Origin: Patiria pectinifera
Taxonomy: Eukaryota > Echinodermata > Asteroidea > Valvatida > Asterinidae
Length of the DNA stretch: 64,000 nt
NCBI GenBank assembly: GCA_029964075.1
Contig: CM057142.1
Coordinates: forward strand, 5,719,770 to 5,783,769
Direction of reading: 5' to 3'
Shown here: positions 1 to 64,000 of the stretch, one piece after another
Position numbering within the stretch: the first letter of the stretch is position 1
How the letters are laid out: the number at the start of each line of letters is the position of its first letter
Notes under the pieces: generated by a model
Seen by the model: only the letters and a program-made list of their open reading frames with translations
Told to the model about the DNA's origin: nothing
Databases searched by the model: none
Translations under genes and position numbers: made by a program

Positions 1-281
1 GGTTAGATAAATACTGGGGAACACACATTTTAATAGCACAACAATTTAATCCTTGAGATTTAACAAGCATGGCAGCACATATTTTGTACACTCTTCAAAT
101 TATTTCTTCAACTTTTTTTTATCAAGTCAAATTTCGGCTTGTCCCAATGGGTCAGCCTATATTTCCCTTTGCCCCTGACTAGGGGTGTGCATTTACCGGT
201 TGTAGAGGAACCGGGTACCCTACTGAAAAAAATATGGGTACCCTAGTCAAATTTTCGTGACGCGCATAGGCCGCGCCATAT
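1..281. other. Unassigned intergenic sequence
   Basis: No gene is recognised. The word GGGTACCCTA occurs twice (near 215 and 235) in a short imperfect inverted arrangement, which suggests old repeat debris. Confidence 0.4.
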
Positions 282-736
282 CAGGGTGAGTCAAAAAGAA
301 GTTGACCGGGATCGGTGATGTTTTTCAAAACAAACAAATGACACTCAAAACCCCAGTGAAGCACATATTCAACAAGCATTCTTTTTTGCTTATCTGAAAA
401 AAAAGAATGAAACAAATTGATCATTCCTAAGAGAAGTTATGCCTGTTTTACTGAAAGCACTCTGTTTGTAGCTGTCCATGGAATGTTAATGTACGCAGCT
501 AAAATGCTTACTTTACATTTGTTTGTTCAAGTATTCCGCAGACAGCTTGCAAAATGAGTACCTTTATTAAAATAGACATAACTCCTCTTAGGAATGATCA
601 ATTTGTTTCATTCTTTTTTTTCTAATAAGCAGGAGAGAGTGCTTGTTAAATATATGCTTTACTGAACTTTTGAGTGTCATTTGTTTGTTTTGAAAAACAT
701 CACCAATCCCGGTCAACTTCTTTTTGACTCACCCTG
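282..736. mobile_element. Palindromic MITE with ~165-bp inverted ends
   Basis: The two ends are long inverted copies. The left end starts CAGGGTGAGTCAAAAAGAAG and the right end is its reverse complement, ending CTCACCCTG. The inverted similarity continues inward through about 165 bp (for example the aligned parts reading GATCAATTTGTTTCATTC on one arm), leaving a middle of about 120 bp. The flanking bases are TAT on both sides, which may be a 3-bp target duplication. There is no coding capacity. The superfamily is not certain. Confidence 0.75.
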
Positions 737-1528
737 TATTTCGAAGAGATTTCAAGCAACATGTGCGTGTGTAGAACATTTTGCACACTGCGCGAACACA
801 CACCTGTAACTTTCCTACGAAGATGGCTGTCTATGAGAGGGGCCTATGGCTGTCTATGAGAGGGGCCTGCCTTGTCTTGTTTCAATGGCATTGGATTACC
901 TTTCAATTTAAGAATTCTAAACACAATATGTTACAACCAACCACACACATAAACCCTTTATTCCCAAACACCATTTTGGGATCCTAACCCTTTGACTTCC
1001 TTTTCCATGAAATCCTTGTTTTGTGACTATTATATTCAAAAGTAATTCAATACTGCTTAACAAGCACACAAAATAATTTACGGCTGATCACACTCGAGGG
1101 CAAATGGGAACATAAAGCAAACTTGATGTCAAAAATTGTTCGCAATGAAATTCACCAGAGTTGAAGCGTGTTCAACTTTTGTGAACTTGCATTAAAACTA
1201 TCAGTGGTGACATCACAATTTTGCTTCGCCTTTGCTTTTTTTGCACCCAATATGAACTAACAGGCTAAATAAGTGAACACAAAAAAGGATTCCATCATTA
1301 CTATACATGTGCTAAAGTCTTACATGGATAACTCTTGAATTCAATAAAAAGGCAGCAAGTGTATTTGGCACTTTTGCAAGTTTCACAAATTTGTTTTAAA
1401 TGGCTGCAGTTTGCTTTTAGTCTTGAAAGAATTGAAACTGCAAAACTCTCTAAAAAGTTCTATCCAAAAAAAAATTAAAAAGGCCAGATCAAATCTTGCA
1501 AACCCATTTGTAAACTCCAAGCTGATTC
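737..1528. other. Unassigned intergenic sequence
   Basis: AT-rich, with only short open frames and no recognisable protein similarity. A near-exact 21-bp tandem duplication (words like GGCTGTCTATGAGAGGGGCC) lies at about 824-868. Confidence 0.4.
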
Positions 1529-1532
1529 TTAA

Positions 1533-2059
1533 AGGGAATATACAACATTTGCAAACATCAAAAAATAAAACGTAAAGTTTTTACGAAATACCTTGCTAGG
1601 ATGTTGGTAAATGACAGTCCTAAGCATTCTGTAAAATTACGGCACCTGGTGTGAAGTCATTTTCAAGAAAATGGTATTTTTGTATACATTTCCAACGGTG
1701 GTCGGCCGACCACTGTTGGAAAAACCTAACTATTGTTCAATTACTGCTCCATATTTAACATTTGTTTCAGTTCAAATTGTGTTTGCTATTGGTTACATGT
1801 TCATGAATGGGTGCAGGCCAGCTAGACTGGTTCACTTACCTTACAATTTTCCGGCATCTATAAATTGATCCATTTCATCTTTAGTGGAGTCAGGGAACCA
1901 GACTACTTGAACATTTTTGTTTTTCTTGTTTTTTTTTCGAGCATTTTCGGACACAAAACTTCAAACATGTCAGTGTAACAATATTTTGATCTATTATACT
2001 AACCCCTCAACTAGTTCATTTCTGAAAATTACAGTGAAAGCCAATGATGTACATTCCCT
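1533..2059. mobile_element. TTAA-target MITE, copy 1
   Basis: The element is bounded by TTAA on both sides (1529-1532 and 2060-2063). The inverted ends read AGGGAATATACA and TGTACATTCCCT. It carries an internal perfect palindrome around CGGTGGTCGGCCGACCACTG (near 1693-1712). A second copy lies at 62229-62725 with the same ends, the same central palindrome and the same block order. TTAA duplications with AGGG ends are seen in the Kolobok and piggyBac groups. No transposase is encoded. Confidence 0.85.
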
Positions 2060-2063
2060 TTAA

Positions 2064-3071
2064 TGCCAGGCTTAAAGTCATTAATTCTGAGGGGGTTCTT
2101 TGAGAGCTAATTTTGGATAAAGTTTCAGAATTAAAAAAAAAACACTGTAACCTCTCCAACTCTACACATTATTTTGGGAAGAACTCCAGTATTTTCATCA
2201 TTACACACACATGTTACTGCAGTAAGCTGAGTTAACCACTCCTCTAATCTATTTTTATTTTTAATTAAGAAACTTTCAATAAATTGCACACGGACTTAAT
2301 AAAAGGCAGTAAACACTCCATGTAGAGGCACAATGCACTGTTGCAAAAAAAAAAGAGTATAACTCCAAAAGATGTGCAAGGCACACGTTGTAGCAAAATC
2401 TTTGTGCAATTTACTTCACAACAAAGCGCGTTGGCGAAACATTTCATAGCAACATTTGAGTCTACTGACCATATAAAATTTCCAAATTTCACTTATGTGT
2501 CTACATTTCCTAAACAGATAGATATCCATTAATTTTAAGTTGTCACAACCAGAATTGCTCAAAGAAATTTTAGGGTTGCTGATTTTCAAAAATGTCTGTT
2601 ACCATTTCAGGAAATTGTAAGTTCTGTTTGAACCACAAATATGTGCAGGGAAATCCGTTTCCCGCTTCATGTGTGTCATATAGTGGATGTTCACCAGAAA
2701 ACAAGGACTGAGCCAAGTTTCTGTCCTCAACAATTGTGCGACAGACTTAACAGAAAAGAACAACTGCCCAAAAGCTGTACAACATGCTTGACGCTAAACA
2801 GGCTTACAGAAAATATTTTGAATGGTTTGTATCTCTTTCCGTACACAAATTATAGGGTCCCTCCAAAAAGCTGAATTGTTACAAAAAGTGAATTCTGTTA
2901 ATTCCATTCCGTTTTCTAGTGAAGCAGAAAATCGTAGCCCTAAAATTTGTGAAAACACGATTTGGTATGTCACTTTTGTGAAAAAATGCAAATGATCCTA
3001 TGCCTTTAAAAAAATGTGGAACAAAGCAATCAGGCACAACAGTTGGAACAAAAATAACCTGTGAGAGATTT
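2064..3071 (-). other. 3' flank / probable 3'UTR of the FAM89 homologue
   Basis: This is downstream of the FAM89 stop codon on the minus strand. It contains no other gene that I recognise. A minus-strand AATAAA is present near 2255-2260, which would make a 3'UTR of about 0.8 kb if used. The assignment is by position only. Confidence 0.35.
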
Positions 3072-4758
<1,687 letters not shown>

Positions 4759-4949
4759 GATGTTATCTTATCTGGAAATGGTTGAGAAAGCAAAAGGTGA
4801 CATGTTACTAGAATCAGTCTTCAAAAGCTAGAGCTACCATGGAGGAACATTTATGTTGTCACTTAAATCATTTAATTACCACGGGACAATATGTACGTAT
4901 AATCACCAAGCGTGAGTGACCCATTATCATAAACATCAATCGTCCGGTT

Positions 4950-5090
4950 CTTTAGTGAAAACGTCATACACGCACGCGCACCACTGATTACTAGTGCCCA
5001 TTGGATAAACACTCAAGTTGCGTTAGCTTCCGGTTCCAATGGTTCTAATGGCCAGTGGGCATGGTTTAAAATGAACTGACGTCACACTAA
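4950..5090 (-). promoter_or_regulatory. Candidate FAM89 promoter
   Basis: This lies 200-330 bp upstream of the FAM89 start codon. It contains a full cAMP-response palindrome TGACGTCA (5077-5084), CCAAT/ATTGG words near 4999 and 5036, and an ETS-like CTTCCGG near 5028. A 5'UTR intron acceptor at 4772 fits transcription starting here. This is inferred from motif clustering and position. Confidence 0.4.
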
Positions 5091-5484
5091 CGAACTAGAT
5101 TAACTGTGATTATGATTGTCACCAAAATTGTAATCCATTTCATCATCCCATCATAACAAATATTTTCATTAGTGTTATTATTTATTCAGCCAACAGTTAA
5201 AAAACAAAAGAGCACATGCACATTTCCAAAATTTGTAAGTAATAAGAAAGCATTAAAAGATAGAAACCGAAACAAATTAAGCCATTCAAAATGACACCCC
5301 CCAAAAAAATTTTTTAGGCAGGGCAAGCCAAATGTTGCATAAAAGGTAAGGTTAAGGGTGAAGGGAGGGGAAAAGGTAGGAAGATTGGGGCGAATGAAAA
5401 AGTGTAGAATATAGAAGAGAAAAAGACCCGAACAAATACAGCAAAATTTTAAGCTGGCCAATGCAAACAAGACTGCACTGAAAC

Positions 5485-5978
5485 CAGTGTTATAGTCGAG
5501 TACATTTTCAACTTTGTACTTTCGAGTACAAATACGAGTACAAATACGAGTACAAGTACTTTACCATGAGTACAAGTATGTGTATGAGTACTTTGCCATG
5601 AGTACTAGTACATTACAAGGCAATTTTTTTCCATGAGTAGGGCCTACGAGTACCAAATAATGTACTTAAGTATTAGTACGAGTAAAAATTTTACGAGTAC
5701 TTTCCACAAGTAGGAACAAATTTCAATGGGTCGCGTGTTATGAAGGTCTTTTGTATTATCAAACTAGGCATTCAACAAATGAAGCAGCCTCCAAAACAGA
5801 AGAATATTGGTTCTTTTCCATTTTTAAAAAAAATTCTTGCAGAACATTTACAAGAGTACGATTCATTTTTTTCTTGTGAGTACGAGTAGAGTACGAGTAC
5901 ATTCTCATGAGAATGAGTATGAGTACCAAAAAAGATACATAAACTTGTACGAGTACGAGAATGAATACAAAAACACTG
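5485..5978. mobile_element. hAT-type MITE with internal GAGTAC repeats, copy 1
   Basis: The ends are CAGTGTTATAG (left) and ACACTG (right). They are flanked by the 8-bp direct repeats ACTGAAAC (5477-5484) and ACTGAAAG (5979-5986), which differ at one base. Much of the interior is degenerate tandem GAGTAC/TACGAG hexamers. Eight-bp duplications and CAGTG ends are hAT hallmarks. A second copy at 51255-51801 has a perfect 8-bp duplication. Non-coding. Confidence 0.8.
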
Positions 5979-5986
5979 ACTGAAAG

Positions 5987-7235
5987 TAAAACACTGTACC
6001 TCGTAAAATCCTGTCTATTCATGCTCACAATGTCAACATAGATTATTTAAGATAAATATGGCCTATTAAATAAACAATTAAACTTGATAACACAAGGAAG
6101 TATGCAAAATAATAAAATAAAATACAATAAATATGACTAAAAAATAACAATCTATGAACTCATGCATCAAAAGTTAGGTTACTGGACGAATTAATAGACA
6201 GAGTGTGGTTCCAGATCCAGTTGCCACTTCTTTGGTTGTGTACAAAGTCTATGGAGAGTCGAGTGCATTTTCAACGTAGGCCTATTTTTTAACAAAATTG
6301 GAAATGTTTCTCAGTCCCCCGATTCATGTCTTTTCAACATTTGTGGAAAGACTGACCTTCATTGAGATATAAGAGGAAAAAAGTGGCGTCACATTGCAAC
6401 ATTCTTTTTGAAAAAAAATGTCCTCGATTCCTCCATAATCTGCACAGATAACGTTTTGCGTGCGGCATGCGTGTGCGTTGCCAAACGCAAATTGAAGGTG
6501 AGTGCGTAGAAATAGAAATAGGGTCTGACGATATAGAATTAGGGCCTAGAACTAAATAGAGTAGAACTTAGAGAGTGATTGATAGAAATTAAGAGGGAAC
6601 AATAATTTTAAAAGGATAACAATTAACATCTTACAAAAAAGGAAAAAGAAAGAAATAAACATTTATTAAGAAAAACCATCTCCTTTTTTATTCAAACCAC
6701 CAGCATCATCTTATCCTACAGCTACATATCCTCACTTTCATCATGTATAACGTTAGGCCCTTTTTGACATAAAATTAAAAAAGGCATCTTCCATTCTTTT
6801 TCACCATCACTCACTCATTAAAAGTAAAACTGAGGAGGAAAATATCATCAATACAAAATTATGTTCAAAGACAAGAACTTACCAAATCCCAAATTAAAGT
6901 CCGTTCTGCATCACCCTCTTCTTTGTCTCATGTTCTCAGAAAATCATTGCACAAGAGAGACCAGAATGTTAAGAATGCACGCACAAAAATGTGACGGTCG
7001 TCTGCTGCAAACATGCCATGTACAAACCTGTCCAAATGATGAGTCAGAAAATTATGAGCCGACTGATCTAACCACAAGCATAACCAACAAACTATTGCGG
7101 AAATAGGTGAAACGTTTCGCGTATTTTTACACTTACATTTCACTGCTTCATCGTTTTTTATTTTAAGTAATAAAGAAATGAATTTTGCCAAAGAATTTAT
7201 TTAGGTAAACCGTAAAGTCATGAAACTGAAGTGAA
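5987..7235. other. Unassigned sequence left of the giant insertion
   Basis: AT-rich, with only short open frames and no recognised gene. The FAM89-cornichon intergenic region would have included this stretch before the 42-kb insertion. Confidence 0.4.
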
Positions 7236-7244
7236 GCAATGCCA
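7236..7244. repeat. 9-bp target site duplication (left copy)
   Basis: GCAATGCCA abuts the left inverted-repeat end. The identical 9-mer lies at 49316-49324, directly after the right end. Nine bp is the typical duplication size of Mutator-superfamily insertions. Confidence 0.9.
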
Positions 7245-10200
7245 ACCGAGCTCAAGGTAACCGCGGATTCGGCCGGATTTCTAGCCGCGTGTTCAACCGC
7301 GTATTCAGCCGCGCATTCACCAAAACTCAAAAAATCTATAATACATGCTGCAAAAGGTGATCTGTTTTCCAGATAGATAATTTATTTGATTCAACGAATT
7401 TTTCAAAATAAACGACAAATATCAATATTTTTCTACGCTGTATCAGAGTTCACAATACAAGCAACCATGTCGTCAACGAGTTTGAAAATTTGATGCAATA
7501 ATTACTTATTAATTAACTGCTTAATGGGAATCATCTCATTTAACGTAATTTTCCAACGCTTTAAGAGATGTTGGAAAGTAAATGCATCATTTAAAACAAA
7601 GTGTACCCCACATGTTGTCAAAAACTCCTAAATTTATTGCAGAATCTACGAGATCATACCACTGGGCACGCTTAATTTTGGTGTTGGCTTCAGCCGAAAA
7701 CTAATTAGTGCCTAATTAGCCCCTTAAAGTGACCCAATTTTCCCTGCACTATCAGCATACATTCTTTTCGACTGCATACATCACTGCTCCTTTAAAAAAA
7801 AGTGTACCTCACATGTTGTCAAAAACTCCAAGGACTAATTAGTGCCTTATTGGCCCCTTAAAGAGACCCAATTTCCCGGAACTATCAGAATGCATCCCTT
7901 TCAACTGCGTATATCACTGCTCCTTTAAAACAAAGTGTACCTCACATGTTGTCAAAAACAAGCAGTTTTATTTCATAATCTACGAGATCATATCACTGGA
8001 CACACTTAATTTTGGTATTGGTTTCATCTAAGCACTCATTAGTGCCTAATTAGCCCCTTAAAGTGACCCAATTTAATGCATTCTTTTCAACTGCGTATAT
8101 CACTGCTCCTTTATAACAAAGTGTACCCCACATGTTGTCAAAAACTCATAATCTTATTGCATAATGTACGATATCATATGACTTGGCACACTTAATTTTG
8201 GTAGGCCTATTGGCTTCATCCAAGTAATCATTAGTGCCTAATTGGCCTCTTAAAGTGACCCAATTTCCCGGCACTATCAGAATGCATACTTTTCAACTGC
8301 GTATACCACTGCTCCTTTAAAACAAAGTGTACTTCACATGTTGCCAAAAACTTGCAGTTTTATTTCATAATCTACGAGATCATATCACTGGGCACACTTG
8401 GTTTTGGTATTGGCTTCATGCAAGCACTCATTACTGCCTAATTGGCCACTTAAAGTGACCCCATTTTTACGGCACAGAATGCATTCTTTTCAACTGCGTA
8501 TATCACTGCTCCTTTTAAACAAAGTGTACTTCACATGTTGTCAAATGCTCATAATTTTATTGCATAATCTACGAGATCATGTGACCGGGCAGACTTAATT
8601 TTAGTATTGGCTTCATCCAAGCACTCATTAGTGCCTAATTGGCCACTTAAAGTGACCCAATTTCCAGGCACTATCAGAATGCATCCCTTTCAACTGCGTA
8701 TATCACTGCTCCTTTAAAACCAAGTGTACTTCACATGTTGCCAAAAACTTGCAGTTTTATTTCATAATCTACGAGATCATATCACTGGGCACACTTGATT
8801 TTGGTATTGGCTTCATCCAAGCACTCATTAGTGCCTAATTGGCCCCTTTATAAAGTGACCCAATTTCCGGGCACAGAATGCATTCTTTTCAACTGCGTAT
8901 ACCACTGCTCCTTTAAAACAAAGTGTACTTCACATGTTATCAAAAACTCATAATTTTATTGCATAATCTACGAGATCATGTGACCGGGCACACTTAATTT
9001 TGGTATTGGCTTCATCCAAGGACTAATTAGTGCCTATTGGCCCCTTTTATGTGACCCCATTTTCCAGGCACAGAATGCATTCTTTTCAAATGCGTATAGT
9101 ATATCACTGCTCCTTTAAAACAAAGTGTACCTTACATGTTGTCAAAAACTCATCATTTTAATGCTTAATCTACGATATCATGTGACCGGGCAGACTTAAT
9201 TTTGGTATTGGCTTCATCCAAGCACTCATTAGTGCCTAATTGGCCACTTAAAGTGACCCAATTTCCCGGCACAGAATGCATTCTTTTCAACTGCGTATAT
9301 CACTGCTCCTTTAAAACAAAGTGTACCTCACATGTTGCTAAAAACGTGCAGTTTTATTTCATAATCTACGAGACCATATCACTGGGCACACTTGATTTTG
9401 GTATTGGCTTCATCCAAGCACTCATTAGTGCCTAATTGGCCCCTTAAAGTGACCCAATTTTCCCGGCACAGAATGCATTCTTTTCAACTGCGTATATCAC
9501 TGCTCCTTTAAAACAAAGTGTACCTCACATGTTGCTAAAAACGTGCAGTTTTATTTCATAATCTACGAGACCATATCACTGGGCACACTTGATTTTGGTA
9601 TTGGCTTCATCCAAGCACTCATTAGTGCCTAATTGGCCACTTAAAGTGACCCCATTTTCCAGGCACAGAATGCATTCTTTTCAACTGCGTATATCACTGC
9701 TCCTTTAAAACAAAGTGTACTTCACATGTTGTCAAATGCTCATTATTTTATTGCATAATCTACGAGATCATGTGACCGGGCAGACTTAATTTTGGTATTG
9801 GCTTCATCCAAGCACTCATTAGTGCCTAATTGGCCACTTAAAGTGACCCAATTTCCAGGCACTATCAGAATGCATCCCTTTCAACTGCGTATATCACTGC
9901 TCCTTTAAAACCAAGTGTACCTCACATGTTGTCGAAAACTCATAATTTTATTGCATAATCTACGAGATCATGTGCATGGGCACACTTAATTTTGATATTG
10001 GCTTCATCCAAGGACTAATTAGTGCCTTATTGGCCCCTTAAAGAGACCCAATTTCCCGGAACTATCAGAATGCATACTTTTCAACTGCGTATATCACTGC
10101 TCCTTTAAAACAAAGTGTACCTCACATGTTGCCAAAAACGCGCAGTTTTATTTCATAATCTACGAGATCATATCACTGGGCACACTTGATTTTGGTATTG

Positions 10201-13200
10201 GCTTCATGCAAGCACTCATTACTGCCTAATTGGCCACTTAAAGTGACCCCATTTTTACGGCACAGAATGCATTCTTTTCAACTGCGTATATCACTGCTCC
10301 TTTAAAACAAAGTGTACTTCACATGTTGTCAAATGCTCATAATTTTATTGCATAATCTACGAGATCATGTGACCGGGCAGACTTCATTTTGGTATTGGCT
10401 TCATCCAAGCACTCATTAGTGCCTAATTGGCCACTTAAAGTGACCCAATTTCCAGGCACTATCAGAATGCATCCCTTTCAACTGCGTATATCACTGCTCC
10501 TTTAAAACCAAGTGTACCTCACATGTTGTCGAAAACTCATAATTTTATTGCATAATCTACGAGATCATGTGAATGGGCACACTTAATTTTGATATTGGCT
10601 TCATCCAAGGACTAATTAGTGCCTTATTGGCCCCTTAAAGAGACCCAATTTCCCGGAACTATCAGAATGCATACTTTTCAACTGCGTATATCACTGCTCC
10701 TTTAAAACAAAGTGTACCTCACATGTTGCCAAAAATGCGCAGTTTTATTTCATAATCTACGAGATCATATCACTGGGCACACTTGGTTTTGGTATTGGCT
10801 TCATCCAAGCACTCATTACTGCCTAATTGGCCACTTAAAGTGACCCCATTTTTACGGCACAGAATGCATTCTTTTCAACTGCGTATATCACTGCTCCTTT
10901 AAAACAAAGTGTACTTCACATGTTGTCAAATGCTCATAATTTTATTGCATAATCTACGAGATCATGTGACCGGGCAGATTTAATTTTGGTATTGGCTTCA
11001 TCCAAGGACTAATTAGTGCCTAATTGGCCCCTTAAAGAGACCCAATTCCCTGGCACTATCAGAATGCATACTTTTTAACTGCGTATATCACTGCTCCTTT
11101 AAAACAAAGTGTACCTCACATGTTGCCAAAAACGCGCAGTTTTATTTCATAATCTACGAGATCATATCACTGGGCACACTTGATTTTGGTATTGGCTTCA
11201 TCCAAGCACTCATTAGTGCCTAAATGGCCACTTAAAGTGACCCCATTTTCCAGGCACAGAATGCATTCTTTTCAACTGCGAATACCACTGCTCCTTTAAA
11301 ACAAAGTGTACTTCACATGTTATCAAAAACTCATAATTTTAATGCTTAATCTACGATATCATGTGACCGGGCAGACTTAATTTTGGTATTGGCTTCATCT
11401 AAGGACTAATTAGTGCCTAATTGGCCCCTTAAAGAGACCCAATTTCCCGGCACTATCAGAATGCATACTTTTCAACTGCGTATATCACTGCTCCTTTAAA
11501 ACAAAGTGTACCTCACATGTTGCCAAAAACGCGCAGTTTTATTTCATAATCTACGAGATCATATCACTGGGCACACTTGGTTTTGGTATTGGCTTCATCC
11601 AAGGACTAATTAGTGCCTAATTGGCCCCTTAAAGAGACCCAATTTCCGGGCACTATCAGAATGCATACTTTTCAACTGCGTATATCACTGCTCCTTTAAA
11701 ACAAAGTGTACCTCACATGTTGCTAAAAACGTGCAGTTTTATTTCATAATCTACGAGATCATGTGACTGGGCACACTTAGTTTTGGTATTGGCTCGAGCC
11801 GAAAACTAATTAGTGCCTAAGTAGACCGTTAAAGTGAAGCTATTTCTAATGCACTATTGTAATGCGTTCGTTTCAACTGTGTACATCACTGCTCCTTTAA
11901 AACAAAGTGTACCTCATATGTTGTCAAAAACTCATCATTTTATTGCTTAATCTACAAGATCATGTGACCAGGCACACTTAATTCTGGTATTGGCTCGAGC
12001 CGAAAACTAATTAGTGCCTAAGTAGCCCGTTAAAGTGAAGCTATTTCTAATGCACTATTGTAATGCGTTCGTTTCAACTGTGTACATCACTGCTCCTTTA
12101 AAACAAAGTGTACCTCACATGTTGTCAAAAACTCATCATTTTATTGCTTAATCTACAAGATCATGTGACCAGGCACACTTAATTTTGGTATTGGCTCCAT
12201 CCAAGCACTAATTAGCGCCTATTGGCCCCTTTATGTGACCCCATTTTCCAGGCACAAAATGCATTCTTTTCAAATGCGCATAGTATATCACTGCTCCTTT
12301 AAAACATGTGTACCTTACATGTTGTACTTTACATGTTGTCAAAAACTCATAATTTTAATGCTTAATCTACGAGATCATGAGACTGGGCACACTCAATTTT
12401 GGTTTTGGCTCCATCCAATCATTAATTAGCGCCTAATTAGCCCCTAAAAGTGACCCCATTTTATAGGCACAGAATGTATTCTTTTCAACTGCGTATATCA
12501 CTGCTCCTTTAAAACAAAGTGTACCTCACATGTTGTCAAAGACTCATCATTTATTGCTTAATCTACGAGATCATGTGACTGGGCACACTTAATTCTGGTA
12601 TTGGCTCGAGCCGAAAACTAATTAGTGCCTAAGTAGCCCGTTAAAGTGAAGCTATTTTTAATGCACTATTGTAATGCGTTCGTTTCTGCTGCGTATATCA
12701 CTGCTCCTTTAAAACAAAGTGTACTTCACATGCTGTCAAAACCTCATAATTTTATTGCTTAATCTGCAAGATTAGGTGACGAGGCACACTTAATTTTGGT
12801 ATTGGCTTCATCCAAGCACTAATTAGTTCCTAATTGGACCCTTAAACTGATCCAATTTTCCCGACTCAATCAGAATGCATCCCTTTCAACTGCGTATTTC
12901 ACTGCTCCTTTAAAACCAAGTGTACCTCACATGTTGCCAAAAACTTGCAATTTTATTTCATAATCTACGAGATCATATCACTGGGCACACTTTATTTTGG
13001 TATTGGCTTCATCCAAGCACTCATTAGTTCCTAATTGGCCCCTTAAAGTGACCCAATTTCCCGGCATTATCAGAACGCATCCCTTTCAACTGCGTATATC
13101 ACTGCTCCTTTAAAACCAAGTGTACCTCACATGTTGCCAAAAACTTGCAGTTTTATTTCATAATCTACGAGATCATATCACTGGGCACACTTTATTTTGG

Positions 13201-13470
13201 TATTGGCTTCATCCAAGCACTCATTAGTGCCTAATTGGCCCCTTAAAGTGACCCAATTTCCCGGCACTATCAGAATGTATCCCTTTCAACTGCGTATATC
13301 ACTGCTCCTTTAAAACAAAGTGTACCTCATGCACATGTTGTCAGAAACTCATACGTTTCTTGCATAATCTACGAGATCATGTGAATGGGCACACTTAATT
13401 TTGGTATGGGCTCGAGCCAAAATCTAATTAGTGCCTAATTAGCCCGTCAAAGTGACCATACTTTATAAAA
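7245..13470 (+). repeat. Left terminal inverted arm: unique tip plus ~30-unit minisatellite
   Basis: Positions 7245 to about 7560 are unique tip sequence, matched inverted at the far end of the element. From about 7570 to 13465 a ~197-203-bp unit repeats roughly 30 times; the block CACTGCTCC recurs for example at 9301, 9498, 9695 and 9895. Two unit types alternate. One contains ATCATATCACTGGGCACAC with GCAGTTTTATTTC; the other contains ATCATGTGACCGGGCA with CATAATTTTATTGC. This gives a dimeric ~395-bp register in many places. Near the inner end (11.8-12.7 kb) a diverged subtype carries GGCTCGAGCCGAAAACTAAT. The same subtype occurs in the other arm. No genuine coding sequence is present. Confidence 0.9.
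7257..7312 (+). repeat. Terminal ~12-bp subrepeats, possible transposase-binding sites
   Basis: At the extreme end a degenerate ~12-bp motif of form (A/G)CCGCGNNTTCA repeats four to five times: variants CCGCGTGTTCA, CCGCGTATTCA and CCGCGCATTCA, plus two diverged ones. The inverted counterpart lies at about 49248-49303. Repeated motifs at a transposon tip are the usual place for transposase binding. A role here, perhaps through the C2H2 fingers, is inference. Confidence 0.5.
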
Positions 13471-14803
13471 TGGCAAGGATTAAATCAAAAACTTTGAAAA
13501 GGTTACGTTCATTTGACAACAGTTGCTTCTTTTATTTTCTGTTTCACTTTCCAACTGTTATTTTGTTCCACGATAATTACTGTTTATAATTATGTTCTTT
13601 GTCAGTAAAAGAGATACATATTTTGCGTTCATGACGGTTATAGACATGATGTTGATGACAATACTTGTACGATGATCCCTACACTTTAAAAGAGTAACAA
13701 TATATGTTTCACTAAATGACGACAAAGAAAACACATTGTCATAAAGCGTTTTTCCCAAGAATTGTACAAAGTGTGATTTAGTTCATGAGCAGTGTCTGAG
13801 CAGACTCGCAATGAACTTCAAATTATACACATGCACAGCTTTGTTGGAATCTTCGTAAGTGCAAACAACAAACACAAACAGGTAACTTCTGAGTGTTTCA
13901 TTATCGTTCATTGTAAATTATAAAGCATAACGAGCTTAATGTAATACTTTTGGATGGAGCTGTATTAGTCAAAACATAAGTACGGACTTTTTCTGTTGAT
14001 GATTGTCAAATAGTGACCATTATGGTTTTATGTAGAAGTCCGAATTATAAATGATTGATTAAAAAAACGCACGTTGGTCCCCTATAGAGCCATCAGCCAT
14101 CTTTTGAATTGTTTTATTTTTAAGCGATTCTGTTTGAACTAAATAAATATTAATTAATACATGTGACCGAATAATCCAATTCAAAATGATATGCGAACTG
14201 ATTGTATAAACATATATGATGTACATATTGAAAAAACGCACAAAAGTTACATGCGAATCTACACTCTAAACTTGATTAGGACTTCATAGCATTAAGTTAT
14301 CCTGAGTGAATCTAAGGTAAGGGGGTTTTTGTGCTATGATCCTTAATAACAGACATTAGCTGTTGTATTATCTTTTTCTATTCCTCTTGCTATCGGTAAT
14401 ACTGAGAATTCAATATATAAACATATCGACTTGATGGAATTCGTTTACGCTAATTACTTATCATGCATCTCTCCAAATGCATCCTCTTTGAACTTAAACT
14501 GACACGTCATCCTTCTTACTTACACAGGGCTCTTTTTTTCTCACATGTTCTGTTTTTTTCTTAATATGTCAAATACAAGATTAAGGGCCACTTACGGTAG
14601 AACAAAAATTGAAAAGGTGGTGGTCAGCCTGTTTTACTGTATGGTGCAACCACAGCACTGTTTATGACGGGGTGATATTCTATATACATTGATATCAGGA
14701 ACGACTATACACATATAATGATTGCTTGGGTCACATAAAAGCTGTAAAAGTCATAATAAACATGTGGTTTTCATGTGAATCCAACTTTATCAGAAGGGTG
14801 AAA
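13471..14803. other. Spacer between left arm and transposase stop codon
   Basis: AT-rich sequence with no gene recognised. It would contain the 3'UTR of the minus-strand transposase gene. No convincing single poly(A) site was chosen. Confidence 0.4.
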
Positions 14804-17800
14804 TTACTTGCTTAGGTGAGTTAGCACTAATCTTTGTAGTTCTGGATCAATAATGCGTGAACGTTTAATCATTTGCAGAGTGACATACATCCTTAGTTTA
14901 TCAGCATCATCGGATCTTTTTATTCTTTTCTTTGCGAGGCATAGTTCTTCTGCAAACAGACAACAAAATACGCCACAGCTCGATGAATCTGCTTGTTGCA
15001 CACATGATACTTGCTTAACTACTACACCTTGCTGACCATCTAAAACACTGGGAACTTGACTCCAATGTCTGTTAATCCTACCAGTTCTGAAAAAATCGAA
15101 GAATGATTGGCCGTTATTAGCCATTTTTTGCCGTGTGTCCTTGCTGCAACTAAGCGAGTCATAACACGTGAGCTCATTCTTATTGTTGTCAATGACATAG
15201 AGTGTAAAGTGCCGATTTTCCAGAAGTGGAAAAAGCATGACATCGCAGAAACTTCCATTGTGACAACATGATTTGGATACTGACTTAAATGTAGTTGGTG
15301 TTGGTTGCCTGTTAGTTATTTTTGCGGTTTGCGAGCACATCAATACCCCACATGTAAGTTGTTTGCTATCTTCGTTCGCTATTCCACACAACTGACTCAG
15401 ATAAAAATCAACTACAGAATCACTTAACCAACCAGCATGGTAGTCCGGAAAGATACTTTTCAAACGCTTCAAAACTGGTGGTCTCGGACTGCACTCGATC
15501 ATGGCCAGGTTGTCAAACGACATATAATCGCTTGTCTTTTCATCACACAAAGCAACGGTACACAAGTTTCTTTCATTGCATGATGCCCACAAAATGCGAA
15601 CAAAATTCTTCTCATTTTCAGTTATATCGAAGCCTGCACCATCTTTGCTGTCACACTTGCTGCCTATTGGGATTTCGTTTTCGGTTGTAGTCGAGTCATT
15701 TTTTCTATAGAAATACAAATATCCAGTATTTGAAACTCGAGTGTCAAACTCCTGATCACTGGTTTGCTTGACATTTCCGTCATTGAATTGTGTTATGGTT
15801 GAGTCTTGGTAATTCCTGACGAACGTTTTATAATGCCCACTCTCCAGCGAACCACCTTCGTGAACAACAACTGACTGCAGCGTGTACAATGCAGGAGTGT
15901 GGTTAACACAGAATCTGGATAAATCTATCACCGTGCTAGGACTGACGTCTGCTGTGATCTTTTCACGTCGTTCTCCTACAACGCGGAATCTTAGAAGTTG
16001 AACAACGAGTAAAGAAGGACAGTTGACAATTTTGGAAACGACCATTTTTTTGCATTGTTTGAGACCACACAAATCACAGTTAAGATCACTCACAATCTCG
16101 TCTTCAAAGAATTCACGTAAGCATTTGTCTATGCTCTGTTTTTGTAGGGGAATGGGAAGTATACCTGACGTAGAATTTTCAACAATGTTGTGTTCTTCAC
16201 AGGTAAGACACATTACACTTTTTGAAATTTCTATCTCGTTAGTTAAGCATGACTCTCCCAAGAATGGCACCATGAGTTGCGAATAAAATTCGGCAGCATC
16301 TTGTTGGTGGTTGCAACTTATATTCATTTGCGTTGCACATTCCTTTATCAAGGGCTGAACGACACGGAAAGGGATCGATGCCCTTGTGCCCAATGATAAC
16401 GTTTCAAAAAATTCAATCAACTTTCGCCAAAGAAAAACATCACTTCCCTGATATTTGGAGACGCTGAGTTTAGCTGCTGCAATGAAAGGCTTGAGAGCTT
16501 GTATAGTTGCAATCCACCAACAAGATACACTGTTGTTAACTATGCCTCTTTGCGGAATGGAAGTTGATTGGCTGTCACCATTGATTACTTTTTCCTTTCG
16601 TGGATTCTCTGCTCTTCTCTGTGATTTTGGGACTGTTTCAGGAGGTGGATGAGGAACGTGTGTGTATCTTTTACCATCTGAATCAGAGGTGTTAATTACT
16701 GGTTTTCTGGTTCGCTTATGTTTGGGTTTATCTTTGAAGTGAAGACCATTTGTTGGTGGAGTCAGATAAACCCCTTTTCTGGTTGGTGTGCTAGTTCGGT
16801 TTCTTTTGCACCATGTCTCGGTTACCAGTTTCGCAGATTTGCCTCTTGGTCTCTTTTTGCTTTTGCAGAATGCTTCGCAAAATTCTCTCTGCAGGGGAAG
16901 CATGTCGCGTTCATACATCAGAACGAAATCATTGATTTTCCTACATCTGTTATAATTCAACTTGCTTCTTTTAACCTCCTGCATACTTTTCTCGATGATC
17001 CCTTGCGTGCGATTATCCGAGGTAATGTTCTGAAATTTCGATTTACCGATGGCGTTGTACATTCTTGTATAATTTCCATATGCCTGGGACGTTCCATGTC
17101 GGCCTAAGTCGTGAATCAAAAGCGCGGACCAGTTAGGTATGTTTGGCAAAGAGAATGTTATTAAATGATTAAGGAATTCTCTGCCAAAATATGCATTTTT
17201 TGACAATTTTGAAGCATCTGAGATGTTTGCTTCATATCGATCCACTTTTTGAATGGCAGCATCAATTATCCTCTTAAAATGCAATCTAAAAGGAGACCCG
17301 GGCGATTTGGCGATGTATTCATCCTGAGAAATGTTTAAGTTATCTGATTCGCTGTCTGTATCAAACGATGCACTTCGGTCTACCTCATGACCATTATCGT
17401 CGTCATCTTCCTGTTCAAAGAAATCCCTTTCAAACATCTTGTCCTCAGTGCGTTCAATTTTTGATGTGAGCTTTTCATAGTGAGTCTTGACTAGGCTGGT
17501 GGAAAGTTTCGAACATGTAACGATTGTCAAACACTGTACAATTTCATCGATGTCGGCCATTTCTTTTGATTGTAAAAGTAAACCCATCCAGTACATAGCG
17601 TCTCTAAAATTGTCGGGATAGTACTTACGACAGATCTTTGCCGCATTTCTCATGAAATGGCTCGCGCAGCAATGTATTACAGTCTTTTTCAAATCGTTGT
17701 CTTCTGCCAAGCCTGTAACAATTCTGTAGCAGCGATTTAAATATTCTACGACGGTTTCACAATTGAAAGCTTTTAAGCTGGCAAGCAAAAGAGTAGCACT

Positions 17801-20074
17801 CCCGTCAATCATGACAAGAAGTGGTGGTTTTACACCACTGTGGCCGTAGATGCTTTTCTCATCGAGCAAAAAACACTCCAAGAAATAGTTGATGACTACG
17901 GCATTGTGCTGCATGGAAAGTAGAGAGGCAACTACAAATGGAGGCGAATCTTTAATCGGATGACGAATTACTACGTCGTACAGTTGGTATTGTTTTGAAT
18001 CTGTCGAATTGTTTCTGATGACTGAGCCTGTCGCGTCGAAGTATATTATATCTCTTGATGCTATATTGTGGTATACTCTAATGCTGTCTTCAGAATATAA
18101 CATTACAAAAGTAGGCCGAACACCTAGGCCTACGTGTCTTAAAATCCCAGGGATTTGCTTATTCGCATCGGATTGCCTATTCATGATATTAATAAGACCT
18201 TGAAATTCATTTTGATCAGAATCTGTAATTTTTTTGGCTTCACTGGATATTGTGTGAAGAACTCCCTTGTTCGGGGCTTCGTCGCGACAACCCGACCTGA
18301 AAATGTCATCATCTAACGATTTAAGGTTATCTAAATGCTCTCGCCTGGTCTTTTTGTACTTCAAAATGTTCTTGAGATGTTCACGCTGAGTATTCCTCAC
18401 AAATCGCGCTCGCCGTTCATTTGTTTTATGTTTGACTTTCCCTGTGAACAGTACCCGTACCTTCAAATCACTCTCAGTTTTCATTGATAGGTTAAATTTT
18501 ACAGTGCAATCAGTGAAGCTACAATATCCATTTGCGTGGAAAGCATCCTTAGACTTTTTCCTACCAAATTTAAAGGGAACGTAGTGTCGTCGAAATTGAA
18601 AGGAGCAGTATGGATGTATTGCCTTTAATCCTTTTATAAATGGGTGTATCCACGACTTTGGGAACGAATTCTTATTTTGATGTTTTTTTAGTTTCCTCCA
18701 CTCCGACCTGTCCACATGAAAGTAACATTTATTCATGTCTGGTAGTTTAATCGTCCAGAAAGGACCATGTTCGTTATTGTTAGGGACATTTTCCGTGCAC
18801 ATATTCATCATAACGTCCTCCGGTATGATGTCATCTATTTCGTCGTCCAAACTGCCACAAAAGTGTGTATCTTCAGACGCCCCAGTGTGAGTTACTTCTT
18901 CATTCAATATTTCGGAAAAGATTGATGATTTTTCTTTGTCATGTTTGTCGGATACTGCACTGAAACACCTAAGAGAGGCATTTGAAATACCCGACACATC
19001 TTGCATGCTGCAATCATCCTCTTTGTTAGTTTTGACGCTTTTATCGGAATATGGATACGGTGAAGATCTTATTGAAATTGAAGGTGGGCATTGCTGTGTT
19101 TGATTGAAGGTTGGTGACAAATCAGGGTTATTGTTCAAGGAATCTATACCATCAAGACTTGAAGAAATATCATTTGCAAAGAAATCAGTACATGATTCTA
19201 TCCATTGTGATACCTTGGGTTTACTGCTTATTTGGTGCACAGGGAAATTAATATCGTCATTATTTGAATGAAAAGAACCATCAACACTTATGTTACTAGT
19301 AAACAATCTTTCTCCCCCATTACAGCCATTTAGACCGCATTTAAATGTAACTTTGTCCATGTAAGACTTGCGTCTATTTTGTGGTTTTAGATCAATGCAA
19401 TTGTAATGGTACCACATGTCGCAGTAATCACATGCAATCATGCTTTGTGGAGAGTTGTAGGGCTGTTTGCAGATACAATACAATTGTTCGGAATTTTCAT
19501 TAGGGGAATTAATATCACCTCTAGAACGATTAAACAACAGCTCAGGATTACCATCATTTCGAATTTCTGGATCTTTTGAATCTTTAGACTTGGTTTCATT
19601 ATTTCCGTCATTTGAAGTTTCTGGACAAGTTTGTGTATCGGGTGCATGGTTTGATTTAGACATTAAATCCGACATACAGGAACCAACTGGTGGTTCTGAA
19701 CACTTTGTGGGAGATTCTACAGCGTTTTCAACCGATGGTGCAGACTTCCATTTTTTTCTAGATTTTGTGGGTCGCATTTTCGGTCCTTTACTAATGTTAC
19801 CAATTTTCTCAAACATTTCGCGAACTTTGTCTCGTAGGCCCAGACGATTTCTTCTCCACATGATTTGAATGATTTTGGAGCAATTAGGCGTTCTCAAAGA
19901 ATGTATTGCTTTACCCAATTTTACCACAGTATTAACTGTGACATCAAGACTTTCATTTTCTTTTGGATACTCATGCATATCTTCCGCCAATACTCTTGCA
20001 ATCCTTGCCACCTTTGTCTGTCCTCGTTGCCTCTTCCTCCCTCCACCAATGTCGTCATCTGGGATTGTCGAGTC
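14804..20074 (-). CDS. Main exon of the element gene: PHD - Mutator DDE transposase - USP - Ulp1 protease
   Basis: One uninterrupted 5,271-bp exon encodes 1,756 aa plus stop. It begins at acceptor GTCTTGCAG|GAC (phase 0). The open frame runs on into the intron to an ATG at 20131, but those 19 extra codons read through the acceptor and are probably not coding. Domains by exon residue: PHD finger at about 200-251 (CIC, CDYC, WYHYNC, final C-x4-C). DDE core with D680 (YFDATG), D757 (VMIDGSA), C803-x2-H806 (CASH, the Mutator C2H motif) and E1028 (TQGIIEKSMQE). USP domain with nucleophile C1185 (VSCWW), a QQDAAEF box near 1258, two CxxC zinc knuckles, H1414 (SGHYKTF) and D1432 (FNDGNV). Ulp1/SENP domain with H1622 (HFTLYVID), D1639 (CYDSL) and C1700 (SSSCGVF). 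All catalytic positions look intact. The role is transposition of the surrounding element. The proteases would remove ubiquitin and SUMO-like modifiers from partners or from itself (inference). Confidence 0.9.
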   Translation of the reverse strand, partial: DSTIPDDDIGGGRKRQRGQTKVARIARVLAEDMHEYPKENESLDVTVNTVVKLGKAIHSLRTPNCSKIIQIMWRRNRLGLRDKVREMFEKIGNISKGPKMRPTKSRKKWKSAPSVENAVESPTKCSEPPVGSCMSDLMSKSNHAPDTQTCPETSNDGNNETKSKDSKDPEIRNDGNPELLFNRSRGDINSPNENSEQLYCICKQPYNSPQSMIACDYCDMWYHYNCIDLKPQNRRKSYMDKVTFKCGLNGCNGGERLFTSNISVDGSFHSNNDDINFPVHQISSKPKVSQWIESCTDFFANDISSSLDGIDSLNNNPDLSPTFNQTQQCPPSISIRSSPYPYSDKSVKTNKEDDCSMQDVSGISNASLRCFSAVSDKHDKEKSSIFSEILNEEVTHTGASEDTHFCGSLDDEIDDIIPEDVMMNMCTENVPNNNEHGPFWTIKLPDMNKCYFHVDRSEWRKLKKHQNKNSFPKSWIHPFIKGLKAIHPYCSFQFRRHYVPFKFGRKKSKDAFHANGYCSFTDCTVKFNLSMKTESDLKVRVLFTGKVKHKTNERRARFVRNTQREHLKNILKYKKTRREHLDNLKSLDDDIFRSGCRDEAPNKGVLHTISSEAKKITDSDQNEFQGLINIMNRQSDANKQIPGILRHVGLGVRPTFVMLYSEDSIRVYHNIASRDIIYFDATGSVIRNNSTDSKQYQLYDVVIRHPIKDSPPFVVASLLSMQHNAVVINYFLECFLLDEKSIYGHSGVKPPLLVMIDGSATLLLASLKAFNCETVVEYLNRCYRIVTGLAEDNDLKKTVIHCCASHFMRNAAKICRKYYPDNFRDAMYWMGLLLQSKEMADIDEIVQCLTIVTCSKLSTSLVKTHYEKLTSKIERTEDKMFERDFFEQEDDDDNGHEVDRSASFDTDSESDNLNISQDEYIAKSPGSPFRLHFKRIIDAAIQKVDRYEANISDASKLSKNAYFGREFLNHLITFSLPNIPNWSALLIHDLGRHGTSQAYGNYTRMYNAIGKSKFQNITSDNRTQGIIEKSMQEVKRSKLNYNRCRKINDFVLMYERDMLPLQREFCEAFCKSKKRPRGKSAKLVTETWCKRNRTSTPTRKGVYLTPPTNGLHFKDKPKHKRTRKPVINTSDSDGKRYTHVPHPPPETVPKSQRRAENPRKEKVINGDSQSTSIPQRGIVNNSVSCWWIATIQALKPFIAAAKLSVSKYQGSDVFLWRKLIEFFETLSLGTRASIPFRVVQPLIKECATQMNISCNHQQDAAEFYSQLMVPFLGESCLTNEIEISKSVMCLTCEEHNIVENSTSGILPIPLQKQSIDKCLREFFEDEIVSDLNCDLCGLKQCKKMVVSKIVNCPSLLVVQLLRFRVVGERREKITADVSPSTVIDLSRFCVNHTPALYTLQSVVVHEGGSLESGHYKTFVRNYQDSTITQFNDGNVKQTSDQEFDTRVSNTGYLYFYRKNDSTTTENEIPIGSKCDSKDGAGFDITENEKNFVRILWASCNERNLCTVALCDEKTSDYMSFDNLAMIECSPRPPVLKRLKSIFPDYHAGWLSDSVVDFYLSQLCGIANEDSKQLTCGVLMCSQTAKITNRQPTPTTFKSVSKSCCHNGSFCDVMLFPLLENRHFTLYVIDNNKNELTCYDSLSCSKDTRQKMANNGQSFFDFFRTGRINRHWSQVPSVLDGQQGVVVKQVSCVQQADSSSCGVFCCLFAEELCLAKKRIKRSDDADKLRMYVTLQMIKRSRIIDPELQRLVLTHLSK

Positions 20075-20789
20075 CTGCAAGACAAATACAAGAGTTACAC
20101 AATTAAAAATGCGTAAAATGAAATACCTCATGCATTATAGTTTTTCCCTACGTTCTGCCTCGCCTCTCCATGGAACGGTTTGCCTAGGGCCTATAGTGGC
20201 CGTTTCCCTTCATCCTATATCAATTCCTACTTTTAGCCTTCCGGAATCCTTTATTTGTGAGTGGCTTTTTCAACTTACTTGGGGAAATATTGCATTAACA
20301 AATACCAGGCAACATAGATTTTAATTATCAGAATGATCGGTTTTATGTATTTGTTGTGCCTTCTTCCAACTGACACATGCGAGTTTACATGCATCTCAAT
20401 CTTATTTGGAGAATTTCGCGGCGGGTAATGTTTCGTTATAATATTTTTTTTATTATGCCTCGGTATCGAAGGAGTTTGGCCATTAACACAATGAATCCAA
20501 TGACGATTCATGGTCAAAAATTTGACTTGCCTTTATTTAATGTCCAACTTTGATAATTATGTATATAAACCCGTACTTTGTGCATGGAGCAAAATAATGT
20601 AGGCCCCTATGTCAAAACAAGCAAAAGTTTTGAAGCAATAAATGAACAAGTTGGCAACATGTGGCTATCTTCTGGAAGTCCATAGACGGGCAGTCTGGGC
20701 AGACACCGTCCGAAACCTTGCTTTCATGTTTATTGTGTTCAATAAAATTGCATTATTTGGAGCCTTTGTTGTTATTAAGATTTTTGTTT
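20075..20789 (-). other. Intron of the element gene (part)
   Basis: This is the intron between the main exon (acceptor at 20075-20077) and the nearest zinc-finger exon (donor at 21150). No other gene is recognised. The remainder of the intron lies inside the 1.2-kb tandem repeat array. Confidence 0.5.
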
Positions 20790-21150
20790 TTGGAATTAAG
20801 AGAGTATAAACAGATCTATACAAAAAGGTTGCCAAAACAGTCCTGTGTATGTCCACAAACATAAGTCTAGTTTTATGTATATCTTTTTCCATTGCTTTCT
20901 TTCAGTAATTAAATTACATGTATTCATAAAAACAACATTACCACAATTGAAACATCGCTACACGACTAAATAAATGCATTTCGAAACCTGACCCAAAAAT
21001 GCATCAATTGAGTGCGCACCGGGTTGGGGGGGGGGGGCATAACATGCTATAACGAAGCCATATTCGGCAATTTCTTAATACTTTGTGTCTGCCTGACGCC
21101 ATTCCATAATTGAAAACTGAAGTCAAAACAATGAGCTTGTCATAACCTAC

Positions 21151-21327
21151 CGTTTTCACACTATGGTTTGCAATGAAGTGATCCAGGAATTGGTCTTCGT
21201 GTGGGTAAACCTGTCCACACAGGAAGCACTCGACCTCATCATCAGGCTGGGTGTATCCGTTGTCCTTGAGCGTTGTCAAATATGTCTTTGGAAGAACATT
21301 TTTTGGAGGCACGTCTTGGCTTGAGAT
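21151..21327 (-). CDS. Duplicated C2H2 zinc-finger exon, copy A
   Basis: A 59-codon exon with acceptor AAATACAG|ATC and donor AAAACG|GTAGGT, phase 0 at both ends. It encodes a single finger of form C-x2-C-x12-H-x4-H (starting CFLCGQ, ending IANH) preceded by PPKNVLPKTYLTTLKDNG. There is no ATG, so it must be internal. It joins in frame to the main exon at 20074. This copy has GYTQ where the others have GDTQ. Confidence 0.7.
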
Positions 21328-21735
21328 CTGTATTTATTTAAGATGCAAGATACGATGTTCTTGTGATATTCGTGTACCTATACTTTTTGGAAGTTATAGG
21401 TTTAAATGACCGACGCTCCATGCAGTTAAACAAGGAGGCCGGGCGGAAGCTTCAATTGTAGTTTGAGGTCTGTGGGTCAGCAATTAAAAAGGCCACTCAA
21501 AAAGTTATATGAGGTACCTCGGGTTATTAAACCTTGCGAGATTTAATTCAGACGTTTGCTTCAAATCGCACAGTTAACATAGCTTTCAAGCAACCAAAGA
21601 TTTCTAGATTTATAGGCAATGTACAACATTTGCTTTTGCTGCAATATACAGAAATAAATGATGACGTGATTACGTTATAATTCAAAGCCCATGAAAACGT
21701 AATCACATTTTTTTTTATATTCGTCCATTTATTAT

Positions 21736-21964
21736 TCTCTCAATTCCAAAAAGTGAACATTCACTCCATTTGAGTGAAGATTCACTCCCACAGTCGGAAA
21801 CTACAGGGACTAGACGTTTTAGAATTCCTTCAATCGTTAAGATCGAATTTTCACTCGAGCTTCGTCTGAAGTGGTTTTTTTCAGGCTATTTCAATCAAAC
21901 ATGAGAGTGATTTTCAATCTAAAACGTCTAGTCCCTAATTTCACTCTTTGGAATTAAGAGAGTA
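21736..21964. mobile_element. Nested palindromic MITE, copy in repeat unit A/B
   Basis: The inverted ends are CTCTCAATTCCAAA and TTTGGAATTAAGAGAG. Internal arms also pair: GGGACTAGACGTTTTAGA against its complement near 21921-21936. It recurs at 22932-23159 and 24123-24350 because it was amplified with the 1.2-kb unit. Non-coding. Confidence 0.65.
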
Positions 21965-22346
21965 TAAACAGATCTATATACATCCTTCTGGATGGAACTA
22001 CTTGAAACTTTACTTGTCACATGTCACAAAATGGTTGCCGAAACAGCCCTGTGTTTGTCCACAAACATAAGTCTAGTTTTATGTATATCTTTTTCCATTG
22101 CTTTCTTTCAGAAATTAAATTACATGTATTCATAAAAACAACATTACCACAATTAGTACACGACTAAATAAATGCATTTCGGAACCTGACCCAAAAATGC
22201 ATCGAGTGCGCACCGGGTTGGGGGGGGGGGGGGCATAACATGTTATAACGTAGCCATATTGGGCAATTTCTTAATAGTTTGTGTCTGCCTGACGCCATCC
22301 CACAATTGAAAACTGAAGTCAAAACAATGAGCTTGTCATAACCTAC

Positions 22347-22523
22347 CGTTTTCACACTATGGTTTGCAACGAAGTGATCCTGGAATTGGTCTTCGTGTGG
22401 GTAAACCTGTCCACACAGGAAGCACTCGACCTCATCATCAGGCTGGGTGTCTCCGTTGTCCTTGAGCGTTGTCAAATATGTCTTTGGAAGAACATTTTTT
22501 GGAGGCACGTCTTGACTTGTGAT
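22347..22523 (-). CDS. Duplicated C2H2 zinc-finger exon, copy B
   Basis: A phase 0-0 exon of 59 codons with the same splice-site words as the other copies. The finger pattern is C-x2-C-x12-H-x4-H. Differences are FQDHFVANH at the finger end and GDTQ upstream. It is open throughout and can be spliced in series with, or instead of, the other copies without changing frame. Confidence 0.7.
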
Positions 22524-22931
22524 CTGTATTTATTTAAGATGCAAGATACGATGTTCTTGTGATATTCGTGTACCTATACTTTTTGGAAGTTAAAGGTTTA
22601 AATGACCGACGCTTCATGCAGTTAAACAAGGTGGCCGGGCGGAAGCTTCAATTGTAGTTTGAGGTCTGTGGGTCAGCAATTAAAAAGGCCACTCAAAAAG
22701 TTATATGAGGTACCTCGGGTTATTAAACCTTGCGAGATTTAATTCAGACGTTTGCTTCAAATCGCACAGTTAACATAGCTTTCAAGCAACCAAAGATTTC
22801 TAGATTTATAGGCAATGTACAACATTTGCTTTTGCTGCAATATACAGAAATAAATGATGACGTGATTACGTTATAATTCAAAGCCCATGAAAATGTAATC
22901 ACATGTTTTTTATATTCGTCCATTTATTATT

Positions 22932-23159
22932 CTCTCAATTCCAAAAAGTGAACATTCACTCCATTTGAGTGAAGATTCACTCCCACAGTCGGAAACTACA
23001 GGGACTAGACGTTTTAGAATTCCTTCAATCGTAAAGATCGAATTTTCACTCGAGCTTCGTCTGAAGTGTTTTTTTTTTCAGGCTATTTCAATCAAACATG
23101 AGAGTGATTTTCAATCTAAAACGTCTAGTCCCTAATTTCACTCTTTGGAATTAAGAGAG
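22932..23159. mobile_element. Nested palindromic MITE, second copy
   Basis: Same ends and internal inverted arms as the copy at 21736-21964, lying at the same place in the next 1.2-kb unit. Confidence 0.65.
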
Positions 23160-23535
23160 TATACACAGATCTATATACATCCTTCTGGATGGAACTACTT
23201 GAAACTTTACTTGTCACATGTCACAAAAAGGTTGCCGAAACAGCCCTGTGTTTGTCCACAAACATAAGTCTAGTTTTATGTATATCTTTTTCCATTGCTT
23301 TCTTTCAGTAATTAATTACATGTATTCATAAAAACAACATTACCACAATTAGTACACGACTAAATAAATGCATTTCGGAACCTGACCCAAAAATGCATCG
23401 AGTGCGCACCGGGTTGGGGGGGCATAACATGCTATAACGTAGCCATATTGGGCAATTTCTTAATAGTTTGTGTCTGCCTGACGCCATCCCACAATTGAAA
23501 ACTGAAGTCAAAACAATGAGCTTGTCATAACCTAC

Positions 23536-23712
23536 CGTTTTCACACTATGGTTTGCAACGAAGTGATCCAGGAATTGGTCTTCGTGTGGGTAAACCTGTC
23601 CACACAGGAAGCACTCGACCTCATCATCAGGCTGGGTGTCTCCGTTGTCCTTGAGCGTTGTCAAATATGTCTTTGGAAGAACATTTTTTGGAGGCACGTC
23701 TTGACTTGTGAT
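23536..23712 (-). CDS. Duplicated C2H2 zinc-finger exon, copy C
   Basis: A phase 0-0 exon of 59 codons, nearly identical to copy B but with FLDHFVANH at the finger end. All zinc ligands are present and the frame is open. Donor and acceptor words are conserved. Confidence 0.7.
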
Positions 23713-24122
23713 CTGTATTTATTTAAGATGCAAGATACGATGTTCTTGTGATATTCGTGTACCTATACTTTTTGGAAGTTAAAGGTTTAAATGACCGACG
23801 CTTCATGCAGTTAAACAAGGAGGCCGGGCGGAAGCTTCAATTGTAGTTTGAGGTCTGTGGGTCAGCAATTAAAAAGGCCACTCAAAAAGTTATATGAGGT
23901 ACCTCGGGTTATTAAACCTTGCGAGATTTAATTCAGACGTTTGCTTCAAATCGCACAGTTAACATAGCTTTCAAGCAACCAAAGATTTTCTAGATTTATA
24001 GGGAATGTACAACATTTGCTTTTGCTGCAATATACAGAAATAAATGATGACGTGATTACGTTATAATTCAAAGCCCATGAAAACGTAATCACATTTTTTT
24101 TTATATTCGTCCATTTATTATT

Positions 24123-24350
24123 CTCTCAATTCCAAAAAGTAAACATTCACTCCATTTGAGTGAAGATTCACTCCCACAGTCGGAAACTACAGGGACTAGA
24201 CGTTTTAGAATTCCTTCAATCGTAAAGATCGAATTTTCACTCGAGCTTCGTCTGAAGTGTTTTTTTTTTCAGGCTATTTCAATCAAACATGAGAGTGATT
24301 TTCAATCTAAAACGTCTAGTCCCTAATTTCACTCTTTGGAATTAAGAGAG
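24123..24350. mobile_element. Nested palindromic MITE, third copy
   Basis: Same ends and inverted arms as the copies at 21736-21964 and 22932-23159, at the same place in its 1.2-kb unit. Confidence 0.65.
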
Positions 24351-24745
24351 TATAAACAGATCTATATACATCCTTCTGGATGGAACTACTTGAAACTTTA
24401 CTTGTCACATGTCACAAAAAGGTTGCCGAAACAGCCCTGTGTTTGTCCACAAACATAAGTCTAGTTTTATGTATATCTTTTTCCATTGCTTTCTTTCAGT
24501 AATTAAATTACATGTATTCATAAAAACAACATTACCACAATTAAAACATCGCTACACGACTAAATAAATGCATTTCGAAACCTGACCCAAAAATGCATCA
24601 ATTGAGTGCGCACCGGGTTGGGGGGGGGGGGGCATAACATGCTATAACGAAGCCATATTCGGCAATTTCTTAATACTTTGTGTCTGCCTGACGCCATCCC
24701 ATAATTGAAAACTGAAGTCAAAACAATGAGCTTGTCATAACCTAC

Positions 24746-24922
24746 CGTTTTCACACTATGGTTTGCAATGAAGTGATCCAGGAATTGGTCTTCGTGTGGG
24801 TAAACCTGTCCACACAGGAAGCACTCGACCTCATCATCAGGCTGGGTGTCTCCGTTGTCCTTGAGCGTTGTCAAATATGTCTTTGGAAGAACTTTTTTTG
24901 GAGGCACGTCTTGGCTTGAGAT
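24746..24922 (-). CDS. Duplicated C2H2 zinc-finger exon, copy D (5'-most)
   Basis: A phase 0-0 exon of 59 codons, the first reached by transcription from the ATG exon at 28431. It reads PPKKVLPK where the others have PPKNVLPK, and FLDHFIANH at the finger end as in copy A. The frame is open and the zinc ligands are intact. Confidence 0.7.
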
Positions 24923-25121
24923 CTGTATTTATTTAAGATGCAAGATACGATGTTCTTGTGATATTCGTGTACCTATACTTTTTGGAAGTTATAGTTTTAA
25001 ATGACCGACGCTCCATGCAGTTCAACAAGGAGGCCAGGATGAAGCTTTAATTATAGTTTGAGGTCTGTGGGTCAGCAATTAAAAAGGCCACTCAAAAAGT
25101 TATATGTGGTACCTCGGGTTA

Positions 25122-28100
25122 TATTGACAATTTTGAATCATGTTTGGTTTTTGTCGCCCAGAATGTCAACTTTGCTACCCACATGGATGTACCCCTCATT
25201 AAAATTCCCATAGACACCAGTGGTAAATACTAACTCTGACAGGTATAAAAGTTGCACAGAAAATGATGATAACAATTTCATCTTTCATTTTCTTTTCATT
25301 TTTGGTGGGTTGACCATTGCATTTCCCAAAAATTTTCACCCAATTAAGAAGATGATCTCTATTTTTCACAAAACGGAGAAGTAGCCATCCTAAGAAAAGT
25401 TCCCTCCACAACATGGCAAAATAGCGCCACTTTCGAGCCTACTTGCATCAAAAATGCTCAATATTAGAAGCCCCAAGTCCTGGCCACAGGTTCAGTGCTC
25501 TAACTCTTCAATTTTTCCAATTTTATGGCTCTCAGAACTCTTTAAAAAAGAACGTTTTGAGGGTATACATTTTATTAACGAGTGCGTCGGAGGGATTTGG
25601 CCTATGGTGTGCACTCACATTAATTCCAGTACATTCTTATCACTGCACCCGACCCCCCCCCCCCAAAATAATTTGATATTATCAGAAACGTAAACAATGT
25701 CACTGTATGGGCGGCCAAATTAAAGGACCACAATTAAGTGTAAAGGAAAAACAACAATAAAAACGAACGATAGACAAATAAACAAGGACTAAGCAGGCAG
25801 CAATCAAACCCCAAACGCTGACAAATGACGATGTTTGTTTTTGTTGGTATCGTTTAAAATTCAATTATTTTTGGCCCTTTAATTATTGTGGCCCCCAAAT
25901 GCAGAAACCTGATGTTGCTGAACATTTCAATTTACCACACCACACATGAAGCCAGCTTAGAGTAGCTGTACTGCAACAGATGGGATTCTAATCAAGGTTA
26001 GGGGGGAAACTGCAGAACAAACGATTATTTATTGACTAGACTGTATTCAACAACCATTATTCAACTAGGCCTTAATGGGGATCTCGTGGCTATTTGTCAC
26101 ACTGCATGCACCATTGGTGATTGATTGATCACCGCCCTCTGGTTTTACTGTGCACCTGTAAAAGTCCCGTTTGTGAACCTTGTATGATGATACATGTACA
26201 CCTCTTCAATGCATCTGATAAGTTGCTCTGTCTACGAAAAATTGTGGGTGAGGTCTCCCATCAGTTTCGGAAATTTATACTACCAGATTAAAGAAGAAGT
26301 CCAGTGCTATTATCAATGATGAATTTCATCCGGCGAATGAGTTGCTTGATATGTTGAGATCAGGGAAGCGTTACAGAGTAATCAGATGCAACTTAACAGA
26401 AAGATTCAGGAGCAGTGTAATGCAATCAGGGAACTGAATAGAATTAAGTAATCTTACAGTGCAATCTCTTAATCTTTTATGACTTTTGACGTTTAAAGAG
26501 TTATTTTAAAACTAAATTAATCATGTGGTAGGTTAATATTTTAAATATAAAGTTCAAAATGTATTTAAATGCATTTTTTTCCTTAGGGGGTCAGGCGACT
26601 GAATGGAATTAAGTAACCTAACTGCGTAATAATTATTTGGTCTTGTTAATGACTTTTGTTTGTTTTTTGAGAGAGATATTTTAAGGGGGGAATTAGTTTA
26701 ATTATGTGGTAGTTTAATGTTTGTAATATAAAGTTTCCATGTAATGTATTTTAATGTTTTGAGCACGAAAACCATTACACTTTCTATTGTATACAATAAT
26801 TGTATATAAATAGCAATAAACCAAATCAATCAATCAATCAATCAAACATTATGCACAATTTCATTAGTTAGTCATTTTAAAGTGGTATATATTACGTTTC
26901 CTTGCGATTTTTTTAGGGCTGCGAAAAGTTGGAGGACAAAAAAACTCAGCTGACCATGTGAGTTTATCTTGCGCCAGGCAGAGAACTTTTCGGTTGTTTT
27001 ATGACTTCAGTGGGTAGCATGGAGGTACATTGTAGTTTGTATGAGCATAAAGTTGGTCCAGGATACCTGAATTGCCTGGAGCGTTTACATTACGATTTTG
27101 GTGAAAATTTTAATTCTATGAGCATAGACTACAAGGTAGCAGTGGTGCAGGTCGGGTGGGTGTATCAGTTCCAAAATATTGTGTCAGAGTTCCAAGATCG
27201 TGTTATACAGTACATAATATAATGAGCCACCGCCGCTTGTACCTAGCCTTCGCATTTCTTTAAATTTGATTGATGATTTTAATTAGACCATTTATTCATG
27301 CTATTCCGAAATCATTACTGGACCAAGCCCAGTCTAATGTGGCTTTCTTAGCTGTAGGTAGCTTTCCAGCACTTAACTGGCTCGTCACTCGTCACTCAAA
27401 TTCTGATGGGAGGCAGGCTGGCTCTGGACAACAGACGCTCGGTTCCTCCCTAAAAAAACCCTACGGTAGGTTTTTTTTTTGGGAGGAACCAAGCGTATAC
27501 TGAACGCAATCTGCAATATCTCACTTTCCCTAGGAATGCTGCCGAGAGGTGGGTGACGTGTCGTGCAGATTCGGAATTGGCATGTGTTTCAAAGTCCTGA
27601 AGGTTATCAAAACGATAAATAAACCGTGCGTGACTATAACCACCAACCGATATGTACGTTTTCGACGCTTGACAGAGGAAAACCATCTGAATCATACTTG
27701 GAGTTGATCGAATCAATTGAATTTAAGTCATCTTAACGTCATTTTGCATACAAAATTAAATTACATATACCGTTTGACTGTGCATTTTCTTAAAAAGTAA
27801 ACAAAAAAATTATAATACCCCACGTTTAGAAATATTTGGCTAATTATCATGGAGATATCTATTATAGATTAAAAATTGTACACATTGAAAATGTTCCGCG
27901 CGGCGCGCGATGATTGATATTAACGTGCGTTGACACCAATAATTCAGGCCGATCTGGCAACTGGGCCAAGTATCGGTTATTACTAATATTTAATAATCAA
28001 GGGCCTTTTAAAGCATATTGAATCATTTCACCACTAAAGTCTTTACTTTGTGTGCACTAGTCATTGAGGTTTTATATTATTTAAAATTCCTGCAAATTGT

Positions 28101-28308
28101 CGGTCATACTGACACTCCAACATCCCCCACAAGCTGCGCAAGATATCTTGGAAGTCACGATGTGCATACCAATCAACTTGTAGCCACACCAACGGCAACT
28201 TCTTGGTCACAATTTTCATCATGTGGGGTACTTTAAACATTGTTAGAAGACAGTTTCAAGATGTTATATTCCCGCCACTGATAACAAATGTGGAATTAGT
28301 TAACTTAC
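25122..28308 (-). other. First intron of the element gene (3.4 kb)
   Basis: It lies between the ATG exon donor (28308) and the first zinc-finger exon. It holds a poly-C tract near 25650, an (AATC)n microsatellite at about 26828-26850 and a 59-bp hairpin at 27437-27495. Short open frames are present, but none is recognisable as a gene. Confidence 0.5.
27437..27495. repeat. 59-bp perfect-stem hairpin
   Basis: The word GGTTCCTCCC followed by an A-run and CCCTAC pairs with GTAGG, a T-run and GGGAGGAACC just downstream. It could be a tiny foldback remnant. No function is assigned. Confidence 0.6.
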
Positions 28309-28431
28309 CTGCTGTTTCCTCTCCAAATCCTCAACTGCTGAGGGCATACGCACTTTATTTTGCTTTCCGCATATTCCTCTCGACCAGTAAACTGCTTTAG
28401 AGCGGCATCCCGAACCATGATATGTCGCCAT
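28309..28431 (-). CDS. Predicted first coding exon of the element gene (ATG exon)
   Basis: An open 41-codon exon starting ATGGCGACATATCATGG and ending in CAG with a consensus donor (CAG|GTAAGT). It ends in phase 0, exactly what the phase 0-0 zinc-finger exons and the phase-0 main exon require. The peptide begins MATYHGSGCRSKAVYW and ends DLERKQQ; I do not recognise a domain. With one finger exon the full protein would be 1,856 aa, and with all four 2,033 aa. The link is inferred from phase, strand, splice words and promoter-like motifs just upstream. No transcript data were available. Confidence 0.6.
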
Positions 28432-28514
28432 CGTGCTGCAGTTTGTAGCCTGACAAGGTTCCCGTGCACTTTAATTTTTTAGATGTAACCTAAACTTGAA
28501 TTGCGGACTCCAGT

Positions 28515-28573
28515 CACGTGCGTGCGTCTGTCACGAACGTTGGTTTGTTTTTAATGCGCATGCGTAAGATGGC
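28515..28573 (-). promoter_or_regulatory. Candidate promoter of the element gene (E-box, NRF1-like and YY1-like sites)
   Basis: Between 84 and 142 bp upstream of the predicted ATG lie an E-box CACGTG (28515-28520), an NRF1-like TGCGCATGCGT (28555-28565) and an abutting YY1-like AAGATGGC (28566-28573). Such clusters mark housekeeping-type animal promoters. This is motif evidence only. Confidence 0.45.
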
Positions 28574-28596
28574 TTCCCTTTTAGCTATGTAATAGA

Positions 28597-28632
28597 CTAG
28601 CGGGATGCCGCGCTTCGCGCGGCACCCGCTAG
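28597..28632. repeat. 36-bp GC-rich palindrome
   Basis: CTAGCGGG and CCCGCTAG form the outer stem around GCCGCGC-TTC-GCGCGGC. It lies just beyond the promoter motifs. It may be the tip or core of a small repeat. Role unknown. Confidence 0.7.
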
Positions 28633-30404
28633 ATGGGTGGAGTTGACTGTTTCGTAATAATTACTGTATACAATGAAATTTCGATAATTTAAACTCTAAT
28701 AACTCCAAACAACTGTTAAGTCAAATAAAGAATCAGACCCTCTGTATGCTGCACGCGAGCCTATTTGGACTCGCCATCAGTCTCACCTAAGTTGTATTTG
28801 CGTTTAGCAACGTGCGCGCACATAACGTTTCCTGCGGAGATTGTGCGAGGGTCCAGGACATATTGTCAATATAGGGGAAGGGGCTAGCTAGGGTGAAGGG
28901 TGCTAGTTGGAACGCCCAATTTCCGTAAAACCCGTCAACCATGTCACCAATATTTCCGGGGATTGGGAGAAATATTTCCAGGGATGGGGAGAAATGGTTT
29001 TTGTTATAGAGGGGAGATGGTGATATTGAAATCGCTGATATTGTGGAGGTTTATGTTTGAGCTGGGATTCATACCGTTTAAATGTTGTTTTAAATTGCGC
29101 GCCGATTAGGAAGGTCTTGCTGTCAACAGTTGAATGAAATTAAGTATTTATTGCCGACCGATTGTTTCATGCGATGTCTCATTATATAAAGCTCATAAAT
29201 AATGTTGAGCTAGAATATTGTCCAGTCAATTTGAACATTGATTTGTCAAGGTGCCAAACCATTAAGGACGTATACACCAACTGTACAATTAGGTAAGTTA
29301 GATGAAACGCGGTTTGATCTTGGCCTATACAACGTCGTATCCATCGTACTCACTACAGAGGAGAGAAGGGGGCAGCCAGTGGGGGTGGGGGTTGGATATT
29401 GTGTGGGCGTCGCCAGGATTTTTTTCTAGAAGGGGGCAAAACATATTTTTGCCAAAAAAAATGCCTGTTTTTCTCAATACATTCTCGATGTATCAGTTTT
29501 AGAGGGGGCAGGGACATTTTGCCCACCCATTAAATTTACACCACTATGACTTCGCGCCTCTTTTTTATTTTTGCTTTTCCGGGGTGCCCCCGCCCTCATG
29601 ACGCCCATGCTTTTATGTTACACCTGTGAATGGTCACATATATTTCCGGGGAAGTGGTCAACAATTTATATTTGTTATTGTTAAGTTGGTGTTTCTTATG
29701 TAAAGAAGACGTTACTGTCATTACAGCAGTTGGTGTTAATTATGGTGATGGGGTTGTACAGCAAAGTATTGTAACACGTTTATTTGCAGAAGAGAGTAAA
29801 ACTAAAAGAAAGGACATATTGGAGCACTTCATAATTATGTCAAGCACCACATGTTAAATGTATTTATTACAAAACTGTGAAAATGAAATCAGGTATACGC
29901 GAATTATATTAGTAATAATGTATTTGCATTCATTACTGTACAGGGTAGTACTTCGACAAAACTCAGGGGATATAATTGTAGTCAGTTTTCGGAGCAATTT
30001 TCGCAAGGGACGTCGGTCCAGGCTTGTTTACCATAGGCACAAACATTCCATGAAAGACTTTCAAGCAAGACGGCCAAAGGTTATTGTGCAATTGCAGTTT
30101 TTTTTGTGTTAAAAGCTGTAATCATAAATAATGACAGTGGCATTGTAAGTTACAGGACAACATTTTTTTTAATAAGAGTTGGTGAAAACTCATGAGAAAT
30201 GGAGGGGTATGCGAGTATGAATATTTTGTTGTGAAATTTTAAGAGTGATTATGTAATTTGGTAATCAAAGACATTGTTTTGTTATCAAATAAGTTTGCCA
30301 GGATCGACACAGTCTGCTTGGCCAGTAATTATCGGGTAATCATTCCATTATTATTCTTGGGTACAACTAAGCCAAGGATATAATTTAAAAAAAGGATGGA
30401 CATA
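28633..30404. other. Interior of the giant element, unassigned
   Basis: No gene is recognised. Around 29401-29609 a short repeat may have imperfect inverted ends (TGGGCGTC at the left, GACGCCCA at the right), but the match is too short to be sure. Confidence 0.35.
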
Positions 30405-30432
30405 AAACAGGAATAGTCTACCCATCCCTATC

Positions 30433-30640
30433 AGAAACTCCGATACTGTGCCAATCTTCAAGAAGGCTCTCAAAACCCATTTTTTCCCCACACCATAGCT
30501 GGTCGTACGCCCTTGCTGTTTTTCTGTTGTTCTTTCTGTAGTTCTTTCTGTAGTTCTTCTTTCTTTGTTTCAGCGCCTTGTATCCTTTGGCAATTTGGCG
30601 CTCTATAAATCCAGTTATTATTATTATTATTATTATAAGA
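30433..30640 (+). mobile_element. 3' end of a LINE (non-LTR retrotransposon), 5'-truncated
   Basis: A short frame ends in DTVPIFKKALKTHFF and a TAG stop at 30496-30498. This is the typical C-terminus of L2/CR1/jockey-like reverse transcriptases. The stop is followed by a 3'UTR with GGCGCTCTATAAATCC and an (ATT)n tail at about 30619-30638. Only the last ~0.2 kb is present. The clade is not certain. Confidence 0.65.
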
Positions 30641-31727
30641 GTGATTTTTTTGCACTATTTCATGACTTCAAAAAATAAAATAATGGCTAGAAGAAAAATG
30701 GTTTTTGAATGGATAAAGAGAAAAAGCAGGAATCTTGCAGTTGAACTGGAAAGAATAGGTGTGTCACGTCTTCGTCTTGAGTTGAGATTCTTGCTTTGGG
30801 AACTGGTTGAAGCATGCACTGGAGCATGCTTGGAGCATGGTTGGAGCTGGTCATGTGATGTGAATGTCATCGGGAGTCCTGTGTAGAGGAGTTAGAAAGA
30901 AAAGAATAACGACTAAGGTGAAGAAAACTTGTAAAAAAATACATCGGCTAACAATAGCTACAAATAAATTAGACAGGTGTTGCAATACCCCATTTATGCG
31001 GAATGCACTACTGAAGTACTAACCAAACATGCCAAACAACGAAACATGTCTTATAATGTTGTATTTTTGTGACCCCCCCCCCGCATATGATTTTATCTCA
31101 GCAGAACAGCAGAGACACTGAACAGTCATCAATGTATTAGTTTCCTCTTCATCATGCTTGGGTTCATGTCTGTTGTCGAGTCATTTGATTTTCTGCCAGA
31201 GTGTATTCTTTAAGATCCACTATTCTAACTGTGTTGGTTTCAGATTTTAGTCTTTGCCTGTATTTTTTGGTTTTTGGCCTGAGGTTTGAACTTGATCACG
31301 TCTTTAATTTGGATTTGAGGGTTTCTTTATTAAGTTGGTTATTGGTCTTTGATTTGCAGTAAATTAATTTTGTTTTGCCTATGAGTATGAAAGTCATTTC
31401 TTTAAAGGAAGTTTTTAGTATGATTTGCCGTGTTCTAAGATTACCGCAAAGATTTAGTTTGCATCATTTGTATGGAATGAATGTACATTTCATGGCCTAT
31501 ATACAAATGCAGCAGTTTTTTCTAGCTAAGCCTAGTATAGGCAATATAACTTTATAACAAACTAAAGCAAAATCCAAAAATAAACTACAAACAAAGCCCA
31601 ATTGTGAAATCAAAAGTTGACAAAGTTCTACAAACATGTTCGGGAACATGTTCGGGTACATGTTCCAAGTGAGGCCTGTATTTACAGAGGTCATGCAGTA
31701 AATTGGCCACATTAAGCCTAGCTAAGT
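30641..31727. other. Interior of the giant element, unassigned
   Basis: AT-rich with only small open frames. Positions about 31655-31710 resemble a stretch in cornichon intron 1 (the words GGCC..GTATTTAC.GAGG), pointing to a shared dispersed repeat. No gene recognised. Confidence 0.35.
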
Positions 31728-31967
31728 AAACCCACGGCCAAACTCTCGATGTCCGAGGCCTCCCCCCGTACAACCCTCCCCGTACAACCCTCCCCGTACT
31801 ACCACCAGACTACGCCATCACTGGACACTCACAAACTCACACTTTTTAAACCCACGGCCAAACTCTCGATGTCCGAGGCCTCCCCCCGTACAACCCTCCC
31901 CGTACAACCCTCCCCGTACTACCACCAGACTACGCCATCACTGGACACTCACAAACTCACACTTTTC
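31728..31967 (+). repeat. Two-copy tandem duplication, 120-bp unit
   Basis: The block beginning CCCACGGCCAAACTCTCG at 31731 recurs at 31851, essentially unchanged. Inside each unit the 15-bp word CCCGTACAACCCTCC is itself repeated. The frame is open but this is repeat-driven, not evidence of a gene. Confidence 0.85.
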
Positions 31968-32150
31968 ACAAACAACAATGCTTCTCATTGCCAGCGGCGT
32001 TCGAAAGAATACCACTTTTCACAAACAACAATACATATCACAAATGAGACTTACCGTTCAAAGAGAAAACTGGAGCAAGGAACGGATACATCGCTGTGCT
32101 GAAGAAATGTGGGGCAAGTTGCATGCGCTGCATGCTCATAACGAACGTGT

Positions 32151-34078
32151 ACGTGGCACGTCAATTATCCGGCCCATACGCTGCATGCTCATAACTATGG
32201 TGTTCTATATCTGCCATCTCGCGTGGCGGATCTCGCGTGGCGGATCTCGCGTCGCGCCTCGCGGATCTCGCGTGGCGCCTCGCGGATCTCGCGTGGCGCC
32301 TCGCGGATCTCGCCTCGCGGATCTCGCCTCGCGGATCTCGCCTCGCGGATCTCGCCTCGCGGATCTCGCCTCGCGGATCTCGCCTCGCGGATCTCGCCTC
32401 GCGGATCTCGCCTCGCGGATCTCGCCTCGCGGATCTCGCCTCGCGGATCTCGCCTCGCGGATCTCGCCTCGCGGATCTCGCCTCGCGGATCTCGCCTCGC
32501 GGATCTCGCCTCGCGGATCTCGCGGATCTCGCCTCGCGGATCTCGCCTCGCGGATCTCGCCTCGCGGATCTCGCCTCGCGGATCTCGCCTCGCGGATCTC
32601 GCCTCGCCGATCTCGCCTCGCCGATCTCGCCTCGCCGATCTCGCCTCGCCGATCTCGCCTCGCCGATCTCGCCTCGCCGATCTCGCCTCGCCGATCTCGC
32701 CTCGCGGATCTCGCCTCGCGGATCTCGCCTCGCGGATCTCGCCTCGCGTTTTTTTTCTTCTGGGTGTTGCGCATGCGCATTTCTTACGCACATTTTTATT
32801 CACAAGCCAATCTATAGGAGAGGCGTCTCTGAATGGGATATAGCCATCATTTCTCTTATATATATGCGCATGCGCAACACCCAGAAGAAAAAAAACGCGA
32901 GGCGAGATCCGCGAGGCGAGATCTCGCGAGGCAGATCGGGAAGCGAGATCGGGAGGCGAGATCGGGAGGCGAGATCGGGAGGCGAGATCCGCGAGGCGAG
33001 ATCCGCGGCGAAACCCGCAAGGCAAGATCCGCGAGGCGAGATCCGCGAGGCGAGATCCGCGGCGGCGAGATCAGCGAGGCGATCGCGGCGGCGAGATCCG
33101 CGAGGCGAGATCGCGAGGCGAGATCCGCGAGGCGAGATCCGCGAGGCGAATCGCGAGGCGAGATCCGCGGCGAGATCAGCGGCGAGATCCGCGAGGCGAG
33201 ATCGCGAGGCGGCGAATCGCGAGGCGAGATCCGCAGGCGAGATCCGCGGCAATCGCGGCGAGATCCCGAGGCGAGATCCGCGGCGGATCCGGGCGGCAGA
33301 TCCGCGAGGCGAGATCCGCGAGGCGAGATCCGCGGCGAGATCCGCGAGGCGAGATCCGCGAGGCGAGATCCGCGAGGCGAGATCCGCGAGGCGAGATCCG
33401 CGAGGCGAGATCCGCGAGGCGAGATCCGCGAGCCCGAGATCGCGGCGAGATCCGCGAGGCGAGATCCGCGAGGCGAGATCCGCGAGGCGAGATCCGCGAG
33501 GCGAGATCCGCGAGGCGAGATCCGCGAGGCGAGATCCGCGAGGCGAGATCCGCGAGGCGAGATCGCGAGGCGAGATCCGCGAGGCGAGATCCGCGAGGCG
33601 AGATCGCGAGGCGAGATCCGCGAGGCGAGATCCGCGGCGAGATCGCGAGGCCCGAGATCCGCGAGGCGAGATCCGCGAGGCGAGATCCGGCGAGGCGAGA
33701 TCCGCGAGGCGAGATCCGCGAGGCGAGATCCGCGAGGCGAGATCCGCGAGGCGAGATCCGCGGCGAGATCCGCGAGGCGAGATCCGCGAGGCGAGATCCG
33801 CGAGGCGAGATCCGCGAGGCGAGATCCGCGAGGCGAGATCCGCGAGGCGAGATCCGCGAGGCGAGATCCGCGAGGCGAGATCCGCGAGGCGAGATCCGCG
33901 AGGCGAGATCCGCGAGGCGAGATCCGCGAGGCGAGATCCGCGAGGCGAGATCCGCGAGGCGCGACGCGAGATCCGCCACGCGAGATCCGCCACGCGAGAT
34001 GGCAGATATAGAACACCATACATAACGAACGTATACATGTGTATGCGACGTGGCACGTCAATTATCCGGCCCATACAG
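32151..34078. repeat. 1.8-kb CpG-dense palindrome of 14-bp repeats
   Basis: The left arm (about 32215-32750) is tandem CGCCTCGCGGATCT and a variant block with CGCCTCGCCGATCT (about 32600-32700). The right arm (about 32890-33990) is its reverse complement, with roughly twice as many units and a more degenerate start (32930-33300). The ~140-bp centre is also inverted: a T-run, CTTCTGGGTGTTGCGCATGC and its complement. The outer ends pair over ATGGTGTTCTATATCTGCCA. Direct copies of CGTCAATTATCCGGCCCATA flank the palindrome (from 32159 and 34056). The 14-mer has no stop codon in any frame, so every frame is open. Confidence 0.9.
32768..32876. promoter_or_regulatory. Paired NRF1-like sites at the palindrome centre
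   Basis: The exact self-complementary word TGCGCATGCGCA occurs at 32768-32779 and 32865-32876, one in each arm of the central inverted segment. It matches the NRF1 consensus. Whether it drives transcription here is unknown. Confidence 0.4.
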
Positions 34079-34230
34079 TACGCAAGATGGCCGGCGCGGC
34101 CCAATGGGGAAGGGAGTTATGGGAAATAAGAGTGGAAATAGCCGGGCCCCGTTCCGCATCCCCCGCGGCCAACGCGCGCGGGCGGGACGGGAGACCGGTC
34201 GGAAAAATGGCAGCGCCCTCCAAATTTTCG
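34079..34230 (+). promoter_or_regulatory. CpG-rich, YY1-motif promoter-like segment
   Basis: A very GC-rich stretch right next to the palindrome, with a YY1-like AAGATGGCCGGC (about 34083-34094) and a second AAAATGGCAGC near 34203. It looks like a CpG-island promoter, but no coding exon is recognised on either side. Confidence 0.35.
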
Positions 34231-34566
34231 TTATTGTAGTATAGATAACAGAGACGCCCCCTTCGGTGATGACGAAGAAAAATGTACAATAATTATACTG
34301 TTTTGTTCTGTTCAGAAAATCAGAATATGAAGTTTTTTCTTCAGAAGGTTTTTAGTCAAATTATACTTCGGTTTTTTTAATTGCTAAATAAAAAGTTCTG
34401 GTATTTTTTATTGCAAATGTCATTCCTATACTATTTTAGGTGAAAGGAAAACTTTAGTCTTTTTCTATTTTAATGCTTTTTTTGTTAAAAAAATGTCCTC
34501 CCCTGTTGTATGATAGGGTAACACTTCCGTTTCTTTAAATATTAAAAAAAAATATATTTCCCATAA
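34231..34566. other. Unassigned AT-rich interior sequence
   Basis: T-rich and A-rich tracts. No gene or repeat family is recognised. Confidence 0.35.
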
Positions 34567-34952
34567 GGCCCAAAAAAAAGTCTCCGGTTTCTGGTATGGA
34601 GCTTGCCCCAAAAGTGGTGCGGCGACGCGGCTTTTTTTTTTTTTTTTACCTGTTTTTTTTTGGCTTCAAATGTCGGCTGATGACTGCAAATGGTGCCCGA
34701 CTAAACTTAGTGCAAACATGGTGCAAATATATGGGAGTCCAGAGAGGCCACATAAATCTTATTCTCGATCATAACCCCATCTAAAAACACGTTAAAATTG
34801 TGCAGCAGCAGAATTCCAGTCAAACCAGTGAGTTTGGCGGTTTTGAAACATCATCTTGTATTGAAAAAAAAAAATTTCATTTTGCCGACGCGCATGGCTA
34901 CGGCGACGCGCGCGCATACCAGAAACCGGAGACTTTTTTTGGGGGGGGGGCC
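34567..34952. mobile_element. Harbinger-like MITE nested in the giant element
   Basis: A 386-bp element with inverted ends of about 30 bp: it begins GGCCC, then an A-run and GTCTCCGGTTTCTGGTATG, with the complement at the right ending in GGCC. It is flanked by TAA on both sides (34564-34566 and 34953-34955). TAA/TTA duplications and GG-CC ends fit PIF/Harbinger. No transposase. Confidence 0.75.
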
Positions 34953-34955
34953 TAA

Positions 34956-35419
34956 ATCTTCATAATTTTATTCATACTCTATTGTAATTAAATTAGTTGT
35001 TATATTTTTCGTTTAGAATTAAGTTTATAGACTTGTATTTTCAAGCTATCTAATACTTGGCCGCTGATTTAGGAATAAAATGACGTCACGATTTAGTAAA
35101 GTCAAGTCCGATTGGCTAGGGCGGCTTATCTGCATGTTTAGACTGACAGACGTTATACAGGAGACTTGGCTCCGTGAATAATGGGTGATACTCAGACTAT
35201 AGATAACTGTGCGCGTAATATTATCTTAAAATTAACGTTATGTTATGTTGTAGGCCTACCCGCCAGATGTGCGTGAAATGTTTTTCAATGCACGCTGTGA
35301 AAGTCTTAAGAACGCATCAATAATGTTTCCGATACTATATATGTCCTCATCGGGAACAACAATTTTTACAAATTATGTTCAATTGCCATGAACACATTAA
35401 AACATCAGACAAACATTTC
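34956..35419. other. Unassigned interior sequence
   Basis: No gene or repeat recognised. Confidence 0.35.
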
Positions 35420-35950
35420 ATATTAATGTGAGAAAGGTGTCATTAAAACGTTTGTAAGACAATGTCGCCATAACATTATTGTAGAATATATCATGACATA
35501 AGACATAAACCTGGATATTATGTTATTGAAACATTGATGAGTTAGCTGGATAAATCTTGCTTAAAACATTTGGTAATAACATTTTGATAATATCGCAACA
35601 TGCCTGGTAAAACGTCAAATTTTAGGCTTTTATTAAATCGCGTTATTAAAATATTTTTGTGTGTATCATTATTTCCTCCCTAACTCTTGTTTAAAACATC
35701 TGGTAATACCGTTTTGGTGGTATTGCTTTAACAAACCTGAAAAAAACGTTTAAAATGGAGGCATTTAAATCACGTTATTAAAATGTTTTGGCATGTATCA
35801 TGATATTTTCTCCATAAATCACGTTTAAAACATTTGGTATCACCGTTTTGATAATATCACTTGAACATACATTGTACATGATAAAACATAACCTGCAAGG
35901 CATTTAAGTCAGTTTCAGTCATTAAAATAATTATTTGTGAATGTTTTCTC
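35420..35950. repeat. Tandem repeat of a ~130-bp unit (about 3.5 copies)
   Basis: The word pair CGTTATTAAAAT and GTTTAAAACAT(T/C)TGGTA recurs with about 130-bp spacing (for example 35641 and 35773). Copies are diverged, so the array is older than the element's arms appear to be. Confidence 0.7.
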
Positions 35951-37059
35951 GCAGCATTATGTGTTTGCTGAATTGGTGGAGAATGGGTTGTTTCCAGATA
36001 AGCAGAAAGGATGCAAGAAACTGTCAAGGGGATGAAGGATCAACTGGTCATCGATATGGCCTGGCCTTTCCACTGGACTGAATTTGCCCTGCACTGAAAA
36101 ATTGCCTGGGTTAATTATTTTACCCAAGCAAGGTTGAAAACTGCAACTACCCATCAGTTAAGCGGAACAATCAGTTCAGCGGACTGGCCTGTTTTGGCCT
36201 GTCAAGTGGACTGAACTTGCCATGTCTGCTGGATTAGACTGATACTGCCCTCTGAACTGGCCTGGCATGGCCTGTCCGCTGTCCTCCACCTTTGCACTTG
36301 ACTTGCCTCCGGACTGGACATCCAGGCACCACCCACAGTCCAGTCCATTGGACTGGACATTTTCTATCGACTGTATTTTATACGAGGATTGGATACAGAA
36401 GCCACCAATCTCTTATTGTAAATCCCGATGCTTTGCGTGCAGCCTGAGGAGTTCATCAATGACCCACGTATTATTTAAACAATGAATCAAAAGATGAGCA
36501 CCTCGGGCTTCCGATCCACCGCTCATCTGTTCTTGTTCAACATGCTGCATGCATGATGTTTTCAATTCGATCAGCACATTAATGGGATTATAGGTGCACC
36601 TGTCTGGTAGAAGCAGCACAGTAATTTATGCGGGGTTCAAAATTCTGTGACAATAATTGTTTTTTTTTAAATCCAGAACTCGGGCTGGAACCATTATTTT
36701 TATGAAACTACCTTTAAATAGCAACTTGGAGTACTATGCTCCGCATCTCTAGAATGTCAGTCCGTTGGCCAATAGTGTGGGCGAGCGGCCGAATCCAAAT
36801 TTTGGTCGACTTAATTGCCCCACCCTACACACACCTACGTATCATTATGAAGCTTAATTTGTCTACTTTTGGATAAGGCATGATGTGCATCTGCCAAAGT
36901 GGGAGGAATGTGTGTTTTTTGGCCAATTTTGGTATAGAAGTCTCATTTTGGGTCAAAATTTGATTTTTAAAATTGTTTTTTTTTTATATCTTTTTTATAT
37001 CTATGGGATCAGCCTCATCCACGCAGCCAAATGCGAATGGAACCAATTATGATATCGCA
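35951..37059. other. Interior between small repeats and right arm
   Basis: About 36050-36360 is a degenerate low-complexity stretch rich in GGACTGGCCTG-like words. The orphan frame at 36413-36619 follows. Nothing else can be named. Confidence 0.4.
36413..36619 (-). other. Unrecognised 68-codon open frame, possible exon
   Basis: A minus-strand frame containing ELKTSCMQHVEQEQ and LLIHCLNNTWVIDELLRLHA. It looks more protein-like than the other short frames, with amphipathic helical patterning. There is no ATG at its start, and an in-frame stop lies just upstream. It could be an exon of a second element gene, a captured host exon, or chance. Confidence 0.2.
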
Positions 37060-40000
37060 GGGAAAATGGGGTCACTTTAAGGGGTCGCTAACTAGGCACT
37101 ACTTAGTACTTGGATGAAGCCAATACCAAAATTAAGTATACCCAGTCACATGATCTCGTACATTATGCAATAAAATTATGCGTTTTTGGCAACATGTGAG
37201 GTACACTTTGTTTTAAAGGAGCAGTGATATACGCAGTTGAAAAGAATGCATTCTGTGCCGGGAAAATGGGATCACTTTAAGGGGCCAATTGAAGGTGCTT
37301 ATTAGTTTTCGGCTCGAGCCCATACCAAAATTAATTGTGCCCAGTGATATGATCTCGTAGATTATGCAATAAAATTATGAGTTTTTGACAACATGTGAGG
37401 TACACTTTGTTTTAAAGGAGCATTGATGTATGCAGTTAAAAAGAATGCATGCTGATAGTGCCGGGAAAATTGGGTCAGTTTAAGGGGCCAATTGGGCACT
37501 AATGAATGCTTGGTTGAAGCCAATACCAAAATTAAGTGTGTCCCGTGATATGATCTGGTAGATTATGAAATAAAACTGCGCGTTTTTGGCAACATGTTAG
37601 GTACACTTTGTTTTAAAGGAGCAGTGATATACGCAGTTGAAAATAATTCATTCTGTGCCGGGAAAATGGGATCACTTTAAGGGGCCAATTGAAGGTGCTT
37701 ATTAGTTTTCGGCTCGAGCCCATACCAAAATAAATCTTGCCCATTCACATGATCTCGTAGATTATGCAATAAAATTATGAGTTTTTGGCAACATGTGAGG
37801 TACACTTTGTTTTAAAGGAGCAGTGATATACGCAGTTGAAAGGGATGCATTCTGATAGTGCCGGGAAATTGTGTCTCTTCAAGGGGCCAATTAGGCACTA
37901 ATTAGTCCTTGGATGAAGCCAATACCAAAATTAAGTCTGCCCGGTCACATGATATCGTAGATTAAGCATTAAAATTATGAGTTTTTGATAACATGTGAAG
38001 TACACTTTGTTTTAAAGGAGCAGTGGTATTCGCAGTTGAAAAGAATGCATTCTGTGCCCGGAAAATGGGGTCACTTTAAGTGGCCTATTAGGCACTAATG
38101 AGTGCTTGGATGAAGCCAATACCAAAATTAAGTGTGCCCGGTCACATGATCTCGTAGATTATGCAATAAAATAATGAGCATTTGACAACATGTGAAGTAC
38201 ACTTTGTTTTAAAGGAGCAGTGATATACGCAGTTGAAAAGAATGCATTCTGTGCCTGGAAAATGGGGTCACTTTAAGTGGCCAATTAGGCACTAATGAGT
38301 GCTTGGATGAAGCCAATACCAAACTCAAGTGTGCCCAGTGATATGATCTCGTAGATTATGAAATAAAACTGCACGTTTTTAGCAACATGTGAGGTACACT
38401 TTGTTTTAAAGGAGCAGTGATATACGCAGTTGAAAAGTATGCATTCTGATAGTGCCGGGAAATTGTGTCACTTTAAGGGGCCAATTAGGCACTAATTAGT
38501 CCTTGGATGAAGCCAATACCAAAATTAAGTCTGCCCGGTCACATGATATCGTAGATTAAGCATTAAAATTATGAGTTTTTGATAACATGTGAAGTACACT
38601 TTGTTTTAAAGGAGCAGTGGTATTCACAGTTGAAAAGAATGCATTCTGTGCCTGGAAAATGGGGTCACTTTAAGTGGCCAATTAGGCACTAATGAGTGCT
38701 TGGATGAAGCCAATACCAAAATCAAGTGTGCCCAGTGATATGATCTCGTAGATTATGAAATAAAACTGCACGTTTTTGGCAATATGTGAGGTACACTTTG
38801 TTTTAAATGAGCAGTGATATACGCAGTTGAAAAGTATGCATTCTGATAGTGCCAGGGAATTGGGTCTCTTTAAGGGGCCAATTAGGCACTAATTAGTCCT
38901 TAGATGAAGCCAATACCAAAATCAAGTGTGCCCGGTCACATGATCTCGTAGATTATGCAATAAAATAATGAGCATTTGACAACATGTGAAGTACACTTTG
39001 TTTTAAAGGAGCAGTGATATACGCAGTTGAAAAGAATGCATTCTGTGCCGGGAAAATGGGGTCACTTTAAGGGGCCAATTAGGCACTAATGAGTGCTTGG
39101 ATGAAGCCAATACCAAAATCAAGTGTGCCCAGTGATATGATCTCGTAGATTATGAAATAAAACTGCACGTTTTTAGCAACATGTGAAGTACACTTTGTTT
39201 TAAAGGAGCAGTGATATACGCAGTTGAAAGGGATGCATTCTGTGCCTGGAAAATGGGGTCACTTTAAGTGGCCAATTAGGCACTAATGAGTGCTTGGATG
39301 AAGCCAATACCAAAATCAAGTGTGCCCAGTGATATGATCTCGTAGATTATGAAATAAAACTGCACGTTTTTAGCAACATGTGAGGTACACTTTGTTTTAA
39401 AGGAGCAGTGATATACGCAGTTAAAAAGAATGCATTCTGTGGCTGGAAAATTGGGTCAGTTTAAGGAGCTAATTAGGCGCTAATTTATGCTTGAATGGAG
39501 CCAATACCACGATTGAGTGTGCCTGGTCACATGATCTTGTAGATTATACAATAAAATTATGAGTTTTTGACAGCATGTGAAGTACACTTTGTTTTAAAGG
39601 AGCAGTGATATACGCAGCAGAAACGAACGCATTACAATAGTGCATTAGAAATAGCTTCACTTTAACGGGCTACTTAGGCACTAATTAGTTTTCGGCTCGA
39701 GCCAATACCAGAATTAAGTGTGCCTGGTCACATGATCTTGTAGATTAAGCAATAAAATGATGAGTTTTTGACAACATATGAGGTACACTTTGTTTTAAAG
39801 GAGCAGTGATGTACACAGTTGAAACGAACGCATTACAATAGTGCATTAGAAATAGCTTCACTTTAACGGTCTACTTAGGCACTAATTAGTTTTCGGCTCG
39901 AACCAATACCAAAACTAAGTGTGCCCAGTCACACGATCTCGTAGATTATGAAATAAAACTGCACGTTTTTAGCAACATGTGAGGTACACTTTGTTTTAAA

Positions 40001-43000
40001 GGAGCAGTGATATACGCAGTTGAAAAGTATGCATTCTGATAGTGCCCGGAAATTGGGTCTCTTTAAGGGGCCAATTAGGCACTAATTAGTCCTTGGATGA
40101 AGCCAATACCAAAATTAAGTCTGCCCGGTCACATGATCTCGTAGATTATGCAATAAAATTATGAGTTTTTGGCAACATGTGAAGTACACTTTGTTTTAAA
40201 GGAGCAGTGGTATACGCATTGAAAAGAATGCATTCTGTGCCGGGAAATTGGGTCACTTTATAAAGGGGCCAATTTGGCACTAATGAGTGCTTGGATGAAG
40301 CCAATAGGCCTACCAAAATTAAGTGTGCCAAGTCATATGATATCGTACATTATGCAATAAAATTATGAGTTTTTGACAATATGTGGGGTACGCTTCGTTA
40401 TAAAGGAGCAGTGATATACGCAGTTGAAAAGAATGCATTAAATTGGGTCACTTTAAGGGGCTAATTAGGCACTAATTAGTGCTTGGATGAAGCCAATATA
40501 ATACCAAAATTAAGTGTGCCCAGTGATATGATCTCGTAGATTATGAAATAAAACTGCTTGTTTTTGACAACATGTGAGGTACACTTTGTTTTAAAGGAGC
40601 AGTGATATACGCAGTTGAAAAGAATGCATTCTGTGCCGGGAAAATGGGGTCACTTTAAGTGGCCAATTAGGCACTAATGAGTGCTTGGATGAAGCCAATA
40701 CCAAAATCAAGTGTGCCCAGTGATATGATCTCGTAGATTATGAAATAAAACTGCACGTTTTTGGCAACATGTGAGGTACACTTTGTTTTAAATGAGCAGT
40801 GATATACGCAGTTGAAAAGTATGCATTCTGATAGTGCAAGGGAATTGGGTCTCTTTAAGGGGCCAATTAGGCACTAATTAGTCCTTGGATGAAGCCAATA
40901 CCAAAATTAAGTCTGCCCGGTCACAGTCATGATCTCGTAGATTATGCAATAAAATTATGAGTTTTTGGCAACATGTGAAGTACACTTTGTTTTAAAGGAG
41001 CAGTGGTAAACGCATTGAAAAGAATGCATTCTGTGCCGGGAAATTGGGTCACTTTATAAAGGGGCCAATTTGGCACTAATGAGTGCTTGGATGAAGCCAA
41101 TGGGCCTACCAAAATTAAGTGTGCCAAGTCATATGATATCGTACATTATGCAATAAAATTATGAGTTTTTGACAACATGTGGGGTACGCTTCGTTATAAA
41201 GAAGCAGTGATATACGCAGTTGAAAAGAATGCATTAAATTGGGTCACTTTAAGGGGCTAATTAGGCACTAATTAGTGCTTGGATGAAGCCAATATAATAC
41301 CAAAATCAAGTGTGCCCAGTGATATGATCTCGTAGATTATGAAATAAAACTGCACGTTTTTAGCAACATGTGAAGTACACTTTGTTTTAAAGGAGCAGTG
41401 ATATACGCAGTTGAAAGGGATGCATTCTGTGCCTGGAAAATGGGGTCACTTTAAGTGGCCAATTAGGCACTAATGAGTGCTTGGATGAAGCCAATACCAA
41501 AATCAAGTGTGCCCAGTGATATGATCTCGTAGATTATGAAATAAAACTGCACGTTTTTAGCAACATGTGAGGTACACTTTGTTTTAAAGGAGCAGTGATA
41601 TACGCAGTTAAAAAGAATGCATTCTGTGCCTGGAAAATTGGGTCAGTTTAAGGAGCTAATTAGGCGCTAATTTATGCTTGAATGGAGCCAATACCACGAT
41701 TGAGTGTGCCTTGTCACATGATCTTGTAGATTATACAATAAAATTATGAGTTTTTGACAGCATGTGAAGTACACTTTGTTTTAAAGGAGCAGTGATATAC
41801 GCAGCAGAAACGAACGCATTACAATAGTGCATTAGAAATAGCTTCACTTTAACGGGCTACTTAGGCACTAATTAGTTTTTGGCTCGAGCCAATACCAGAA
41901 TTAAGTGTGCCTGGTCACATGATCTTGTAGATTAAGCAATAAAATGATGAGTTTTTGACAACATATGAGGTACACTTTGTTTTAAAGGAGCAGTGATGTA
42001 CACAGTTGAAACGAACGCATTACAATAGTGCATTAGAAATAGCTTCACTTTAACGGTCTACTTAGGCACTAATTAGTTTTCGGCTCGAGCCAATACCAAA
42101 ACTAAGTGTGCCCAGTCACATGATCTCGTAGATTATGAAATAAAACTGCACGTTTTTAGCAACATGTGAGGTACACTTTGTTTTAAAGGAGCAGTGATAT
42201 ACGCAGTTGAAAAGTATGCATTCTGATAGTGCCCGGAAATTGGGTCTCTTTAAGGGGCCAATTAGGCAGTAATTAGTCCTTGGATGAAGCCAATACCAAA
42301 ACCAAGTGTGCCCAGTGATATGATCTCGTAGATTATGAAATAAAACTGCGCGTTTTTGGCAACATGTGAGGTACACTTTGTTTTAAAGGAGCAGTGATAT
42401 ACGCAGTTGAAAAGTATGCATTCTGATAGTGCCGGGAAATTGGGTCTCTTTAAGGGGCCAATTAGGCACTAATTAGTCCTTGGATGAAGCCAATACCAAA
42501 ATTAAGTCTGCCCAGTCCCATGATATCGTAGATTAAGCATTAAAATTATGAGTTTTTGATAACATGTGAAGTACACTTTGTTTTAAAGGAGCAGTGGTAT
42601 TCGCAGTTGAAAAGAATGCATTCTGTGCCTGGAAAATGGGGTCACTTTAAGTGGCCAATTAGGCAGTAATGAGTGCTTGGATGAAGCCAATACCAAAATC
42701 AAGTGTGCCCGGTCACATGATCTCGTAGATTATGCAATAAAATTATGAGTTTTTGACAACATGTGAGGTACACTTGGTTTTAAAGGAGCAGTGATATACG
42801 CAGTTGAAAGGGATGCATTCTGATAGTGCCCGGAAATTGGGTCTCTTTAAGGGGCCAATTAGGCACTAATTAGTCCTTGGATGAAGCCAATACCAAAATT
42901 AAGTCTGCCCGGTCACATGATCTCGTAGATTATGCAATAAAATTATGAGTTTTTGACAACATGTGAGGTACACTTGGTTTTAAGGGAGCAGTGATATACG

Positions 43001-46000
43001 CAGTTGAAAGGGATGCATTCTGATAGTGCCGGAAAATTGGGTAACTTTAAGTGGCCATTTAGGCACTAATAGTGCTTGGATGAAGCCAATACCAAAATCA
43101 AGTGTGCCCAGTGATATGGTCTCGTAGATTATGAAATAAAACTGCGCGTTTTTGGCAACATGTGAGGTACACTTTGTTTTAAAGGAGCGGTGATATACGC
43201 AGTTGAAAAGTATGCATTCTGATAGTGCCAGGGAATTGGGTCTCTTTAAGGGGCCAATTAGGCAGTAATTAGTCCTTGGATGAAGCCAATACCAAAATTA
43301 AGTCTGCCCGGTCACATGATCTCGTAGATTATGCAATAAAATTATGAGCATTTGACAACATGTGAAGTACACTTTGTTTTAAAGGAGCAGTGATATACGC
43401 AGTTGAAAAGAATGCATTCTGTGCCGTAAAAATGGGGTCACTTTAAGTGGCCAATTAGGCACTAATGAGTGCTTGCATGAAGCCAATACCAAAACCAAGT
43501 GTGCCCAGTGATATGATCTCGTAGATTATGAAATAAAACTGCGCGTTTTTGGCAACATGTGAGGTACACTTTGTTTTAAAGGAGCAGTGATATACGCAGT
43601 TGAAAAGTATGCATTCTGATAGTTCCGGGAAATTGGGTCTCTTTAAGGGGCCAATAAGGCACTAATTAGTACTTGGATGAAGCCAATATCAAAATTAAGT
43701 GTGCCCATTCACATGATCTCGTAGATTATGCAATAAAATTATGAGTTTTCGACAACATGTGAGGTACACTTGGTTTTAAAGGAGCAGTGATATACGCAGT
43801 TGAAAGGGATGCATTCTGATAGTGCCTGGAAATTGGGTCACTTTAAGTGGCCAATTAGGCACTAATGAGTGCTTGGATGAAGCCAATACCTAAATTAAGT
43901 CTGCCCGGTCACATGATCTCGTAGATTATGCAATAAAATTATGAGCATTTGACAACATGTGAAGTACACTTTGTTTTAAAGGAGCAGTGATATACGCAGT
44001 TGAAAAGAATGCATTCTGTGCCGTAAAAATGGGGTCACTTTAAGTGGCCAATTAGGCACTAATGAGTGCTTGCATGAAGCCAATACCAAAACCAAGTGTG
44101 CCCAGTGATATGATCTCGTAGATTATGAAATAAAACTGCGCGTTTTTGGCAACATGTGAGGTACACTTTGTTTTAAAGGAGCAGTGATATACGCAGTTGA
44201 AAAGTATGCATTCTGATAGTTCCGGGAAATTGGGTCTCTTTAAGGGGCCAATAAGGCACTAATTAGTCCTTGGATGAAGCCAATATCAAAATTAAGTGTG
44301 CCCATTCACATGATCTCGTAGATTATGCAATAAAATTATGAGTTTTCGACAACATGTGAGGTACACTTGGTTTTAAAGGAGCAGTGATATACGCAGTTGA
44401 AAGGGATGCATTCTGATAGTGCCTGGAAATTGGGTCACTTTAAGTGGCCAATTAGGCACTAATGAGTGCTTGGATGAAGCCAATACCAAAATTAAGTCTG
44501 CCCGGTCACATGATCTCGTAGATTATGCAATAAAATAATGAGCATTTGACAACATGTGAAGTACACTTTGTTTTAAAGGAGCAGTGATATACGCAGTTGA
44601 AAGAATGCATTCTGTGCCTGGAAAATGGGGTCACTTTAAGTGGCCAATTAGGCACTAATGAGTGCTTGGATGAAGCCAATACCAAAATCAAGTGTGCCCA
44701 GTGATATGGTCTCGTAGATTATGAAATAAAACTGCACGTTTTTAGCAACATGTGAGGTACACTTTGTTTTAAAGGAGCAGTGATATACGCAGTTGAAAAG
44801 AATGCATTCTGTGCCGGGAAAATTGGGTCACTTTAAGGGGCCAATTAGGCACTAATGAGTGCTTGGATGAAGCCAATACCAAAATCAAGTGTGCCCAGTG
44901 ATATGGTCTCGTAGATTATGAAATAAAACTGCACGTTTTTAGCAACATGTGAGGTACACTTTGTTTTAAAGGAGCAGTGATATACGCAGTTGAAAAGAAT
45001 GCATTCTGTGCCGGGAAATTGGGTCACTTTAAGGGGCCAATTAGGCACTAATTAGTGCTTGGATGAAGCCAATACCAAAATTAAGTCTGCCCGGTCACAT
45101 GATATCGTAGGTTAAGCATTAAAATGATGAGTTTTTGACAACATGTAAGGTACACTTTGTTTTAAAGGAGCAGTGATATACTATACGCATTTGAAAAGAC
45201 TGGATTCTGTGCCTGGAAAATGGGGTCACATAAAAGGGGCCAATAGGCACTAATTAGTCCTTGGATGAAGCCAATACCAAAATTAAGTGTGCCCGGTCAC
45301 ATGATCTCGTAGATTATGCAATAAAATTATGAGTTTTTGATAACATGTGAAGTACACTTTGTTTTGAAGGAGCAGTGGTATACGCAGTTGAAAAGAATGC
45401 ATTCTGTGCCCGGAAATTGGGTCACTTTATAAAGGGGCCAATTAGGCACTAATGATTACTTGGATGAAGCCAATAGGCCTACCAAAATTAGTGTGCCAAG
45501 TCATATGATATCGTACATTATGCAATAAGATTATGAGTTTTTGACAACATGTGGGGTACACTTTGTTATAAAGGAGCAGTGATATACGCAGTTGAAAAGA
45601 ATGCATTAAATTGGGTCACTTTAAGGGGCTAATTAGGCACTAATGAGTGCTTAGATGAAACCAATACCAAAATTAAGTGTGTCCAGTGATATGATCTCGT
45701 AGATTATGAAATAAAACTGCTTGTTTTTGACAACATGTGAGGTACACTTTGTTTTAAAGGAGCAGTGATATACGCAGTTGAAAGGGATGCATTCTGATAG
45801 TTCCGGGAAATTGGGTCTCTTTAAGGGGCCAATAAGGCACTAATTAGTCCTTGGAGTTTTTGACAACATGTGAGGTACACTTTTTTTTAAAGGAGCAGTG
45901 ATGTATGCAGTCGAAAAGAATGTATGCTGATAGTGCAGGGAAAATTGGGTCACTTTAAGGGGCTAATTAGGCACTAATTAGTTTTCGGCTGAAGCCAACA

Positions 46001-49000
46001 CCAAAATTAAGCGTGCCCAGTGGTATGATCTCGTAGATTCTGCAATAAATTTAGGAGTTTTTGACAACATGTGGGGTACACTTTGTTTTAAATGATGCAT
46101 TTACTTTCCAACATCTCTTAAAGCGTTGGAAAATTACGTTAAATGAGATGATTCCCATTAAGCAGTTAATTAATAAGTAATTATTGCATCAAATTTTCTC
46201 GTAGATTATGCAATAAAATTATGAGCATTTGACAACATGTGAAGTACACTTTGTTTTAAAGGAGCAGTGATATACGCAGTTGAAAAGAATGCATTCTGTG
46301 CCGTAAAAATGGGGTCACTTTAAGTGGCCAATTAGGCACTAATGAGTGCTTGCATGAAGCCAATACCAAAACCAAGTGTGCCCAGTGATATGATCTCGTA
46401 GATTATGAAATAAAACTGCGCGTTTTTGGCAACATGTGAGGTACACTTTGTTTTAAAGGAGCAGTGATATACGCAGTTGAAAAGTATGCATTCTGATAGT
46501 TCCGGGAAATTGGGTCTCTTTAAGGGGCCAATAAGGCACTAATTAGTACTTGGATGAAGCCAATATCAAAATTAAGTGTGCCCATTCACATGATCTCGTA
46601 GATTATGCAATAAAATTATGAGTTTTCGACAACATGTGAGGTACACTTGGTTTTAAAGGAGCAGTGATATACGCAGTTGAAAGGGATGCATTCTGATAGT
46701 GCCTGGAAATTGGGTCACTTTAAGTGGCCAATTAGGCACTAATGAGTGCTTGGATGAAGCCAATACCTAAATTAAGTCTGCCCGGTCACATGATCTCGTA
46801 GATTATGCAATAAAATTATGAGCATTTGACAACATGTGAAGTACACTTTGTTTTAAAGGAGCAGTGATATACGCAGTTGAAAAGAATGCATTCTGTGCCG
46901 TAAAAATGGGGTCACTTTAAGTGGCCAATTAGGCACTAATGAGTGCTTGCATGAAGCCAATACCAAAACCAAGTGTGCCCAGTGATATGATCTCGCAGAT
47001 TATGAAATAAAACTGCGCGTTTTTGGCAACATGTGAGGTACACTTTGTTTTAAAGGAGCAGTGATATACGCAGTTGAAAAGTATGCATTCTGATAGTTCC
47101 GGGAAATTGGGTCTCTTTAAGGGGCCAATAAGGCACTAATTAGTCCTTGGATGAAGCCAATATCAAAATTAAGTGTGCCCATTCACATGATCTCGTAGAT
47201 TATGCAATAAAATTATGAGTTTTCGACAACATGTGAGGTACACTTGGTTTTAAAGGAGCAGTGATATACGCAGTTGAAAGGGATGCATTCTGATAGTGCC
47301 TGGAAATTGGGTCACTTTAAGTGGCCAATTAGGCACTAATGAGTGCTTGGATGAAGCCAATACCAAAATTAAGTCTGCCCGGTCACATGATCTCGTAGAT
47401 TATGCAATAAAATAATGAGCATTTGACAACATGTGAAGTACACTTTGTTTTAAAGGAGCAGTGATATACGCAGTTGAAAAGAATGCATTCTGTGCCTGGA
47501 AAATGGGGTCACTTTAAGTGGCCAATTAGGCACTAATGAGTGCTTGGATGAAGCCAATACCAAAATCAAGTGTGCCCAGTGATATGGTCTCGTAGATTAT
47601 GAATGAAAATGCACGTTTTTAGCAACATGTGAGGTACACTTTGTTTTAAAGGAGCAGTGATATACGCAGTTGAAAAGAATGCATTCTGTGCCGGGAAAAT
47701 TGGGTCACTTTAAGGGGCCAATTAGGCACTAATGAGTGCTTGGATGAAGCCAATACCAAAATCAAGTGTGCCCAGTGATATGGTCTCGTAGATTATGAAA
47801 TAAAACTGCACGTTTTTAGCAACATGTGAGGTACACTTTGTTTTAAAGGAGCAGTGATATACGCAGTTGAAAAGAATGCATTCTGTGCCGGGAAATTGGG
47901 TCACTTTAAGGGGCCAATTAGGCACTAATTAGTGCTTGGATGAAGCCAATACCAAAATTAAGTCTGCCCGGTCACATGATATCGTAGGTTAAGCATTAAA
48001 ATGATGAGTTTTTGACAACATGTAAGGTACACTTTGTTTTAAAGGAGCAGTGATATACTATACGCATTTGAAAAGAATGCATTCTGTGCCTGGAAAATGG
48101 GGTCACATAAAAGGGGCCAATAGGCACTAATTAGTCCTTGGATGAAGCCAATACCAAAATTAAGTGTGCCCGGTCACATGATCTCGTAGATTATGCAATA
48201 AAATTATGAGTTTTTGATAACATGTGAAGTACACTTTGTTTTGAAGGAGCAGTGGTATACGCAGTTGAAAAGAATGCATTCTGTGCCCGGAAATTGGGTC
48301 ACTTTATAAAGGGGCCAATTAGGCACTAATGATTACTTGGATGAAGCCAATAGGCCTACCAAAATTAAGTGTGCCAAGTCATATGATATCGTACATTATG
48401 CAATAAGATTATGAGTTTTTGACAACATGTGGGGTACACTTTGTTATAAAGGAGCAGTGATATACGCAGTTGAAAAGAATGCATTAAATTGGGTCACTTT
48501 AAGGGGCTAATTAGGCACTAATGAGTGCTTAGATGAAACCAATACCAAAATTAAGTGTGTCCAGTGATATGATCTCGTAGATTATGAAATAAAACTGCTT
48601 GTTTTTGACAACATGTGAGGTACACTTTGTTTTAAAGGAGCAGTGATATACGCAGTTGAAAGGGATGCATTCTGATAGTTCCGGGAAATTGGGTCTCTTT
48701 AAGGGGCCAATAAGGCACTAATTAGTCCTTGGAGTTTTTGACAACATGTGAGGTACACTTTTTTTTAAAGGAGCAGTGATGTATGCAGTCGAAAAGAATG
48801 TATGCTGATAGTGCAGGGAAAATTGGGTCACTTTAAGGGGCTAATTAGGCACTAATTAGTTTTCGGCTGAAGCCAACACCAAAATTAAGCGTGCCCAGTG
48901 GTATGATCTCGTAGATTCTGCAATAAATTTAGGAGTTTTTGACAACATGTGGGGTACACTTTGTTTTAAATGATGCATTTACTTTCCAACATCTCTTAAA

Positions 49001-49315
49001 GCGTTGGAAAATTACGTTAAATGAGATGATTCCCATTAAGCAGTTAATTAATAAGTAATTATTGCATCAAATTTTCAAACTCGTTGACGACATGGTTGCT
49101 TGTATTGTGAACTCTGATACAGCGTAGAAAAATATTGATATTTGTCGTTTATTTTGAAAAATTCGTTGAATCAAATAAATTATCTATCTGGAAAACAGAT
49201 CACCTTTTGCAGCATGTATTATAGATTTTTTGAGTTTTGGTGAATGCGCGGCTGAATACGCGGTTGAACACGCGGCTAGAAATCCGGCCGAATCCGCGGT
49301 TACCTTGAGCCAGGT
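37060..49315 (-). repeat. Right terminal inverted arm: ~60-unit minisatellite plus unique tip
   Basis: The same ~198-bp unit as the left arm, reverse-complemented, about 60 copies, followed by the unique tip (about 49000-49315). Two unit types alternate: GATATGATCTCGTAG with AAACTGC(A/G)CG, and CACATGATCTCGTAG with AAATTATGAG. Longer repeats are superimposed: ~796 bp (40146 versus 40942), ~600 bp (43321 versus 43921) and 2,877 bp (43321 versus 46198). The arm is about twice as long as the left one. Open frames inside it are repeat artefacts. Confidence 0.9.
43321..49074. repeat. Recent 2,877-bp tandem duplication of the right arm
   Basis: 43321-46197 and 46198-49074 match almost base for base, with a constant offset of 2877-2878 bp. 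The first copy contains a truncated version of the terminal unique sequence (about 46090-46196) that switches abruptly to array sequence at AAATTTT|CTCGTAG. The second copy continues into the true tip. Confidence 0.9.
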
Positions 49316-49324
49316 GCAATGCCA
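49316..49324. repeat. 9-bp target site duplication (right copy)
   Basis: GCAATGCCA, identical to 7236-7244, directly after the right inverted end. Confidence 0.9.
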
Positions 49325-49493
49325 CTGATCAAAACGCGATTAATAGCTGGTACCCGATAAATATTTTACCAGATATACGTACGTACAGTCGTCTTCGGAT
49401 GCCGTGTACCATTGAACTGCAGCAATCACCGTTGAGCAAGTCAATCGGCAACCCCTTTTAAGTCGAAAAAGTAATATATTTCGGTTGTAAATC
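49325..49493 (+). promoter_or_regulatory. Remaining 5' flank/5'UTR of cornichon
   Basis: Only 178 bp separate the transposon end (49315) from the cornichon start codon. No TATA box is evident. The 5'UTR and core promoter must lie in this short stretch, inside the transposon end, or have been displaced 42 kb to the left. Confidence 0.4.
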
Positions 49494-52400
49494 ATGGCAT
49501 TTACATTTGTTGCATTTTGCTACTTACTGGCGATGCTACTAGCAGCCGTACTGATATTTTTCGCGATATTTCACGTGAGTATTTTGCAAGATCCAGCCTA
49601 GATTTCCGTTGATTATTTTGGTTTGTATTGCGGCAATGGGTGGGCGTTTATTTCCGACACAAAGGAAGACCGGGGGAAAGTGGGTGTGGACTGTGGGTTG
49701 GTTGGTACATGTATGGTATTTTGTAGCCCCAAAAATGTGGCCAATTGGAAGGATTCCCATATCTGGCCATCACTTATTTTTCCCTAGTTAAATGACCTAT
49801 CACTATATCAGCCATCAGAAAGTGATAATATGTCCTAAAAAGTCAAAATTACCAGTGACAAATTTTGAATTTTTACTGAGAAAACACTTAAAAATTTTCA
49901 GACCAGTCCCATAGGGTTTGTGCACAGGGTGAAAAGTGATGGCCAGATATGGGAATCTTTCCAGCCAATTTACTGGACAACCTCCGTAAATAAAGGCCAC
50001 ACCTGGACCATGTCCCCGAAAATACGCTTTAGAATAGAAGCACACTCACATAATTAAAGCGATAGATACGGTAGGCCCTAATTACTGATTTAGTCTCCCC
50101 TGTTTCAGACATGACATCTATATTTCGTGTAATTTCCAGGTTCGTTTGCACACATTTTCGTATCTAAATTCCAACACGAAATTACACAAAAAGTACATGT
50201 CTGAAGAAGGGGGGACTAATTTTCTATCCCTATAAAGAGGGTGAGTATGCTTCTAAAAAAAGCGTAAATAAACTACACATAAACTCTAAATGTGAAAATC
50301 TACACTTTCGGGTTCCAAGTGTGGCCTTTATTTACGGAGGAAGTCCAATTAATTTACCATGTTTATGGGGCTAGATAGGCCTATTTTGCAGAATATTTTA
50401 GATAGTGGATATTTTGCCGGAGGTAATGACGGCAAATCCCCAAAAATAAGAATATTCTTATTTTTTTATTTTAATATGTCTCAAACATTTGAAATTATAA
50501 AATGGTTGCCAATATTTTATTGTGTTAGAATATGATTAATTATGATCAAAGCTTGAGTAACTCCAGCTCTAATGCTTATTGCATTAGAGCTGGAGACACA
50601 ACTATGTCAAAAGAACGACATCGTAAGAGTCCTGAAATCCAGGACCATATCCCAGTGCATTACAAAAACGGTCCATTTTCCCTCTATTATCCCAGTTGAC
50701 CCAGATTCCACAATCCATACATGTACCTCATACCATGCAGCAGTCATTCATGAAGCTAATCATGGACTTCAAACAGCACAAGGAAGACTAAAATATGAAT
50801 TTTCTGGATGATTTTGGTGGCGATTCTCCAGAAAAATCCATTGCAACGGCTGTCGTGCATGTATTCTGTCATGTCTGTACGTATCATGAATAACCATGAA
50901 GCGCGTCATGCGATCGCAATAGATTTTCGATATCGCTCCACCCACTGGTCCTCAGCATGTACCGTACCTTTATGCAGTGTGCGCGATGTATGTGGGTACC
51001 ATATCGCTTTCAGGTGCGTAAGTGGTTTTAATTTTCGTCTGATGCGATGTCGTGGAAAGCAAGACAGACTGATTTCACTTAAAAAATACAATATTCCAGT
51101 GAATTTTCTCTCTGATACTGGGCCCTGTCATATCAAATTTTCTTTTCAATTTTCAAAAGTCCGAAGTTACATTAGGTGTGTTTCCCATCTCCTGAATACA
51201 AAGTCACAACAACGATGTAAACATGGTGCCAGACGGCAAGCCATGAATACATTGCAGTGTTGTAGTCGAGTACTTTTTTTCCGAGTACCGAGTACTGCCG
51301 AGTACAAGATTGGATCTCCGAGTACGAGTACTTGTACTTCCGAGTACGAGTATGAGTACGAGTACCTGTACTTCCGAGTACGAGTACGAGCATTTCTGAA
51401 TACGGCCATACGGCAAATGGTTCATTGTGCGTAATTTGACCAGGCCCTGTCAGACCAATATACAGACCCACTCACAAATGTGTTTGTGCGGACATGCACA
51501 GAGGAAAATCAGGAAATCACGATTTCTCCACATGCCAATCAACCATTTCAAACTGAAAGTATCGATAAAATAAGGCCATGGTTAGTGAAGCTATAACATT
51601 TTCCCCGGCCAAGTACTGCTATTCGAGTACGAGTACTTTAATGATCGAGTACAATTTTGACATGTCGAGTACGAATACTTTGCTGCCTGAGTACGAGTAC
51701 CGTCATTTCGAGTACGAGTACTTTGACATTCGAGTACGAGTACGAGTACTCCAAAAAGTACTCGAGGAGTACGAGATCCGAGTACGAGTACTACAACACT
51801 GATACATTGTCACAGAATAATTATCGACAGAATGGGGTGCGGTGTTAAGTACCAGTACTCTCTAGGCATACTAGGATGCAATCTCAATCCTGAGAAATCC
51901 TCGGACTGCCATCACGTAAAAATTGCATACAGCTGCAGTCCTGCAAACTTCTCCGTGATGTTTTTTTTAATGTTTTCCTTGGATGGGTGACCACTGCCTC
52001 AATCCTGCAAAATTCTCCATCAATCACCGTCAGTATGTTGAGGCAGCAGTGTCATCCTCGAGTAGTGCGGAGGATTTCAAGTATAATCTAGGCCTAACTT
52101 TATGCACAGCTGAGCATAAACAACACAAGGTCTAGCCCAAGACCTTGACACAGTGCATCCTCCAAAATCAGCCACATGCTGTTGCCATGTAGCCTCAATC
52201 CTGCAAACTTCTCCTTTTTGCAAAGAGCATTTTGAAGGATTTGGGAAGGTTAGGGTCTATCCAAGTAAGCTTTTTGATGACTATTTGGAAGGCTACTTTT
52301 GGTATAATTGTCAGTGACGGTTCAAACTGATTGAAAATCTTGCTAATTTTGTTTTGCTTTGCCTCTCAGATAATTGCATTTGATGAACTGAAGACGGACT

Positions 52401-55066
52401 ACAAGAACCCAATTGATCAGTGCAACAGTCTGAATCCGGTAGGACACATTTCGACATAATCTTAACCCTAACTCCCCAGCGTAATTTACTAGGAACCATG
52501 TACCAATTCAGGCAAATTCCAACACCCACATGGGAAATCGTACACACACACTGTTGGACTTAGTTTCTGGAGGTATGCCAACCCCAGTGTAAAAGACCAT
52601 CAGTTTAGGGGTACTGTACCTATCCCAACAGATTTAAACAAAACCTGCTGTTGAACTTTGATGGGTTGAGTTTGGTTAGGGTTAATGATAATCACTGCTT
52701 GTTGTTCATCCCTGTCTGTTTCTGCCCTTGTCTGTTCAACCTTGTTCTAAAAAAGGCACTCAAAACTTTCTACAGTGCATCTCCAATCACATAAGTTTAC
52801 CATCAAACTGGAGGTTTCTCTTACATAAACGTCATGCTTTTATTTCCCCTGTGACAGCTTGTGTTACCGGAGTACATCGTTCACATCTTCTACAATGTGT
52901 TGTTCCTTGCGGCGTTGCAGTTTGGGACGCTTGTCTTCAACATCCCCCTCATTGCCTACCATATCTACAGGTAAGCTTCAATGGTGTGTGCGCATGACTT
53001 AGAAAGAATGTACATCCTGACACCAATATGATGGTTGTGTAGAAAGTTTAACGGGAGTGGGAACAATTTTCAGACTGACCAACACAGAGGTTAAAGCCAC
53101 GTAGGATCATTTGCAATGTCGCGGAAAAGCACCTACCGATTTCATGACGGAAACTTTGCTCATAGTGAAGATAGGACTGGTTTTGAATACCCTGTGAAAT
53201 TATTCTGGTTGAAATGGTATTGTTTGGAAGAAAGCAAACGTTGAAGGTGGTTTTAAAATAGGGTGCCCGTGCGCACACTGTTTAGTATTCATTAGCAGAG
53301 TCCAGTTACAAGACCCAGAAAATCGTACATATGTTTTCTCTGTTTTCTCAAAGTAAACAGTATCCACTGAGCTGAAAGTTGAACAGGTTACTTGTAATGC
53401 ACCCTATTTAAGATTTTTTAGCAATTTTGAAAAAAGTGATTCTGATTTTATCCAGTAGTCATGATTCTGTTTAGAATCAACTCAGAATTTCCCCAGCAAG
53501 AAAATGTAAAACTCCCAGAAAATAACACCAGTGAACTGCTATAGTGACTCATCCTATGAAAACTACACTGATTATTTAGAAACCAAAAAGTCTGTCCAGA
53601 TTTTTCCAGAGTTTTTACAGGCGATCAGAATTGGTTTGACCTGTGATGTGCTACCTGGAAATTCGAAGTTCTGTAGAGTCTATTTCTTTCCAAAGTTTCT
53701 TAATTATTGAACTCATGTTGGAATCATCCCTTCCCCAGACTTGTCAAGCAGTACCCGGAGTCCACTCTTAAGAAACTAAAACCAGCTTCTACACAGAGTT
53801 CAGATTCTCACACAAAAAAATAGTCCTGATTCAGATTTCAAAATTTGGAATTGATTCCATTTGATTCTAGCCCAGGTTTCACCCAAGCCTAGTGGCTAGC
53901 TCAGAAAAAAAGTGTTGAGCCAAGATGTTACAAAGTTGTCAAGTCAAAGAGTGGAGAGCAGTTTCTCTTACTTCAGTTGCTCCCTTTCTCCCTTTTCCAG
54001 ATATGCCAACCGGCCAGTCATGAGCTCCCCGGGCCTGTATGATCCCACGACGATTATGAACGCCGACGTCCTGTCACGGTGTATGAGGGAAGGCTGGATC
54101 AAACTAGCCTTCTATCTCATCTCCTTCTTTTACTATCTTTACAGGTAAGTGATCAATCCTCGAGTAATATATACTATTATCAATTGATTCGAATGGTGAA
54201 GTAACAAGTGCCTCCCAAGATGATCCAAGGAACGTTTCATTTTCCGTGAGGGAAATGGAATGATCCAGGGAACATGACTGAAATGGTGGCAGCATGATAA
54301 AGGTCTATAGTCTTCTTGGCTGTGCATAGTAAAAATAGCGGGGATGGGGTGGGAGGGGGGACAAAACACGTGTTTCACTCTCAGCCAATCAGGGGACAGA
54401 ATATGTGAGTGAGGTGTTATGATTCACTGAACTGTCCAAAGAAAGTCATTTTCAGTCAATTTTTTTTTATCTATAAACTGATTCGTGCATAACCTATTTT
54501 TGAGAATATAGTACTGCTTTTAACAGAACTGACAATTTAAGTATGTCTGTGCCAATTGTGGACTTTTGAATTTGCATTTAGAGCCATGGTTACAACTATT
54601 GTCAGCATACTCTAGACAACAACAACAACAACAATTTTACACTTTTATAGCGCTTTATACCAAAGGTCTCAAAGCGCTTCACAAATCTTACCCCTGTTCG
54701 TCAGGCAATGAGACCAGTTTTTGCAGCAGCTCGAGATCGGCGCATTCTGGTCTCTACCTTCACTGGTACAGAATACTCCTGGGTGGAGAGAGGCAATTGT
54801 AGTAAAGTGTCTTGCCCAAGAACACAAGCACCATGTTTCCGGTCAGGGTTTGAACCCCGTACCACGGCACACGAGTCGAACACCGTAACCATTGGACCAC
54901 ATAGTTTTTTGATGAACTTTATACAACCAAAACCTGACTTTTCTGTCATGGAATTCTTCCTTATGTTGTAATCATGTTTGTTGAACTAAACAAGTTACTA
55001 AATGTGCATTCCTTGCTTTGTGTTTTTGCCTTCAGCATGATCTACGTGTTGGTTTCATCAACATAA
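49494..55066 (+). CDS. CNIH1: Cornichon homologue (CNIH1 type), five exons
   Basis: Exons: 49494-49574, 52370-52438, 52858-52970, 54001-54144 and 55036-55066 (stop TAA), giving 438 nt and 145 aa. All introns are GT-AG. The first two junctions are phase 0 and the last two split codons consistently. The protein starts [16 protein letters not shown] (first membrane segment), carries the signature [17 protein letters not shown], then NPLVLPEY with no extra loop, then [19 protein letters not shown], and ends [16 protein letters not shown]. Human CNIH1 (144 aa) and fly cornichon match block for block. The ~16-aa loop of CNIH2/3 is absent, so this is the CNIH1 type. The family are COPII cargo receptors in the ER membrane that help export TGF-alpha/EGF-like ligands. 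A SINE sits in intron 4, and a hAT MITE and other repeats sit in intron 1. Confidence 0.97.
49735..49978. repeat. Inverted repeat in cornichon intron 1
   Basis: The word GGATTCCCATATCTGGCCATCA (shortened here: GATTCCCATATCTGGCCA) near 49750 pairs with TGGCCAGATATGGGAATC near 49940. The arms are about 45 bp and the loop about 150 bp. A MITE remnant is likely. Confidence 0.6.
50091..50218. mobile_element. Short MITE in cornichon intron 1
   Basis: A 128-bp element with inverted ends TAGTCTCCCC and GGGGGGACTA. Internal arms pair over CGTGTAATTTC, and ATT sits on both sides. The superfamily is uncertain. Confidence 0.6.
51255..51801. mobile_element. hAT-type MITE with GAGTAC repeats, copy 2
   Basis: The inverted ends are CAGTGTTGTAGT and ACTACAACACTG. 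They are flanked by the perfect 8-bp duplication ATACATTG (51247-51254 and 51802-51809). The GAGTAC-rich blocks lie near each end (51260-51390 and 51605-51795). Same family as 5485-5978. Inside cornichon intron 1. Confidence 0.88.
51860..52230 (-). repeat. Interspersed ~400-bp repeat, copy in cornichon intron 1
   Basis: It shares ordered blocks with 56100-56465 in the opposite orientation, including CTCAATCCTGCAAA, CACAAGGTC, GACACAGTGCATCCTCCAAA and GTATAAT...GGCC. Each copy contains several shorter repeats of the CAATCCTGCAAA(A)TCCTC type. Non-coding; family not named. Confidence 0.75.
54614..54904 (-). mobile_element. tRNA-derived SINE in cornichon intron 4
   Basis: Read on the minus strand, it starts at about 54904 with GTGGTCCAATGGTTACGG (A-box region) and GGGGTTCAAACCC (B box). 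A unique body follows, then a tail AAGCGCTATAAAAG and (TTG)n. The same family occurs at 3745-4024 and 56872-57332. Confidence 0.75.
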
Positions 55067-55135
55067 AAAAAAAGTACACCAGAAAGGTCAGGAGAGCCAG
55101 CTGAATTGAAGGATTGTTTTTCTATTTTAGGTAAA

Positions 55136-55141
55136 AATAAA
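55136..55141 (+). terminator. Candidate poly(A) signal of cornichon
   Basis: AATAAA 70 nt after the stop codon, followed by a GT-rich stretch (about 55155-55195) typical of downstream cleavage elements. Longer 3'UTRs using distal sites cannot be excluded. Confidence 0.5.
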
Positions 55142-56099
55142 TATCTAAATCGGAGTTTGTATCTTTTATTTGTAAGTGTGTGTTTTGTGGAAAAATGCCA
55201 AACCATCTTAAGTTGTATTCATTTTGTTTTTCTTGTTTGTTTCAAAGAAACATCATGATGTAAGGAAAATTGGTATTTTACAGTCTTTCACTGACTAAAA
55301 AAAAAAATAAGTAGATTTTTTTTTTCAAGTGGCATGTTTGTAGTGTTAAAAAAACATGTGAAGAGTTATCCTTGCTTATCTCAGATCCTGAAAACCCCAA
55401 CAGGAGGGTGGTGTAGACTTTGGCAGGATTGATGAAGGTAGACCCTGTGGGGTTTTATGAATTGAGAGCACGTTTATTTACAATGAAAAACCCTTTAGTT
55501 TTTTTGAGGATTTGGTCTAGGTAGTTAGATTAGCTGTTTAATTCATTGAAAATGTCAGAAGTCTCAATTAAGTTATCATATCACAATTAAGTTGTCATAT
55601 CACAGGTCAAATGTCTAAATTAAGTTATCATAATTATCATCACAGAACGTTTTTCTGGGCAATTAACATTGCTCACTTAGTGACATTGAGTTGTACTATA
55701 TCTATATGGTTAAAGTTGCATTCCCAGTGTCTGGCAGCCAATAATTCAAAATTGTAAAGTAATAATTCAGTAACTAAACATGGGCCAATTTTTTTCGGTC
55801 GATATATCAATCAAAAGTGAATAGCGTTTGTGTCGCTAGGTAAATCGCAATTTAGCAAAGGAATCTATTTTTTTGCGGTACGAACCTCGTAAACAGCACA
55901 GGGAATGCATGTTTAAAGCATTGACCAAGTTAGCGTAAGCAAGTTTTTAGTTACAAGGTGCAAGTACATTGTATTGTTTTAGTGTCAAAGGGGTACCAAC
56001 CAGTGCATTGTATGGTGTACTTCTGAAATTTCAAAATTCTGGCATTTCATTTGAAATGTGCTGAAAAGAATTTTGATCATTAATTTAAAAATCATATTT
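55142..56099. other. Downstream flank of cornichon
   Basis: AT-rich. It has a small tandem repeat of (TTAAGTT(A/G)TCATA) near 55565-55640. No gene recognised. Confidence 0.4.
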
Positions 56100-56465
56100 G
56101 CAAAATGGAGGATTTTGCAGGATTGAGGCTATATGGCAAAAATGTGTGACTGATTTTGGAGGATGCACTGTGTCAAGGTCTTAGGCCGGACCTTGTGTTG
56201 TTTATGCTCAGCCGTGCATAAATTTAGGGCTAAATTATACTTGAAATCCTCCGCACTGCTCCAGGATGTCACTGGCTCTGCCTCAACATATTGACAGTGA
56301 TTACTAGAGGATTTTGCAGGATTGAGGCAGTGGTCACCTCTCCATGGACCACATTCAAGAAATAACTGAGGATTTTGCAGGATTGAGGCTGTATGCAATT
56401 TTTACACGGAGGCAATTGGAGGATTTAGCAGGATTCAGGTTGCATCCTAGCAAAAATGCCTGGGG
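56100..56465 (+). repeat. Interspersed ~400-bp repeat, inverted partner of 51860-52230
   Basis: Several copies of GAGGATTTTGCAGGATTGAG occur within the unit (56108, 56307 and 56370 region). The order of shared blocks is the reverse complement of the intron-1 copy. Confidence 0.75.
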
Positions 56466-56871
56466 AGTTAGGGGTAATAACTACCTCAGGGTAAATAGAT
56501 TCTTGTTGATAATTTACAATCAAGACAGACAGCTTTTAAGTAGTGTTATACAAGCTTCCTATGCATATTATTTTATGTGAATACTCAAGTAAATATTTCA
56601 TGCTCGTTGTACACAAGCTCAAATCTAAAAGTAAAAACGCAGAGAAATCATTCCACTGTTTGAATTTATTGATTCGGAATTGAAACTGGATGATTTATAA
56701 ACAATCAATTCAATTTTCTTAACCGTAACCCTTCTGGAACCTTCAAAATCCACAGACTATTTTGGAGGGTTTTGCTGCATCTAGGACCGTAGGTCATGGT
56801 ACAGACTAGCTACAATTACTTTTACACGAGGCTCAGTGCTCTTCTCGAGTTAGGAGGATAAGGAATGTGTC

Positions 56872-57332
56872 ATCATAATAATGTGATGCTTATATTGCGC
56901 TTTATGCCAAAGTCGCTTAGGGCTCCACAATTCTTACCCCCGTTCAACAGGCATCGAGACTAGTTTTTTTTCCAGCAGCATGAGATCAACGCAATCTGGT
57001 CTCTACGCTCACAGGTACCAGGGTAGAGAGAGGCAATTGTAGTAAAGTGCCTTGCCCAAGAACACAAGTACTCCAAAATCATCGCAATCTGGGCTTTACC
57101 CTCACAGGTACCAGGGTACAGGGAGGCATTTGTAGTAAAGTGCCTTGCCCAAGAACACAAGTACTCCAAAATCATCGCAATCTGGTCTTTACCGGGACAG
57201 GTACCAGGGAAGAGAGAGGCAATTGTAGTAAAGTGTCTTGCCCAAGAACACAGGCACCATTTTCCTCATTCAGGGTTCAAACTCATGCACATCACCCATG
57301 AGTTGGACACTGTAACCATTGGAACATGTGTT
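56872..57332 (-). mobile_element. tRNA-derived SINE with internal triplication
   Basis: Same family as 54614-54904; the minus-strand head is near 57332 (CCAATGGTTACAGTG). A 93-bp body segment containing GTAGTAAAGTG(C/T)CTTGCCCA is present three times (markers at 57031, 57124 and 57217). Confidence 0.75.
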
Positions 57333-60300
57333 GTATTTGATTTGTTACTGAATAACACTGTCTAAATCCATCAAATGTTGGGCTTCATCTGAATTTGCCA
57401 CTGTGTTCCAATTTGAACTATCTCAAATGCAACGCTGCTTCTTCTCATGTAAAGACATGGCATTTTATCGATATCCTCAAGACTAGCACATAGTTGTTAA
57501 TTTATTCCATGGTTTCAGTTGAACTTCTTGTGCATATGGACTTGCTAGATGATGGCCCAAAAAACCCAGATATTGTAAAAAAAAATTACAAATTGTTCAT
57601 TCTGTTGCAGAAAATATATGAAGCACTTGTGAAAATTATCACGACACCTATCGTTTTATTAATATAGTATTTGTGTGTAGTTCATCCAGTGGTTTAGGAA
57701 TACTTGCTGGAATGGTTTTTTTTATGTTGCACTAAACTGTATGTAAATTTAAGCATTATTAATTTTCTGTAAGAAAAAAAAACTCAAGTGAACATGACAT
57801 GTAATACTTTGTCTATAATCATTTGACTACGGAATTAATTTCCTTTAATTAGAAGGAGTTTAAACAATGCGTAATTATCAATGAGCAGATAAAGACGTTT
57901 ACTATGGATGGTATGCATGGTAGGCTGGTTATCCTCAGCAGGCGTTAGTTTTAGCCGATATGTCCATCATAATGAGATAATAAAAGTGTGATAGTGCAAT
58001 GTTTAGCATTGTTAAAGTTGCACTATCCATGCCCCACAGCATATTGAATTTTTTTTCTTGGAATTAATTTTCAATTTGTATATTTTATTCAAACAGAAAA
58101 AAAAACACCTACTTTTCTTCTGTTTGGACATTTTCAACCCTCTGAAACTATACCTCGGGCACAAATTATTCAAAATTTGCACTTATTCCATAAATGTTTG
58201 TGTTTTTTTTTGGTGCGATGCCTCATTCAAACGTGAGTAACTTTTGTATTGCTAGAAAAAATAGCAATTTAAAAACCAAATGTACATTTTAGGGTGAAAG
58301 TCAATAATAGCACGGGGAGACAACTTTAAGAGATGAGAAAGGGCATGACCTCTTCAAACCCTGGCTCTTCTAAATCCACCAGGAGGATTTGACAGGATTC
58401 TGGAAGAATGAGCCTAGTCATTTCTTATTTAACATGGGACTTTGTACCCCCTGAAAGTTGAAGTGCAAAAAATGTGTCATGAATATGCCACTGGTTTTCT
58501 GCACAGTCAAATATTTTGGGCACGCTTCTTGTATACCAACAGCAATGGTTTAATTATTACTTCAAGTATTTATGGTTGTTTACTTAAGTTGATAATCTTC
58601 ATTTATAAACCATAAAAAGATGGAAGGTTAGTGAAGAAACGGAGTGTATGAAAAGTTGTACATTTTCCTAAGAATTCATACCATAAAAAACTGATTGTTG
58701 TAATTCTTGTACTATTACTACATTTGCATTGGCATAAACTAATTTCCATTAATAATGAATTTATGGTAATGAATTTAGACTTTTAGATAATAAACTTGAA
58801 AACAAATGTTTGAGAAATGGACAAATTGAATGGTCGTGGTTCTTTTAGGGGTTTGGAATATTGTATTTTAGTGCATAGTATTTGCGTGAAATAACCGTCG
58901 TGGGATGGGGTGTGTGTAAACACATTTTACGATGTTGTCTTTTTGAAAATATTAAAAATATAAGTCAATTTTGTCAATCTTTAAAATCAATCGCGGGAGC
59001 AAGTGATACGGAGTGCATCGCAAAGTTGCCTGATTAAGGCATTTTAATCGACAATAAATATTCTTTTATAATTGGTCCAGAAAGATTACTTTTTTACTTT
59101 TTGCCAAGCATGATAAACATTTGATTTGGAAGAAAGAATGGATTGCCACAAAAATGCAAATTAGATTTTTGGTCACTGTGCCTCATTCCTTCCTTCTCCT
59201 CGCCCTCTTTCGCATAATTAGAATAAAGTATGATTAAAATTTAACAGCAGGGACGGATGAATACCAGGCCGACTCCGACACTTTCCTAAATTTTAGAGAG
59301 AGAAAATAGAGGGCGCTATTTATGGAGACCACTGTTTCTTGACGCATGGAATCCGTTCCGTTCACTGCTCCATCACTCGCGATTAATTTTTTTTTTGGGG
59401 GGGGGGGATAAGTCCACCCCTGCATCTACGGAAATAAGATTTTAACCAAAGTTTCATTCAAATTAAAGATAAAATCGTAAAGATGGCAATGTGTCCATGA
59501 CACCCCCCCCAAAAAAAATCATATCATGTCTGGCATTTTTATAAAACTTATAAAACTGTTTCTGGTAGAATAAAATTACCTGTCTTTAATTGAAAAGGTG
59601 TATAAAACTGTAAAGGTCCATAAAAATAACTCATCAAAATTCAGACACTTCAACAAGTTAGCCTGTAGCTACATAATGAATTGATGGAATTTGCACCATT
59701 TTACTGTACCGTGTACATCGTATGTGCAAAATGCAACACCCCCCCCTAAAAAAAAAAACACTCTCAGACATGCTGATAATTCTGACAATATTACCGCTGA
59801 TAGTGAACAAGCGAATGACTGCGTAATTGACAACATTTACGCTCCAATCAATTCCTTCGTGCAAATCGCATTTTCTTTCGACCTGCTGGCCACGAAAATC
59901 CAAATTGAGTTTATTCTGTGAGCAGCTGGGTAGAAAAAAAACCCTAACCACTTCTCTCGGATCTGCAAGATTATGAAAAGCAACTTCCTCCCATGAGTGG
60001 ATGAAGACGTTTTGGCTACTTTCCGAAATTGACTCCGCCTATGATGTGGAAGGGGGGGGGGGTTAACACATTGGATCCGCAGAAGGGAATGGAGAAGAAA
60101 ATTTTCCACAAAAGTCATCTATCATGGCTTGCGTGCCATGACAACAGTAGTGATTGACAGATGTCTCGACTGGCCTGTTCACTTCACTGCGCAGCTGCAT
60201 CGTAAATCGCTAAGTCCGTCCAACGACTGTTGCAGTTGAGTCTTTACCACATAAAGTGCGGATATCTGCGGTTGTTGGAAAATTCATTTGAGATAATGAA

Positions 60301-60470
60301 CTCATTTTAACTTTGAATTCGAAACTTTAATGACTGTTTCTTTTTGTCACTCCTTGTTACTATCTGGGGTGCTATGATTTTAACAATTGTTTTACAGCCG
60401 AGTAATAATTTTGACATTAAGTTCATAAAATATTAAATATCCAATAAATGTAACAAATAATTTAGTGATT
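57333..60470. other. Unassigned sequence
   Basis: AT-rich, with only small open frames and homopolymer tracts (poly-G near 59396-59407 and 60052-60061, poly-C near 59499). No gene, RNA gene or named repeat is recognised. Confidence 0.4.
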
Positions 60471-60473
60471 GTG

Positions 60474-60890
60474 ACTTAAGCAAATCGCATATGGATATTT
60501 TGTGTGTGTGAAAAAAAATCATCAAAATTATCGAGCATTTTGGGCACTGGTCGTATGATAGATTATTATTTGTTATTTTACAAATTGGTTATTAATCCCC
60601 TAAGATTACTAAATACACGGACTGGAAGGAACCTTGCATAAATTGTCCAAAAATTCATCTTTAAAAGTTATTCAAATATCTGATACAAGCAAACCGCAAA
60701 CGGATATTTTTTGTGTGAAAAAAACATCCAAATTATCGAGCATTTAGGACAAGTTGTAGGTGAAGAATTATTATTTGTAATTTCACAAATTGGTTATTGA
60801 TCCCCTAAGATTACCAGACACAAATAATTCACTGGAACCTTGCATAAACTGTCAAAAGAAAATCATCTTTAAAACGTATCAAAATGCGCC
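60474..60890. repeat. Diverged two-copy tandem duplication (~207 bp)
   Basis: Shared words in the same order: GGATATTTTGTGTG (60493) and GGATATTTTTTGTG (60702); TTGGTTATTAATCCCCTAAG (60586) and TTGGTTATTGATCCCCTAAG (60790); GGAACCTTGCATAAA in both. Offset 204-209 bp. Confidence 0.75.
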
Positions 60891-62224
60891 AGTTTCCCCA
60901 CATAGCTGAAAGGAATGTTTGTCCTTTAAACAGCATACAACAGCCGTCTGAGATTACCCATCTCATTATGATGCACCTGTACACAGTTATAATACCACAC
61001 AGTTTGTATAGGATGCCCTGGACGTCCGTACCATAGAAAAAGAACGTGTGCATATATCGCATGTGAATTCACAAATTACATGGCTGCTTTCTCCGGGCCG
61101 AAGTGATCGAATCTAGCCGCCTAAACTGTCAATTTCCAGCCAGATTACTGGCATATCTGCGAGTTCATCGGTCTCTGTGGCTCTCTAAGATTGATGTGGA
61201 TACGGAAGGAGTGCATAGAATATTGTCTTTGGATGAGTATTTGAGGGAAATTTTCCCCGTTTGATGGTTTTTGCAGTGAACGGCGCCGACAACAGCTCAC
61301 GGTGAATCTGACCGCACACACACGGCATTCGTTCGGCCCAAATGGCACAGAGGGTGGGTAGCCAATTCTATTGTGCTTTGGCGTCTAATCCAGACAACTC
61401 ATTTGCTTGATTTAGGTTTTTGTTCAGCCCCCCGATTGTTGGTGTTTCTAATCGGCGAGGACGTGCTTTGTGTGTATTTGTATCGCATTATTTAACACAC
61501 AAAAAGGTTTGCAATGTGTTAAGCAAACGGGTTACTCTTCAGTTAGCTTGTTACGATTTGGCGTGAATGAACTACTTTGTACAACAAGCAAGTTGTATGG
61601 AAGATGCTACTGCCATGCTGTGGCAGTGTAGTCTATTCTTGCGCTTGTGTGTTTTGCCTGTTCAGTAGTAGTTTGGAATGTTATGTATTTTAATATAATT
61701 ATATTTTATGTACACATGGTTGAAAAGTGTGCTTTAGTTTGAGGTATATTGCGTTGTAATCTGTCAGACCTTTTTACGGAGAGATCGGAAGGATTGAGAG
61801 AAAGTACATTGCATTGAATTGTGGAACGGTGTACGCTAAACGCATCACAATATATACCATATCTTCATTGCACAGTTGGCAGTTTCTTCATTTGCAATCA
61901 TATTTTACAAATATATTGTAAATATACTGGCTTTTTATTTGTTTCTGGACATCAAAATTGTAGCTATAAAAAGGGCGATGGCTCCATTGGACACAATTTT
62001 GTATAGATCAGCTGACGAGTTGAGAAAATGGAAGAGTCCATCTGCCATCTTGGAAAATTCACCATCTTGGGGGAAAAAAGGGGGCCGCCTCCTTCATCTT
62101 TTCAGAAACCCAGACGAGAAACTATTTTTTTGTGTGCTCAGCCTAGAGTAAACGAAGACTTATTTGTGAGACATACGCACGAGGACAAGTAGGAATTCGT
62201 TACTAATCAGTGAAGCAGAGATTG
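60891..62224. other. Unassigned sequence
   Basis: No gene is confirmed. A CpG-richer patch (about 61080-61360) contains ATGGCACAGAGG followed by GTGGGT at 61342-61359. This could be a tiny first coding exon of a gene beyond the window, but the evidence is too thin to call. Confidence 0.3.
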
Positions 62225-62228
62225 TTAA

Positions 62229-62725
62229 AGGGAAAATACAACATTTGCAAACATCAAAAATAAAACTACCAAATCATTTTGAAATACCTTACTGGACTGT
62301 TAGTGAATGACAGTGTAAAGCATCCTGTAAAATCATGGCACCTGGTATACTGTCATTTTCAAGAAAAGTGGTATTTTTGTATCAATTTCCAACGCTGGTC
62401 GGCCGACCAGCGTTGGAAAAAAAATGGCTTTTCTTCAAATACTGGCCCCAATTGACCATCGCACTTGTTTGCAATCGATTACACACCTATGAACGGGTAA
62501 GTACAAGCCAGCTAGACTGGTTCCCTGACCTTACTGCTCTGTTTCTTCTTATATGGAGTCAGGGAACCAGACTACAGGGAAATGATTGTTTTTCTTGGTG
62601 TTTATAGCATTTTCGAATCCAAAACCTCAAAAAAGTCAGTGTAACTATATTTGCTATATATTTCCAACCCCCCGATTCCATCCATTTCTGAAAATCACAG
62701 CAAAAGCAAATGATGTATATTCCCT
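62229..62725. mobile_element. TTAA-target MITE, copy 2
   Basis: TTAA on both sides (62225-62228 and 62726-62729), ends AGGGAAAATACA and GTATATTCCCT, and the same central CGGCCG palindrome and block order as copy 1 (1533-2059). Both copies contain CCAGCTAGACTGGTTC. Confidence 0.85.
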
Positions 62726-62729
62726 TTAA

Positions 62730-64000
62730 CAGGAGAGCCATAAAATCAGGTCATATTACTTATTTGGCCTAATAAGCCAGTTTGGTAGTAGTCGAGGTCA
62801 AAGGTTATTCAGGATAAAATTGCTGACATGATGTTTACGTGATGTTACGCAAAATGAACATTCTGCTAGTAATTAACACGCGAGCGTTGTGCGCCCGTCT
62901 CCCTGCGCGTTTATGCGCCTTTGATGAGCGTTCAATTATCCCGAATGACCCGTGACCCATATCATTGTGCACATGCGCCATTGAAATACTGAATTTGCTT
63001 GAGACAATGCAGTGTGCCCTTCATCTACATTCTACAAGCCCCTAGTTTATAAAGATAACAGCAACCGCTAGCAGACTTTTACCAGATTTCTTCAAAAATA
63101 GAAATATTGTAGAAAACTAGAAATGGTGCAAAGGCTCATCAAGGTATAATTCTGCTTCAAAAAGAAAACATGTCCCAGAGAGATGTTTTTGATTATAATT
63201 GGGTGAACTTAATATCTCATTAATTGTTTGTTGAAAATACATAAAAAGTTCACGCGTAATTAAAAAAATTAGGTCCAACCTTGAGTTTTTGTATAATTTA
63301 TAAACTTAAATAGTTTATAACAAAAACATTATGCCAACTTTTTTACTTAAAGTTCAAAGCCTGCTTTGCTTCGTGGAAATGTCAAGTTTCCCAATCATTC
63401 AGTGTTGACTGACATTGAACTCATCTGTAAACCTGTGACTGAGAAAAGTATGGAGCAATCATGATTTCACAAAGCACAAAGGAGATATTGAAATTACTCC
63501 ATTTATTTAAAAATATTACAAGTGCTGACAAACGACACGAGAAGTCTTTGTTCAGTTAGATTCCATTTCTATTGTCCAGCTAAGGGAAACCAGACACAAA
63601 TCTTCTTTGCCTACAAAGACATGTGAGGGGGGGGGGGGTTAGTGTTGCTATTTCGGAGGACTATGTACGTTCATGCTGCGTTCAGAACAAAATGGTATCC
63701 CCCATCACCGGCTAATCACGAGGAGACAGGATTATGAATCAAATCTCATGCAGCCAGTCTCCAGGGCTGGGATTCCAGTTTTAACGGATTGATTTACTCA
63801 AGCCGCATCCATTGAAGTCTGGCACTAGGGGCCAGACAGTCCCAAAATGAGATCTGCAAAATTTTATTTCATTTTTTTCCCGCTTCTGCACAGCATGTTA
63901 TTTGAATTGAGTGCTATCATGTAACAATGATGTAAGGCCGAGTAAAAAATTAAATAGTTTCTCCAGGCTTTTTGAAAAATAAGGAGGGAGCACTTATTTT
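62730..64000. other. Unassigned sequence at window end
   Basis: A short G+C-richer patch lies near 62880-62990 and a poly-G tract near 63628. No gene or named repeat is recognised. Confidence 0.4.

Follow-up and report, generated by a model that had tools for sequence, protein, structure and literature searches.

In the 64,000-nucleotide stretch of Patiria pectinifera DNA that was analysed (the window, to which all positions refer) we find what is probably a giant foldback-type DNA transposon of 42,071 bp together with its own transposase. The latter is a fusion protein, encoded on the minus strand, in which a PHD finger, a DDE-like region, a ubiquitin-specific protease (USP, C19) and an Ulp1/SENP-type protease (C48) are joined. 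We hold this reading, including the mechanism proposed below for the protein, with moderate confidence; it is drawn from the boundaries of the element, its near-identical ends, the flanking 9-bp duplication, the enclosed gene, the exons that lie in phase 0, and the domains with their active sites. It suggests that a cut-and-paste transposon can unite the removal of ubiquitin and SUMO, a histone reader and a cutting domain in one molecule, and that a satellite-bearing foldback element can reach 42 kb with its ends staying nearly identical. The size and the near-identity of the ends both bear on how transposon ends yield satellite DNA.

Self-comparison of the window places the element at 7245-49315, enclosing the main coding exon (14807-20074, minus strand) and four zinc-finger exons. 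It is flanked by the target-site duplication GCAATGCCA, found at 7236-7244 and as a perfect 9-bp copy at 49316-49324 (both read on the plus strand). The boundaries are set by this duplication and lie 5 bp outside the BLAST ends at 7250 and 49310. Satellite arrays can become inverted relative to each other without any transposition, and it might therefore be argued that the two ends are ordinary repeat arrays and that the enclosed gene is unrelated to them. This appears very improbable, given that 998 of the outermost 1000 positions match between both ends (the only mismatches being at positions 4 and 5) and that the perfect duplication is located exactly at both boundaries. In a chance control with 20,000 random pairs of 20-bp sequences, drawn outside the satellite arrays, a 9-mer was shared anywhere in 29 pairs and at a fixed place in 0. 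From the near-identical ends and the duplication we infer that the element has moved recently or that its ends were homogenised.

The left inverted terminal repeat (7245-13457, plus strand) consists of a ~340-bp outer domain followed by ~30 tandem satellite units, and the right one (37046-49315, minus strand) has such an outer domain too and ~60 units in the opposite orientation; the units make up most of either arm. The unit measures ~200 bp, and can also be read as 397 bp. Three unit motifs were counted with up to 2 substitutions allowed, giving 30, 28 and 22 forward and 0 reverse copies in the left-arm array (7827-13457) against 61, 60 and 49 reverse and 0 forward copies in the right arm; the tested motifs are thus unidirectional within each arm. 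Within the right arm, moreover, 3.2-3.3 kb are duplicated (42947-46198 and 45854-49076, 96.4% identical in the self-comparison). Such an architecture, in which tandem repeats build up long inverted ends next to a flanking domain, is that of a foldback-type element, the type to which FB/NOF elements belong.

The minus-strand open frame extends from 20134 to 14804 without interruption (1,776 aa; residue numbers given here are those of this protein, P0001). The main coding exon within it comprises 1,756 codons, ends at a stop codon at 14804-14806 and most likely starts at 20074, directly after ...TTGTCTTGCAG. Under a simple base-composition model the chance of 1,756 stop-free codons is ~10^-52. 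Codon-position bias was determined in 11 full segments of 450 nt, which cover aa 21-1670 and leave the last 106 codons outside: it is above the control mean in 9 segments, and in 6 it attains levels reached by less than 1% of 157 non-coding segments. The segments aa 471-620 and aa 1521-1670 are without such bias, the latter overlapping the Ulp1 domain. An NCBIfam search returned nothing.

Upstream of the main exon we observe a tandem array of ~1.2-kb units (20820-25122, minus strand). Shifted copies are 95.8-97.7% identical in the self-comparison; values involving the fourth unit from the main exon (0.79-0.82) were left unused, since they include flank outside the array that depresses them. 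The units contain four exons of 177 bp (59 codons) on the minus strand, located, in order of increasing distance from the main exon, at 21151-21327, 22347-22523, 23536-23712 and 24746-24922, all in phase 0 and with AG/GT flanks. By eye they encode C2H2 fingers of the form C-x2-C-x12-H-x4-H; the one copy scanned, the nearest to the main exon, matches Pfam zf-C2H2 at 0.12, which is below the cut-off. Since the main exon is in phase 0 as well, any number of finger exons could in principle be spliced onto it. Among the four exons (six pairs), 17 of the 21 pairwise differences are amino-acid replacements, and purifying selection is thus not apparent in the copies. A start-codon exon for the predicted protein was not found. 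As a separate observation, three of the units contain segments (21610-21655, 22806-22851 and 23996-24041) that are 83-85% similar, in inverted orientation, to 62684-62729 in the right flank, which is part of a dispersed repeat described below.

The PHD finger (aa 220-256; 19367-19477, minus strand) is recognised by PF00628 at 8.8e-6, above the gathering score. A phmmer comparison of this part with PDB yields DIDO1 (6e-9), BPTF (1e-8), PHF8 (2e-8) and SPP1 (8e-8), with ING2 also among the matches, all of which we take to be H3K4me3 readers. Residues Y219, Y226, M232 and W241 align with Y, Y, Y and W of BPTF, presumably at its H3K4me3 cage positions.

Both protease regions are assigned by Pfam above the gathering scores. 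The USP domain (aa 1197-1476; 15707-16546, minus strand) matches UCH (PF00443) at 1e-24 in the whole protein and at 1.2e-26 as a fragment, spanning profile positions 2-254 of 254, Cys box included. Against PDB it finds USP8 (6e-12, in an alignment that begins after the Cys box) and USP15 (2e-11). The residues C1205, H1434 and N1451/D1452 are present, as are two CxxC pairs (1309-1312 and 1353-1356). The Ulp1 domain (aa 1569-1755; 14870-15430, minus strand) matches Peptidase_C48 (PF02902) at 1.9e-9 in the whole protein and at 3.1e-11 as a fragment, and SENP1 in PDB at 2.6e-6; it holds H1642, D1659, Q1714 and C1720, with the six-residue spacing between Gln and Cys seen in the aligned SENP1. The first-pass annotation, made from the letters alone, had described a deubiquitinase with its C, H and D boxes and a SUMO-type protease with its H, D and C, and the profiles and residues agree with it on both. 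That PHD, C19 and C48 share a single frame is likewise borne out, with the catalytic residues in place. A single-sequence AlphaFold model of the two proteases (pLDDT 35) was not used.

The Cys box of the USP domain is unusual: it reads GIVNNSVSCWW, the usual form being GLxNLGNTCYMNS. Together with the segment aa 1521-1670, in which codon-position bias is missing, this might indicate that the protease regions have decayed or are carried along without a function. Such decay seems unlikely to us, as the exon continues over all its codons without a stop and each protease has retained its catalytic residues.

For the DDE-like region (16991-18037, minus strand) the evidence is a motif. The order D700, D777, C823-x2-H826 and E1048 provides moderate evidence for a putative MULE-like DDE core, of which we take D-D-CxxH-E to be the characteristic order. 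This pattern was written after the sequence had been seen, and it fits 14 of 20,000 shuffled versions of the region. There are 76 residues between D700 and D777 and 270 between D777 and E1048, and by eye the latter interval includes an acidic low-complexity stretch. Most arthropod MULE families have 60-76 residues in the first interval and 120-214 in the second, according to the accessible part of PMC13359780; the first spacing observed here falls within that range, whereas the second exceeds it. Over the region Pfam gives no family above the cut-off (the best being a sub-threshold Erf4 at 0.31), and PDB gives nothing up to E 10. No MULE or Transposase_mut match in Pfam is obtained with the whole protein at E up to 1 or with fragments at E up to 10 (HMMER filters on). 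KDZ/Zisupton transposases have an Ulp1 link, so membership of that group was tested too: neither the whole protein nor the fragments match KDZ in Pfam, a library that we take to include a KDZ model. A single-sequence AlphaFold model of the region was unusable (pLDDT 36). The DDE core with C-x2-H that had been annotated at first pass hence stands as a motif order, but without a match in Pfam or PDB. The first-pass interpretation as a whole is partly supported: the PHD, C19 and C48 domains are confirmed, and the name transposase follows mainly from the enclosing 42-kb element with its inverted ends and 9-bp duplication, which that annotation had not noticed; the DDE-like region contributes no profile match to the name.

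The missing profile could also be explained if the frame were a chromatin gene of the host, captured or domesticated and present as Pack-type cargo in a foldback element that is moved by another transposase. Fragments of host genes tend to be picked up by MULEs (accessible part of PMC6446971), and most of the 23.6-kb interior of the element is without a recognised gene. Nonetheless, we see no rival transposase in the interior: the other long frames overlap the region of a 14-bp minisatellite, and a Pfam scan of the minus strand (25.0-31.7 kb in three frames, 34.2-37.0 kb in one) gave no family above the cut-off, the best being DUF5760 at 0.018. Moreover, the D-D-CxxH-E order fits a DDE core, an uninterrupted single exon is unlike the intron-rich cornichon gene next to the element, and a PHD finger is a trait of Rehavkus transposases (PMC6446971, accessible part). 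We consider the cargo explanation unlikely.

The minisatellite just mentioned, GC-rich CGCGAGGCGAGATC, occupies 32196-34020. The GC-rich frames at 31.7-34.1 kb were considered as genes and rejected, being mostly readings of this repeat; it creates the long frames on both strands at 32196-34020, which are therefore spurious. The rejection takes the frame at 31726 as a whole, its first ~150 codons included. The minisatellite itself forms an inverted repeat (32196-32748 against 33467-34020, 94%), possibly a nested small foldback, and at 31727-31966 there is a perfect 120-bp tandem duplication with two identical copies.

Anatomically the element resembles Rehavkus and Foldback, relatives of Mutator; this likeness is one of anatomy. 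As far as the accessible parts of the sources go, Rehavkus elements duplicate 9 bp at the target site, encode a PHD finger and bear a minisatellite ahead of their 3' end (PMC6446971), and Rehavkus-1_TC from Tribolium, of 9.5 kb, carries the 164-bp satellite TCsat23 in its inverted termini (PMC10218199). Shared with the present element are thus the 9-bp duplication, the PHD finger in the transposase, the coding in one frame and a satellite or minisatellite at the ends. The known example, however, measures 9.5 kb against 42 kb here, where the arms alone reach 6.2 and 12.3 kb. The terminal inverted repeats (TIRs) tabled for Rehavkus in the accessible part of PMC6446971 are 26-400 bp long, a range that fits the ~340-bp outer domain but not the whole repeat of 6-12 kb. 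The words 'Ulp1', 'peptidase' and 'ubiquitin' are absent from the main text of that paper.

A tandem-repeat domain within long inverted ends is likewise a feature of the foldback elements Tetris of Drosophila virilis, with duplications of 8-10 bp (PMC4079207), and Tm1 of Meloidogyne, with 9-bp duplications (PMC3169594), both as described in the portions of these papers at hand. Tetris differs in having no coding capacity and TIRs of up to 1,735 bp (PMC4079207, same portion), Tm1 in its repeats of ~14 bp and in the absence of 'PHD' from the main text of PMC3169594. Arthropod MULEs likewise combine a DDE region with a zinc finger and terminal inverted repeats; in the accessible part of PMC13359780 the longest element is 9,972 bp, the longest TIR 1,193 bp and the largest frame 1,136 aa.

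The union of a transposase with a SUMO- or ubiquitin-type cysteine protease has precedents. The accessible part of PMC2836005 places Ulp1 in Mutator elements from hydra, lancelet and plants, and Ulp1 together with a PHD finger in Ginger1-9_HM. Ginger1 differs from the present case: its elements carry either OTU or Ulp1 and duplicate 4 bp, and C19 is not listed for them in that part of the paper. The same source cites the Trichomonas protein XP_001314237.1, which combines transposase_11 with Peptidase C19; it shares the deubiquitinase-transposase union, but belongs to another transposase family and is cited there without mention of Ulp1. C48 is furthermore present in some Cryptons (PMC3212892, accessible part), and no fusion of C19 and C48 is described in the part of the giant-transposon review PMC6431247 that was available. 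The first-pass remark that no described transposase was known to carry both C19 and C48 still stands: none is found among the literature matches listed, a scope outside which Repbase Reports and most subscription journals fall. To a foldback/Rehavkus-like anatomy the present protein adds USP and Ulp1 jointly, in an element of far larger size.

Sequence searches for relatives were run against collections of viral and prokaryotic contigs. Against genome contigs, the Ulp1 region gave 67 matches and the DDE core 37, with 0 confirmed in both cases. Against viral contigs, 4 pattern matches to the DDE-like region were obtained (0 confirmed), the whole fusion protein gave no pattern match and the end sequence 0 matches. 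Since the collections are made up of viruses and prokaryotes, and only close relatives come within reach of a query with one protein, the absence of relatives says little.

The mechanism that we propose assigns a role to each part of the protein. The C2H2 exons and the Cys/His-containing stretch before the DDE region would bind the repeated ends, with the ~90 satellite units serving as extra binding sites, and the MULE-like DDE core would cut and paste with a 9-bp stagger. The PHD finger, which is BPTF/DIDO/ING-like, would read H3K4me3 and might steer insertion to active promoters, as at the cornichon gene. USP and Ulp1 could strip ubiquitin and SUMO from chromatin or repair proteins, or from the transposase; removal of these tags would keep the transposase stable and unsilenced during break repair. 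Escape from silencing or control of the protein's own turnover, both suggested in the first-pass annotation, are a reasonable guess at the function. Both the silencing of transposons and the repair of breaks depend centrally on SUMO. Given this role, the question why transposons acquire Ulp1/OTU-type proteases becomes directly testable by point mutants in one gene.

A more modest reading keeps the transposon and its transposase and lets the proteases act only on the protein itself, through cleavage or tag removal that affects its stability, and leaves them without a part in chromatin or silencing. The transposase-like region has both proteases in cis, and the link of Ulp1/OTU proteases to repair after transposition was proposed by the Ginger1 authors as a possibility only (PMC2836005, accessible part). 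The PHD finger, being of the H3K4me3-reader type, suggests chromatin work instead, and two protease specificities would seem to be beyond the needs of self-protection. Overall we regard purely self-directed proteases as possible, though doubtful. Equally tentative is an extension of the mechanism in the other direction, to an all-in-one chromatin-invasion enzyme. Here recognition of the ends by multiple fingers and H3K4me3-guided insertion at active promoters would be combined with the erasure of SUMO and ubiquitin at the donor or target, blocking silencing and steering repair; the ~90 satellites would form an amplified landing pad, with fingers and satellites expanding together.

The mechanism as we favour it includes insertion at promoters, and the element does lie in the 5' region of a host gene, cornichon (CNIH; 49494-55066, plus strand), whose start codon at 49494 is 169 bp after the right target-site duplication. 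Pfam and inspection by eye place exons of this intron-rich gene at 49494 and at about 52370, 52855, 54000 and 55040; exon 1 was identified by eye and ends before GT. The gene marks the host as a eukaryote, and its richness in introns makes an invertebrate animal probable. The Pfam Cornichon family matches the downstream exons at 1.6e-19 in one frame and at 3.8e-6, below the cut-off, in another. MULEs tend toward insertion in or near genes (PMC6446971, accessible part). Promoter targeting here is deduced from a single insertion, and one case cannot show a preference.

For the flanks, Pfam was run on the right side over three plus-strand frames of 50.0-56.0 kb and a single frame of 56.0-64.0 kb, with Cornichon recovered in two frames, and on the left side over the plus strand in three frames, where 0 families were found; Rfam and tRNA scans of the whole window yielded nothing. 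Several minor repeats are seen around the element. A 366-bp inverted pair (51871-52236 and 56085-56450, 84%), possibly a separate transposon pair, has its left arm inside the cornichon gene and its right arm ~1 kb past the last recognised exon. Related short tandem repeats of the GAGTAC type flank the element on both sides (5523-5619 and 51282-51743), and a ~540-bp dispersed direct repeat is present in both flanks (1524-2063 and 62220-62729, 74% identical).
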